This document shows positions 1-48,043 of a stretch of 48,043 nt of DNA, one piece after another. The stretch covers positions 1 to 48,043 of the forward strand of contig CALLLI010000004.1 in the NCBI GenBank assembly GCA_938082635.1. The letters are read 5' to 3'. A program made the position numbers and the translations under genes. Numbering within the stretch: position 1 is the stretch's first letter; each line of letters begins with the position of its first letter. The notes beneath the pieces are model-generated. The model worked only from the letters and a program-made list of their open reading frames with translations, had not been told where the DNA came from and ran no database searches. Source of the stretch: an uncultured Verrucomicrobiales bacterium (GTDB taxonomy: Bacteria; Verrucomicrobiota; Verrucomicrobiia; Verrucomicrobiales; DEV007).

Positions 1-67
1 TCAAGAAGTTTGGGCTTCGCGAGCCTGAAATGATCGAACAGGGCTAAAAATGCACTGCGAAGGGTTT

Positions 68-1315
68 TCATTGCGCGAATTCTCTCACTATCACCCCGCA
101 GGCATGCCCCGAACCCTTTTCGGCTAAGGTCGAGCTAGCCAGGGCGTCAGTGAGATATTTCATAGGCTGGAAGTGCTCGATGAGGATCTCATGCTGGTCT
201 CCTCGGCGCATCCGGACCTGCTTGATATCAAAATTGGGCGTCTTGTGAGGCGCGAAGAGGATGTCGTCATGCGTGGCATTGGCATGCTTCTTGAAGAGAT
301 CGGGTGTGATGTGACCACCCAAATGGTCGTCGCGGCCTGTGGCGAGATGGCAGGTGCCGAGCACCTTCTCGTCTTGGATGTCTGCGCCGGAAACGGGCAG
401 CACTTGAGTGCCGAAACCGAGCTCGCCTAGCACACCGGTCATTGGGTCAGCTTTGAGAATGGCATTGTGCTCATCGATCGTGGCTTGGTTGCCTTCAACA
501 AGGGTGGTCGTGCGGATTTGGCCTTCGGAAACATCCAACAAGCCGAGCGTGCCGTCTTCGTACTTGAGTGGAAATTGACCATCAGCGCTTTTCGGGACGA
601 AGTAAACTTCGCCTGCTGGCAAGTTGGCAATGTCAGGAGTGAGGCCATGGCAAAGACCGTGGCTCTTCTGGGCTTCCTGGCCACCGAGATCTAGTTTACA
701 GGTCATTTCTCCATGGCCATCGATCGTGAAATCGATTTCGATTTCGTCTGCCTTTGTCAGTGCGAGGCGTAGTTTTTCGGAATCAGCACTCACTTCACGG
801 TAGTCGACGCTAAGTCCGGTGTTGATGATCACATCGTTCAGGCCATGCAGAGTAGCTCCCCGGAAACCATACTGTTTAGCGAAAACCGTTAGAGGTGCCG
901 TCGCTGAGAATGTGGAGATACAAAGAATGATGTCATAGTTTGGATAGACGTCCTTCTCCAGGCTGACCTTGCGGCCCGTGCTCTGGACGGCTTCGTCCCG
1001 CAGGTCGAGGTTGCTTCCGCCAGAAATGTGGTAGGCGTAGAAATCGCCGGATTCCATCCCTAACTTTTTCATTACGCCTCCGTGAAGTCCTTGATAGAAT
1101 ACTTCATGAGCTTTCTTCTGGACGGCTAAAGAATTGTCCTTGAGAAAGGCAAAGTCTTTCACGTCGACGAGGTTCTCGAGATCGATCAAGATGCACACTT
1201 TCATGCCTTCGGTGGGCGTGAAGACGGAGCTTAGCAAACGAGCGAGGCTGAAAGGAGGAAACTCGCGAGCGTCTGCTTCGCTTACGATAGTGGGCTGGTC
1301 ATTTGGGGCGTTCAT
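68..1315 (-). CDS. M29-like metallo-aminopeptidase
   Basis: The 415-residue protein resembles the M29 (aminopeptidase T) metallopeptidase family. In order it shows NLPAGEV (Glu236), GELGFGT (Glu298), CHLATG (His323) and ATHDD (His349, Asp351). These match the Glu/Glu/His/His-x-Asp metal-ligand pattern of M29 enzymes, which remove N-terminal residues from peptides with two metal ions. No signal peptide is visible, so it is probably cytosolic. It is the last gene of the minus-strand run HPr - enzyme I - this gene, 83 bases after enzyme I, and may be co-transcribed. The N-terminal half (about 1-220) is less familiar than the catalytic half. The family call rests on motifs only; the substrate is unknown. 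Confidence 0.65.
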   Translation of the reverse strand: MNAPNDQPTIVSEADAREFPPFSLARLLSSVFTPTEGMKVCILIDLENLVDVKDFAFLKDNSLAVQKKAHEVFYQGLHGGVMKKLGMESGDFYAYHISGGSNLDLRDEAVQSTGRKVSLEKDVYPNYDIILCISTFSATAPLTVFAKQYGFRGATLHGLNDVIINTGLSVDYREVSADSEKLRLALTKADEIEIDFTIDGHGEMTCKLDLGGQEAQKSHGLCHGLTPDIANLPAGEVYFVPKSADGQFPLKYEDGTLGLLDVSEGQIRTTTLVEGNQATIDEHNAILKADPMTGVLGELGFGTQVLPVSGADIQDEKVLGTCHLATGRDDHLGGHITPDLFKKHANATHDDILFAPHKTPNFDIKQVRMRRGDQHEILIEHFQPMKYLTDALASSTLAEKGSGHACGVIVREFAQ

Positions 1316-1398
1316 AACTTTTGGTGAGGATTACGCATCCGAACCACGGAAGGTTTCTCGCTCAACTTCTTTAAGGATGAAATTTTCAGAATAAGAAG

Positions 1399-3159
1399 CT
1401 ATTGATAGAAATCTCCATAACGTTTCTTGGCCATAGTGCGGCAGCGTTCGGTGATCTCTTCCACGGTTTGTAAGGTCATGAGTTCTGCGACGAGATCCTC
1501 ACATTCAGCACTATCCAAGTGTCTTAAAGCATGCTTTACGCGGAGAATCTGGCTCGGACCGACGCTTAATTCGTCAACACCGAGACCTATCAGCACAGGA
1601 GCGAAGAGAGGATCGCCAGCCATTTCACCACACACGCCTACCCAGATGCTATTGTCATGGGCGGCTTTCACGATCATCTCGATGAGGCGAAGAATGGCCG
1701 GGTGTGCGGGTTGATAAAGGTGCGCCACGCGTTCGTTCACGCGATCAACGGCGATGGTGTACTGAATGAGATCATTCGTCCCAATGCTGAAGAAATCGAC
1801 CTCAGGTGCTAACTGATGTGCCATGATCGCTGCGCTCGGCAGCTCGATCATGCAGCCTACTTCGACATCCTCATCGAACGGAATGCCTTCCTTTCTGAGT
1901 TCTTCCTGGCATTCATGCAGAAAGGCGTTGGATTGACGCAATTCTTCGATTCCGGAGATCATTGGATACATGATCCGGACCTTCCCCCGAGCGCTTGCAC
2001 GGAGGCAGGCTCGTAATTGCGTCTTGAACACCTTGGGCTCTGCAAGGCTTACGCGGATGCCCCGCCAGCCCAAGAATGGATTGGGTTCGGCATGGCGACC
2101 GTCTGCGTAAAATTTGTCGGCTCCTACATCTAGCGTGCGAATGATCACGCCATTCGGATCGACCGTCTCTGCAACGTCGCCGTATGCCTTGGCTTGTTGA
2201 TCTTCGTTTGGTTGGCGGTCTTGTTCAAAGTAGAAGAACTCGGTTCGATAGAGCCCGACGCCTGCTGCACCGCGGCGATTGACGAGGTCTACTTCGTGGC
2301 CGAACTCGATGTTGCCTGACAGAATGATAGACTTGCCATCGGCGGTCTGGGCAGGCTCGCCGCGCAGTTCTTCCAGGCGTTGGTTGAGGATTTCCTGTTG
2401 CTCGGAGAGTCGTCTATATTCTGTTCGTGTCTCCTCCGTTGGATTGACAATGATTACGCCATTGTAGCCATCTAGGATGACTTCTTGTCCGGCTTGCAGT
2501 TTGCCTTTGGGGATATCTAAGCCCACCACTCCAGGAATACCCAGAGCGCGTGCCATGATCGCGGTATGTGAAGTGAAGCTTCCTAATCGTGTTGCAAACC
2601 CTAACAAAAGCGATCTGTTTAGGCCTACGGTGTCCGAAGGTGCCAAGTCTTGAGCAAAGAGCACGTGCGGAGTTTCATTGTCAGTCGCGCCACTATCTTC
2701 GTTGGATAGATTTGCGAGGAGTCGCCCGGCCACATCTTCGATGTCGATAGCGCGCTCTCGTAGATAGGGGTCGTTAATGCTTTTGAGAGAGTCGATGTAG
2801 CGCAGGATGACCTTGTAGTAGACGGAGGCTACGTTTGAGTGCTCCTTACGTAGTTGTTGAAGGATTTCGTCGATGACTGGCTGATCTTCGAGTACCAATA
2901 GGTGGGCATCGAAGATGTGGGCCTCGCTATGATCGCCGCCTCGGGCCAGGAGCTGGTCCTTGAGGGCCTGGATTGTTTCCCGTGTCTTTGCGATGGCCTG
3001 ATGGAAGAGAGCTTCCTCGGACTCGAGTTGTTCGGGCTTGATCGACCTTCTCTTTGGCTCTTCGAAACGGCGACCTTTGAAGTGAAGTTCTCCAGTGGAA
3101 ATACCGCGTGAGACGGCAAGGCCTCGAAATCGGTATTCCTTAGCTGAATGGGCGGTCAT
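1399..3159 (-). CDS. ptsI: PTS enzyme I (phosphoenolpyruvate-protein phosphotransferase)
   Basis: Enzyme I takes phosphate from phosphoenolpyruvate and passes it to HPr in the cytosol. The 586-residue length is normal for the family. The active-site histidine is in GSFTSHTAIMAR (His198). The C-terminal PEP-binding barrel shows GLYRTEFFY, the IGTNDL stretch and the active-site cysteine in GVCGEMAGDP. The start at 3159 gives a normal N-terminus (RFRGLAVSRGISTGE), although the upstream ribosome site is weak. It follows the HPr gene by 53 bases, so the pair is very likely one transcript. No sugar-specific enzyme II gene lies in the window, so the system could be regulatory or could serve permeases encoded elsewhere. 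Confidence 0.96.
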   Translation of the reverse strand: MTAHSAKEYRFRGLAVSRGISTGELHFKGRRFEEPKRRSIKPEQLESEEALFHQAIAKTRETIQALKDQLLARGGDHSEAHIFDAHLLVLEDQPVIDEILQQLRKEHSNVASVYYKVILRYIDSLKSINDPYLRERAIDIEDVAGRLLANLSNEDSGATDNETPHVLFAQDLAPSDTVGLNRSLLLGFATRLGSFTSHTAIMARALGIPGVVGLDIPKGKLQAGQEVILDGYNGVIIVNPTEETRTEYRRLSEQQEILNQRLEELRGEPAQTADGKSIILSGNIEFGHEVDLVNRRGAAGVGLYRTEFFYFEQDRQPNEDQQAKAYGDVAETVDPNGVIIRTLDVGADKFYADGRHAEPNPFLGWRGIRVSLAEPKVFKTQLRACLRASARGKVRIMYPMISGIEELRQSNAFLHECQEELRKEGIPFDEDVEVGCMIELPSAAIMAHQLAPEVDFFSIGTNDLIQYTIAVDRVNERVAHLYQPAHPAILRLIEMIVKAAHDNSIWVGVCGEMAGDPLFAPVLIGLGVDELSVGPSQILRVKHALRHLDSAECEDLVAELMTLQTVEEITERCRTMAKKRYGDFYQ

Positions 3160-3212
3160 AAGGTCGAGAAAGAGAAAAGGCCGCAGCGACAGGCGACAGG
3201 CGTGAGGCGCGG

Positions 3213-3479
3213 TTACGCCTCGTCAAATCCTCCTGTCACCAGGGCGTCTAGAGCCGCAATGGCCTCTGATTCATCATCGCCTTCAGCCATGATCAAGATC
3301 CGAGAGCCTTCGGCGGCGGCGAGCATCATTAGTCCCATGATGCTCTTGCCATTGATCCGCTCATCATCTTTCTCCACCCATATCTCTGCACGGAAGGTAT
3401 TGGCGGTCTTTACAAATTGCGCCGCAGGGCGGGCATGTAAGCCGTGCTTGTTGTTGATGGTCAATTCCTTCTGAATCAT
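3213..3479 (-). CDS. ptsH: HPr phosphocarrier protein
   Basis: This 88-residue protein is HPr, the small phosphate carrier between enzyme I and enzymes II. The phosphorylated histidine is His15 in NKHGLHARPA. Ser46 in INGKSIMGL sits exactly where the HPr kinase/phosphorylase target lies in Gram-positive bacteria and many other phyla. The open frame extends upstream to 3578, but the start at 3479 gives the canonical numbering and has a strong ribosome site (GGAGGA) just upstream. It is the first gene of the ptsH-ptsI-aminopeptidase run and is divergent from the cytochrome peroxidase gene at 3655. The Ser46 context suggests catabolite regulation by HPr kinase, whose gene is not in the window. 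Confidence 0.95.
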   Translation of the reverse strand: MIQKELTINNKHGLHARPAAQFVKTANTFRAEIWVEKDDERINGKSIMGLMMLAAAEGSRILIMAEGDDESEAIAALDALVTGGFDEA

Positions 3480-3483
3480 AGCG

Positions 3484-3489
3484 TCCTCC
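3484..3489 (-). promoter_or_regulatory. Ribosome binding site of HPr
   Basis: On the minus strand GGAGGA lies 4 bases before the ATG at 3479. It decides the HPr start against the longer open frame, whose extra 33 residues have no counterpart in HPr proteins. Confidence 0.7.
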
Positions 3490-3654
3490 AGATGCTGTTC
3501 CCGGAGAGCGTTGCCACCAGCCAGGCGCATACTATACATAGGAGTAAGTTTCAGGCTAAGACAATTTCTAGATGTCAAGATGCCGGGGCGGGAAGAGCGA
3601 AATGTCGCTAAGTTGGATCGGAAATTTGCTTGGAGGTGCTAGTTTCTAGCCCTC

Positions 3655-4888
3655 ATGAGGATTTCACCCCCCTTTCGGCTTTTGATTGTTCTTGGCTACG
3701 GTCTGGCTCAGGTGCGTGGTGAGGAGGATCAGCTGAGTGAGGCTGCCATCGGAAAGGCGATCTTTCAGGATACGAACCTATCTAACCCGGCGGGCACGGC
3801 TTGCATCTCGTGTCATCGACCGGAGTCGGCCTTCGCCGATCCTCGTCCGGTATCTTCAGGCGCTGAGGGAGGACGACCGGGGCGTCGGAATGCGCCTTCA
3901 CTCATGTACGCCGCTCTCATTCCCGGCATGGCTTTTGATGACATCTTCCAGGGGGATGGTGAGGATTTCTATGCTTGGGAAGGGGGGGCTATTTCACGAT
4001 GGCAGGGCTCGTGATCAATTCGAGCAAGTGCAGCGTCCCTTCTTCGATAAGAACGAGATGAATCTTCCTGACGAAGCTACCTTTGCCTCACTGCTGCGTG
4101 AGTCCGCATACGGGAAGCGAATGCGCGAGGCTTTGGGGGAGGCGGTATGGAAGAATGACGCTCAATTGAGCTACCATGCCTATCGTGCTCTCGTCGAGTT
4201 TCTGAAAGGGCCCTTGTTTCGCCCTTTTGATGCTCGCATCGACGACTACTTGGATGGAGATGTGAGTGCTCTATCCGAAGCAGAGAAGCGTGGGCTAACT
4301 GTTTTCAAAGAGGCGGGTAAGTGCGCGGATTGCCACTTTGTCGTGCCGAACTCGTGGGCAAAGCCGCTGCTCAGTGATTATGGTTATGATAATCTGGGTG
4401 TGCCTTCTCGCAGAGCGAAGGATCCCGGCCTTGGCGGGCATACGAAAGACGCTGACGACTTGGGCAAGTTTCGTGCGCCGTCGTTGAGGAATGTTGCTCT
4501 AACATCCCCTTACATGCACAACGGTGCTATCGCGACATTGCAAGAGGTCATGGAGTTCTACAATAAGCGCTATCTGGAACAGGAGCGCTGGGGAGCCACC
4601 GACTATCCTCAAACGGTGAACCACGAGGACATGGGAGATTTAAAGCTAACAGAGCAACAGGTGTCTGATCTCGTGGCTCTCATGGATGCCTTCACGGACC
4701 GAAGCTTGCTCAGTATGAGGCCGGGTGACCGTTTTCCTGCGGTGCCTGTTGGCGTGCCTACGACTACGGAGAAGCGCCTTCATTTCCCTGACTGGACTCA
4801 TCGCCTCCATCCTGCCTTTCCTGGTGATGCTCCCAAGGTTGAGCGAGTTGAGGGAACCCTCTTGAATTCCTCATCATTGCGCCCATAG
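3655..4888 (+). pseudogene. Di-haem cytochrome c peroxidase (MauG/CcpA family), frameshifted
   Basis: Two overlapping frames together encode one di-haem cytochrome c peroxidase of about 410 residues. The first frame (3655-4014) holds a weak signal peptide and the first haem site CISCH (residues 50-54) with the following ESAFADPRPVS stretch. The second frame carries the rest: HDGRA, the second haem site CADCH (about 4322-4336) and PSLRNVALTSPYMHNGAI with the distal Met-His region. The frames join at a run of seven G (3982-3988). Six G would restore EGGLFHDGRA, the expected family sequence. Such proteins are periplasmic and reduce peroxide or oxidise small substrates. Both halves look conserved, so a sequencing error, a recent mutation or transcript slippage are all possible. 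Confidence 0.8.
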
Positions 4889-5019
4889 ATCCGGTCATAG
4901 CGCATGATGGAAGAACACTTCCATTTCTGCTGATTTCCCCCCGAAACGATTTCTGGAAAAACGCTTTGTTTTTCGGGATTTTCTGCGCATTTCTCCTATA
5001 TCTGGGTATCTATTTCCAT

Positions 5020-5056
5020 GGTAACACGCGTGGTAACTGGTTACTCTGATGGTAAC
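5020..5056 (+). repeat. Clustered GGTAAC boxes upstream of integrase remnant
   Basis: GGTAAC occurs at 5020-5025, 5032-5037 and 5051-5056, with GGTTAC, the near-inverted form, at 5039-5044. The cluster ends 14 bases before the start of the integrase remnant at 5071. Short repeated boxes beside a tyrosine recombinase can be recombinase arm sites or operators; here that is an inference from position only. Confidence 0.4.
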
Positions 5057-5070
5057 TTTTCTGCTCTCTG

Positions 5071-5357
5071 ATGGCCTCTCTAAAGCGCATCCCAAGAAGC
5101 CCTTACTGGGTCGCCTGTTTTCGAAAAACGAACGGCAAATCGACCTGCCGAAGCACGAAGGTTGAGGCGATCGAGAAGAACTACCAGAAAGCCTACAAGA
5201 TCGCCACGGCATTCGATGAGGCCTACCGAGAGAGTCAGATCGTAGGGCATGCCGGGCGGGTCCTTGCCGAGATGTCCCGAGAGATCACTCGCGGCTTGGC
5301 GCGCGTCCCATGCGCGATGCTGTTGAGCGATTCGTGAGGAAAGCGCGCAGCGAAGAC
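5071..5357 (+). pseudogene. Tyrosine recombinase (phage-type integrase) N-terminal remnant
   Basis: The first about 75 residues begin MASLKRIPRSPYWVACFRK and continue with STKVEAIEKNYQKAYKIATAFDE split over two short helices. This is the typical opening of integrases from Verrucomicrobiota and Planctomycetota (strand pair SPYW.A.F, then a helix pair that binds arm DNA). The match leaves this frame near 5290 and appears to continue in the next frame as PMRDAVERFVRKARSE (about 5307-5357), implying a frameshift. No catalytic domain (Arg...HxxR...Tyr) follows. It is therefore a broken remnant, marking a past integration event next to the truncated FAD oxidoreductase. Confidence 0.55.
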
Positions 5358-5364
5358 CTCGTAC

Positions 5365-5482
5365 TGTCCGAAAACTCGATTCCAGCAAGATGTGCTGGTA
5401 ATTGCGCGAGCGGCTTGGCGGATTGCTTCGTTACTATTAGCGGGAGGCAGCATGAATGCAGGGCGATTCGAGTTTCCGGACA
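5365..5482. repeat. Imperfect inverted repeat, possible MITE-like element
   Basis: TGTCCGAAAACTCGATTC (5365-5382) is matched in inverted orientation by 5465-5482, with 16 of 18 positions agreeing. The roughly 80-base interior holds a further small hairpin, CCAGCA/TGCTGG at 5382-5398. It sits exactly between the integrase remnant and the truncated oxidoreductase. No target-site duplication was seen. Confidence 0.4.
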
Positions 5483-7106
5483 CTCCGAGGTCACAGGTGT
5501 GATCTCGCAGGATCGCGACAATCAAGGAAACCTGGGAAAGATGCAGGGTTACACTGGCAAAGTGATTATTGATGCAACCTACGAGGCCGATCTCGCTGAG
5601 TTCGCCAAGATCCCCTATCGCATCGGCCGCGAAGCGCGATCCGCCGAAGAACCGCACGCCGGGAAGATCTACACCAATTTCTTTCGCGGCGTGCCAGGCA
5701 CATTAAAAGCAACCATTCTCCCACACAGCACAGGGGAAGCGGATGATCGCTCACAAGCGTTCACCTACCGTCTCACAGGAAAAGACTATGGCAGGCCGGA
5801 TCACGCATACCGTGTGAAGGAGCCGCCGCCGAACTACGACCCCGCCAAGTATCAATGGAGCCGGAATACCAAGCCCATCATTCCTAACGGAAAGTTTGAC
5901 TTGTTAGGGATCAACTGGGGCGGGGATCTCACGGGCTTTGGAACGCGGTGGGTGCTAGCGGATTGGGAGGAACGCGCGGAAATCGAGAAGACCTTTCGCA
6001 ACTACGACCTGGGTTGGCTTTACTACATCCAAACCGAAGGCGGATCGACTAACATTGGCCTTCCGGAAGATGAATTCACGGACAACAACAACCTCCCCTG
6101 CCGGCTATACGTTAGACAAGGACGTCGGATCGAGGGACGCTACACTCTGACGGAAAGCGATCTTCACAAAGACCTTCGCGGCAACGGGCTGCGAGGGCCG
6201 CTCAATCCGGATTCTGTGGCCATCGGCATCTACGGAATGGATGCGCACAATGTCCAAGCACCCACGTCTCGAAAGGAACCGCGATCAGGTGACGGTGCCG
6301 CCGAGGGAACCCTACACTTATTCGATGTGACAGGCCCCTATCAAATCCCGTATGGCGTCATGGTTCCGAAACAGCATCGTGGCATCCTCTTCCCTGTGGG
6401 CATTTCCAGCACCCACGTTGCCATGTGTAGCGTCCGTATGGAACCTGTCTGGTCTGCGCTTGGACAAGCCGCCGGTGTGGCAGCCGCTTTAGCCGTTGAG
6501 CGTGGGGTGGCTCTTGCTGAGGTGCCAGTCACGCAAGTTCAAGATGAGTTGGTGAGACAAGGCGTCGTTCTTTTCTTCTACACCGATCTCCCAAAGACAA
6601 CACTCGCTTTCGAAGCCGTACAGAAATTGAGCCTCCTCGGCGCCTTCGAGAACACGGATCCTGATCGGTTCCAAACGGCTGGCCCAGCCGCCAGTCCCTC
6701 GGATCTCAACAAGAAAGTCTATCGCTTCCGCCCGAATGATCCTGTCACGCTTGGCGAGTTTGCTAGGATGGCAGTGCGTGGTTTGCAGATTCCACTCAGC
6801 ATCACCGGGGCCCATTTCAACGATGTGCCGCGTGGACACCCGGCTTTCAGATACATCTAAACGCTCTACGACTACTCCACCCAGTCTCAAGAGCCCTTCT
6901 TCGACTATGACGTGCTGAGAGAACCTGAGAAAAGCGCCAGGGTGCTTGCCCGCCCCGACCAGGAACTCAGCAGCGAACACGCGACCAAGATGCTAACTGG
7001 TTTGCTACTGAAGGAAGTGCCTTCATCGCCCGATCCAAACGCCAACCTGACCCGTGGCGAAGCGGTACAGCTCATCTATCAGCAGATCAAGAGCGGAACG
7101 AAATAG
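5463..7106 (+). pseudogene. FAD-dependent oxidoreductase with SLH-like tail, truncated and interrupted
   Basis: From about 5463 the sequence matches the C-terminal two thirds of the FAD_oxidored family: VTGVI.QDRDN, KVIIDATYEADLAEFA, QAFTYRLTGKDYG, GIYGMDAHNVQ, and a conserved block around HVAMCSVRMEPVWSALGQAA. The N-terminal GxGxxG Rossmann segment that binds FAD is missing, since upstream lies the inverted repeat and the integrase remnant. After about residue 400 come S-layer-homology-like repeats (YRFRPNDPVTLGEFARM, then HFNDVPRGHPAFRYI). The frame is then stopped by TAA at 6858-6860. The same frame continues with related sequence to 7106, including LTRGEAVQLIYQQI. The gene is therefore decayed at the 5' end and by a nonsense mutation. 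The intact relative would be a secreted or surface oxidoreductase. Confidence 0.75.
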
Positions 7107-7207
7107 GCCACCCGGCACCCGACATGTAGTAGTTATCGGACTCCTTTTTCCTTCTTGAACGTTGAGATGCACCCCGTTTTAATTTAACCGTATAGCTCAC
7201 ACTAATT

Positions 7208-8251
7208 ATGGAGAACAAGAACGATTCAGCTGCCAGCGAAAACGACGTCGAAGCCGTCGAAAAACTCGGCGCAGCACGAGACAAGATCGTCACCGAACTG
7301 CGCAAGACCATCGTCGGCATGGACGATGTCATCGACGAGATGATGATCTCCATTTTCGCCCGTGGCCACTGCCTGCTAGTTGGCGTCCCGGGGCTTGCCA
7401 AGACGCTGCTGGTCAGCTCGCTGGCGGAGACGATGTCGCTCGGGTTCAAGCGCATCCAGTTCACGCCGGACTTGATGCCTTCCGACATCACTGGCACCGA
7501 GTTGTTGCAGGAAGATCCAGAGACACACCAGCGCCGATTTAAATTTCAGAAGGGCCCGGTGTTCACCAACCTGTTGCTCGCTGACGAGATCAACCGCACA
7601 CCGCCGAAGACGCAGGCGGCCCTGCTCGAGGCGATGCAGGAAAAGCGCGTCTCGTCCGGCGGCGAAGACTACGAGCTCGACGAGCCGTTCTTTGTCCTCG
7701 CGACCCAGAACCCGATCGAACAGGAAGGAACCTACCCACTGCCCGAGGCACAGCTCGACCGCTTCCTCTTCAACATCATGGTGAAGTATCCGAACCGCGC
7801 CGAAGAGATCGACATCATGCGCAGCGTCACCACCGACGACGAGCCAGTCGTCGAGAAGGTGGTCGACGGCTCCGCGATCGTCGAATTCCAGCACGTCGTG
7901 CGCCGCATCCCAGTTTCGGATCACGTATTCGAATACGCGGCATCGCTAGTGCGGGCGACCCGCCCCGACGAACCCGATGCCCCGGACTTTGTGAAAAAGC
8001 TGATGGCCTGGGGTGCTGGCCCACGCGCCTCCTTGAATTTAATCGTCGCCGGCAAGGCGCGAGCTGCGCTGCGCGGACGCACCCACGTCGCGATCGATGA
8101 CATCCAAGCGCTGTGCCTGCCGATCCTACGTCACCGCATCATCCCCAACTTCGCCGCCCGGTCCGAGGGCATGACGTCGGACACGCTGATCGAGAAGTTG
8201 ATCGAAGAGGTTCCAGCAGACGAGAGACTGCTCAAAGCCAAAGCTGTCTAG
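7208..8251 (+). CDS. MoxR-type AAA+ ATPase
   Basis: This 347-residue protein is a MoxR-family AAA+ ATPase. Walker A is GVPGLAKT (59-66), Walker B is LLLADEINR (122-130), and the sensor region reads VLATQNPIEQEGTYPLPEAQLDRF. MoxR ATPases act as cytosolic chaperones with von Willebrand A partners. Here a DUF58 protein and two membrane vWA proteins follow, which is the classic arrangement. It starts the long plus-strand operon, but the gap of 126 bases to the DUF58 gene holds an inverted repeat, so some transcript processing or attenuation there is possible. No strong ribosome site is visible upstream of the ATG. Confidence 0.95.
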   Translation: MENKNDSAASENDVEAVEKLGAARDKIVTELRKTIVGMDDVIDEMMISIFARGHCLLVGVPGLAKTLLVSSLAETMSLGFKRIQFTPDLMPSDITGTELLQEDPETHQRRFKFQKGPVFTNLLLADEINRTPPKTQAALLEAMQEKRVSSGGEDYELDEPFFVLATQNPIEQEGTYPLPEAQLDRFLFNIMVKYPNRAEEIDIMRSVTTDDEPVVEKVVDGSAIVEFQHVVRRIPVSDHVFEYAASLVRATRPDEPDAPDFVKKLMAWGAGPRASLNLIVAGKARAALRGRTHVAIDDIQALCLPILRHRIIPNFAARSEGMTSDTLIEKLIEEVPADERLLKAKAV

Positions 8252-8264
8252 TTTCGATAGGATC

Positions 8265-8336
8265 GCCCGCGAAGAAGCGCGAAGTTGCGCTAAGATTTGA
8301 TCTCTAGATTTCGAGCCTTCGCGTTCCTTAGCGGGC
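8265..8336. repeat. Inverted repeat between the MoxR and DUF58 genes
   Basis: Two 20-base arms (8265-8284 and 8317-8336) are inverted copies agreeing at about 16 positions, beginning GCCCGCGAAG and ending AGCGGGC, around a 32-base loop. No T-run follows, so it is a poor terminator. It resembles the dispersed GCGAAG-type intergenic repeats of this group of bacteria and lies inside an otherwise compact operon. Confidence 0.5.
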
Positions 8337-8377
8337 AGTCATTCATTCATTTAATCAATCAATCTGCTATATGAAAA

Positions 8378-9304
8378 ATGTCTGAGCACCTACCCGATAC
8401 CAACTACCTCGACCCCAAAGTGTTGCAGAGCCTCGGCGATCTAGAACTGGTCGCGCGCGAGGTGGTTGAGGGTTTGCGTGTTGGTAGCCACCGCAGTCCG
8501 CTGCGCGGCTTCAGCACGGAGTTCGCCCACCACCGTCAGTATTCGCCGGGCGACGAGATCCGCGATATCGACTGGCGGGTCTTCGGCCGCACCGATCGCT
8601 ACTACACCAAGCTGTACGAGGCAGAAACGAACTTCGACTGCACCATCCTAGTCGATGCCAGCGCGTCGATGAACTATGGCTCGGGCAAAGTCAGCAAGTT
8701 GGAGTATGCGAAATTTCTCGCAGCATCGCTCGCGTACGTGGTGCTCAAGCAGCGCGACTCGGTCGGCTTGTCAGTGTTCGATTCGGAGGTGCGTGAGTAC
8801 TTGCCGCCGCGATCGGCAATGGGGGTGATCCTCGAGATTGACCGGCTGTTGCGCGACGTCAAACCGACGCCGAAAACCAGCATCGCCAAGCAACTGCACG
8901 ACATCGCGCTGATGATGAAGCGACGGTCGTTCGTGATCCTGATCTCGGACCTGTTCTCCGACGTCGACGATATCCGTGCCGGACTCGATCACCTCAGGCA
9001 TGACGGGCACAACGTCGTCGTGTTGCACACGCTTGACCCTTATGAGATCAATTTCCCATTCAAAGGCACTTGGCAATTTGATGGTATGGAGGGCGAAGAG
9101 CCGCTGACCACGCAGCCGGAACGCATCCGCGACGACTACCTAGCGAGCTTTGGCGAATACATGGAGGCGCTGAAGGCGGGTTGTGTGGCGAGCCATGTCG
9201 ACTACACCACGGTCGACACCTCGCGGCCGCTCGACGGCTTGCTGAGCGAGTTTTTCCACCTGCGCCAATCGACGCTCAACGGTCCGTCCGCCGCCCGACC
9301 ATGA
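8378..9304 (+). CDS. DUF58 domain protein
   Basis: This 308-residue protein has the DUF58 signature: GFSTEFAHHRQYSPGDEIRD followed by IDWRVFGRTD, then LVDASASMNYG, a MIDAS-like start of a von Willebrand A fold. No membrane segment is seen, so this member is cytosolic. DUF58 proteins travel with MoxR ATPases and are thought to be their partners in assembling or activating membrane vWA complexes. The last codon overlaps the start of the BatA-like gene (ATGA at 9301-9304), so the two are translationally coupled. Confidence 0.9.
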   Translation: MSEHLPDTNYLDPKVLQSLGDLELVAREVVEGLRVGSHRSPLRGFSTEFAHHRQYSPGDEIRDIDWRVFGRTDRYYTKLYEAETNFDCTILVDASASMNYGSGKVSKLEYAKFLAASLAYVVLKQRDSVGLSVFDSEVREYLPPRSAMGVILEIDRLLRDVKPTPKTSIAKQLHDIALMMKRRSFVILISDLFSDVDDIRAGLDHLRHDGHNVVVLHTLDPYEINFPFKGTWQFDGMEGEEPLTTQPERIRDDYLASFGEYMEALKAGCVASHVDYTTVDTSRPLDGLLSEFFHLRQSTLNGPSAARP

Positions 9305-11466
9305 GTTTTCTCAACCCGCTACTGCTGTTCGCGGCACTCGGGGTAGCGCTGCCGATCCTCGCGCACCTGCTCAACCGCAACAAGGTCAAGCGCACTGACT
9401 GGGCCGCCATGCAGTTCCTCAACCGCAGCGTTCGAATTCGTTCGCGCCAGCTGCGCCTGAAGGATTTTATTTTAATGTGTGTCCGCTGTCTCGCGATCTT
9501 GCTTCTAGCCGCGGCCTTGGCAAAGCCGTTCATGGAAAAGGCCGAACAGGTGCCGCCGGGGATCGGTGAAAGTCGCGCCGGCGTCATCATCGCGCTCGAC
9601 GCTTCTTACAGCATGGCGCACAGCGACGGTACCGCCACCCGCTTCGAGCGGGCGATCGAGAAGATCGCGACGATCACCGAAAACATCCACCCGGGCGATC
9701 CGGTAAGCCTGGTTCTTCTGGGTGCCGAGCAACAGGTGCTGGCACGCAACGTGGCCTTCGAGCCCGGGCAGTTCGATGAGCTACTTCTTGACCAACAGGT
9801 GAGCCCGGAGTCGCTCGATCTCGATGGCGTGCCGGAGACGTTGAAGGCGTTGGCCGAGTCGATGGATGCGCCGCAAAAAGAAATCTACCTGGTGACTGAC
9901 ATGCAGGCGCGAGATTGGGATGGGCAGGCCGAGTGGTTGGGCGCAGCGTTTGAAAATTTGGCCGAGAGCGCCTCGACGACCATCGTCCCAGTGCTCGGCG
10001 GCGGCGACAATTTGGCGATCACCGGGCTCGAGCTGGTCTCCGGCGTGCTGCGTGAGGACACCGTCGCCCGCTATCGCGCGACGGTTCGCAATTTTGGCAA
10101 CAACCCGGTCACCAATGTCCGAGTCGAAGGGCTGGCCGACGACATCACGGTCGACACCAAAACGATTCCCTCGATCGCGCCTGGTGCGTCCGAGACGGTT
10201 TCGTTGTTCGCCCATTTCCGCAACGCCGGCCCGGTACGCATAAGTGCTGAACTCGAGACGGATTCAGACTCGTTGGCCGAGGACAACACCCGGCGGACGG
10301 TGGCAATCATTCGCGATAAGGTTTCAGTCCTGAGCGTGGAAGGGGAGACCGATGGCTCTGGCAGCTTCATCGCGGCAGCGCTGCGCGCGCGTGGTGGGCA
10401 GTCGGGGCAGGAGAATTTTTCAGTGCAGTCGGTGCCGTGGATCGATCTGCCGAGCCAAGATCTGGCGAACTTTGATGTCGTGGTTATGCAGAACGTTCCC
10501 GACATCACACCGGAGCAGGCCAGCGCTTTTGAAAGCTACGTCCGCGCTGGCCACGGCCTGATCTGGTTCGCGGGGGACAAAGTCGACGCCGCTGCCTGGA
10601 ACAAACGTTCGGCGCTCGACGGACTGCCGTTGCTGCCGGCGGTGATCGAGGAAACCGTCAGCACTAGCGATGCGCTTGGGGTGGGCAGGCCGCTCGATCC
10701 GGCCATGCCCGATCACCCGGTGTGCCGACCACTGCGCTCCCTGCCGGAAGACCTGCTGAGCGAAACTCGCCTGCGCAAAGTCTTGCAGGTCAAGCCTGCC
10801 GCCGGCAGCTCGACCGTTCTTTCACTGGTCGGCACGGCAGCGCCGGTGCTTCTCGAACACTCGGTCGGTCGCGGCCAAGTGTTCATGTTTACCACCTCGG
10901 CGGATTCCACTTGGAACAACATGGCGGTGACCCCGGTTTTTCCGATGGTGCTCCAGCAGATGGTAACGTATCTCACCGCGCGCGAGTTCGAGACATCGCG
11001 ACTGGTGGGCGATTCGCTTTCCTTGTCCTACGTCGATCAACCTGATGCCAGCGAGGCTGTGTTCGACACGCCTTCAGGCGACACGGTTGCCGTGCCGGTA
11101 CTCGAGCATCGCAGTCATTATGTGGCAATGTTAGATCACGCGCGCGAAAGCGGATTCTACCTGGCGCGAGTCAGCCTGCAAGCGCCGGGGCTCCCGGTCG
11201 CGGTTAATGCACATACCGCAGAATCGGACGTGCGCAGTCTGGCGCCAGCCGATGCGCTGCGACGATTCGAAGGGACGGAAATCGCGGTGGCGCAATCCGA
11301 TGCGGATTTGGGCGATGCCGTGGCGCAGTCGCGCGGCGGGCGCTCGTTCTGGTTCCACTCGTTGCTGGTAGTCCTCGGGCTGCTGCTACTCGAAACTGTG
11401 ATGGCGAGCCGTTTTCCAAAAAAGCGGCCGAAGGCGAAATCGAACCCGACCACCGAGACCACCTAG
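9301..11466 (+). CDS. BatA-like membrane protein with von Willebrand A domain
   Basis: The start is taken at 9301, where ATGA overlaps the preceding stop and the protein opens with MSFLNPLLLFAALGVALPIL, the N-terminal membrane segment of the BatA domain. A longer open frame from 9181 only adds sequence overlapping DUF58. The 721-residue protein has a second membrane helix at about 58-80, then a vWA domain (IIALDASYSMAHSD, about 95-110), a long periplasmic part that includes a glutamine-amidotransferase-like segment (VVMQNVPDITPEQ), and a C-terminal helix (LLVVLGLLLLETVMA). It is probably an inner-membrane scaffold acting with MoxR and DUF58. Confidence 0.85.
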   Translation: MSFLNPLLLFAALGVALPILAHLLNRNKVKRTDWAAMQFLNRSVRIRSRQLRLKDFILMCVRCLAILLLAAALAKPFMEKAEQVPPGIGESRAGVIIALDASYSMAHSDGTATRFERAIEKIATITENIHPGDPVSLVLLGAEQQVLARNVAFEPGQFDELLLDQQVSPESLDLDGVPETLKALAESMDAPQKEIYLVTDMQARDWDGQAEWLGAAFENLAESASTTIVPVLGGGDNLAITGLELVSGVLREDTVARYRATVRNFGNNPVTNVRVEGLADDITVDTKTIPSIAPGASETVSLFAHFRNAGPVRISAELETDSDSLAEDNTRRTVAIIRDKVSVLSVEGETDGSGSFIAAALRARGGQSGQENFSVQSVPWIDLPSQDLANFDVVVMQNVPDITPEQASAFESYVRAGHGLIWFAGDKVDAAAWNKRSALDGLPLLPAVIEETVSTSDALGVGRPLDPAMPDHPVCRPLRSLPEDLLSETRLRKVLQVKPAAGSSTVLSLVGTAAPVLLEHSVGRGQVFMFTTSADSTWNNMAVTPVFPMVLQQMVTYLTAREFETSRLVGDSLSLSYVDQPDASEAVFDTPSGDTVAVPVLEHRSHYVAMLDHARESGFYLARVSLQAPGLPVAVNAHTAESDVRSLAPADALRRFEGTEIAVAQSDADLGDAVAQSRGGRSFWFHSLLVVLGLLLLETVMASRFPKKRPKAKSNPTTETT

Positions 11467-11470
11467 TTTG

Positions 11471-13855
11471 ATGCTCGCTTTCATTTTCAACGACGGACAG
11501 ATCGAACGGCTCTTTTGGGCGCGCCCGGTTTCGACGGCTGTCGTGGTCGCGGCTTTTGTCGGCGTTTTTCTACTGACCATCTTTCTCTATCGTCGTCGCC
11601 AAGGGCTGCCGATGGGGATTCACCTGATCCTGGCGTTTACCAGGTTGCTGGCGCTGTGCTTGCTCGTGGCCGTCCTGTTCGAACCGACCGCGACGGTCAA
11701 ACAGACTCACACTGAGAAACGCCGCCTGCCGATTCTGGTCGATGTTTCGCAGAGCATGTCCGTCAAAGACCAGCGCAAGCGCTCCGAGGACATCGGTGAA
11801 GCAGCGGTCGCGCTGGGGATTCTGCCGCTTACTTCGACGCCGGAAGATGTGAAGAGCAGCGCAGTCTCTCTCGATGGAAAACAGCGCGAGGCGATCGCTT
11901 CCGCCTCGCGTCTCGATCTGGCGACCAGCCTGCTCTCGAAATCGGCCGGAGAAATGCTCGGCTCGCTCGGCGAAGATCTCGACCTCAGCTACCATGCTTT
12001 CGGAGAGACTCTGCAACAGCTGGGTGACGGCAATGAATCACTGGCAGCGCTGCGGGCGGACAGTCCGGAAACCTCCATCGGTGGGGCACTCGAGTCACTG
12101 GCAAAGACCGAGCGCGGCGCACCGCTGGCTGGTGTTGTGGTGCTGACCGATGGCCTCGACACTTCGTCGCGACGTGCCGAATCGGCAGTTCGCGATCTCG
12201 GCATCCGTGGAGTTCGAGTCTTCACAGTCCCGATTGGAATCGCCGATCCCGATGATGTCTCGATCCGCAACGTCACCATGCAGGACGTTGCATTCACCGG
12301 TGACAAAGTTCCGGTCCGCATCCAGCTCCAGTCCAAAGGGTACGAGAAACGCACCGCTGACCTGACGGTGAGCCTCAATGGTCGCGGTGTGGCCCGGCAG
12401 AGCGTGATCTTCGAGGGTGGCTTGCAGTTCGAGGAAATTTTCTTCAACGTCGATGTCGCTGAGAAAGGCGCGGCGCGCATTGGGGTGGAAATTGAAGCCT
12501 TTGCTGATGAGGCAACCCCAGCAAACAACCGTGTCGATCACAGCGTCCGGGTGGTGAATGAAAAGATCAACGTCCTCTGCATCGAGGGCAGTGCCCGTTG
12601 GGAGTTTCGCTATCTGCGCGCGATGCTGAAACGCGATCCGCGCATCAACGCGACCTTTATTGCCACGCGCGCCGAGCCCGAGCTGGCGCAGAACTCGGCT
12701 GAATACATCGCGGAATTTCCGGAGGACCGTGAGGAAGCCTTCGCCTACGACCTGGTGATCCTAGGCGATGTCGAATCGTCGTTCTTTTCCACCGAAGCCT
12801 TCCAACGCTTGGAGGAACTCGTCAGGGAACGCGGTGGATCGTTGCTGATGCTCTGCGGCGCTCGCTTTGCGCCGGCCAGTTACGCCGGCACGCCGGTCGA
12901 ACGCATGCTGCCGGTCGAATTTGATCCCGATGCCGAGTGGGAGGACGTCGATGAGAGCGTCTACCCGGTGCTCACCCCTGAGGGGCGCAGCAGTCTGGTC
13001 ATGACTTTGGAAACGGATCAGGATCAAAACGATCTCGTCTGGAGCCGCGTCGCGCCGCTCGACCGCATCCCGCCGCTGCTTGCCCCACGGCCGGGCGCGA
13101 CCGTCTTGGCCGAGCTATCCGACACCCTGTCTCGCGCCGACCGCTACCCGCTGGTGGCCTGGCAACGCTACGGCACCGGAAAATGCATGATGATGGCGAG
13201 CGATCGCCTCTGGTTGCTGCGCTTCAAGACCGGCGACAAATACCACTGGCGCGTTTGGTCGCAGTGCGTGCAATTCCTCACCCTGTCGCGTCTCATGGGC
13301 GAACATAAACGGATCCGCCTGGAGACCGATCGCGCCACCTATCCGGTCGATGGCCGCGTCATGCTCTACGCGCACATGCTCGATGACGACTACGAACCAC
13401 TCACCCAAGCAGGATTTGAAATCGAAGTCAGCGCCTTGGACGCTGACGGGGCGGCCGGCGATCCGCAGCGCGTCACTTTGCGGCCAGACAAGTCGAACCC
13501 CGGACTCTACGAGGGCTATTTCTCGCCGCCGCGCGAAGGCGGCTACCGCGTCGAGTCGAACCCCACCGACCGACCGCGTTCCAACTCGACCGAATTCCGG
13601 GTCGCCGATCTCAGGCCGGAATTGGCCAACACCGATGCGCAGATCGAACACCTGCGGCGGATCGCCGAATTGTCGGGCGGAGAAAGTCTTAGCGCGCTGG
13701 AGCTTCAGAAGTTGCCAGCCCTGCTCAACCGCACAGCGCACACCACCACGGTGCGCAGCGATCGCCCATTGTGGGCCAACAGCCTGGTCGCCTTGATCTT
13801 GGTCGGGCTGCTCGGATTTGAATGGATTCTACGGAGGATATACGACCTGCGCTGA
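11471..13855 (+). CDS. Large membrane von Willebrand A / amidotransferase-like protein
   Basis: The preferred start is the ATG at 11471, five bases after the BatA-like stop; a TTG at 11468 is possible but less likely. The 794-residue protein has two N-terminal membrane helices (VVVAAFVGVFLLTIFLY and IHLILAFTRLLALCLLVAVL), then a vWA domain with the MIDAS motif DVSQSMS. A central glutamine-amidotransferase-like region follows (NVLCIEGSARWEFRYLR, LLMLCGARFAPASYAGTP), then an Ig-like periplasmic part, and a final helix (SLVALILVGLLGFEWIL). It is a standard fourth member of MoxR/BatA loci in Planctomycetota and Verrucomicrobiota. Its stop overlaps the next start by one base. Confidence 0.85.
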   Translation: MLAFIFNDGQIERLFWARPVSTAVVVAAFVGVFLLTIFLYRRRQGLPMGIHLILAFTRLLALCLLVAVLFEPTATVKQTHTEKRRLPILVDVSQSMSVKDQRKRSEDIGEAAVALGILPLTSTPEDVKSSAVSLDGKQREAIASASRLDLATSLLSKSAGEMLGSLGEDLDLSYHAFGETLQQLGDGNESLAALRADSPETSIGGALESLAKTERGAPLAGVVVLTDGLDTSSRRAESAVRDLGIRGVRVFTVPIGIADPDDVSIRNVTMQDVAFTGDKVPVRIQLQSKGYEKRTADLTVSLNGRGVARQSVIFEGGLQFEEIFFNVDVAEKGAARIGVEIEAFADEATPANNRVDHSVRVVNEKINVLCIEGSARWEFRYLRAMLKRDPRINATFIATRAEPELAQNSAEYIAEFPEDREEAFAYDLVILGDVESSFFSTEAFQRLEELVRERGGSLLMLCGARFAPASYAGTPVERMLPVEFDPDAEWEDVDESVYPVLTPEGRSSLVMTLETDQDQNDLVWSRVAPLDRIPPLLAPRPGATVLAELSDTLSRADRYPLVAWQRYGTGKCMMMASDRLWLLRFKTGDKYHWRVWSQCVQFLTLSRLMGEHKRIRLETDRATYPVDGRVMLYAHMLDDDYEPLTQAGFEIEVSALDADGAAGDPQRVTLRPDKSNPGLYEGYFSPPREGGYRVESNPTDRPRSNSTEFRVADLRPELANTDAQIEHLRRIAELSGGESLSALELQKLPALLNRTAHTTTVRSDRPLWANSLVALILVGLLGFEWILRRIYDLR

Positions 13856-16800
13856 TGAATACGATCAAACCAGCCAGACTAAAGTCCAGCCTGCGGGCCG
13901 TGCACCGGCGTGAGCAGCTGTTGAGCGTGGTGATGGGGGCGCTGGAGCTTTGCAACTGGCTCGCGATTCTGTTCCTGTTGTTTTTTGCCATCGATTGGCT
14001 CGTCCGCCTTCCGGCGATCGTACGGATGGTCATATTAGTGCCACTGATAGTGTGTCCAGTCATCAAAGCCTGGCGTGTCGGCTGGCGATTCTTCAAACCC
14101 TGGTTCAACTTTCCCGGCACCGCGCTCAAAGTGGAGGATCACTACAAGGATTTCGAGAGCCTGTTGGTGTCCGGCGTGCAGCTGTCGGCGCCGGGCGCTG
14201 CCTCCGGAACGTCTGCAGCGATGGCGGCTCAGACTGTCGAGCGCGCGAACGAGGCGGCTGACCGAATCGATGCCGATGAGGTGGTTCCATTCAACCCCGT
14301 TGGGGTTCCTGGCTTGATCGGCTGTGGTCTGCTGGCTGCCCTGTGCATCTTTGCGGTGGTCAATTTTTCCATATTTAAAACCGCGGCGACACGGCTGTTC
14401 ACACCGTGGATCGAGGCCGAGTACCCGACCCGCACCCAGATCGAGGTCGAGGATGGTGAGCGGATCGTGAAAGAGGGCGAGGGGCTTCGCCTGGTCGCCA
14501 ACATCTCCGGCGAGATTCCGGAGAGCGCCAAGATCATCCTGCGCACCGGCAAGGGCAAGCCGCGTGAACGCAAACTGGCCGTGACTGGTGGCGTCTGCGA
14601 ATACGAGGCGGAGACCGTGTTCCGCAGTTTCGACCTCCGCATCTCCGCAGGGGACGCGCTCAGTGAATGGCAGACGGTGCGCGTGATTTCCGCGCCGCGG
14701 ATCGAACGCGCAGAGGTCACGCTCGAGTATCCAAAGTACACCGAACGCCCGGTCGAGACCGTCGAGGCGCTCACGCTCACCGTGCCCGAGGGCACCACGA
14801 TCAAGTGGAAGCTATCGCTCGATCGCGCCGTGGACGCGGCGGAATTCCGTCCGGCCGACGGGGACGCAGAGCCCTTGGAGATCAGTGCGGATGGTTGCTC
14901 GGTGACGATGCAGCAGGCGGCTGCACAATCGCGCGCCTACAGTTTCGGCTGGATCGACAAGGAGCACGGCTTCACCTTTGCCAGCCCGCGCCACTACTTG
15001 CAGGTCGCGCCGGATCGGCCGCCGAGTGTCGAGTTTACTTCGCCCGATGCCAATCTGTTCGCCACCCTGGAGCGGCAGCTCGATTTCGCCTTCCGCGGTC
15101 GTGACGACCACGGCATCGGCGAGGCCTCGATCGCCTACCGCATCAACAAAACCGCAGAGGAAAAAGTGGAGCTGGCTGAGCCGAGTGCGGATGCGCAAGA
15201 GCAGGAGATCGACTGGGACTATCGTGAGGCGCTGCCCGATCTGGCGATTGGTGACACCGTCAACTTCGCGATCGAGCTGGCGGATCGTTACCCTGGGGAA
15301 GATGGTCCGCACCGGGCGCGATCGGATGCGCGGCGCGTGCAATTTTTGTCGAAGGAGGATTACCTGGCGCAGATCGAAAAGCAGAAGCGTCGACTGCTAT
15401 CGCGAATCCGCACGATCTACCGCGAGGAGCGCGGCGTGCACGAACTCATCCGCAATCTCGACCCCTCGGCGGAGATTTTTGTGCAGACCTGTCAGCTAGA
15501 AGCGGTCCGCCAGGACCTGATCCGCGAACGCCTCGGCAAAGTCCACCAGCGGATCCTTGCGCTGGTGGCAGACTTGGAGGCCAACCACGTTTCCGAGGAG
15601 GCGGAGAGCGCCGCGCTGATCAAACTGGGCGAGGATCTGCAGAAGATCGCGAAAGAAAAAGTCGCAGGTGCGGCGACTCAACTACGTGCGCTCGCTGCAG
15701 TGAGCAGAGGGAAAGATGATACGCGTAACCCGACGGCCGCGATCCAAAAGGTCAACAGCTCGGCGCGCGAGCTCGGTCTTGTCGTCCTGCAACTCGGGTT
15801 TGCCGAAGCTTCGGATGTCATGGCGCGCGAGTTGCACGCGACCGCACAGACCCAGGCTGGACTGCGTTTGAAAACCATCGTCGGTGAAGGAGGAGATGAG
15901 CTCGCCAGTGATCAGACCCGGCTCGCCAAAGAAACCGCACGCCTTCTCGCCGCCACTCCGAAAAACCAGGAGAGTACCAGCAAGGATGCGCTGATCGCAT
16001 TCAACCTGTCTCGCCTAGTCAACGAGCGGCTTCGCTCTGGTTCCGATGCCAAGATGCAGGAAGCCGCCGCGCTCATCCCGAAGGCCGAGTCGGAGAAAGC
16101 TGCCCGGCTCCAGGCGGAGGTGACCGCGAGCCTGCTCGGTGCGGAATTCCGCTTGCGACTTGGTTCGGAACACGAGGCGCTGACCAAGGCGCGCAATCTA
16201 TTTAACGACCAAGCCGCCGGGCAGAAGAAATTGCGTGAAGAGAGCGCTGGCATGAAGGCGGACGAGTTGGTTGCCGAACAGGTATCGTTCCAGCGACAAC
16301 TACAATTGCTGCTGATGCCGGCGATCCCTGCGCCGATGGCGAAGCTGTTCGACCCGACCGAGCCAAGTGCTTCGCCGGTCGATGACCTGCTCACCGCTGC
16401 CGAGAAGGCGATGCAGGAAGCTCTAACCAAGATCAAGGCCGGAGAACAAAACGCAGCAGCAAGCCATCATCAACAAGCGCAGGCCGTCTTTGAGAAATTG
16501 GCACAGATCACCAGCGAGCGGATGGAGAGTCTGACGCGGGAGGCGCGCATGAATTACGCCGTTTCCAGTTCCGGCAAACAGGGGGTGCAGCTGTTCATGC
16601 TCGAGGAGCGCCTGCTGCTTTTGCTCGAGCAGATCGAAGACGCTGCTGATGAGGAGAATACGGCGGCGATCGCTCCGCTGAACCGGGGACTTGCTGCTGA
16701 TGTGGAAGGTTTGAGTCGTAGCATCAAACTGTGGAACGCAAGCCAGGCACGGCCGAGCGATGACGACTTGCCATTACTTGATTGCCTCGGCCGGATCGCT

Positions 16801-18300
16801 GCCGCAGTGAATGCCGCCACGCCGCTGCTGAAAGAAAACAAACTGGATGAGGCTATCGAACTCCACGAAACGGCGCTCGATGGGATCGAGGAGGCCACTG
16901 CCTTGATCGAGGAGATTACGTTGACGCGCACCGCGTTTGCCGAGGCGCTGGCGACCACCACCGCGGTACTCGCCCCGAGCCCGCTGCTGGTCGAAATCGA
17001 ATCCGAACAGGGCCACCTCAGCGCGCTGAGCGAAAGAGTGAAGCCGGAAGAGCGGGGGAGTCTCGTGATTCCGCAGAAGAATTTGATCCATGCGGTGGAT
17101 TCGGTGTTGGCCTCGCTGGATCCGCTGGCGCACAAAATCGAGTCCGATACGGTGATGTTGTTTGCCAAAGAAGACATGGACGCTGCGGCGATCGGTCTCG
17201 AAGAAGACGACATCGAAGAGACGCTCGACGCGCAAGCCTACGTCATCGAGACGCTGCAGGAGCTGCGGGCGAAGATCGATCACGCCACGCCGGAGTATCG
17301 CTATGTGCTCGAGGTTACCGAATTTTTATACGAGGTCGTGCCTCAAGGCGCCCAGATCCGAACCGAGATGCGGAAAATGTTAGAGGGGGCGGAGGGCGCC
17401 CCGGATGCGGCGGCCTTGAAGACGAGAATCGAACAATTCGGCGCCCAACTGCAAAGACTCACTGGGGAGGAAAAATACGCCGCCACCGCGAGTGAGTTGG
17501 CCGAGGCGATCGGCTCGGACGCTGAGGAAGCCCTCGACGCGCTGAGTGCAGATATCGAGGAATTGCAGATGTTGATGGAGAATCTCGCCTACCTGATCAC
17601 GCCACCACCGACCGGCGCAATCATCGAGGAGCCCTCGGGCGAAGTGAAGCTGATCCACAAGGCGCTAGCGATTGCGGCGCACCACATGGACCTCGCGCGG
17701 AAGACTCAGGCCTCGAAGCCGGAGGATCTCAAAGATCTTGCTGCACAGCAGCAAAAGCTAACAACTCCATGCGCCGCACTCATCCAAAAGCCCAAGCCGC
17801 CAGCGCCACCTGAGCAGCCGGTTGAAGAAGAGTCTGCTGTTGAAGGTGAGGTCGAACCTGAACCAGAACCAGAGGTGGTCGAGGAGCCTGTACCGCCCGC
17901 CCCAGAACCCCATGCAAAGTTAGTAGCCGCTCACCGCCACCTGTACGAGGCCACGGTAAAACTGAAAGCGAGCGAGCGCGATGCCGCGATCACCAATCAG
18001 ACAGAAGCGGCTGATTCGCTGCGTTCGTTCATCATCGAATATACCTTGGCATTCGTGGACGTGCCGCCACCGCCACCGCCGTCAGACCCCGCGCCTTCCG
18101 ATGACCCGCCCGAGGATGATGGCGAGCTGCAACTCTTCTTGCCCGGCGCGCTCACCGGAGAGCGACCCAAGGGCGGCCGCCTCGAATGGCAAGTCCTAGG
18201 CAGCCGCGATCGCGCCGCCCTGAACGAAAATTTCGCACGCGAACTACCGCTAGAATACCGTGCGATCCTGAAGGATTATTACGAACGGCTAACGGAATGA
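13855..18300 (+). CDS. Giant membrane-anchored coiled-coil protein (DUF4175-like)
   Basis: The start at 13855 overlaps the preceding stop (TGATG) and yields a protein of 1481 residues. A start at 13822 would add 11 residues within the previous gene. Near the N-terminus there are membrane helices (LCNWLAILFLLFFAIDWLV, MVILVPLIVCPVI, LIGCGLLAALCIFAVV). After these comes an Ig-like region, then about 900 residues that are rich in Ala, Glu, Leu and Lys and predicted to be helical or coiled coil. Proline/glutamate tracts (EPEPEPEVVEEP, then VPPPPPPSDP) lie near the C-terminus. It resembles the DUF4175-type proteins that close MoxR/BatA operons. It is probably a periplasmic spacer or scaffold; no enzymatic motif was seen. 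Confidence 0.75.
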   Translation: MNTIKPARLKSSLRAVHRREQLLSVVMGALELCNWLAILFLLFFAIDWLVRLPAIVRMVILVPLIVCPVIKAWRVGWRFFKPWFNFPGTALKVEDHYKDFESLLVSGVQLSAPGAASGTSAAMAAQTVERANEAADRIDADEVVPFNPVGVPGLIGCGLLAALCIFAVVNFSIFKTAATRLFTPWIEAEYPTRTQIEVEDGERIVKEGEGLRLVANISGEIPESAKIILRTGKGKPRERKLAVTGGVCEYEAETVFRSFDLRISAGDALSEWQTVRVISAPRIERAEVTLEYPKYTERPVETVEALTLTVPEGTTIKWKLSLDRAVDAAEFRPADGDAEPLEISADGCSVTMQQAAAQSRAYSFGWIDKEHGFTFASPRHYLQVAPDRPPSVEFTSPDANLFATLERQLDFAFRGRDDHGIGEASIAYRINKTAEEKVELAEPSADAQEQEIDWDYREALPDLAIGDTVNFAIELADRYPGEDGPHRARSDARRVQFLSKEDYLAQIEKQKRRLLSRIRTIYREERGVHELIRNLDPSAEIFVQTCQLEAVRQDLIRERLGKVHQRILALVADLEANHVSEEAESAALIKLGEDLQKIAKEKVAGAATQLRALAAVSRGKDDTRNPTAAIQKVNSSARELGLVVLQLGFAEASDVMARELHATAQTQAGLRLKTIVGEGGDELASDQTRLAKETARLLAATPKNQESTSKDALIAFNLSRLVNERLRSGSDAKMQEAAALIPKAESEKAARLQAEVTASLLGAEFRLRLGSEHEALTKARNLFNDQAAGQKKLREESAGMKADELVAEQVSFQRQLQLLLMPAIPAPMAKLFDPTEPSASPVDDLLTAAEKAMQEALTKIKAGEQNAAASHHQQAQAVFEKLAQITSERMESLTREARMNYAVSSSGKQGVQLFMLEERLLLLLEQIEDAADEENTAAIAPLNRGLAADVEGLSRSIKLWNASQARPSDDDLPLLDCLGRIAAAVNAATPLLKENKLDEAIELHETALDGIEEATALIEEITLTRTAFAEALATTTAVLAPSPLLVEIESEQGHLSALSERVKPEERGSLVIPQKNLIHAVDSVLASLDPLAHKIESDTVMLFAKEDMDAAAIGLEEDDIEETLDAQAYVIETLQELRAKIDHATPEYRYVLEVTEFLYEVVPQGAQIRTEMRKMLEGAEGAPDAAALKTRIEQFGAQLQRLTGEEKYAATASELAEAIGSDAEEALDALSADIEELQMLMENLAYLITPPPTGAIIEEPSGEVKLIHKALAIAAHHMDLARKTQASKPEDLKDLAAQQQKLTTPCAALIQKPKPPAPPEQPVEEESAVEGEVEPEPEPEVVEEPVPPAPEPHAKLVAAHRHLYEATVKLKASERDAAITNQTEAADSLRSFIIEYTLAFVDVPPPPPPSDPAPSDDPPEDDGELQLFLPGALTGERPKGGRLEWQVLGSRDRAALNENFARELPLEYRAILKDYYERLTE

Positions 18301-18371
18301 GGAATACAATTATTTCCAAGCCCGACGGGTTCAGTTGCACCAGCCCGACTCACAACCTCATCGAGTCCAAC

Positions 18372-18550
18372 GGGCTCAATCATAACAGCCCAGGGCAGCG
18401 CCCTGGGTCATCGGCATCGAACTACTGGCAGGCTGAAGGCCTGCTTCATAGCGTCAGGAATAGGCGATGCTATGAGGCAGACCTTCGGCCTGCAATTCCT
18501 ATACCGGACATTTCCCAGGGCGTTGCCCTGGGCTATTATGAACGAACCCT
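18372..18550. repeat. Nested extended palindrome, REPIN-like element
   Basis: This gene-free stretch (18301-18611) holds two near-identical hairpins in opposite orientation: CCCAGGGCAGCGCCCTGGG at 18389-18407 and CCCAGGGCGTTGCCCTGGG at 18514-18532. Their flanks also pair (GGGCTCAATCATAACAG with the complement of CTATTATGAACGAACCC). An inner pair is GCAGGCTGAAGGCCTGC with the complement of GCAGACCTTCGGCCTGC. The whole forms a roughly 180-base imperfect palindrome centred near 18461. Such pairs of palindromes are typical of REP elements mobilised by RAYT transposases; no RAYT gene is in the window. No terminator-like T-run follows. Confidence 0.7.
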
Positions 18551-18611
18551 TTGGGCTCGCTCGACCGATCGAATCTATTCCACTGAAGACCCTCAAAGTC
18601 CAAGCCCCCTA

Positions 18612-19664
18612 ATGAAACTCGAAAGCAATCGTTGCGACAGGAGACTCGGAATCGTCGCCTGGATCATCATGTCATTTCTGGCCACCTCCGTCATGGCACA
18701 AAACGACGGCGCGCCTGAGCTAACCGTTGAAGCCTCCAAGGCGATCGACAAAGGGCTCGAGTTCCTGCTTACGGTCCAGAAAGAAGACGGTTCGTGGGAC
18801 AGCAATGGAGAAGGCGGACACGCGGTGGCGATCACCTCGCTCTCACTGATGGCGTTCATGTCCAAGGCGCACTTTCCCGGCTTCGGCCCCTATGGCGAAC
18901 AGATGGACTGCGGGATGAAATGGCTTTTGAAGGAGGCAAAAAAGCGTCCGGACGGTTACCTCGGCACCGTGATGTACGAGCACGGGCTGGCAACGCTCGC
19001 GCTCTCGGAGATGTGGGGAATGGCGCGCGACCCTGATGATGACGACGCGATTCAGAAGGCGCTCGAAAAAGCCGTCGACGTGATCTTGCGATCGCAGAAC
19101 CCGGGAGGCGGCTGGCGCTACCAACCGCAGGCGGACGGCGGCGAAGACACCTCGTGCACCCAGACGGTTTTCCACGCCTTGGCCTCGGCTCGCCAGGCGG
19201 GGATCGCCGTTCCCAACGAGACCATCGCCAAAGTGGTGAAGTATTTAGAGAGCGCCCAAGACCCGAGCACCGGTGGTTTCACCTACACGCCTGGTGGCAA
19301 TCGCAAGATCACCCCGGCCTGCACCGCCGGTGGTGCCTACATCGCGCAGCTCGCCGGACAGCGCGACACCGAGTTGACCAACTCCGCACTGCGCCACCTC
19401 AAGAGCCTAGCCCCCGGCATCATCACCGGCGGCGCCGGCTACTATTACTACACGCACTACTACGCCATCCAGGCGATGGTGCAGGCCGGCGATGAAGAAT
19501 ACGCCGAGTGGTACCCGCAAATCCGCGACGCCCTGATCAGCAGGCAGAACGCCCAAGGCGCCTGGGACAAAGGAAGCCGCCACGGCGGAGGCGGTTATTC
19601 AACACCGATGGCGATCATCATCCTAGCAACCCCACATCGCTACATCCCGATTTACCAGAGGTAA
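18612..19664 (+). CDS. Secreted squalene-cyclase / prenyltransferase-repeat protein
   Basis: The start is set at the ATG at 18612, which is followed by a signal peptide (LGIVAWIIMSFLATSVMAQ). The open frame continues upstream only through the palindromic repeat. The mature 350-residue protein is made of alpha-alpha barrel repeats with the QW-type motif: TVQKEDGSWD, SQNPGGGWRYQP, AQDPSTGGFTYTP and RQNAQGAWDKG. The DxDD catalytic motif of real squalene-hopene cyclases is not seen, so it is probably a binding or structural relative. Proteins of this type regularly follow MoxR/BatA operons in these phyla. It precedes the tandem thioredoxin-like pair by 28 bases. Confidence 0.8.
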   Translation: MKLESNRCDRRLGIVAWIIMSFLATSVMAQNDGAPELTVEASKAIDKGLEFLLTVQKEDGSWDSNGEGGHAVAITSLSLMAFMSKAHFPGFGPYGEQMDCGMKWLLKEAKKRPDGYLGTVMYEHGLATLALSEMWGMARDPDDDDAIQKALEKAVDVILRSQNPGGGWRYQPQADGGEDTSCTQTVFHALASARQAGIAVPNETIAKVVKYLESAQDPSTGGFTYTPGGNRKITPACTAGGAYIAQLAGQRDTELTNSALRHLKSLAPGIITGGAGYYYYTHYYAIQAMVQAGDEEYAEWYPQIRDALISRQNAQGAWDKGSRHGGGGYSTPMAIIILATPHRYIPIYQR

Positions 19665-19692
19665 GGCAGGGACAAGTTACCTGAGAGATGCT

Positions 19693-22398
19693 ATGACCCG
19701 CTCGCTGATCGCCTTCTGTGCTGCGCTTCTGGCCATCTCTTTGGCGAGCTTTGCCCAAGATGTGGCCGCGATCTCCGAGATAGAGATCACCGCTCTGCAG
19801 AAGGAGCTTGGCGAAGCGGGATCGGCCTCGTCTTCGATCCGCAAACGTCGCGCCTACAAGAACGTCGTCCGCGATGGCGAAGGTCTCCTCAAAAAATCGC
19901 CCGCGGCCGCCAATCGATTCCGTGTCTTGGAGATCATGTTCCAGGGCCAGAAGCGCCTGCTGGCCTTGGAGAATTCCGATCGCCACCGCGAGGCACTCTT
20001 CGCAATCAGTGCCAAACTGAAAGAGGCGCCTGACGAGCTTGCAGATCTGCGCCTGGAGGCGGAAATGTTGCTATCGGAACGAGATCTGTCGGCGAAGAAC
20101 GCGGATGTGAAACAGCGGACGCAGGCGCTGGCGGAATTGATCGCTCGCTATCGCGACACGCCGGGCGAGGCGAAGAGCCTGATGATGGCTTCGATCGTTG
20201 CGCCGAAACTGGAAGCTTTCGATCTTGAGAAGCAGATTTTCGCCGCCATGAACGATCGCTTTGCGGGTGACTACGACCTGATCAAGTGGCGGCGCAAACA
20301 TCACGGCTATGCCCACGAGCGGGTGTTGTTCACTGGCACTTTCAAGCGGGCCGACGGAACGTCTCTGAAGTTTCCGATCGACACCATTGGCCATACCTGT
20401 GTGATGGTTTTCTGGTCGCAATCCTCACCGGAGATCGAAACGAAACTGGCGAAGGTCAAAGAGCTGCAGGGTCAATTTCCTGGCCAGATGGAAGTGTTCA
20501 GTTTCAACGTCGATGAACTGTCAGACGGCGGGGAGAAGCAGTTGCGTTCGCTGGGGCTCGATTGGACAATAATGATGCTCCCTGGCGGAAAGAAGAGCCA
20601 GACCTACCGCGTGGTTGCGCGGCAGGATCCGATGGTGGTGCGGGCAAATGCCCATGGGCATGCTTTCCTGCCGTCGACCCTCATCGATGAACTCCTCAAG
20701 GAGGTGTCGATGGAGCAGAACCTGGATGACCCGCGCTACCTGGCGCAGATGCAGTCGCTGTTGATTGGCGAGTTTCTTGTTCCCCCAACCAAACCGTCGA
20801 CTGCGCCGGGGTCGGTTCCCACTGAAAAGCTTAAGGCGATCCAGGATTGCTTCGTCGCCGCACCGCTCCGCTATCGTCTGACGCGCGAGCAGGCGCTGGC
20901 GAATTATCAGAAAGAGGAGCAGCTGTGCCGCGAAGCCATCGCGCAGTATCCGAAAGCGCCAGATCTGTGGCAGGTGCGCAATCGTCGGATCATCGCTTTA
21001 CTCGGCATGTGGAAACTCGCCTTGGAACCAAAACGTCTTGAGGCGGCGGCGGTGGAGTCACGGGCAGCGCTGGCCAATTCACCGCCGACCGGAGCCGAGC
21101 TTGCTCCGCAATTCTGTCTAGCGATCGAAGAGTTTCGTCGAGGTGAACGCTCCCCGAGCCAAGTGTTGTCAGAGTTCGTCAATGACGAGTCTCCAGCTAC
21201 GGCCTACGCCGCGGCAGCCATCCTGGCGATGGACGTCAACGCCATTGAATCGCATGCCGAGAATCGGCAGAAGTTTCTGGATGCGTATGATGGCGATCCG
21301 GCGATGTGGCCGGTGGTAACGTTTTTCCGCGATCAGAATCATCGCTACCGTCTGTTCACGTACAACTACTACATGCCCGCGAGCCGCGCGCGCCGGATCA
21401 TCCGCGCGCAATTGCGCGCCAATGTCGCCAATCTAGATGCGCTGGCGGATACCAGTGGTCCGGTAGAGGCCGAGTTCGCGACGCTCGACGGAGCTACGGT
21501 CAGCCTTCCGCAGGCGACCGATGGCAAGTTGACGCTGTTGATGTTTGTCGAGCCGCTGGCCGACGCGGACTTTCCGGTCTTGATCAACGGCGCGGTCGGT
21601 GAAGATGCCAGGGGCAAGAAGACCGAGACGCTTGGAATTATGCAGCGCGCGTTTGGATTGGCGGAACAGCATGTTTCCAAAGAGCTCAAGGTCATCGCGG
21701 CGTTTCTCAGCGACGATGCCGATCTCGTGAAGGCCTTGATGGAAAAACACGCGTGGCCTTGCGAGTCGGTTCTGGTTCCCGGTGGGCTCAGCAATCCGCT
21801 GGTACGCCGACTGGGCATACTCTCGGCCGACCGCGTGCCCAACGTTGTCCTGCTCCACCCAGACGGGACGATCTTGTGGAAGTTGTCGGGAATCATCCAC
21901 CCACAGGTGAGGAGCGAAGGCATCGGCGAGACCCTGCATGGCATCAGCCGGGCGATGAAACACAACATCGACCGCTACGAGATCGAGCGCTCGATCGTCG
22001 TGCTCGAGCAGGGCGATTACACCCAGGCAGTTCGGCTATTTTCTGGTCCGTTCGTGGATCCTGAAAAACCCGTGATCGATGGCTGGACGCCGCCGCGTTT
22101 CCATGGTCGCGCCCTCGCCCACATTGGGATGAAGAACTGGGAGGCGGCGCTGGCTGACCTCGATTCGGCAATCCGCGTGCACGAGTGGGATTACAATCAG
22201 AAACAGCCATGCATATGTCATCGGGTCGGCGGACTGCTGCTTCGCAAGGCAACTGTTCTCGATGAGTTGGGAAGGGGGCAGGAGGCGGAGGAAGCGCGGA
22301 AACGAGCAGCCGCGGCGAAATTCAATCACTCCGCATCGCGCTACAGCAGGCTCCACGATCGGATCGAGGCGACAAAAAAAGCGGATGAGAAAAAGTAA
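19693..22398 (+). CDS. Secreted protein with two cysteine-less thioredoxin-like domains and TPRs
   Basis: This 901-residue protein has a signal peptide (LIAFCAALLAISLASFAQ), a helical region to about 200, a first thioredoxin/TlpA-like domain (about 210-330, with VMVFWSQSSPEIE where the active site would be), a helical TPR-like middle, a second thioredoxin-like domain (about 594-735, LTLLMFVEPLADADFP ... NVVLLHPDGTILW) and TPR-like repeats (about 760-880, GDYTQAVRLF, MKNWEAALADLDSAI). Neither domain has the CxxC pair, so redox activity is unlikely and a protein-binding role is more probable. The 3' end overlaps its paralogue (22385) by 14 bases. No named family is recognised. Confidence 0.75.
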   Translation: MTRSLIAFCAALLAISLASFAQDVAAISEIEITALQKELGEAGSASSSIRKRRAYKNVVRDGEGLLKKSPAAANRFRVLEIMFQGQKRLLALENSDRHREALFAISAKLKEAPDELADLRLEAEMLLSERDLSAKNADVKQRTQALAELIARYRDTPGEAKSLMMASIVAPKLEAFDLEKQIFAAMNDRFAGDYDLIKWRRKHHGYAHERVLFTGTFKRADGTSLKFPIDTIGHTCVMVFWSQSSPEIETKLAKVKELQGQFPGQMEVFSFNVDELSDGGEKQLRSLGLDWTIMMLPGGKKSQTYRVVARQDPMVVRANAHGHAFLPSTLIDELLKEVSMEQNLDDPRYLAQMQSLLIGEFLVPPTKPSTAPGSVPTEKLKAIQDCFVAAPLRYRLTREQALANYQKEEQLCREAIAQYPKAPDLWQVRNRRIIALLGMWKLALEPKRLEAAAVESRAALANSPPTGAELAPQFCLAIEEFRRGERSPSQVLSEFVNDESPATAYAAAAILAMDVNAIESHAENRQKFLDAYDGDPAMWPVVTFFRDQNHRYRLFTYNYYMPASRARRIIRAQLRANVANLDALADTSGPVEAEFATLDGATVSLPQATDGKLTLLMFVEPLADADFPVLINGAVGEDARGKKTETLGIMQRAFGLAEQHVSKELKVIAAFLSDDADLVKALMEKHAWPCESVLVPGGLSNPLVRRLGILSADRVPNVVLLHPDGTILWKLSGIIHPQVRSEGIGETLHGISRAMKHNIDRYEIERSIVVLEQGDYTQAVRLFSGPFVDPEKPVIDGWTPPRFHGRALAHIGMKNWEAALADLDSAIRVHEWDYNQKQPCICHRVGGLLLRKATVLDELGRGQEAEEARKRAAAAKFNHSASRYSRLHDRIEATKKADEKK

Positions 22399-25177
22399 AA
22401 CCGTGACGGCTTTAATAACTCGCATGTTTTTGGCGGCATTCCTCCTCGCAGGAATTTTTGTTGGTGTAGCGAACTCGCAGGAGGCTGCCCGCGACATCTC
22501 CGAGAGCGCGGTTGCAGCCCTGCAGAACGACTTGGACGAGGCGGGCACGGCCAAATCATCGGCGAGGCAGCGCCGGGCCTACAAGAACATCGTCCGCGAC
22601 GGTGAGACGCTGCTGGAGGCCACCCCGAAGGCCCCGAACCGATGGCGCGTGCTGGGGATCATGTTCGATAGCCGCAAGTCCCTGTTCGGCATGGACAATT
22701 CTGATTCGAACCGCGAGGCGCTCTTGGAAAACTGCGTTAGGCTGGCCGAGGCGCCGGACGAGTATGCCGAGCATCGACTCGAAGCCGACCTGCTGCTTTC
22801 GGAACAGGCCACCTCAGCCAAGGGTGCCACTTTGGAGGAACGGGCGAAGGCGATCGAGACAATCGTCGATCGTTACCGGGGCACGCCGGCGGAGGCGAAG
22901 AGCCTGATGATGGCCGCGCAGATTGCCCCGAAGCTGCAGGCATTCGAATTGCAGAAGAAAATCGTGGCCGCCCTGGGCGAACGTTTCGCAGGCGATCCCG
23001 CTGTGATTGAGTTCCGTCGGGAACACCTCGGGCTCCGTCGGCAGGACGCGCTGTTTGTCGGCACATACGCACGTGCGGACGGCGTTACCCTGCGGTTTCC
23101 GGCTGACCTGATGGGGCGGCTGAGCGTCATGGTGTTCTGGTCGCAAAAGACGGAGGGCTTTGAGCCATTCCTCGAGGGGATCAAGGAACAGCAGCGCGCT
23201 CATCCGGGTCGATTCGAAGTCTTCAGTTTTAATCTCGACGAACTGCCTGACGCAGGCGCGTCGACGTTGAAAGCTTTGGATCTCAACTGGACGGTCATGC
23301 GGCTGCCTGGGGGCAAAAAGAGCCAGGCGTACCGCAGCTATGCACGAAAGGACCCGATCGGCGTCCTGGTAAACGCCTATGGCCATGCTCTCCTGGCGCC
23401 GGCCTCGCTGGACGCGGCGGAACAGGCCAGGCTTGGCGTGCGCGGCCTGCCTATGGGGATGGCCACCTTGCCCCGGCGCCTCGACGAGCCACGCTATCTT
23501 GCGCAATTGCAGTCGCTGTTGGTTGGCGATGTTCTGGTCACTGCGCCCGATGGTCGCCTAGATGCCGCCCTTCGTACAGCCGAGTCAGTTCCCGCCGAGA
23601 CGCTGCGCGCCATCCAAGCATGCTTTACATCGGCGCCCTTCCGCTACCGACTGACGACCGACGAGGCGCTGGCGAACTACCAGAAGGCACAGAAGTTGTG
23701 TGATGAGGCGGTCAGGCAACACCCGGCTGCGCCAGATCTCTGGATTGTCCGCAACCGGAGGATCATCGCTCTGCTGGGCATGTGGAACCTTACCGTTGAG
23801 CCCAAGTATCTTGAGCAAGCAACTGAAGAGGCGCGCGTTTCTCTGGCCGCGAAGCTGCCTCCGGGAGCCGACATCGTGCCGCGCTTCTGTCTCGCAAAGC
23901 AAGCGCTCCGGCAAGGCGACTCGCCGCCGGAGTCCGTCCTCCTAGATTTGATCGAGAAAACGGGCGGGGCCGAAGCGCCCCCCTCGGCCCATGCCGCGGC
24001 CGCAATCCTAGCGCTGGACGCCCACGCGCGAGACTTGCACAATCGCCACCGCGCCAAGTTGCTGGCAGCGCCGGATGGGGGCAGTCCCCAGCTGTGGCCC
24101 ATGGTCTCGTTCCTGCGTGATCGAATACACTCCTACCGCCTGTTCAAGGGCAATTACATCGGCAAAGAACGCGGGTCGGCGCGTTTCTACATGATCAATC
24201 ACGGCGCACCCCCGATGACGGAACTTTTGCCGACCGTGACGCTCAAGACCCTCGATGGGCGAACGCTGAGTCTCCCGCAGGATACCAACGGCAAACTGAC
24301 GCTCTTGGTTTTTGTCGAGCCGTCCGCTGAACCCGATGCGGAGTTTCCCATCGACTTGGGGGAAGGTGAAGACAAGAAGCCACACCATCATTTTCTCCAA
24401 TTCGCGTGCGACCTGGCAGACATGCATGTCAACCAAGGCGTCACTACAATCGCGGCCTTTTTGTCGGAAGATGCGGAACGCATCAATGCCCTGATGAAAT
24501 CAAGGGAGCTGACCTGCCAGGTTGCCATCGTGCCGGGCGGCCTCGCGAACCCGATGGTTCGCCGGCTGGGCGTGCTTTCTGCGGATCGTATCCCGAACGT
24601 CTTCCTGCTTCGCCGGGACGGCTCCATCGCATGGCACGCATCGGGATTGCCCTACGAAGATGCCGAAAAATTTGTCCACTTGCTCGCCGCGAAAGTCCAC
24701 ATCGAGACCTGTGAAGTGGAGACGGCCTGCGAGGTTCTGGAGAAGGGAAACTTCGAGGAGGCAGCACGCCTCTTCGGCGGTCCCTATCTTCCCTGGAACC
24801 CCGATCGCTATGGCTGGCGATCGCCCAGATACCACGGACAGGCCCTGGCCTACATGGGCCTGAAGGACTGGGATGCCGCGCTCGAGTCGATCGAGAAGGC
24901 GATCGACGCCCAGAAATTGCGCTATTTCTCGGGCCGCAGAGGCAAGGACCCCGAGCGTTGGCGAGAGGAAGCTGCCATGGTGACGCTCAAGAACCCCGAT
25001 GACACTATGGTGGAACTATGGGCCACCAAAGCCGAGATTCTCGACAAGCTTGGCAGCAGCGACGAGGCGGCCCAAATGCGCAAACGCGCCGCAGAGCCGG
25101 GCAGAGCAGATGATCCGAGCCGATACAAGTCGACCCACGACAGATTAAAGCAGCACCGAATGGAGACACAAAAATGA
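22385..25177 (+). CDS. Tandem paralogue with cysteine-less thioredoxin-like domains and TPRs
   Basis: The start at 22385 (MRKSKTVTALITRMFLAAFL, a signal peptide) overlaps the end of the preceding paralogue, and an upstream start at 22262 would remove that signal. The 930-residue product has the same order of domains: helical region, thioredoxin-like domain 1 (about 222-338, VMVFWSQKTEGFEP), TPR-like middle, domain 2 (about 615-755, LTLLVFVEPSAEPDAEFP, VPGGLANPMVRRLGVLSADR) and C-terminal TPR (MGLKDWDAALESIEKAI). CxxC is again absent. The two proteins align along their whole length, so they arose by tandem duplication. Its stop overlaps the next start (ATGA). Confidence 0.75.
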   Translation: MRKSKTVTALITRMFLAAFLLAGIFVGVANSQEAARDISESAVAALQNDLDEAGTAKSSARQRRAYKNIVRDGETLLEATPKAPNRWRVLGIMFDSRKSLFGMDNSDSNREALLENCVRLAEAPDEYAEHRLEADLLLSEQATSAKGATLEERAKAIETIVDRYRGTPAEAKSLMMAAQIAPKLQAFELQKKIVAALGERFAGDPAVIEFRREHLGLRRQDALFVGTYARADGVTLRFPADLMGRLSVMVFWSQKTEGFEPFLEGIKEQQRAHPGRFEVFSFNLDELPDAGASTLKALDLNWTVMRLPGGKKSQAYRSYARKDPIGVLVNAYGHALLAPASLDAAEQARLGVRGLPMGMATLPRRLDEPRYLAQLQSLLVGDVLVTAPDGRLDAALRTAESVPAETLRAIQACFTSAPFRYRLTTDEALANYQKAQKLCDEAVRQHPAAPDLWIVRNRRIIALLGMWNLTVEPKYLEQATEEARVSLAAKLPPGADIVPRFCLAKQALRQGDSPPESVLLDLIEKTGGAEAPPSAHAAAAILALDAHARDLHNRHRAKLLAAPDGGSPQLWPMVSFLRDRIHSYRLFKGNYIGKERGSARFYMINHGAPPMTELLPTVTLKTLDGRTLSLPQDTNGKLTLLVFVEPSAEPDAEFPIDLGEGEDKKPHHHFLQFACDLADMHVNQGVTTIAAFLSEDAERINALMKSRELTCQVAIVPGGLANPMVRRLGVLSADRIPNVFLLRRDGSIAWHASGLPYEDAEKFVHLLAAKVHIETCEVETACEVLEKGNFEEAARLFGGPYLPWNPDRYGWRSPRYHGQALAYMGLKDWDAALESIEKAIDAQKLRYFSGRRGKDPERWREEAAMVTLKNPDDTMVELWATKAEILDKLGSSDEAAQMRKRAAEPGRADDPSRYKSTHDRLKQHRMETQK

Positions 25178-27060
25178 AGCAACACCACATTATCAAAAGA
25201 GCATGGATCATGACGATCCTGGTTCTATCGACAACCATCTTTGCCGCCGAGAAACCAGAGCGGGCCAGCCTGACCGCAGAAGGGAAGAAGCTCGAGGAAC
25301 ATTACAGCAAGATGCTGGCTGATCTCAGGGAAGAGATCACGCTCCTGGAGCCCGAAGTGGACGAAAAAAAGAAGGCCGAATTCACCAAGCAGTTCGGCGC
25401 GCTTGAGGATGTCACACCTATTACCAAGACCGTCATGGCCAATGAGGTCACCTTGAAATACGGCCCGGGAAACCCTGCCTATGTTGAAAAACAGAAAGAG
25501 GTCCTTACTGCGGCCAGAGCCGTCATGGAGGACATTGAAGTGTTTCTCGCCAGCGAGAACCAGCAGGCCACCATGGCCAAATTCGCACTACTGACCCATG
25601 CCACGCCGAGTCGCTTGGCCGGCTTTGCGCAAGAGGGCGAAGAGGAAAAAGCGCTGATCGAAAAGCTCTTCAATGACGACAAACTCGTCGTGCAGGCCAT
25701 GACGCTGGGAGGGGCCAGCGGCGGAAATTACGGGCAGGCGATGCGACGCTACACAGCCATCCAGAAAGCCACCGATCGTTCTCACGAGGGTTTCTTTCAG
25801 GTTTGGGCCCTGGCTGTGTCTCTTCAGTATACCGGCGATACCTATGTCTATCCCGACGTTCCCGCGGCAGAGTCCTTGGTTAATTACTACCTGAATTACC
25901 TGAAGGCATACGACGACGGCATACTGGATCCCGCCTTTTCTGAATTGGGCGGTACAGGATGGAACTATCGCTTTGTTTTTCCAGACTCCTACACGCTTGA
26001 AGATATCGACTGGATGAGAAAGGTGTTGCGTAACTACCGTCCCGATCACACGTGCCTGGAATACCGATGGCGCTACTGCCGTATCGTAAGAAGCGACATT
26101 CCCTATACCAGCGGCGTCGACAGGAGCGGCATGCCGGCCGATCTGAGTAATATTCAGAAGTTCTTTCTCGAAGGCGGCATCTGCGGCCCGCGCGCTTTTG
26201 TCGGGCAAATATCGGGATACGCTTTCGGCATACCTTCTCGCCGTGCACCCTCCCCGGGCCACGGTGCCATGGCGCACTGGACTCCGGACGGATGGACCAC
26301 CGTCCTGGGACCCCACTTCTATTTCTGCAAACACATCAATGGGATGCCCCCCATGGATTTCCTATTGGAATCACAGGCGCAACAAGATCCCAAGGGGTTC
26401 AAACAGGTGCTGATGTGTGAGTGGTTAGGGCAAGCGCTGGGCGAACAGGTCCCGCAAAACTACGGATCAAGCGGCGGATTCTGGCGATTGCTCGGTTTCT
26501 ACAAAAGGCAGGCCATCGTCGAAGACCAGAAAATAGAAGACATCGGAACCACCGGTGAAGAACTTGCAGAATCCAATGTGAGTAGCGAGAAGGAAGAGAT
26601 CGAGCAGATAGAGATCCCTGAGAAGTTCCAGACGATCACCGTGACCGAGGACGGCACCATCACCATTCCCGTAGCGGCATGCAGATCACCGAAGAATGGT
26701 GAGAAGATAAGATTCATGGAAAGCATCGATGGCGGGATGCAAGTGCACTACGGTTTGGCTGGCCAGCGCCCGGAATTGCTCAGGTACACGATAGAGATCC
26801 CCAAGGCCGGCAAGTACGAATTCTCTGCTCATGTATGTACCGTGACCATGGATCAAAAATTCCTGCTCCGCGTCAACAGGAGAACCCTCGTGGATGTCGA
26901 CATTCCCTACACCAAAGCCGACTGGATGGACACCGAGCCCGTTGAACTCGAATTGATAGAGGGGCGAAACCGGATCTCATTTACCCAGTACGCCCCGAAT
27001 AAAGGAATTAGTATCAAATTCTTCAAGCTGACACCGGTCCCGAAGACGGCCAGCAACTAG
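25174..27060 (+). CDS. Secreted transglutaminase-like protein with carbohydrate-binding-like C-terminus
   Basis: This 628-residue protein has a signal peptide (AWIMTILVLSTTIFAAE), a helical region to about 200, and then a segment with GGICGPRAF (Cys about 337) followed about 25-35 residues later by GHGAMAHWTPDGWTTV. This fits the Cys...His...Asp layout of transglutaminase-like cysteine hydrolases. The last about 110 residues (LRYTIEIPKAGKYEFSAHV ... IEGRNRISF) resemble a CBM6/CBM35-type beta-sandwich. Its ATG overlaps the preceding TGA, so it belongs to the same transcript and closes the MoxR/BatA-linked operon. The transglutaminase assignment is an inference from motif layout; the substrate is unknown. 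Confidence 0.55.
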   Translation: MKQHHIIKRAWIMTILVLSTTIFAAEKPERASLTAEGKKLEEHYSKMLADLREEITLLEPEVDEKKKAEFTKQFGALEDVTPITKTVMANEVTLKYGPGNPAYVEKQKEVLTAARAVMEDIEVFLASENQQATMAKFALLTHATPSRLAGFAQEGEEEKALIEKLFNDDKLVVQAMTLGGASGGNYGQAMRRYTAIQKATDRSHEGFFQVWALAVSLQYTGDTYVYPDVPAAESLVNYYLNYLKAYDDGILDPAFSELGGTGWNYRFVFPDSYTLEDIDWMRKVLRNYRPDHTCLEYRWRYCRIVRSDIPYTSGVDRSGMPADLSNIQKFFLEGGICGPRAFVGQISGYAFGIPSRRAPSPGHGAMAHWTPDGWTTVLGPHFYFCKHINGMPPMDFLLESQAQQDPKGFKQVLMCEWLGQALGEQVPQNYGSSGGFWRLLGFYKRQAIVEDQKIEDIGTTGEELAESNVSSEKEEIEQIEIPEKFQTITVTEDGTITIPVAACRSPKNGEKIRFMESIDGGMQVHYGLAGQRPELLRYTIEIPKAGKYEFSAHVCTVTMDQKFLLRVNRRTLVDVDIPYTKADWMDTEPVELELIEGRNRISFTQYAPNKGISIKFFKLTPVPKTASN

Positions 27061-27097
27061 TGGGCGTGCAGATCTAAACGGGCGGGTAGAGTTTACA

Positions 27098-27140
27098 AAA
27101 GTCGGATTTCTTCATGATTAAGGCGCCAACAGTTCATACT
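27098..27140 (+). promoter_or_regulatory. Shared regulatory module 1, upstream of SDR-AraC
   Basis: AAAGTCGGATTTCTTCATG (27098-27116) is followed after 16 bases by TTCATACT (27133-27140). The same two blocks at the same spacing occur at 28847, and a related copy at 38669. TTCATG and CATACT, separated by 18 bases, could serve as a weak -35/-10 pair, which would put the 19-mer over the -35 as for a class II activator. A further A/T block (TATAGG) lies 62 bases from the motif start, matching TATAAA and TACAAC in the other two copies. Confidence 0.75.
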
Positions 27141-27177
27141 TTTTAGTAGAAACCTCCGATATAGGCAGGAAACCATC

Positions 27178-27921
27178 ATGACGAACAAACGCTTCAAAGA
27201 TCAGACAGCTATCATCACCGGCGGGGCCGATGGGCTCGGCCTGCATATCGCAGCACGCCTGGCACAGGAGGGTGCGCAAGTGTGGATCGTAGACCGCGAT
27301 CAGGAATTAGGGACGGCTGCTGCGGAGCGGATCGGGTGTGAATTCGAGCCGCTGGATGTGGCAGACGAAACGTCGGTGGTGTCTGCCTTTGAGAAGATTC
27401 ACGCTGAGGCAGGACAGCTGGACGTGATGGTCAACTGTGCGGGGATCGTCGGGCCGAACGGGATGAAGATCGAAGACGTGCCCTTGTCAGGGTTTGACCA
27501 AGTGCAAGCAGTGAACGTCCGAGGTTCGTTTCTAACATGCCGCGAGGCGGTGCGGCACATGCGATCGCGCGATTACGGGCGCGTGCTACTCATCGCCTCG
27601 ATCGCTGGCAAGGAAGGGAACGCTGGGATGTCGTGCTATTCTACGAGCAAATCGGCGGTGATCGGATTGGTGAAATCGGTTGGCAAAGAGTATGCGGAGA
27701 CTGGCATTACGGTCAACGGTCTGGCCCCAGCGGTGATCCGTACAGCCATGGTAGACAACATGGAGCCCGCGCAGGTGGCATACATGACTGACAAGATTCC
27801 AATGAAGCGCTGCGGGACGCTCGACGAAGTGGCCGCGATGGCTTGCTGGATAGTCTCCCCGGAGGCGAGTTTCAACACCGGCTTCACTTTCGATCTGTCA
27901 GGAGGGCGGGCGGTTTATTAG
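27178..27921 (+). CDS. SDR-family NAD(P)-dependent dehydrogenase
   Basis: This 247-residue protein is a classical short-chain dehydrogenase. The nucleotide-binding motif is TGGADGLG (14-21), NCAG is at 86-89, and the catalytic residues are Asn113, Ser141, Tyr154 and Lys158 (YSTSKSA). VDRD after the second strand (Asp at the end of beta 2) suggests a preference for NAD. SDRs of this type oxidise hydroxyl groups of sugars or sugar acids, which fits the catabolic operon downstream. The start has AGGA seven bases upstream. Shared regulatory module 1 lies directly before it, and the AraC regulator follows by 44 bases, so the two are probably co-transcribed. Confidence 0.9.
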   Translation: MTNKRFKDQTAIITGGADGLGLHIAARLAQEGAQVWIVDRDQELGTAAAERIGCEFEPLDVADETSVVSAFEKIHAEAGQLDVMVNCAGIVGPNGMKIEDVPLSGFDQVQAVNVRGSFLTCREAVRHMRSRDYGRVLLIASIAGKEGNAGMSCYSTSKSAVIGLVKSVGKEYAETGITVNGLAPAVIRTAMVDNMEPAQVAYMTDKIPMKRCGTLDEVAAMACWIVSPEASFNTGFTFDLSGGRAVY

Positions 27922-27965
27922 AGATGTCGGTTTCCGGCTGCAGAACTGGTAGGAATGGTTGAGCT

Positions 27966-28832
27966 ATGGCCGACCTGCCCTATCACTACGATTGGAAGCC
28001 AAGGTTTGAAACCTCGCACGGTCTCCAGGTGAAGTGGTTCGGGCGTTGGGGTGGCGATCCAGGCTGGGTGATCGAACCATCGCGCCTGGCGTCGGATCTC
28101 ATCTGTTTCTTCTATCTCGAGGACGGCAAATGTAATACGGTGATCAATGGCGTCCGCCTTCCACTGCAACCCGGCGAGTTGGTCGTATGGCGCGGCGGGG
28201 ATGTCTTCTCGGCCACCCAGGATCCGACTCGACCGCAGACGAGCTTGTCGGCATGCCTCTCGCTGAGCCGTGACGACGCTGCCAACGTGTTGCTTCGCCA
28301 CGCCTACGAGCGACATTACCGACTGCCGGACAAGAAATCCTACGAGCAACAGTTCACTGCGGTGCTCGAAGCGCTGGAAACCGAAAGCCGCTGGCGCAAT
28401 CTGCTAGTCACGGCCGCCATCTTTCGCTGGCTAGCGGAATTGCAGGAAACGCTTCAGCCCGATCCCGGTGCGGCAGAGGGAAATCCGAAGACCGTTCACC
28501 ATGTGCTCGCCGCGCAGGAGTGGATTGGGCAGCATCTTGGTGAGGATGTCTCCATCACCGAGTGGTCCCGCGCCTGCGGACTCAATGCGGATTACTTCAG
28601 TCGCTTGTTTAAGGTGCACACCGGCATGCCCCCGAAAACCTGGTTGATCGAGGCCCGGCTTCAGCGGGCCACCCGACTGCTTGCCTCTCCGGAGTCGACG
28701 GTCGAAGAAATCGCCGAACGCTGCGGCTTCAACTGCCCGTTCCATTTCTCCCGCAGCTTCAAACGCCGCTTCGGGATCCCACCGGCGAAGTACCGCCTCG
28801 TTCGCCAAGTCCGCGGCTTTGTAGATCCATGA
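27966..28832 (+). CDS. AraC-family transcriptional regulator
   Basis: This 288-residue regulator has an N-terminal cupin-like sensor ([18 protein letters not shown], residues about 50-70) and a C-terminal AraC double helix-turn-helix (about 180-280), with [20 protein letters not shown] and [20 protein letters not shown] as the two HTH units and GIPPAKYRL as the closing signature. It lies between the SDR and the dehydratase operon, and the same conserved DNA module flanks it on both sides. It is therefore the obvious candidate to bind that module and control its own transcript as well as the operon, probably in response to the sugar-acid substrate. The ligand is not known. Confidence 0.9.
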
Positions 28833-28846
28833 ATCCGCTTCTCCAG

Positions 28847-28889
28847 AAAGTCGGATTTCTTCATGTAAAACAGCCCGCCACTTCATACT
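28847..28889 (+). promoter_or_regulatory. Shared regulatory module 2, upstream of dehydratase operon
   Basis: The 19-mer AAAGTCGGATTTCTTCATG (28847-28865) is identical to the one at 27098, and TTCATACT (28882-28889) follows after exactly 16 bases in both. The bases between are unrelated, which argues for selection on the two blocks and not for a recent copy. TATAAA lies at 28909-28914, 62 bases from the motif start. The dehydratase start is at 28942. Confidence 0.8.
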
Positions 28890-28941
28890 CTCCGGCAAAG
28901 AACCCTGGTATAAACAGTCGACCCGACCATTCCCATCACTG

Positions 28942-30120
28942 ATGAAGATCGAACGTATCGAAACCCACGTCTGCCATGCGCGTATGCGCAATTGGGTCTT
29001 CGTGAAGGTCATCACGGACCAGCCCGGTCTGCATGGTTGGGGTGAGGCCACGCTCGAATGGCATACCCGCGCTGTGGTCGGCGCGGTAGAAGACATCGCC
29101 GAGTTGTTAGTCGGTGAGGATCCGCAGCGCATCGAGCACCTCTGGCAGATGATGTTCCGTCAGCATTTCTGGCACGGCAACGGCATCGTGCGCGGCACTG
29201 CCATCAGCGGTATTGATCTGGCGCTGTGGGACATTCTTGGAAAAGTCCACGGCGTGCCGGTGCACAAGCTTTGGGGTGGGCCGGTGCGCGACCACATCCG
29301 GCTCTACTGCCATCTGGGTGGCGGCCGCATGGAGGATTTCTACGAAACTGATAGCTCTGATACGAAGCGCTTCGGCGAGCTGGCACAGCAGGCGGTGGAG
29401 GAGGGCTATTCCGCATTCAAATCGATGGCCGTGCCGCCGACGATGCCGCTCGAAGGCACACGTCCCGTGCGCTACGCGGAGGCCTGCGTGGCGGCGATGC
29501 GAGAGGCCGTCGGACCAGACATTGACATCATGGTCGATTGCCATGCGCGTCCTTCGCCGCGCATGGGACTCCTGTTCGCCAAGGCGCTCGAGCCCTACGA
29601 CCTCTACTTCTTTGAGGAACCCTGCTGGCCGGAATCGATGGACGACATCGCCCGCATTCAGGACGCGGTGAAAACACCGATTGCCACCGGCGAAAGACTC
29701 GTCGGCCAGCACGCTTTCCGCGAGTTGTTGGAGAAGCGTGCCTGCTCGGTGCTCCAGCCGGACATCACCCACTGCGGCGGGCTTTCCGAGGCGCGCCGCA
29801 TCGCCGCCATGGCGGAGGCCTACCGCGTTGCGCTCGCACCGCACAACCCGCAGGGGCCGGTGAGCACCGCCGCCTCCATCGAGCTCGGCTTCGCCACCCC
29901 CTCATACGTTATCTGCGAGACCGTCCACGCCGACGTGCCGTGGCGCGAGGATGTGGTGCAGGAGGGTTTCCAGATCGATCCTAACACCCGCACCGTGAAA
30001 CCCAACACGCTGCCTGGCCTCGGTGTGGAACTCAACGAGAAGGAGATCGCGAAGCATCCCTTCAAGCAGGAAGAAGCCCAGCGCGTGTTCTACTCTGACG
30101 GCGCGGTGGGCGACTGGTAA
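28942..30120 (+). CDS. Enolase-superfamily sugar-acid dehydratase (D-galactonate dehydratase type)
   Basis: This 392-residue protein belongs to the mandelate-racemase/muconate-lactonising branch of the enolase superfamily and closely follows galactonate dehydratases. The metal ligands are Asp199, Glu225 and Glu251. The acid/base residues are His201 (VDCHARP), and His301 with Asp274. In E. coli galactonate dehydratase these are 183, 209, 235, 185, 285 and 258, so all six are shifted by the same 16 residues. The reaction would be dehydration of an aldonic acid to a 2-keto-3-deoxy acid in the cytosol. It is the first gene of the operon and is 13 bases from the DapA-family gene. Galactonate itself is only one possible substrate. 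Confidence 0.85.
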
Positions 30121-30133
30121 CTAACAATCAACT

Positions 30134-31054
30134 ATGGGAAAAGAACAACCACTCGCCGGCGTGTTTCCGGTTCTGCAATTACCCTATCAAAGCGACGAAT
30201 CGATCGATTGGGAAACGCTCTCCCACGAGATCGATTGGGCCTACGCGAACGGCGCGCATGGCATCGTCGCCGCAATGGTCACTGAGGTTCTCAGGCTAAC
30301 AGATGCCGAGCGCGACGAGCTAGCACAGCGGCTAGTCGAATTCAACGCCGACCGTGGGGCGGTGGTCATGAGCGTCGGAGACGAGAGCACGGTGCAGGCC
30401 GTCCGCCATGTGCGCGCTGCCACCGCCGCTGGGGTCGATGCGCTGATGGCGATCCCGCCCGTGGCGACCCGCGCGCTACTCGCGGAGAAAGTCCGCTATT
30501 TCGAGGCCATCATCGAGGCCACCGACTTGCCGGTCGTCGTGCAAGATGCCAGCGGTTATGTCGGCGAGCCCCTGCCGGTCGAGACTCAAGCGGACCTACA
30601 CCGGCGCTTCGGCGCGCGCGTGTTGTTCAAGCCCGAGGCCCAGCCGCTCGGCCCCAATCTGAGTGGCCTGCGCGACGCGGGCGGCCCCGGCTTGAAAGCG
30701 TTCGAGGGCAGCGGCGGCATCGCCCTGCTCGACTCGTATCAGCGTGGGATTTGCGGGACAATGCCGGGCACCGAAATCGTCTGGGCCATCCGCGCCGAGT
30801 GGGACGCGCTGGAAGCTGGAGATCTTGAGCGTGCCACCGCGTTGCAAGGCATCATTGCCCCACTCGTCTCGTTGCAACAGGGGCTCGACGGCTTCCTCAG
30901 TGTGGAGAAAGCGCTGCTGCACCGGCAGGGCGTTTTCCCGAACCGAATCATCCGTGGCCCAGTCGGCTTCAGCCTCGATCCGGAAACCGAACGCGAGGTG
31001 TTCCGCCTGTTCGATCTGCTCTGCGAACTCTGTGGGAGGGAAGTGCCTTCGTGA
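30134..31054 (+). CDS. DapA-family lyase/aldolase
   Basis: This 306-residue protein has the TIM-barrel fold of the dihydrodipicolinate synthase/N-acetylneuraminate lyase family. The Schiff-base lysine is Lys166 in VLFKPEA, after a hydrophobic strand at about residue 160. The usual YNxP tyrosine segment is replaced by VVVQDASGYVG, so the proton-relay tyrosine of classical members is not in its normal place, though Tyr142 is close. In this setting it probably splits or dehydrates the 2-keto-3-deoxy acid made by the dehydratase upstream, with pyruvate as a likely product. Its gene starts 13 bases after the dehydratase stop. Confidence 0.85.
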   Translation: MGKEQPLAGVFPVLQLPYQSDESIDWETLSHEIDWAYANGAHGIVAAMVTEVLRLTDAERDELAQRLVEFNADRGAVVMSVGDESTVQAVRHVRAATAAGVDALMAIPPVATRALLAEKVRYFEAIIEATDLPVVVQDASGYVGEPLPVETQADLHRRFGARVLFKPEAQPLGPNLSGLRDAGGPGLKAFEGSGGIALLDSYQRGICGTMPGTEIVWAIRAEWDALEAGDLERATALQGIIAPLVSLQQGLDGFLSVEKALLHRQGVFPNRIIRGPVGFSLDPETEREVFRLFDLLCELCGREVPS

Positions 31055-31103
31055 GACTGCCGGTAGCGACACACACCAGTCGCATAACACTTATAAGAAA
31101 ACC

Positions 31104-32465
31104 GTGATTCGACACACCCGATTTCCCGGACTGCGCGCGCGCTTCGGTGTGTCCCGTTGGGACATCACGCCGGGTCTGGAGGTGTGCGTGAAGAACTGGG
31201 GCGCCACTGATCGCTGGTTCGCACGCGGCGTGCACCGCACTCTCACCGGCACGGCTCTGGCGATCGCGGAGGATGACGCCAGCCGACCGTTGCTGCTCAT
31301 CACTCTTGACCTCGGCTGGTGGCGTGCCCGCGCCGACGCCGATCGACTTCGACTATCATTGTGTGACACGCTGTGCCTACCAGAGGAGAACCTGATCATT
31401 CATCTCACACACACGCACTCGGGACCGCTGCTCGATTCCGAGCCGCCGCCCGAGGCAAATCCAAAGGCGACCGTCGCCTATTTGGACACGCTCCGAGAGA
31501 CCTGTATCGCGGGAGCGAAAGCTGCGATCGACGATCTGCAAGAATCTTCGCTGTTGTTTCACACAGGCGCATGCGGGCTCGCCACGCACCGCGATCTTCC
31601 GGACCCAGAGAATCCGCAGCGCCTGCTGACGGGTTTCCATCCGCATGAGCCAGCGGATGACACGCTCGTCGTGGCACGTATCTTCGATGAGGCGAACCGC
31701 ACCCGCGCGACCTTGGTCAACTATGCCTGTCACCCCACAACGCTGGCGTGGGAGAACGATCTGATATCGCCGGACTTTCCCGGCGCGATGCGTGAAGTGG
31801 TCGAGGCCTCAACAGATGCCCCGTGCTTGTTTTTACAGGGAGCCTCCGGTGAATTCGCGCCGTGTGAGCAGTATGTTAGGGACACAACGACGGCGGACAG
31901 ACACGGGCGCGTGCTCGGTCATGCGGCGCTGAGTTCGCTGGAGATGCTCGCGCCCGGAACGGGCGACATGGCCTATGACGGCGCGCTGGAATCCGGTGCG
32001 CCGCTCGCCCTCTGGAGTCCGGCGACCGGGGAGCTTCCCCAAAGCGTCTCCGCCAAGGCGCCCTCCGTCGATCTGCCGTTGAAGCCCGATCTTCCGAGCA
32101 TCGCCGCCATCCGTGCGCAGATGGCAGACGCGCCCGACGGATTCGCCTACGAGCGTCTCGTCCGCCAGCTCCGCGTGCGCGAGTCGGTCGGCGAGGGCCC
32201 GGCCTCGCCCGAGCAGATCTGGACGTGGAAACTTGGCGCAGGCGCACTGGTCGGCGTGCCTTTCGAGGCCTATTCAATCCTCCAGCGCGAACTGCGCGCG
32301 GAGTGTCCGCAGCTGCTCGTGCTAAACCTCGCCAATGGCCATCTTGGCTACCTGCCGCCTGCACCACTCTATCGCGGCCGCTCCCTCTACACCGTCTGGC
32401 AGACGCCCTATGCCGAGGGCTCGCTAGAAGCCGTTACCAGTCTAGCGAAGACCTTGTTAACATAA
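31104..32465 (+). CDS. Neutral/alkaline ceramidase-like hydrolase
   Basis: The most sensible start is the GTG at 31104, directly before the conserved FGVSRWDITP; the open frame upstream overlaps the DapA-family gene. The 453-residue protein resembles the N-terminal domain of neutral/alkaline non-lysosomal ceramidases, an amidase fold with zinc: LIIHLTHTHSGPL holds the HxHSGP motif, NYACHPTT another metal histidine, and FLQGASGEFAP follows. These relatives hydrolyse amide bonds. No signal peptide is seen, so it is probably cytosolic, unlike true ceramidases. Its place in a sugar-acid operon suggests it acts on a small soluble substrate. That substrate cannot be told from the sequence. Confidence 0.75.
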   Translation: MIRHTRFPGLRARFGVSRWDITPGLEVCVKNWGATDRWFARGVHRTLTGTALAIAEDDASRPLLLITLDLGWWRARADADRLRLSLCDTLCLPEENLIIHLTHTHSGPLLDSEPPPEANPKATVAYLDTLRETCIAGAKAAIDDLQESSLLFHTGACGLATHRDLPDPENPQRLLTGFHPHEPADDTLVVARIFDEANRTRATLVNYACHPTTLAWENDLISPDFPGAMREVVEASTDAPCLFLQGASGEFAPCEQYVRDTTTADRHGRVLGHAALSSLEMLAPGTGDMAYDGALESGAPLALWSPATGELPQSVSAKAPSVDLPLKPDLPSIAAIRAQMADAPDGFAYERLVRQLRVRESVGEGPASPEQIWTWKLGAGALVGVPFEAYSILQRELRAECPQLLVLNLANGHLGYLPPAPLYRGRSLYTVWQTPYAEGSLEAVTSLAKTLLT

Positions 32466-32480
32466 CCTTACAAGTCAAGC

Positions 32481-34256
32481 ATGAGCATGAATCTCTCACC
32501 AATGTTAGCCCAATCGACGTTCAGTCTGCAGCGCTGGGACTACCTAGCGTTCGCACTGTTTTTTATCATCCTGTCGCTGATCGGGTACCGAGCAGGGCGC
32601 GGTGAACGAGCGAGCTCGGAGGAGTATTTCCTGGCCGGCAAGAAACTGCCTTGGTATGTCGTCGGCGGCTCGTTCATCGCGTCGAATATCTCGAGCGACC
32701 AGTTCATCGGCATGGTCGGGGCGGCGATGGTCTACGGCGTGTGCGTCTCGCTCTACGAGTGGGCAAATGTCGCCACCTTCGCCATCCTGATCTGGTTCTT
32801 CATACCGTTCCTGCTCGGGTCAAAAGTATTCACCACGCCGGAGTACCTCGAGAAGCGATTCAGTCCGTCCGTACGGACAGTATTTGCCGTCGTGACGATC
32901 ATCAGCAATGTCGTCGCGTTCCTGGCCGCTGTACTCTACGGCGGAGCGCTCGCCTTGCACGAACTGTTCGGCTGGGCGTTGTGGCCATCGATCATCGGAC
33001 TCGGCATCGTCGCCGGGATATGGGCGGTGTATGGCGGCCTGAGTTCGGTCGCCTGGACGGACCTATTCACTGTTGCTGTCATGATCGTGGGTGGCATCGT
33101 CGTGACTGTGCTAGGCCTCTTGGCCCTCGCGCCAGAGGGCGGCGGTGTTGTCGACGGTTTCCGGGTCATGCTTGAGCGCAACGAGGCAACAAGCGGCCAG
33201 TGGGCGGAAGCTGTTCAAAGCAATACCCAAGAGCTAACGGGCACGAACACCTACAACCGCCTGTCCGTGATTCAGCCAGCGACTCATCCACTGACACCGG
33301 CGATTAGCATGTTCACTTTTCTGCTGTCCGTCAGCCTCTGGTACAACGTGCTCAATCAATTCATGATCCAGCGCGTGCTCGGCGCGAAGGATATGTATCA
33401 TGCTCGGATGGGGATCGTGTTCGCGGGTTGGCTCAAAGTCATTCTGCCTATCATCACGATCTTGCCGGGGATGATCCTGTTTGCCATGAAACCGGAAATC
33501 CTGCTGATCGAACCGTGGGGAGACGTCAAGCCGGCCGCCGACAAGGGCTATGTGCAACTCCTCCAAGAACTCGTCCCCGCCGGATTGCGCGGGCTGTTCC
33601 TCGCCGCCCTGTTCGGCGCGATCCAATCGACGGTTAACAGCGTGTTGAACTCGACCTCGACCATCATCACCTTCGACATCTACCGCCGACTCTGGCGCCC
33701 GCAGTCGACGGACCGGCAACTGGTGGCTGTCGGCGTCGTGGCCTCCGTTGTCGTCCTCATGGTTGCGATCGTGATCGGAAGATTCATCGGCGATCTGGGC
33801 GGCGGACTCTTTGAGTATGTCATCTCGCTCTACGTGCTCTTCGCACCTCCCTTCGCAGCGGTCTTCCTGCTGGGGATCCTGTGGAAACGTGTCACGGCCC
33901 CGGCGGCGCTGGCCACCGTGATCGTCGGCATGGTGGCCGGTCTCGGGTTAAAAACCTTCCTTACCAACAGCTCGGATTACCCAGCTTGGCTCAGTTCATT
34001 TCCAAACCAGGCCTCGATTCTCTACCTCATCAGCATGGCGACCTGCGTGATTGTCACCTTTGCCACCCGCACGCCAAAACCAGAGCAGGTCACCGATCAA
34101 CTCTGCATGAACTGGAAACAGCTGAACATCTTCAGCAATCTCGGCGATCGCTGGTATAAGAGCGTGGTCACCTGGTGGCTTGCTTACTCGATCGTGATCG
34201 TTCTTCTAATTCTGTATTTCTCTGGCCTCTTCTTCCCCACAGCCGCTGCGAAATAA
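32481..34256 (+). CDS. Sodium/solute symporter (SSS family)
   Basis: This 591-residue protein is a sodium-coupled transporter of the SSS family, with about 13-14 hydrophobic segments. It opens with LALFFIILSLIGYRAGRG, and the family sequence SSEEYFLAGKKLPWYVVGGS followed by ASNISSDQFIGMVG is in the first loop and helix. LFGAIQSTVNSVLNSTSTI is the conserved helix-8/9 region that contacts sodium. SSS members next to sugar-acid catabolic genes import the substrate across the inner membrane. The gene starts 15 bases after the ceramidase-like gene and is 11 bases before the dioxygenase gene, consistent with one operon. Confidence 0.93.
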   Translation: MSMNLSPMLAQSTFSLQRWDYLAFALFFIILSLIGYRAGRGERASSEEYFLAGKKLPWYVVGGSFIASNISSDQFIGMVGAAMVYGVCVSLYEWANVATFAILIWFFIPFLLGSKVFTTPEYLEKRFSPSVRTVFAVVTIISNVVAFLAAVLYGGALALHELFGWALWPSIIGLGIVAGIWAVYGGLSSVAWTDLFTVAVMIVGGIVVTVLGLLALAPEGGGVVDGFRVMLERNEATSGQWAEAVQSNTQELTGTNTYNRLSVIQPATHPLTPAISMFTFLLSVSLWYNVLNQFMIQRVLGAKDMYHARMGIVFAGWLKVILPIITILPGMILFAMKPEILLIEPWGDVKPAADKGYVQLLQELVPAGLRGLFLAALFGAIQSTVNSVLNSTSTIITFDIYRRLWRPQSTDRQLVAVGVVASVVVLMVAIVIGRFIGDLGGGLFEYVISLYVLFAPPFAAVFLLGILWKRVTAPAALATVIVGMVAGLGLKTFLTNSSDYPAWLSSFPNQASILYLISMATCVIVTFATRTPKPEQVTDQLCMNWKQLNIFSNLGDRWYKSVVTWWLAYSIVIVLLILYFSGLFFPTAAAK

Positions 34257-34267
34257 GAATCCTAACC

Positions 34268-35167
34268 ATGAACAAAGAATCTAACATGAAGCCGCATGGC
34301 CTAAACGATGAACAGTTAGCGCAGTATCGCGAAGAAGGTTTTGTCGTTGTCCCCGGGCTGTTCGGACGCGAGGACCTTCGCGCGGCAGAAGCTGCCATTG
34401 ATGAGTTGACCGAACGGGCCGTCAATGATCCGGCCAACCTCGCCAAGGTGCTAGAGTTGGAGCCGGAGCCGGTCGACGGGAGGCGGATTCCCCGCCGCCT
34501 CTACAACCCGTTTCTCGCTCACGAGGGATTCCGCTCGATCGCCACCCATGAGAAACTGTTGAGTTGTATCGAAGATCTCGTCGGTCCGCACATCGACATT
34601 CAGCACAGCAAATTGAACATGAAACCCGCCCATGTGGGATCCGTCGTCGAATGGCATCAGGACCTGCCGTTCTTTCCGCATACCAATGATGATCTCGTCA
34701 CCACCTTGGTCTATCTCGACGATGCGACGACGGAAAACGGCTGCCTCCAGGTGATGCCGCGCATGCATGGCCGTTACCTGGAGCATGTGGACGAGGAAGG
34801 ATACTTCACTGGCATCATCTCGCAGGAACTCGATGCCATGCCGATTCCATTGGAGGGTCGGGCCGGGAGCGTCATCTTCATGCACCCGTTGACGCCACAC
34901 GGCTCGTTGCCTAACACGTCGCCCAAAGCGCGGCGGACACTTATATTCGAGTTTCGCGCATCGGATTCATTTCCGATCTACTTCGGTGAATTGACGCACC
35001 GAAACGAGCAGACCGCAGTGCATGTCAAAGGCGATCAGCCGCGCACCGCGCGCGTCGGCGGTCCGACGCCTGTCTTGCCGCTGCTGCGTGATGCCATCGC
35101 GTCAATCTATGACCTGCAGGAAAGGTCGAAGGCGAAAGGCGCAAAGCAGCCGGAGTTCGCCAAATGA
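34268..35167 (+). CDS. Phytanoyl-CoA dioxygenase (PhyH) family protein
   Basis: The start is placed at 34268 (MNKESNMKPHGLNDEQ); a start at 34286 would be six residues shorter. The 299-residue protein is an iron(II)/2-oxoglutarate dioxygenase of the PhyH family. HQD (His130, Asp132) and the distal His211 in PLTPHGSLPNTS supply the iron triad, and Arg222/223 in ARRTLIFEFR probably binds 2-oxoglutarate. These enzymes hydroxylate small or lipid substrates. Its presence between the symporter and the 3-hydroxyacyl-CoA-type dehydrogenase suggests that the compound is hydroxylated before or during oxidation. The substrate is not known. Confidence 0.88.
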   Translation: MNKESNMKPHGLNDEQLAQYREEGFVVVPGLFGREDLRAAEAAIDELTERAVNDPANLAKVLELEPEPVDGRRIPRRLYNPFLAHEGFRSIATHEKLLSCIEDLVGPHIDIQHSKLNMKPAHVGSVVEWHQDLPFFPHTNDDLVTTLVYLDDATTENGCLQVMPRMHGRYLEHVDEEGYFTGIISQELDAMPIPLEGRAGSVIFMHPLTPHGSLPNTSPKARRTLIFEFRASDSFPIYFGELTHRNEQTAVHVKGDQPRTARVGGPTPVLPLLRDAIASIYDLQERSKAKGAKQPEFAK

Positions 35168-35227
35168 TTGTCCGATCCGATTCTAACATGATAGAACATA
35201 ACTTCTCAACAAACCGAGGGCTGAGCC

Positions 35228-36247
35228 ATGACGAGCGATGAAACAACGCGGTGTGATGAAGTGATCGCCGTGGTCGGACTCGGTGCGCTTGGTCGCGGTA
35301 TCGTGGCGTGTTGCCTGGCACGTGGATTCGCCGTTGTCGGGATCGACCCCGAGCAAAGCCACCGCGAATCGCTGAGGGATTACCTCCCTGAAGCCGCCGC
35401 GCAGTGTCTTGAAGCCGGCGTTATCGATGCCGATCATTCAGCGGACTGGCAAGCGCGCCTGGAATTGTCAGGAGATCTCGCATCCATCGATGGGGCATGC
35501 CTTGTCATCGAAGCGATCTCGGAGCATCTCCCATCCAAGAAGCAACTGCTAGAGCAAATGGAGGAGTCGATCCCCGCGGATGTTCCCATTGGCAGCAACA
35601 CATCGGCATTTCCGATCACGGCCTTGCAGGAAGGGTGCAATCATCCCGAGCGTATCTTCGGCATGCATTGGTCGAGCCATGGGCACGTGACGCGATTCAT
35701 GGAATTGACACCTGGCGAACAGACTTCGTCGGAGACCATGGCGTTCGCGGCGAAGATGGCGGAGCGGCTCGGCAAGGAGCCGGCTATTCTGAAGAAAGAT
35801 ATCCCGGGCTTCCTCTGTAACCGCATCGGCTATGCGATGTATCGCGAGGCAGTGCACCTGCTAGAGTCCGGTGTCGCGGATGCCGCTACCATCGACCGTT
35901 CGTTCCGTAACTCAGTTGGCCTATGGGCAGCCATGTGTGGACCGCTTCGCGTGATCGATGTGATGGGAGGCGGTGCGTTTTATGCCGAGTCGATCAAAGA
36001 TGTCTTGCCGACGCTTGCGAACTCAACCGAGCTGCCAGCCACCCTGCAGTCGTTCATCGATCGCGACGCCAAAGGCCCAAAGAACAACATTGGGTTTTTC
36101 GATTACAATGGAGGCGACCAACCCGATGCGGCCGAATGGGCCAAACGGTTCACCGCAGCCATCCTCGCCACCAAGCAATACCAAGATCAGTTCATTCCAT
36201 GCGATGAGCCGACGCAGTTGGGGGAACCACGAATGAACACCAATTAA
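35228..36247 (+). CDS. 3-hydroxyacyl-CoA dehydrogenase family NAD-binding protein
   Basis: This 339-residue protein has the N-terminal Rossmann motif VVGLGALGRG (17-22, GxGxxG), then GSNTSAFPI, ERIFGMHW with the conserved His, and MELTPG. A C-terminal helical dimerisation domain contains DIPGFLCNRIGYAMYREA. The family includes 3-hydroxyacyl-CoA, L-gulonate 3- and L-carnitine dehydrogenases. In this operon, a sugar-acid or carnitine-type 3-hydroxy acid substrate is more likely than a fatty-acyl-CoA. It closes the operon 60 bases after the PhyH gene. A palindrome that could end transcription lies beyond it. Confidence 0.85.
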   Translation: MTSDETTRCDEVIAVVGLGALGRGIVACCLARGFAVVGIDPEQSHRESLRDYLPEAAAQCLEAGVIDADHSADWQARLELSGDLASIDGACLVIEAISEHLPSKKQLLEQMEESIPADVPIGSNTSAFPITALQEGCNHPERIFGMHWSSHGHVTRFMELTPGEQTSSETMAFAAKMAERLGKEPAILKKDIPGFLCNRIGYAMYREAVHLLESGVADAATIDRSFRNSVGLWAAMCGPLRVIDVMGGGAFYAESIKDVLPTLANSTELPATLQSFIDRDAKGPKNNIGFFDYNGGDQPDAAEWAKRFTAAILATKQYQDQFIPCDEPTQLGEPRMNTN

Positions 36248-36280
36248 CGCGAATTTGGGAGGCTCTTCCAGAGCAGGCGG

Positions 36281-36376
36281 CTCGTTAATCAATCCCAACG
36301 GGATTGATTAACGAGGCCAGGAGTTGTCCCGCGCAGTGGAGCTACCCCGGGCTGCAATACGTAGCCCCGCTGGGGC
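36281..36376. repeat. Perfect intergenic palindrome plus GCCCC hairpin
   Basis: CTCGTTAATCAATCCC (36281-36296) is followed by a 3-base AAC loop and its exact 16-base inverse (36300-36315). A second stem, GCCCC-GCT-GGGGC, lies at 36364-36376. It lies between the convergent dehydrogenase and HipT genes and could act as a bidirectional stop, although no T-run follows. The style is that of dispersed REP-type repeats in this group. Confidence 0.65.
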
Positions 36377-36433
36377 AGCCGGAAGGGCCGGCGCTGGGCC
36401 CGATTGTGCTCGAGACCATAGCTCCGCAGGCTC

Positions 36434-37444
36434 TTAAGTTCTGATGGCTCTGCTGCGGTCTTCGTAAAGTGCTAGGTAAGCCGCCTTCGCTTCTTGGCTC
36501 AACAAGGAGCGCTCGACCATGGCTACAACTGCGTCCTTCTGCTGGTCAAACACGTTTAGGTCTTGCAGCGCTCTTTCTTCTGTGATGCCGAAGCGCGTGG
36601 CGAGTTCGATGAAGTCGGGACGCTTGTAGAAAGCGTTGCGTCGGTAGCTCTCAGTTTCGAAGTCGCCCTCGAACAGGTCGAGGGCAGTACGCGTTTCTTC
36701 CGGAAGGTGGATGCTCGTTGCGAGTAGGTCGTAGGCGGGAGACATGGAGAAGTCCCCGAAAGGAGTTTCCAAAAGGGAGAAGTTCTTTAGGTGAGCGTCG
36801 CCATTCCCAATGACGTAGTTGAACACGATCAAGCGGAATAGCTTCTCTACATCAATCCGGTAGGACGGGCTGAAGCGCTGCAGGATTTGCCCTGCCTCCT
36901 CATAGGAGGAGTCGTACTTGTAATTCGAGCCAGCAGTATCCGGTGAGCGACTGGAGAGCTGGCAGAAATCTTCCTGTGCTAGGGGCAAGCCTCTCTCGTC
37001 CCGGTCGAATCGGCGGGTGATGTAGGCAAGTTCGCCGTCGGCGAAGTAAACTTGGCCGTTGGCGGCAGTTCTGATCCCGAATACTTGGCTGGCGAGCTGC
37101 ATGCTGACGTGCTCGTTGGCCGGAATGTCAGCGGTGAACATCGGGTAGTTCGCTAGCGGGACGGGTTTGAGGATGTAATCGCCTCGCGTTTCGGTGGGGA
37201 CGAGTTTGTTGCGATCAAGACGGAGGGATATCTTGTCCTGCACGCCGGAGATCGAGATGCGCCCTGCGGTTTCGCGCTGGATGGTGAGGAAGTCCTCCTT
37301 ACGAAAATCCAACACCGGCCGAACGCTGCGCCCGCCCCACAGTTCACGCAATGCGGTGGCCGAGAAATTGACGCCTACCCTGGTAGGCTGAAGCGTGCAT
37401 AGGCATCGCTCTTTTGGGATGAAGTCTGGAGTGTTGTTAGGCAT
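36434..37444 (-). CDS. hipT: HipT-like serine/threonine kinase toxin
   Basis: This 336-residue protein is the kinase part of HipA without its N-terminal subdomain. The Gly-rich loop carries GRISISGVQDK with the SIS motif (Ser64, Ser66), the hallmark of HipT in E. coli HipBST, where these serines are autophosphorylated. The catalytic loop is GNGDAHLKN and the metal-binding segment SPAYDLL. HipT kinases phosphorylate tRNA synthetases (TrpS in E. coli) and stop growth; the target here is unknown. Its ATG overlaps the end of the HipS-like gene by eight bases. The three genes form an autoregulated minus-strand operon. It converges with the catabolic operon. Confidence 0.85.
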   Translation of the reverse strand: MPNNTPDFIPKERCLCTLQPTRVGVNFSATALRELWGGRSVRPVLDFRKEDFLTIQRETAGRISISGVQDKISLRLDRNKLVPTETRGDYILKPVPLANYPMFTADIPANEHVSMQLASQVFGIRTAANGQVYFADGELAYITRRFDRDERGLPLAQEDFCQLSSRSPDTAGSNYKYDSSYEEAGQILQRFSPSYRIDVEKLFRLIVFNYVIGNGDAHLKNFSLLETPFGDFSMSPAYDLLATSIHLPEETRTALDLFEGDFETESYRRNAFYKRPDFIELATRFGITEERALQDLNVFDQQKDAVVAMVERSLLSQEAKAAYLALYEDRSRAIRT

Positions 37445-37787
37445 CTTCTTGAACCTCCTTGGCTTCGATGATTTCCCGCACGGTCACAGCGCCAATCGTA
37501 TCACTGTGTGAGGTCTTGATGAGACGGGTGAATGCGTCGGCGGGATCGATCTTCAACGCACGGCATTGTAGGTCTTTGGCAGAGCCCTCGGAAAGTAGCC
37601 CGTGTAAGAAGGGGAATAGTTCAGCGGCGAGATAGGGTTCGGGACGCAGGGGCAATGTCAGGCTGATCGGGCACGCATCGGCTGAGGCGAGATATGCTGA
37701 GGCGTAAGCGTAGCAGTACGTGCCGTCGTTGAGTCGTTCAAGTTCGCCAGTTTCCCGCCCGCGCATGTAGACTTGGGCGCGACTCAT
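37437..37787 (-). CDS. hipS: HipS-like antitoxin (HipA N-terminal domain protein)
   Basis: This 116-residue protein corresponds to the N-terminal subdomain of HipA as a separate gene: it starts MSRAQVYMRGRETGELERLNDG and ends soon after IGAVTVREI. In E. coli HipBST this small protein (HipS) is the antitoxin that inhibits the kinase. It shares the ATGA overlap with the HTH gene upstream (37784-37787) and overlaps the kinase gene downstream. The separation is clean, with stop and start codons in place, and there is no sign of a broken hipA. That supports a true three-component system. Confidence 0.8.
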   Translation of the reverse strand: MSRAQVYMRGRETGELERLNDGTYCYAYASAYLASADACPISLTLPLRPEPYLAAELFPFLHGLLSEGSAKDLQCRALKIDPADAFTRLIKTSHSDTIGAVTVREIIEAKEVQEDA

Positions 37788-38029
37788 GACTTATTCGACG
37801 TTGCGTTCGTGACAGGGAGAATGGCTCTGGGCTTCACGGACAGTTTGAGCCCGAGCGGATCGAGCACTTTCAGCAAGACATCGAGGGTCGGGTTGCCCTT
37901 GCCGGACTCGATGTCACTGACCGTGTGCACGGCAACACCTGCGAGTTTGGCAAAATCGATCTGGCTGATTTCGAGATGCCGACGGCGCTCTCGGAGCAAT
38001 CGGCCAATTTTTTCAGATGTGGTATTCAC
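37784..38029 (-). CDS. hipB: HipB-like helix-turn-helix antitoxin/repressor
   Basis: This is a small XRE-type HTH protein, with RLLRERRRHLEISQIDFAKL and VHTVSDIESGKGNPTLDVLL as the binding helices. It matches the HipB family. The start is set at the GTG at 38029, giving 81 residues; a TTG at 38065 would extend it by 12 residues of poor resemblance. A palindrome overlaps this start and another lies upstream, suggesting that the protein, alone or with HipS/HipT, represses its own operon. It probably augments HipS neutralisation of the kinase. Confidence 0.8.
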   Translation of the reverse strand: MNTTSEKIGRLLRERRRHLEISQIDFAKLAGVAVHTVSDIESGKGNPTLDVLLKVLDPLGLKLSVKPRAILPVTNATSNKS

Positions 38030-38040
38030 TAAAATGAATA
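38023..38040 (-). promoter_or_regulatory. HipB-type operator 1
   Basis: TATTCA-N6-TGAATA, a perfect inverted repeat with six-base arms, overlaps the GTG start of the HTH gene. The identical arms recur 61 bases upstream, with a related central sequence. This is the layout of an autorepressor operator. Confidence 0.65.
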
Positions 38041-38083
38041 TCAAGGCGGTTAGGCACTTGCTCAAGACGAATATGATCCTGAA

Positions 38084-38101
38084 TATTCACCCAAATGAAT
38101 A
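38084..38101 (-). promoter_or_regulatory. HipB-type operator 2
   Basis: TATTCA-N6-TGAATA again, within AATATTCACCC...AATGAATATT. It is 61 bases from operator 1 centre to centre, about six helical turns, so bound repressors could face each other on the same side of the DNA. An additional half-site GAATAT lies between them at 38070-38075. Confidence 0.65.
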
Positions 38102-38283
38102 TTAGCTATGCTTGTGGCTGCTTTGACCGAGGGAAGCAAGACGACGTCATCATCCTCACCAAGGACAAAGATTTCATTGACCTTGTCGGTCGCTGAGCGG
38201 GTGGCTAGGCAAAGCTCGACCGCCGGGGCGCAGACATCTCTCCCCGATTCGGCAATACCGCGAATTTATCTAACATAAGATAA
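38095..38283 (+). pseudogene. PIN-like (DUF5615-type) toxin remnant
   Basis: A short reading QDDVIILTKDKDFIDLVGR (38137-38193) then a stop resembles the core of DUF5615 PIN-like proteins (VILTKDxDF.DLV). About 50 bases later, in another frame, FGNTANLSNI (38248-38277) resembles the family motif RCGNTSN. The two pieces are in the right order and at the right distance, implying a frameshifted remnant. The N-terminal half was replaced or lost at the hip operator region. The call is based on two short matches. Confidence 0.4.
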
Positions 38284-38589
38284 GTTCGCGGTTTTGGCGG
38301 GATCATGTCGCAAAGAGAGCGGCCTGCCCCAGGACTTGCACGTTTTCCTCTCCCGCTTCTTAAGAAGGCCAGTCGATGCGTTCTTGGAAAGGAGAAGATG
38401 GTAGCTGATAGTCCAGCCCTCTGGTGGCGAATAGTCTTTGTTTTTTACCTGTTCTAAATAGCTGGAGGAGAGGTTTGCCGCCTTGTTGATCCATTTCAAT
38501 TCGAGTAAGCGGCTTTCCCGGTCCCCGGTGTTTTCGACAACCAAGTCGATCTGCGTCTTCCCTTCGATGGTCCGTCGCCCTTCGTCAGA
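38266..38589 (-). pseudogene. AAA+ ATPase (DUF4143/DUF234-like) C-terminal remnant
   Basis: The minus strand holds an open frame with TQIDLVVENTGDRESRLLELKWIN, split here as TQIDLVVENT and RLLELKWIN. This is the D-x(n)-E-x-K pattern of the nuclease-like tail of archaeal-type AAA+ ATPases. The frame has no plausible start codon and no upstream ATPase domain, being stopped at 38590. It is a leftover tail. It lies between the hip module and the promoter of the secreted-protein cluster, where 38197-38815 otherwise has no intact gene. Confidence 0.5.
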
Positions 38590-38668
38590 TCACCATGACA
38601 GGCTTCCTCTATCAATGATAGCTCGGATTCCTAATCATTGGGTGCCGGAACCACTGGTGAACAGCGTG

Positions 38669-38711
38669 AAAGTCGGATTTGTACATGAAAAACGGACCTT
38701 CACTACATTCA
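38669..38711 (+). promoter_or_regulatory. Shared regulatory module 3, upstream of PEP-CTERM gene
   Basis: AAAGTCGGATTTGTACATG (38669-38687) differs from the other two copies at two of 19 positions. After 16 bases comes TACATTCA, partly like TTCATACT, and at offset 62 comes TACAAC (38731) where the others have TATAGG and TATAAA. The gene start is at 38816, so the leader would be about 80-100 bases. Confidence 0.6.
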
Positions 38712-38815
38712 CCCCAGGGGAATCCACCGCTACAACATGTCAATCTAGGGACTTCACGTCAGCCCTTCAAACAGTCCCGGCTCACGCACTCAACTAAAAT
38801 AAGAACAAGCAAACG

Positions 38816-39598
38816 ATGAGAACGAGAAACCTAACAAAAACGACCCTGTGCCTCGCAGGAGCTACCCTTATCGCGGCCACAAGCGCTTCGTTCGCCTCGA
38901 CGGTTTCCTTCGGCAAGCTCACCCCGTTCACTGGCGGCGACGCTGGCGAGGGGCTCGACCTGAGCGGGAACATCATCTACGCCTTCAACCTAGGCGGGAC
39001 AGCCCAAACGGTTCAGGGGGTGACCTTCATCGCTGCGGACAGGACCGCTCCGCCAGTGGGGATCACCACCACCGGGACTGCGGCCAATCAATTCAACTAC
39101 TCGACAGCAAATCCGGGTGGTGCCAGCGGTGCCAATTACGGTGCCTCTGCCAACGACATCGCCCTGGGGAGCATTGTAAACACCGTTTGGTACGATTCGA
39201 ACTGGACCTTCGACGTGGCCGTGGAGCTCGGCGCGCAGTACGAGGTTCAACTCATTCACCAGGAGAGCTTTTTTCCGTTCCAGGGAGAGCCGGCTCGCAA
39301 TTTTGACGTCTCCGTTGAGACTGCGTTTTCGGTTGGGACAACCCTAGCCGTCGACGAACTGGTTTTGGGGGAGGAAACGAATGGCGCGAATTCGGCGGGA
39401 GCCGACGCCGGACTCGTGTACTCCTACAGCTTCACGGCCACCGACAATTCCTTCCGGATGGCGCTGGACGACTCCCCGACCGGCGCTGACGGGAACGCGA
39501 TCCTTGCAGCTGTGACTCTGAGGCAGGTGCCGGAGCCATCCACGTTTGCACTGTTTGGCATCAGCTTCCTTGGCCTGTTCCTGCGCCGATCCCGCTAA
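38816..39598 (+). CDS. PEP-CTERM secreted protein with malectin-like domain
   Basis: This 260-residue protein has a signal peptide (LAGATLIAATSASFAS) and ends with VPEPSTFALFGISFLGLFLRRSR, shortened here to VPEPSTFALFGIS and a hydrophobic run with RRSR. This is a classical PEP-CTERM sorting signal, cut by exosortase at the outer surface. The single domain between (about 30-240) has a beta-rich, malectin-like pattern (ELGAQYEVQLIHQESFFP, RNFDVSVET), suggesting carbohydrate binding. It has the conserved block LTPFTGGDAGEGLDLSG shared with the larger neighbour. It follows shared regulatory module 3 and is the first gene of the secreted-protein cluster. Confidence 0.8.
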   Translation: MRTRNLTKTTLCLAGATLIAATSASFASTVSFGKLTPFTGGDAGEGLDLSGNIIYAFNLGGTAQTVQGVTFIAADRTAPPVGITTTGTAANQFNYSTANPGGASGANYGASANDIALGSIVNTVWYDSNWTFDVAVELGAQYEVQLIHQESFFPFQGEPARNFDVSVETAFSVGTTLAVDELVLGEETNGANSAGADAGLVYSYSFTATDNSFRMALDDSPTGADGNAILAAVTLRQVPEPSTFALFGISFLGLFLRRSR

Positions 39599-39652
39599 AC
39601 GAACCGCCACTCGCGTGCATTCCAACAACCAGAGAAAAATGTAAGTAAAACG

Positions 39653-42454
39653 ATGAGAACGAGAAACCTAACAAAAGCTACCCGGTGCCTTACTGGGGCT
39701 TCCCTTTTGACGGCCATGAATGCTCTGTTCGCTTCCACCGTCCCGCTGGGCACGCTCACCCCGTTCACCGGCGGCGACGCTGGCGAGGGTCTCGACCTGA
39801 GCGGGAATATCATCTACGCCTTCAACCTGGGCGGATTTGGCGGAATCGAGACCATTCAGGGCATCGACTTTGTCGACGCGAGCGTGTTCGATTCGCCTGA
39901 AGGTATCACGACCCCTGAGGATACCCTGGAATTCGACTATTCGAACGCAAATCCAGATGGGGCCAACGGTGCCGACTACGGTCTCTCTGCAGATGACGAC
40001 GCCCTGGAAAGCGTGGTGAACTCCGTTTGGTACAACTCGAACTGGGCATTCGACATGGACGTCGTGCCCGGCACGCAGTACCAACTTCAGCTCATTCTCC
40101 AGGAAAGCTTCTTTCCTCAGCAGGGAACGACGCAGCGCAATTTCGACGTCTCGGTGGAGACGGCAACGCCTGATACGCTGAGTCTCGCTATCGACGAGCT
40201 AGTTCTGGGGCAGGAAACGAACGGCGCGAATTTGGATGGAGCCGACACCGGACTCGTATACACCTACACCTTCACGGCCACCGATAGTTCCTTCCAAGTG
40301 GCGCTGGACGATTCTCCGGAGGGTGCTGACACAAACGCAGTTCTCGCTGCCGTGACTCTGGAAGAACTAGGGACTGACACAACGCCGCCTGACATCTCTA
40401 CCCTGAGTCCGGCCAATGGCGGCGCGGAGGTGCCGACCATTTCGGACCTCGTGATCACCTTCGACGAGAGCATCGGCTTCGGTACTGGAAACATTACCAT
40501 TAAGGAGTCTGTCAGTGACGCCGTGGTGGAAACCTTCGACGTGACGACCTCGCCGAACCTTCTCCGAAGCAGTGAAAGTGTTAGCATTAACCCTAGCAGA
40601 AATCTGATGGCGAACACCGGTTACTATGTACAGATCGATCCTGAGGCCATCACCGATTCCTCCGGCAACCCTTTCGCGGGGATCTCCGACACCACCACGT
40701 GGAATTTCACGACCGCTGGGAACGATGTGACTGAGCCCGCCGTCGGCTCCGTGGATAGCCCGACTAACGGAGCCACTGACGTGTTGCCTGACGACAGACT
40801 AACGCTCACCTTTGATGAGAAGGCCCAGAAGGGCACAGGCAACATCGTCATTCGGCGGACCGACGACGCCATGGTGATCGACACCATCGACGTGACCACA
40901 GCCGCCGTCACCATCAGTGACAACCAAGTCACAGTCATGCCTACCGCCGCACTTCCGTTCCAGACCGAGTTGTATATTGAGATCGACCCTGGCGCCTTCC
41001 AGGACCTGGCCGGCAACCCGTTTGCAGGGATCAGTGACGAGACGACCTGGAACTTCACCACCACCGCTGCCCCGTTTGTCCTGGGCTCGCTCACCCCGTT
41101 TACGGGTGGCGACGCCGGAGAGGGTCTCGACTTGAGCGGGAACATCATCTACGCCTTCAATCTAGGCGGGCCAGACAAGACCGTGCAGGGCATCGACTTT
41201 GTCGGTGCGAGCGTGGACGACCCGCCTGAAGGCATCGCCCCCGCTGAGGGCACCCTGGAATTCGACTATTCTAACGCAAATCCGGATGCAGCCAACGGCG
41301 CGGACTACGGTCCTTCTGCCGACGACGACGCCCTGGAAGTCGTGGTGAATCACGTTTGGTACAACGCCAATTGGGCGTTTGACTTGGAAGTCGTGCCGGG
41401 CACCGAATACAAGCTTCAGCTCATCTTCCAGGAAAGTTGGTTCCCTGCCCAGGGAACGGAGATCCGCAATTTCGACATCTCGGTGGAGACCGTGCCGGGA
41501 ACCTTGACCCTTGCCGTCGACGACCTTGAGCATGGGCTCGAGACGAACGGGGCTAGTGAGGATGGATCGGACTTCGGCGTGATCTACAATTACACGTTCA
41601 CGGCCGCCGACAGTTCCTTTCAGGTGGCTCTGGACGACTCTCCTATCGGTGCTGACACCAACGCAGTCCTTGCTGCGGTAACGTTGGAAGAAGTGACTCC
41701 TTTCAAGGTCACCGAGATCGACCACGACGCGGCTAACGATACCGTGGCCCTCACCTGGAACAGCCGGGCTCATAAGCTTTACGACCTTCTCAGCGCCATT
41801 GATCTTTCCACCCCTCCTGCCGCGTGGGACGTCTACGAAGGTCACGGAGACATCACCGCCTCTGGCAATGGCACCAACACCCTGACAGATGTCGTGGCCT
41901 CCGGAACCCCGCGCTTCTTCGTGGTGCGAGAAAAGGACTTCCCGCCGTCCTTACAGGCGGATTTCGAAGATGGAGCAGATGGCTGGACCATCGAGACTAA
42001 CGGTATCGTCAGCAACACGACGTGGGAAATTGGCCCGCCCGTCGCCGGCCCTTCGGGACCCCACAGCGGAGCCAACGTGTTCGGCACGGACCTGGACGCC
42101 GATTTCGAGGCCGGGATCGCCAATCCAGACACCAACCTCGGGATTGGGCTACGCTCTCCCGTGGTCGACATCGCCGAGCTGAGCCGTGCGACCCTCACTT
42201 TCTGGTATTTCCTCGAAACCAGCGACCAATCTGGCGGGCGGCTGAACATCTTGCGGGGCGATGACGGGTCTCCGATCCCAGAGCTCACTCCGGCATTGTT
42301 TCTATCCGAAAGGAACACGGACGACTGGACCGAGTTCAGACTCAGGCTTCCCCAGGAGGCCCTAGACGCAGGCAGCATCATCATCGAGTTCGAGTTCCTC
42401 AGCAGCGATTCCGCGGGTGCCGGTTGGTTTATTGACGACGTCGAGATCCGATAA
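39653..42454 (+). CDS. Large secreted multidomain protein, paralogue of the PEP-CTERM protein
   Basis: This 933-residue protein starts with the same signal peptide region (MRTRNLTKATRCLTGASLL). It has two copies of the malectin-like domain (about 25-240 and 479-680, both opening LTPFTGGDAGEGLDLSG). Between them are two SbsA/Big_5-type Ig-like domains (about 243-356 and 358-473, VITFDESIGFGTGNI, LTFDEKAQKGTGNIV). A C-terminal region (about 770-933, FEDGADGWTIETNG ... GWFIDDVEI) is like MAM or immune-inhibitor-A binding domains. There is no PEP-CTERM signal at the end, unlike its neighbour. Its ATG and the preceding bases repeat those of the neighbour gene, showing a tandem duplication. Confidence 0.8.
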   Translation: MRTRNLTKATRCLTGASLLTAMNALFASTVPLGTLTPFTGGDAGEGLDLSGNIIYAFNLGGFGGIETIQGIDFVDASVFDSPEGITTPEDTLEFDYSNANPDGANGADYGLSADDDALESVVNSVWYNSNWAFDMDVVPGTQYQLQLILQESFFPQQGTTQRNFDVSVETATPDTLSLAIDELVLGQETNGANLDGADTGLVYTYTFTATDSSFQVALDDSPEGADTNAVLAAVTLEELGTDTTPPDISTLSPANGGAEVPTISDLVITFDESIGFGTGNITIKESVSDAVVETFDVTTSPNLLRSSESVSINPSRNLMANTGYYVQIDPEAITDSSGNPFAGISDTTTWNFTTAGNDVTEPAVGSVDSPTNGATDVLPDDRLTLTFDEKAQKGTGNIVIRRTDDAMVIDTIDVTTAAVTISDNQVTVMPTAALPFQTELYIEIDPGAFQDLAGNPFAGISDETTWNFTTTAAPFVLGSLTPFTGGDAGEGLDLSGNIIYAFNLGGPDKTVQGIDFVGASVDDPPEGIAPAEGTLEFDYSNANPDAANGADYGPSADDDALEVVVNHVWYNANWAFDLEVVPGTEYKLQLIFQESWFPAQGTEIRNFDISVETVPGTLTLAVDDLEHGLETNGASEDGSDFGVIYNYTFTAADSSFQVALDDSPIGADTNAVLAAVTLEEVTPFKVTEIDHDAANDTVALTWNSRAHKLYDLLSAIDLSTPPAAWDVYEGHGDITASGNGTNTLTDVVASGTPRFFVVREKDFPPSLQADFEDGADGWTIETNGIVSNTTWEIGPPVAGPSGPHSGANVFGTDLDADFEAGIANPDTNLGIGLRSPVVDIAELSRATLTFWYFLETSDQSGGRLNILRGDDGSPIPELTPALFLSERNTDDWTEFRLRLPQEALDAGSIIIEFEFLSSDSAGAGWFIDDVEIR

Positions 42455-42509
42455 CGGTGAAGTAGCGTCGGTCGGGGTTTACGATAGATAAATCCAAGAA
42501 GAAAGAATC

Positions 42510-43793
42510 ATGAGCAACAAGGAACAGAACAGCGATAACAAGAATCCAATCGAGAACCTGGAACAAGCCGGGATGTCGCGGCGGGGCTTCTTACATGGAG
42601 TCGGCGGTGCTAGCGCCTTTCTCGGTATGACCGGATTGGCTGGCCAGGCGGGAGCTCAAGAGCCCCCGAAAGATGCCGACGGAAAGGTCATTCCCGGTTT
42701 TGAAAAAGGTCAGGATGATCCAAACGCAGCGAAAGACTGGCAGCCTGTCTCTGATCGCAAGATCCGTGTTGGCATCGCGGGATACGGCCTCTGCGCGTTC
42801 GGCGCGTCCTTCTTCTATCAAAACCACCCCAACGTCGACGTGGTGGCCGCCACGGATCTCGACCCCGAGCGGTGTGCCGGCCTAGCAAAGGCAGTAGGTG
42901 CAAAGAAGACCTACCCGTCCTGCGAAGAGATGATCAAGGACAAGAGCATCGAGGCGATCTACATTGCGACCGATGCGCCGAGTCATGCGCGCCTGGCCAT
43001 CATGGGCCTGGAGCATGACAAGCATGTGGTCTCTGCCGTGCCCGCCGTGTTTGGGTTTGAAGCGGAGGATGAGGCCGAGAAACTATTCAACGCCGTTAAG
43101 AAGAGCGGCATGAAGTACATGATGAATGAGACGTCCACGTTTCATGCGGATTGCTATGCAAAGCGCCTGCAATATCAAGCGGGCGCCTTGGGTAAGATCG
43201 TTTATTCCGAGGGCGAATACTATCATGACTTCGGGCCCAAGGGACTTCCTGGCTACAATCCCAAGAGCGGCAAGGTTGATCTCAACGGCTGGCGAAAGGC
43301 TCTCCCTCCGATGTGGTATCCCACCCACGCGACCGCCTACTACGTTTCCATCACCGGCGGCCGCTTCACCGAAGTATCGGCGCTGGGTACGCCCGGTCTC
43401 TACCCCGAATACAAGGACGGCAACAACCAGCACAAGAACCCCTTCGGCACGGAAATCGCCATGCTCAAGACCAGTGAGGATGGCATCTCACGAATGGCGG
43501 GAAGCTGGGATATGAAGAATGCCCATGGTGAACAAGGCCGGGTCTATGGACAAAAGCCCCATGACAAAAGCATCAAGGGAGATCGTCCACCTCTGCCACC
43601 AGGCGTTGACGGCGGCGGGCATGGCGGCTCTCATGGGCACCTAACGAACAATTTCATTGAGTCCATCCTCCTGGACAAGACGCCCATTGTGCATGTGGGG
43701 GACGCCCTGAACATGACCCTGGCCGGCGTGGTTGCTCACCAGTCTGCGCTTAAAGGTGGCGACTGGATGAAGATCCCGCAGTATGATTTGTGA
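42510..43793 (+). CDS. Tat-exported Gfo/Idh/MocA-family oxidoreductase
   Basis: This 427-residue protein has a twin-arginine signal: SRRGFLHGVGGASAFLGMTG at about 25-45, then the mature domain. The Rossmann part reads IRVGIAGYGLCAFGASFF, then DVVAATDLDPERCAGLA and SIEAIYIATDAPSHARLAI, which is the Gfo/Idh/MocA family's NAD-binding fold. The C-terminal substrate domain follows (GALGKIVYSEGEYYHDFG). Exported members keep a tightly bound cofactor and act on sugars or glycosides. A purine-rich AGAAAG lies upstream of the start. It lies between the malectin-like pair and the CotH protein and may share their regulation. Confidence 0.88.
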   Translation: MSNKEQNSDNKNPIENLEQAGMSRRGFLHGVGGASAFLGMTGLAGQAGAQEPPKDADGKVIPGFEKGQDDPNAAKDWQPVSDRKIRVGIAGYGLCAFGASFFYQNHPNVDVVAATDLDPERCAGLAKAVGAKKTYPSCEEMIKDKSIEAIYIATDAPSHARLAIMGLEHDKHVVSAVPAVFGFEAEDEAEKLFNAVKKSGMKYMMNETSTFHADCYAKRLQYQAGALGKIVYSEGEYYHDFGPKGLPGYNPKSGKVDLNGWRKALPPMWYPTHATAYYVSITGGRFTEVSALGTPGLYPEYKDGNNQHKNPFGTEIAMLKTSEDGISRMAGSWDMKNAHGEQGRVYGQKPHDKSIKGDRPPLPPGVDGGGHGGSHGHLTNNFIESILLDKTPIVHVGDALNMTLAGVVAHQSALKGGDWMKIPQYDL

Positions 43794-43845
43794 TTCAGTC
43801 AGTGTGTAGGGTGAGGAATCGTCTTTCTAGCATGCACGCCATCTC

Positions 43846-46725
43846 ATGAGAACCGCACCCCTGTTTCTAGTCGCGGCTGTGGTTGCGGCCACTGCCAACC
43901 TCGGCACCAGCCAGGCCTTCGGTGCGCCCCAGGCACTGATTTCCGAGTTCCTCGCTGCCAACAGCAACGGTTTGCGTGACGAGGACGGCGACGCGTCGGA
44001 CTGGATCGAAATCCACAACCCCACCGCTGCGACGATCAATCTCGAGGGATGGCATCTGACAGACAACGACGACAATCTCGACAAATGGACGTTTCCATCG
44101 GTGGAGATTGCGCCCGGCGGGTTCCTCATGGTGTTCGCTTCGAAGAAGGATCGGGCGCGGGTCGGCTCCGAGTTGCACACCGACTTTCAGTTGAGCAGCG
44201 GAGGCGAATACCTTGGCCTGGTGCAGCCGGACTTGGGCATCGCCAGCGAGTTCGCCTCTGAGTACCCGACCCAGTTTGCCAACACCTCTTACGGGTTGGT
44301 GCCCAACAAGGGGGCGATGGTTTCGCCGGATGCGAATGCTGATGCAAGCGAAGGATTTCTCCCGGGCTTGGCTCGTTATTTCACGCAGCCGACGCCCGGA
44401 GCGCAGAACGGCATGGCCGTGGCCGACGTCGGTCCCATTGTCAGTCGGGTATCAGAGCCGGAGGGGGCACTCGCTGCGACCCCTCCGTTTTTCACCCGTT
44501 CGTCTTCAATGGGTGTGACCGCCACGGTTAGGCCGACCTCTGAGAGCATTGACGAGGTGTTGCTTCACTACCGCGTGATGTTCGACGCCGAGTTTAAGGT
44601 GCCGATGCTAGACGACGGAGCGCACGGCGACCGCCTTGCTGGCGACGGCGTGTTTGGCGCGACCATCCCGGCCGGAGTTGCCAAGGCCGGGCAAATGCTA
44701 CGCTACCGTATCACGGCATCGGACAGTCAGGACAACACCTCAAGTTGGCCGCCGTTTGCAGACCCGCTGGGCACTCCCGAGTATCTCGGCACGATGGTCG
44801 ATGTTTCGATCACCACGTCATTGCCCGTGTTGCACTGGTTCACCGCGAATGTCTCGGCGGCGGGGACCGTCGGCGGATCGCGGGCGTCCTTGTTTTTCGA
44901 GGGCGAGTTTTATGACAATGTTTGGGTCCACGGTCGCGGCGCCGGAGGTACGGGAGCGGGCTTGAAGTTTGAGATGAATCGCGGCTTCGACTTTCGCCAT
45001 TCGGCCGACGCGCCCCGTGTGCGCCAATTTAATACGCGATCAAGCACGGGAGAAATCGCTGAGCTGATCGCTTACGAACTCTACCACGACGCGCAAACCC
45101 CGACGCCCCAAGCGTTTCCCATGCGCTTTCACCGCAACGGCAGCTTTGTCAGTGTCGATACATTCTTCGATCAAGTGGACGAAACCTTACTCAAACGCAA
45201 CGGGTTGGACGGAAACGGCGCGCTGTATAAGATGTTCAACTCGCTCACGGATCCGGTAGACCGCTCTTATAGATTCTATCGCAACGACAATAACAAACGT
45301 ACGCGCAAGTGGGATTTAGTCCCCGGCGGGCTCTTTGATTTGTTCAAACATGTGCCCGCGTGGGATCTCGATGAGTTGGTTGCTGGTGTTGATGAAGACA
45401 ACCCGGATCGGTATCCGTATGTGATGGACAACGTCGACGTCCCGGCCGTGATCAACTACCTGGCGGCGACGGTCATCAGTTGCGATTACGATCACGAAAC
45501 GCACAACTATTTCATGTATCGCGACAACGACGGAACGGGCCGTTGGCAGGTGATCCCGTGGGACCGTAATATCGCGTTTATTACTCCCGCAAGCGACCCG
45601 ACATCCCACCCGTTTCTTGGAAGCAGTGAGTATGTCCATCGGTCTTGGGCCAACCTTGAGGGCAAATCCGACGAACAGTGGAGTCGACTGACCGACGCGA
45701 TTTACGACAATCCGGTCACCAGGGAAATGTACCTGCGGCGGTTGCGCACGTTGATGGACGAGTTGCTGCAGCCGCCGGGCACGCCGCTTGCCGAACGAAA
45801 GCTGGAAACGCGGCTCGACGAGTTGTCGGCGCTGCTGCAATCGGAGGATCGGAGTCTCGCCTCCAGCGCGCGCGCTATCAAGAACGTCGTCGACGCCCGG
45901 CGCCGTCACCTTTACGTGACGCACAGTGTTGACAATCTAGCAGAGTACCCTGGCGCTGCTGGTATCCCGCACGCTCAATCCGGAAATCCGCAGATCGAGT
46001 TCGGCCCGATTGATTTCAATCCCATCTCGGGCAATCAGGACGAGGAATACATCCGATTGGATAACCCCAACGGCGTGGCGGTCGACCTTTCCAACTGGAG
46101 CTTGGCCGGAGGCGTCGAGCATGCATTTCGACCGGGCACCGTGATTCCGGCAAGCGGTTCGCTCTACGTTTCGCCCAATGTGCTCAGCTTTCTTGCCCGC
46201 ACGACCGAACCGAGCGGTGGCCAGGAGCTTTTCGTTCAGGGCAACTATGAAGGCCACATCTCCAACGCTGGCGAGACCATCCAGCTCGTCGCGCCGGACG
46301 CGGAAATCGTGGCGACCGTTCTCACTCCCGTCGGGCCGTCTGATGCTGACGTTGTCACCTTCCCGATCAATCCGCTAGGAGACGACGATGGCAACGGCAT
46401 CGCCGACCTCATCGATTACGCCACGGGCTCCAGCCGTGGTCTGCCGCCACTCGTGCCGACGGCGAGCTTCGAGACCTACGACATCGGCGGCAGCCTGCAG
46501 ACGAGACTAGCATTGAGCTATCCGATCAACCTCGGTGCCGAGGGCGCCAGCATCGGCATCGAGGCTTCGACCGATCTGAGAACCTGGACCGACACCGCGC
46601 CTAACAAAGAATTCGTCAGCCAAACCAACCTTGGCGACGGCCGCGCACTGGTCACCGTACGCTTCACTTCGCCGATCGGCGACGGCGTGCGGCACTACCT
46701 CCGGCTGCGTGTCGAGCAACTGTGA
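43846..46725 (+). CDS. CotH-kinase protein with lamin-tail domains
   Basis: This 959-residue protein has a signal peptide (PLFLVAAVVAATANLGTS), a first lamin-tail domain (about 28-150, ALISEFLAANSNG, DWIEIHNPTAATINLEGW), a linker, and a CotH protein-kinase domain (about 330-640) with KWDLVPGGLFDLFKHVPAWD and HNYFMYRDNDGTGRWQVIPW, the family's NY.YRD...W.IPWD core. A second lamin-tail domain is at about 715-820 (EYIRLDNPNGVAVDLSNWSL). CotH relatives phosphorylate secreted proteins in spore coats and elsewhere. A role in modifying the surface proteins encoded nearby is an inference. It is 52 bases after the Gfo/Idh/MocA gene. Confidence 0.85.
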   Translation: MRTAPLFLVAAVVAATANLGTSQAFGAPQALISEFLAANSNGLRDEDGDASDWIEIHNPTAATINLEGWHLTDNDDNLDKWTFPSVEIAPGGFLMVFASKKDRARVGSELHTDFQLSSGGEYLGLVQPDLGIASEFASEYPTQFANTSYGLVPNKGAMVSPDANADASEGFLPGLARYFTQPTPGAQNGMAVADVGPIVSRVSEPEGALAATPPFFTRSSSMGVTATVRPTSESIDEVLLHYRVMFDAEFKVPMLDDGAHGDRLAGDGVFGATIPAGVAKAGQMLRYRITASDSQDNTSSWPPFADPLGTPEYLGTMVDVSITTSLPVLHWFTANVSAAGTVGGSRASLFFEGEFYDNVWVHGRGAGGTGAGLKFEMNRGFDFRHSADAPRVRQFNTRSSTGEIAELIAYELYHDAQTPTPQAFPMRFHRNGSFVSVDTFFDQVDETLLKRNGLDGNGALYKMFNSLTDPVDRSYRFYRNDNNKRTRKWDLVPGGLFDLFKHVPAWDLDELVAGVDEDNPDRYPYVMDNVDVPAVINYLAATVISCDYDHETHNYFMYRDNDGTGRWQVIPWDRNIAFITPASDPTSHPFLGSSEYVHRSWANLEGKSDEQWSRLTDAIYDNPVTREMYLRRLRTLMDELLQPPGTPLAERKLETRLDELSALLQSEDRSLASSARAIKNVVDARRRHLYVTHSVDNLAEYPGAAGIPHAQSGNPQIEFGPIDFNPISGNQDEEYIRLDNPNGVAVDLSNWSLAGGVEHAFRPGTVIPASGSLYVSPNVLSFLARTTEPSGGQELFVQGNYEGHISNAGETIQLVAPDAEIVATVLTPVGPSDADVVTFPINPLGDDDGNGIADLIDYATGSSRGLPPLVPTASFETYDIGGSLQTRLALSYPINLGAEGASIGIEASTDLRTWTDTAPNKEFVSQTNLGDGRALVTVRFTSPIGDGVRHYLRLRVEQL

Positions 46726-46771
46726 GAGCACCGCTGAGTATTGCGAAACGGTCGACCTGTGCTGGAGCGTC

Positions 46772-46950
46772 TCACTTCCACGTGTAGTAGGTTCCTCGTC
46801 CCTTGCCCTTCATCTGGATGAGCTTGTGAGAGAGGAGTTCCCCGAACTTGACTTTGAGGGTATTGGAATTGGCGTTGAGCCGATCAGCCGCTCAGCCTCC
46901 TGGGAGAGTGTCAGAGTTTCGTGGATTTCGAAGCGTTCGCCTTCAAGTGG
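46772..46950 (-). pseudogene. Winged-helix C-terminal remnant
   Basis: On the minus strand a short reading ADRLNANSNTLKVKFGELL continues as SHKLIQMKGKGRGTYYTWK and a stop at 46772. Upstream, in another frame, GERFEIHETLTLSQEA (about 46895-46941) extends it. The pattern of helix, turn, wing ending GKGRGTYY is that of C-terminal winged helices, for instance in Fic-family proteins. No start or main domain is present. It is a remnant in the 46726-47065 gap, which otherwise shows nothing. Confidence 0.4.
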
Positions 46951-47065
46951 TTTAAGCTGAAGTTACACCTATGCGATCAAGCTAAGGTATTGATGAAGAA
47001 AGACTTAAGAAAATCGGAAATGGACTCTACTGGCTACGCCAACCGTTTCCGCTTTTCAGGTCGCT

Positions 47066-48043
47066 CTAACACCCTGTCGACTCAAGCCCCAGGAGATCCA
47101 GGGCGTGGCGCTGTATCGCTTCGGGGCGCGTCTCTTTGGTGAATGTCGGTATCCCCTTGATTCCCGGTTCAATCCGGTTTCGCACGATTCCCTGCAGACT
47201 GACCATGAGTGTCGCGAAGCTGTGCAATGGGCGCCCGTGGCTGTCCGTCTTTTCGTCTGCCTTTCGCTTCGCCTCAGGTGATTTCTCGACTGGTTCAGCC
47301 TCACATTTGCGCGCAGCCTTGGCTTCGTCTTTATTCTCGTCGGTAAAGAGCATTGGCGCGAGAGCTTCTTTCATGTGCCACTCCACGTAGTATGCTAGCA
47401 TGCATAGAAAGATGTGCGCTCTCACCATCTCTTCTTCTCGATGATGGATCGGGCGCACTCGTAGATCAACGGACTTGAGTGTCCGAAAGGCTCGCTCCAC
47501 GTTGCTGAGCTTCTTGTAAGAATCGACTAGCTCGCCGCTTTCCATTTCGTCCTTGTCGATCTTACCGGCGCGTATGATATAGAAACCATCAATTGCAGCC
47601 TCCTTGATAACGGATTCTTCATTACGCTCGAATTCAAATCCGTCCTCTTCGATCTTTAGCTCATAGTGTTTGAGCATCTTATACTTTCCCACGTCGCGCT
47701 GGATACGCTGTGCGATTCGGTCTTTGCCTCGATAGGCGTTCTTTTTCCGCTGAGTTGCTTTCTGAATTTCTGCTAGTTTGAGTTCGGTGACGGCCATGAG
47801 TTCTATGCGTTTCTCGGCACGTTTCTTTGATAGAGCCGGGTTGTGGCAGACAACCAAGCGTTCCTCTGGGTAACTGGGAGATGCTATCTCGGCCACTCCA
47901 TAGTCATCAAACAGCTCTGGCTGCATCGATCCTTCTTCGACAAGGGCGTTGACCGATTTGTGATTCAAGGCAGAGATCCAGGCTAAGCCGTCAAGATGGC
48001 GTAGATCTTCGTCAATGCGCGCTTGAGTGAGCATCCCTCGATC
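47066..48043 (-). CDS. IS1634-type (IS4 superfamily) transposase, partial
   Basis: The gene is cut by the window end, so 325 or so C-terminal residues are seen. It reads DRGMLTQARIDED at the window edge, the second Asp of the DDE triad, then LVDSYKKLSNVERAFRTLK, the Y-R-E-K box with the catalytic Glu, then VRPIHHREEEMVRAHIFLCM. The DDE transposase catalyses cut-and-paste movement. This end has the stop at 47066. The terminal inverted repeat cannot be defined because only one end of the element is visible, although a short hairpin CGGAAATGG/CCGTTTCCG at about 47014-47052 is a candidate edge. No frameshift is seen in the visible part. Confidence 0.85.
   Translation of the reverse strand, partial: DRGMLTQARIDEDLRHLDGLAWISALNHKSVNALVEEGSMQPELFDDYGVAEIASPSYPEERLVVCHNPALSKKRAEKRIELMAVTELKLAEIQKATQRKKNAYRGKDRIAQRIQRDVGKYKMLKHYELKIEEDGFEFERNEESVIKEAAIDGFYIIRAGKIDKDEMESGELVDSYKKLSNVERAFRTLKSVDLRVRPIHHREEEMVRAHIFLCMLAYYVEWHMKEALAPMLFTDENKDEAKAARKCEAEPVEKSPEAKRKADEKTDSHGRPLHSFATLMVSLQGIVRNRIEPGIKGIPTFTKETRPEAIQRHALDLLGLESTGC

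Follow-up and report, generated by a model that had tools for sequence, protein, structure and literature searches.

Layout of the nine-gene run

The stretch of DNA analysed here (the window, 48,043 nucleotides) belongs to an uncultured Verrucomicrobiales bacterium whose genome comprises 6.33 Mb in 472 contigs. Among the open reading frames of the window, nine genes from a MoxR-type ATPase to a transglutaminase-like protein form a single run on the plus strand. The first gene (7208–8251) encodes a MoxR-type AAA+ ATPase of 347 residues, in which the Pfam AAA_3 model (PF07726) matches at 7367–7771 with 213.6 bits against a cut-off of 27. It is followed by a DUF58-type protein of 308 residues (8378–9304), named from gene order and sequence, which carries a DxSxS motif at residue 93, has no transmembrane segment, and is 69–92% identical to the DUF58 proteins of related operons. 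The BatA-type protein (approximately 9301–11466) is built from two N-terminal transmembrane segments, a vWA domain (VWA_2), a CARDB domain, and one C-terminal transmembrane segment, and the BatA N-terminal model (PF07584) matches with 58.8 bits. The fourth gene (11468–13855) encodes a second vWA membrane protein, vWA2, with a GATase1-like domain; its PF07090 match of 28.1 bits is barely above the cut-off of 27 and its vWA matches are weak, and both transmembrane segments and a DxSxS motif are present. The DxSxS (MIDAS) motifs of the operon read DASYS, DVSQS, and DASAS.

The fifth gene (13822–18300) encodes a long DUF4175-like protein of 1492 residues with N-terminal transmembrane segments and a C-terminal tail containing residues that are invariant in an alignment of 34 members. 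No Pfam model scores above its cut-off on this protein, DUF4175 (PF13779) included, and membership of that family was rejected; what links the two is a chain of homology, in which the N-terminus of the long protein resembles shorter proteins, one of them, encoded in the same genome, matching PF13779. An earlier reading of the sequence alone had called the first five genes a standard series, which holds for MoxR, DUF58, BatA, and vWA2 but not for the unusually long fifth protein. Hydrophobicity and the charges flanking the membrane segments suggest a periplasmic location for the vWA domains of BatA and vWA2 and for the larger part of the DUF4175-like protein.

Between the DUF4175-like gene and the next one lies a palindromic repeat, with no strand assigned (18362–18559), which matches its own reverse complement at 73%, places CCAGGGC...GCCCTGG hairpins within the operon, and recurs as fragments at other places in the genome. 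At related loci, the DUF4175-like and SQ genes overlap in 30 of the 38 pairs (median −4). Scans for promoters and terminators returned matches no better than the chance level. The last four genes encode SQ (18612–19664), P1 (19693–22398), P2 (22385–25177), and TG (25174–27060), proteins of 350, 901, 930, and 628 residues, respectively. Their ends had been described as overlapping or nearly touching, and this is borne out by a 28-bp spacing between SQ and P1, a 14-bp overlap of P1 and P2, and a 4-bp overlap of P2 and TG. Elsewhere in the window, we noted a CotH kinase-like protein with lamin-tail domains (43846–46725) and, by eye, a HipA-like protein on the minus strand (36434–37444).

Architecture of the exported proteins

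Hydrophobicity analysis revealed one N-terminal signal-like segment in each of SQ, P1, P2, and TG. The sequence-only reading had described these proteins as a secreted squalene-cyclase-like protein without a DxDD motif, two tandem secreted paralogues of about 900 residues, and a transglutaminase-like protein with a sugar-binding-like tail, and all three descriptions agree with the features reported below. SQ matches SQHop_cyclase_C (PF13243) with 30.9 bits against a cut-off of 26.1, its PDB sequence matches are squalene-hopene cyclase chains, and it is of the α/α toroid type with three QW motifs. The catalytic DxDD of squalene-hopene cyclase is missing at the aligned place in all 45 members of the SQ family, five of which contain the string DxDD at other sites of the protein.

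P1 and P2 are 49% identical. The model of P2 (pLDDT 88.5) consists of helical repeats and two α/β domains, the first at residues 220–340 or thereabouts and the second at 611–778. The second domain matches thioredoxin folds of the TlpA/ResA type (Z 14.5, rmsd 2.4, 138 aligned residues), from which P differs in that the fold is embedded in a TPR-type protein and lacks CxxC. This motif occurs in neither thioredoxin-like domain of any of the 81 P proteins, and a redox role for P was rejected on that ground. Sequence searches of P against Pfam, NCBIfam, and the PDB named nothing beyond TPR. In a FastTree phylogeny, the duplication behind P1 and P2 is an old one, because the two sit in different supported clades that each contain members from other loci. 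Because CxxC is missing from P and DxDD from SQ, the sequences point to binding roles for both.

TG (model pLDDT 87) has a helical domain, a Cys/His core called transglutaminase-like from a Cys-helix/His pattern and a weak profile match, and a CBM6/35-like tail. Residues Q328, C337, and H363 are invariant in all 43 aligned members, and the equivalents of C337 and H363 are also kept in 16 of 16 members of a second TG-family alignment. The core shares with transglutaminases (PF01841) a Cys at the start of a helix, a GIPxR-like motif, and a His, but it lacks the third catalytic residue: at the place of the canonical Asp after the His, the 43-member alignment has Leu or Phe followed by an invariant Gly, and none of the 43 members gives a Pfam transglutaminase match at an E-value of 0.01. 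In a profile comparison with PF01841 relatives (hhalign), GGICG...AFGIPSR of TG aligned with the transglutaminase Cys-helix at E 6e-4 with a probability of only 28%, compared with E 0.56 for a control using the N-terminal part of TG. TG may nevertheless be an enzyme acting through its Cys and His, although the missing Asp and the lack of a Pfam transglutaminase match leave room for an inactive protein or one with a different chemistry. The tail (residues 494–621) has the β-sandwich fold and superimposes on the CBM6 structure 5fui with Z 14.7 and rmsd 2.1 over 119 aligned residues. Searches of whole TG with Foldseek and VIA-align listed CBM6/35 and other sandwich domains throughout; these covered the tail rather than the core and included a domain from insecticidal crystal proteins, domain III, whose likeness is one of common fold only. 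Pfam, NCBIfam, and PDB sequence searches of TG named nothing beyond CBM. P and TG are two protein families for which the Pfam and NCBIfam models used here offer no whole-protein name, and neither has an NCBIfam match. PNGase, with a Cys/His core and a sugar-binding sandwich in one protein, is an analogue. In three stand-alone TG proteins (loci L085, L086, and L087), we observed by eye an inserted stretch resembling formylglycine-generating-enzyme domains.

Recurrence of the gene unit and its relation to ordinary operons

Scanning genome contigs with a profile of the P alignment yielded 104 relatives, 80 of which were kept, from 70 loci. The SQ/long-DUF4175 core lies upstream of P at 51 of these loci; four are without the core, and 15 are uninformative because the contig begins no more than about 2.7 kb before P. 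Reading of open reading frames placed an SQ or DUF4175-like gene in the same cluster at 44 of the 70 loci, and tblastn raised the core count by seven (L092, L115, L127, L139, L147, L150, and L153). TG was found in the same-strand cluster at 50 of the 70 P loci. Two layouts recur, SQ-P(1–4)-TG(-P), to which the window belongs, and SQ-(SASA)-TG-P, where SASA denotes a SASA-type esterase gene. In 11 of 12 genomes, a MoxR gene encoding a protein 78–91% identical to that of the window sits immediately upstream, its coordinates agreeing with those of the locus, and one of these 11 copies is partial at a contig end; in the twelfth genome, the locus begins 2.8 kb from the contig start. The core accompanied by P, TG, or both was found repeatedly in Verrucomicrobiota and also in metagenome-assembled genomes labelled Planctomycetota. 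The contigs of the relatives match records labelled Verrucomicrobiales and similar, mis-binning could lie behind some of the Planctomycetota labels at 70–75% identity, and the labels of L099, L115, L117, and L118 (Deltaproteobacteria, Nealsonbacteria, or Myxococcales) are doubtful. Because the order recurs across dozens of loci, it exceeds chance, and the genes at 7208–27060 are a recurring gene unit; conservation of gene order in related genomes, which had been proposed as a check, was thereby observed. As side observations, a 186-residue open reading frame between SQ and P in L075 (4321–4881) resembles, by eye, a REP-associated transposase, and in L124 a second, different MoxR-DUF58-BatA-vWA operon directly follows the P/TG operon.

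Since P was the bait for the 70 loci, they carry no information on how often the core occurs without P; for that, we relied on a set of 57 genomes, that of the window included. TG matches occur in 17 of the 57 and P matches in seven; one of the seven, in G028, is weak (E 6.6e-4 over 62 residues) and was not counted as P. Relatives of SQ at the level of at least 54% and relatives of the long DUF4175-like protein were found only in the P-carrying genomes G000, G017, G023, G032, and G042. In G044, which has TG, a contig end cuts into a P gene so that only its terminal part is present, and the long DUF4175-like protein has no match. P itself is rare, occurring in five of 74 genomes in the family, one of 288 spread over the phylum, and none of three congeners. 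This patchy distribution is what would be expected of an accessory unit, perhaps one acquired by transfer.

Ordinary MoxR-DUF58-BatA-vWA-DUF4175-SQ operons of Verrucomicrobiota share the core genes with the window operon, SQ included, but differ in DUF4175-like proteins of 550–1540 residues, in SQ of other clades, and in the lack of a P or TG match at the loci examined. These are 22 loci (L077, L079, and L158–L177), in which the core genes, where visible, stand in various orders. In a quick tree with long branches among the ordinary SQ, all 45 SQ proteins of P/TG operons fall on one side of a branch separating them from 19 ordinary ones (SH-aLRT 100). Pairwise distances are correlated between TG and SQ (Mantel r 0.78, 25 loci), TG and the DUF4175-like protein (0.83, 22 loci), and SQ and the DUF4175-like protein (0.94, 31 loci), as expected if the genes travel as a set, with the limit that Mantel shuffles ignore shared ancestry. 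The sequence-only reading had named as contrary evidence relatives carrying MoxR/BatA without these genes and the genes elsewhere alone. That pattern does occur in part: MoxR/BatA/SQ without P or TG is common, stand-alone TG is found with SASA, and at L106, L119, L137, and L144 P or TG-P lies away from the core. On the other side, the long DUF4175-like protein and its own SQ clade were not seen without P among the 57 genomes.

Candidate function and competing explanations

The nine genes probably build one cell-envelope machine working on sugars. More specifically, and with a confidence that stays just short of even, we read 7208–27060 as a MoxR/Bat-type membrane machine with an exported module, whose scaffold would hold, mature, or position a Cys-His TG acting on a glycan or glycoprotein. 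The gene unit, the tie of the core subtype to P, the invariant residues, the loss of CxxC, DxDD, and Asp, and the association with SASA are observed; we infer the topology of this machine, its assembly into a physical complex, its enzyme activity, and its substrate. In the proposed mechanism, cytosolic MoxR would use ATP, and its force would travel via the DUF58 protein and the loops that BatA and vWA2 expose to the cytosol. These two proteins, with their periplasmic vWA (MIDAS) domains, would relay force or a signal through the membrane to a periplasmic assembly, in which the long DUF4175-like protein would serve as the scaffold. The SQ toroid, which lacks the cyclase acid, and the TPR arms of P, with two redox-dead thioredoxin folds, would provide the binding and docking sites by which TG is held, matured, or positioned. 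With its sugar-binding tail, TG would act on an amide bond, cutting or transferring it, in a substrate that may be a glycan, a glycopeptide, or a surface glycoprotein, and in many relatives a SASA-type esterase would take acetyl groups off the substrate of TG.

Genes that accompany TG hint at glycans. In relatives, the SASA genes in or near the operon gave a PF03629 match in 12 of 12 cases, with intact GQSN and WMQGESD motifs, and they resemble SASA/CE6-type O-acetylesterases with no difference noted. SASA lies in the same-strand cluster at 17 of the 70 P loci, and the window operon itself has no SASA gene. Where TG genes stand outside the operon, SASA was found in the fetched stretch at seven of nine loci, compared with 0.75 expected from genome counts; three of the nine come from genome G042, without which the count is four of six compared with 0.21. 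In this count, L087 was left out, and the absence of SASA at L080 and L081 was judged from an open-reading-frame motif only. Directly after the window operon (27178–35167) lie genes for SDR, AraC-type (by eye), enolase-superfamily, DHDPS-family, ceramidase-like, SSF symporter, and PhyH proteins, which resemble sugar-acid catabolism; as a hint at glycans from this window alone, they are suggestive. Acetylated glycans are the substrate class hinted at.

Several known systems bear on these proposals. The Bat operon (MoxR-DUF58-BatA/B-TPR) of Bacteroides and Leptospira has in common with the window operon MoxR, BatA-type vWA proteins, a TPR part, and a proposed periplasmic complex, whereas the window operon adds the long DUF4175-like scaffold, the SQ toroid, the double-thioredoxin P, and TG, often with SASA in relatives. 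None of these additions is named in the accessible portion of a text on Bat (PMC3557215). Pairs of MoxR and vWA proteins act by remodelling target complexes. For NorQD, PMC9976466 describes a MoxR ring that drives its vWA partner to remodel a membrane target, with the vWA protein plugging the ring and the MIDAS thought to bind the target. Remodelling of a membrane-bound target is likely the shared mode; NorQD, however, comprises just two proteins and works on a reductase, its vWA domain touching the ATPase directly, whereas in the window operon the vWA domains are predicted to lie across the membrane and the partners are exported. The motor and membrane parts are of a known kind, and the exported module looks undescribed: a literature search, which covered few subscription papers, returned near misses only and no paper on this gene set. 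It is quite unlikely that the whole is an undescribed ATP-driven machine in which the MoxR/vWA motor, via redox-dead arms and a dead-cyclase toroid, runs a surface amidase and de-O-acetylase. Such an amidase, with a layout like that of PNGase, would act on a glycan or glycoprotein, possibly in the processing or uptake of acetylated glycans.

As a competing explanation, TG, with SASA where present, could be an ordinary secreted enzyme pair by which external polysaccharide is used, co-transcribed with the MoxR/Bat operon for joint regulation and not part of a complex. The off-core TG genes beside SASA esterases and, by eye, sulfatase-like genes agree with this, as do the sugar-acid-type catabolic cluster after the window operon and a sulfatase near one P operon (L113). 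On the other hand, almost every P either accompanies the core or sits close to where the contig breaks off (51 with the core, 4 without), P has no enzyme motif, and the SQ/DUF4175-like subtype tracks P, which leaves this explanation plausible but unlikely. The BatA, vWA, and TPR parts and the thioredoxin folds would also suit an envelope stress or redox machine, in which P guards or reduces periplasmic proteins as proposed for Bacteroides Bat (reviewed in PMC3557215). We consider this distinctly improbable: all 81 P proteins lack CxxC at both thioredoxin sites, and, according to the same text, a protective role of Bat could not be demonstrated in Leptospira.

Two further explanations fare worse. 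The above-cut-off SQHop_cyclase_C match and the PDB matches to squalene-hopene cyclases would be accounted for if SQ were an active terpene cyclase in an operon that makes or places a polycyclic lipid. SQ, however, has 350 residues compared with 631, a signal-like N-terminus, and no DxDD in any of 45 members; with DxDD missing, terpene cyclization was rejected as the likely function of SQ, and the operon-level version is highly improbable. MoxR-vWA pairs also underlie conflict systems described in PMC7159879. That the window operon is such a defence system is hardly credible, since its parts are membrane-bound and exported, no nuclease or toxin-like effector was seen among them, and none of the nine proteins gave a PADLOC match, the PADLOC models not covering all conflict systems.

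MoxR/Bat operons are widespread, and the present subtype gives a route to what a MoxR/vWA machine acts on. It supplies concrete exported partners with testable residues, namely C337 and H363 of TG and the MIDAS of the vWA domains.

Follow-up and report, generated by a model that had tools for sequence, protein, structure and literature searches.

A candidate AraC-type operator–promoter module shared by sugar-acid and PEP-CTERM surface-protein genes in an uncultured Verrucomicrobiales bacterium

At the E. coli araBAD promoter, the elements araI1, araI2 and -10 follow one another, the two direct half-sites being spaced by 21 bp and the first CAT box preceding the -10 by 45 bp. The distal half-site is the stronger one for AraC, and AraC also acts as a repressor (PMC4760080). 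In Proteobacteria, PEP-CTERM genes carry a sigma-54 element associated with PrsK/PrsR, and Verrucomicrobium spinosum has 65 PEP-CTERM proteins with no PrsK, PrsR or PrsT (Haft 2006, PMC1569441).

The window studied here, meaning the whole analysed stretch of 48,043 nucleotides from an uncultured Verrucomicrobiales bacterium, contains three copies of a module that resembles the araBAD arrangement (Table 1). Both systems feature a strong distal half-site and a weak one at the -35 position; here the half-sites are 22 bp apart, and 47 bp separate the first CAT box from the -10. A gene lying between copies 1 and 2 encodes a regulator predicted to combine, like AraC, a cupin-like sensor with an AraC DNA-binding domain. 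The locus differs from araBAD in its half-site sequence, in having several island promoters rather than one divergent operon, in the placement of the regulator within the regulated cluster, and in the presence of surface-protein genes among the targets. With the PrsK/PrsR/sigma-54 system it shares a conserved element upstream of a PEP-CTERM gene that is tied to one regulator. We consider it highly probable that the module is the operator–promoter of a local class II activator of the AraC family, encoded by the gene between copies 1 and 2.

Table 1. Module elements, candidate regulator and downstream genes in the window
Feature	Position	Strand	Remark
Copy 1 half-site 1	27098-27116	+	Pattern match
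Copy 1 half-site 2, TTCATAC	27133-27139	+	Offset as in copy 3
Copy 1 predicted -10, TATAGG	27160-27165	+	Offset as in copy 3
SDR oxidoreductase, first gene after copy 1	27178-27921	+	SDR also behind a site in genome G338
AraC-family regulator, proposed binder of all three copies	27966-28832	+	Pfam HTH_18, PF12833 1.4e-23
Copy 2 half-site 1	28847-28865	+	Pattern match
Copy 2 half-site 2, TTCATAC	28882-28888	+	Offset as in copy 3
Copy 2 predicted -10, TATAAA	28909-28914	+	Offset as in copy 3
D-galactonate dehydratase family, first gene after copy 2	28942-30120	+	NCBIfam NF010624 333 bits, cut-off 311
Remaining copy 2 run: DHDPS-family lyase, ceramidase-like, sodium-solute symporter, PhyH-like, 3HCDH-like	30134-36247	+	
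Copy 3 half-site 1 (distal, strong)	38669-38687	+	0 mismatches to 17 fixed bases
Copy 3 half-site 2 box, TACATTC	38704-38710	+	Offset 35; overlaps expected -35 region
Copy 3 predicted -10, TACAAC	38731-38736	+	Offset 62
PEP-CTERM protein, 260 aa, first gene after copy 3	38816-39598	+	PF07589 1.2e-6; TIGR02595
Big_5 / malectin-like secreted protein, second gene after copy 3	39653-42454	+	PF13205 5.6e-30, PF11721 5.5e-6
Gfo/Idh/MocA oxidoreductase	42510-43793	+	PF01408 1.6e-13; homologues directly after sites elsewhere
CotH kinase with lamin-tail domains	43846-46725	+	PF08757, PF00932; homologue in genome G254 after its own site

Sequence, spacing and conservation of the module

The half-site 1 pattern AAAGTCGGATTTnTnCATG, with 17 fixed bases, occurs three times, always in this contig. 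A pattern search of the organism's own assembly (6.33 Mb, 472 contigs, 89% complete) returned no other occurrence at up to two mismatches, and no matches are expected in shuffled sequence. Eight assembly matches at three mismatches were set aside as background, the reversed-pattern control also giving eight. Further copies may be missing from the incomplete assembly. An earlier note on this DNA had reported the copy at 38669, AAAGTCGGATTTGTACATG, as a 17/19 match, with a second block at offset 35 and TACAAC at offset 62. Its coordinates are correct, the 17/19 match holds against the copies at 27098 and 28847 and is far above chance, and both offsets recur in all three copies. The assembly-wide scan did not bear out the possibility, raised in the same note, that the 19-mer is a common background repeat unlinked to promoters: only the three copies were found, each of them promoter-proximal.

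An ungapped alignment of 31 sites from the window and related genomes reveals how conservation is distributed. Pairwise identity is 90% in half-site 1, 67% in the half-site 2 box and 51% in the -10, and the flanks on either side fall to 27%, which is random. Spacing between the blocks is fixed, without insertions or deletions. The same contrast, 0.89 versus 0.31-0.36, appears among the orthologous sites that precede the galactonate dehydratase gene. Half-site 2 is degenerate, with no visible box A, which counts against the operator–promoter reading; in the contig its box takes the form TnCATnC, and its CAT box follows that of half-site 1 by 22 bp. Within the predicted -10, T62 is kept in 10 of 12 sites and A63 in 11.

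These patterns weigh upon the idea that the module is a dispersed repeat, or was left behind by segmental duplication, and has no regulatory role. The PEP-CTERM and malectin genes do share a duplicated part, and the island looks horizontally acquired, both of which would suit such an origin. Against it, the module alone is conserved within random flanks, and the sites stand upstream of unrelated genes in the orientation of those genes, mostly about 70-175 bp before the start codons. We therefore assign this explanation almost no probability.

Genes downstream of the three copies

Only 12 nt separate the end of the predicted -10 of copy 1 from the SDR start codon, so the leader would be a few bases long (27160-27178). 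This near-absent leader counts against the operator–promoter reading. In G338, a site matching copy 1 lies 247 bp upstream of the SDR gene. The gene order of the run behind copy 2 is largely retained at three other loci (L051, L053 and L054). Between this catabolic run and copy 3, a HipA-like gene (PF07804) and a probable XRE-type partner occupy the minus strand (36434-38040) as a toxin-antitoxin-like module.

For copy 3, the earlier note had treated the downstream PEP-CTERM and malectin-like features as one gene. A PEP-CTERM gene does come first, but the malectin-like protein is encoded separately, by the second gene. No malectin domain was detected in the former, and neither Pfam nor NCBIfam identified a PEP-CTERM end in the latter. 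Their close head-to-tail order suggests that the Gfo and CotH genes would also be read from the promoter at 38669. The PEP-CTERM and malectin-like genes share a duplicated region of ~700 bp in several blocks of 64-84% identity (38811-41692), with a third partial copy inside the malectin-like gene. An IS1634-family transposase (47066-48034) adjoins this surface-protein operon at the contig end. Elsewhere in the window, a 46-nt inverted repeat (18362-18407 / 18514-18559) contains CCCAGGGC blocks and is 85% complementary, with arms 106 nt apart.

PEP-CTERM is the first gene after a site in the window and in three other genomes. This recurrence would fit a general promoter element of PEP-CTERM or surface-protein genes, of the PrsR/sigma-54 kind or served by an alternative sigma factor, that operates independently of any AraC protein. 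However, the module marks only one of the 18 PEP-CTERM genes here, and most sites precede enzymes. No -24/-12-like match was detected within 300 bp upstream of the gene at 38816, nor any sigma-54-like match with up to three mismatches across 38340-41011. In this assembly, which is 89% complete, the best TIGR02915 (PrsR) score fell short of the 502.6 cut-off at 383 bits. As for an alternative sigma factor, conserved blocks extending over 62 bp exceed the length of a -35/-10 pair. The lack of a sigma-54-like element and of PrsR above cut-off, together with the single marked gene among 18, thus indicates that the module is not a general PEP-CTERM promoter, and we judge such a role very unlikely. 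Sequence comparison instead appears to place one surface operon within a sugar regulon.

The candidate regulator and its sites in other genomes

The regulator, 288 aa long, features an AraC-type double helix-turn-helix domain, with AdpA, MarA and AraC domains as its PDB matches, and its predicted structure has a mean pLDDT of 83. In a structure search of this model (VIA-align 2), the sensor domain, spanning model residues about 1-168, matched BgaR (Z 15.3), RhaR (13.6) and AraC (12.6) at the level of fold only. BgaR, an AraC-type lactose sensor, is the best match (6nwh, 157 residues, rmsd 3.0). The regulator is only 17-18% identical to BgaR and has other targets, whereas a galactose-type substrate would fit the island enzymes. 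A GH43 protein behind a site in another genome resembles galactan 1,3-beta-galactosidases of known structure; this likeness and the galactonate dehydratase would both point to a galactose-type substrate. The inducer is probably a galactose-type sugar or acid. The viral contigs searched contained no relative of the regulator.

The regulator and the module occur together well beyond this window. Regulators 59-77% identical were found at six loci (Akkermansiaceae and Verrucomicrobiales MAGs, Rubritalea and Luteolibacter); at every one, the motif lies at zero or one mismatch directly behind the regulator gene, and some of these loci carry further copies. The named strain Rubritalea profundi (L052) has both the regulator and the site. 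Among 387 genomes of the order, the two-block module was found in 11 of 11 with a close regulator orthologue (E <= 1e-89), compared with 18 of the 376 others. The hypergeometric P of 5e-14 overstates this association, given the relatedness of the genomes and the linkage of many sites to the regulator gene. Of the eight genomes with zero-mismatch modules, seven have the regulator. One locus (L111, G254:C24) contains two regulator copies and eight sites in 36 kb on one strand, each promoter with its own gene run. In four genomes (G338, G374, G290 and G336), some sites lie on contigs other than that of the regulator, which argues against mere linkage, though draft contigs may still adjoin. A point against the proposed reading is that three genomes (G332, G297 and G333) have sites with no regulator detected, perhaps owing to incomplete assemblies. 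One-mismatch matches in genomes lacking the regulator fall mostly within long open frames and were treated as chance.

The first genes after the sites encode galactonate dehydratase, Gfo/Idh/MocA, PEP-CTERM, malectin/Big_5, CotH-like, SDR and GH43 proteins, and in another genome the module precedes a PEP-CTERM and malectin pair at 69% and 66% identity. This recurrence before the same gene types supports the earlier proposal, which had named no regulator, that surface proteins, a CotH kinase and a Gfo enzyme are co-regulated with the sugar-acid pathway. The surface proteins may serve in capture outside the cell.

More distant orthologues display a different arrangement. Where regulators are 38-46% identical, the site (roughly GTYGRAAAARTRCA, then 20 bases and CATTC) is located at or just before the regulator's own start codon and faces the opposite way. 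At seven of these loci (L013, L014, L015, L017, L055, L060 and L061) the gene divergent to the regulator is homologous to the window's Gfo gene, and a TAG-type hexamer occurs at the offset of the window's -10 at four (L013, L014, L055 and L058). In both G116 and G111 (one contig each), the site with zero mismatches has no second copy. In the simplest history, a single regulator would have served a single Gfo target before extending to several island promoters.

A site spanning the regulator's own start codon suits autorepression, and AraC itself represses (PMC4760080). The same regulator might hence act at the same sites mainly by repression that sugar relieves, or in both modes as AraC does. 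Yet every site stands upstream of its -10 and has half-site 2 where a -35 would be; none overlaps the -10 or the start. A generic sigma-70 scan returned nothing at the sites, and the lack of a good -35 hexamer suits an activator-dependent promoter. We regard repression as the main mode, or dual control, as improbable.

Under the favored activator mechanism, a regulator dimer would bind two direct half-sites 22 bp apart, a strong distal one (AAnGTCGGATTTnTnCATg) and a weak proximal one (TnCATTC) that overlaps the -35 region, and would recruit RNA polymerase to the -10 at offset 62. The N-terminal domain would sense a sugar or sugar acid that probably belongs to the galactose series. Three promoters would thereby be switched on: that of the SDR gene and the regulator itself, that of the galactonate dehydratase, lyase and symporter run, and that of the PEP-CTERM, malectin-like, Gfo and CotH run. 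Sequence comparison shows the sites and their geometry, how well they are conserved and that they accompany the regulator. This architecture would further predict that the regulator binds and activates rather than represses, that the inducer is of the type named above and that transcription continues into the Gfo and CotH genes.

Island history and significance

The galactonate dehydratase is 91-93% identical to its counterparts in genomes of another family and 71-76% identical within its own, and searches of the three remaining genomes of the genus did not recover it at the threshold used. For a PtsI-like control gene on this contig (1399-3159), identity is 70-85% inside the genus and does not exceed 54% outside it. 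This contrast suggests that the catabolic island (27966-36247) was horizontally acquired. Going by these identities, exchange between families, with regulator and operators moving along with the island, is the most likely history. A bolder and rather doubtful extension is that the island moves horizontally as a unit and that its one sugar-sensing regulator, through private promoters, controls PEP-CTERM and malectin-like surface proteins jointly with the catabolic pathway they match; PEP-CTERM proteins would then take part in substrate capture in Verrucomicrobiota, as a counterpart of Bacteroidota SusC/D loci.

Control of this kind is known and ordinary; here it involves an unexpected set of genes and a bacterial group that has been studied little, the distinctive aspects being a PEP-CTERM gene inside a sugar regulon and probable horizontal transfer. 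A limited search of open-licence papers identified no described regulon of this sort in Verrucomicrobiales, and the locus offers a concrete candidate regulator–operator pair for the order. The locus also provides a hint of how a PEP-CTERM gene may be controlled in Verrucomicrobiota, a phylum rich in PEP-CTERM proteins, and knowing which ligand the regulator senses would give a clue to what the surface proteins do.
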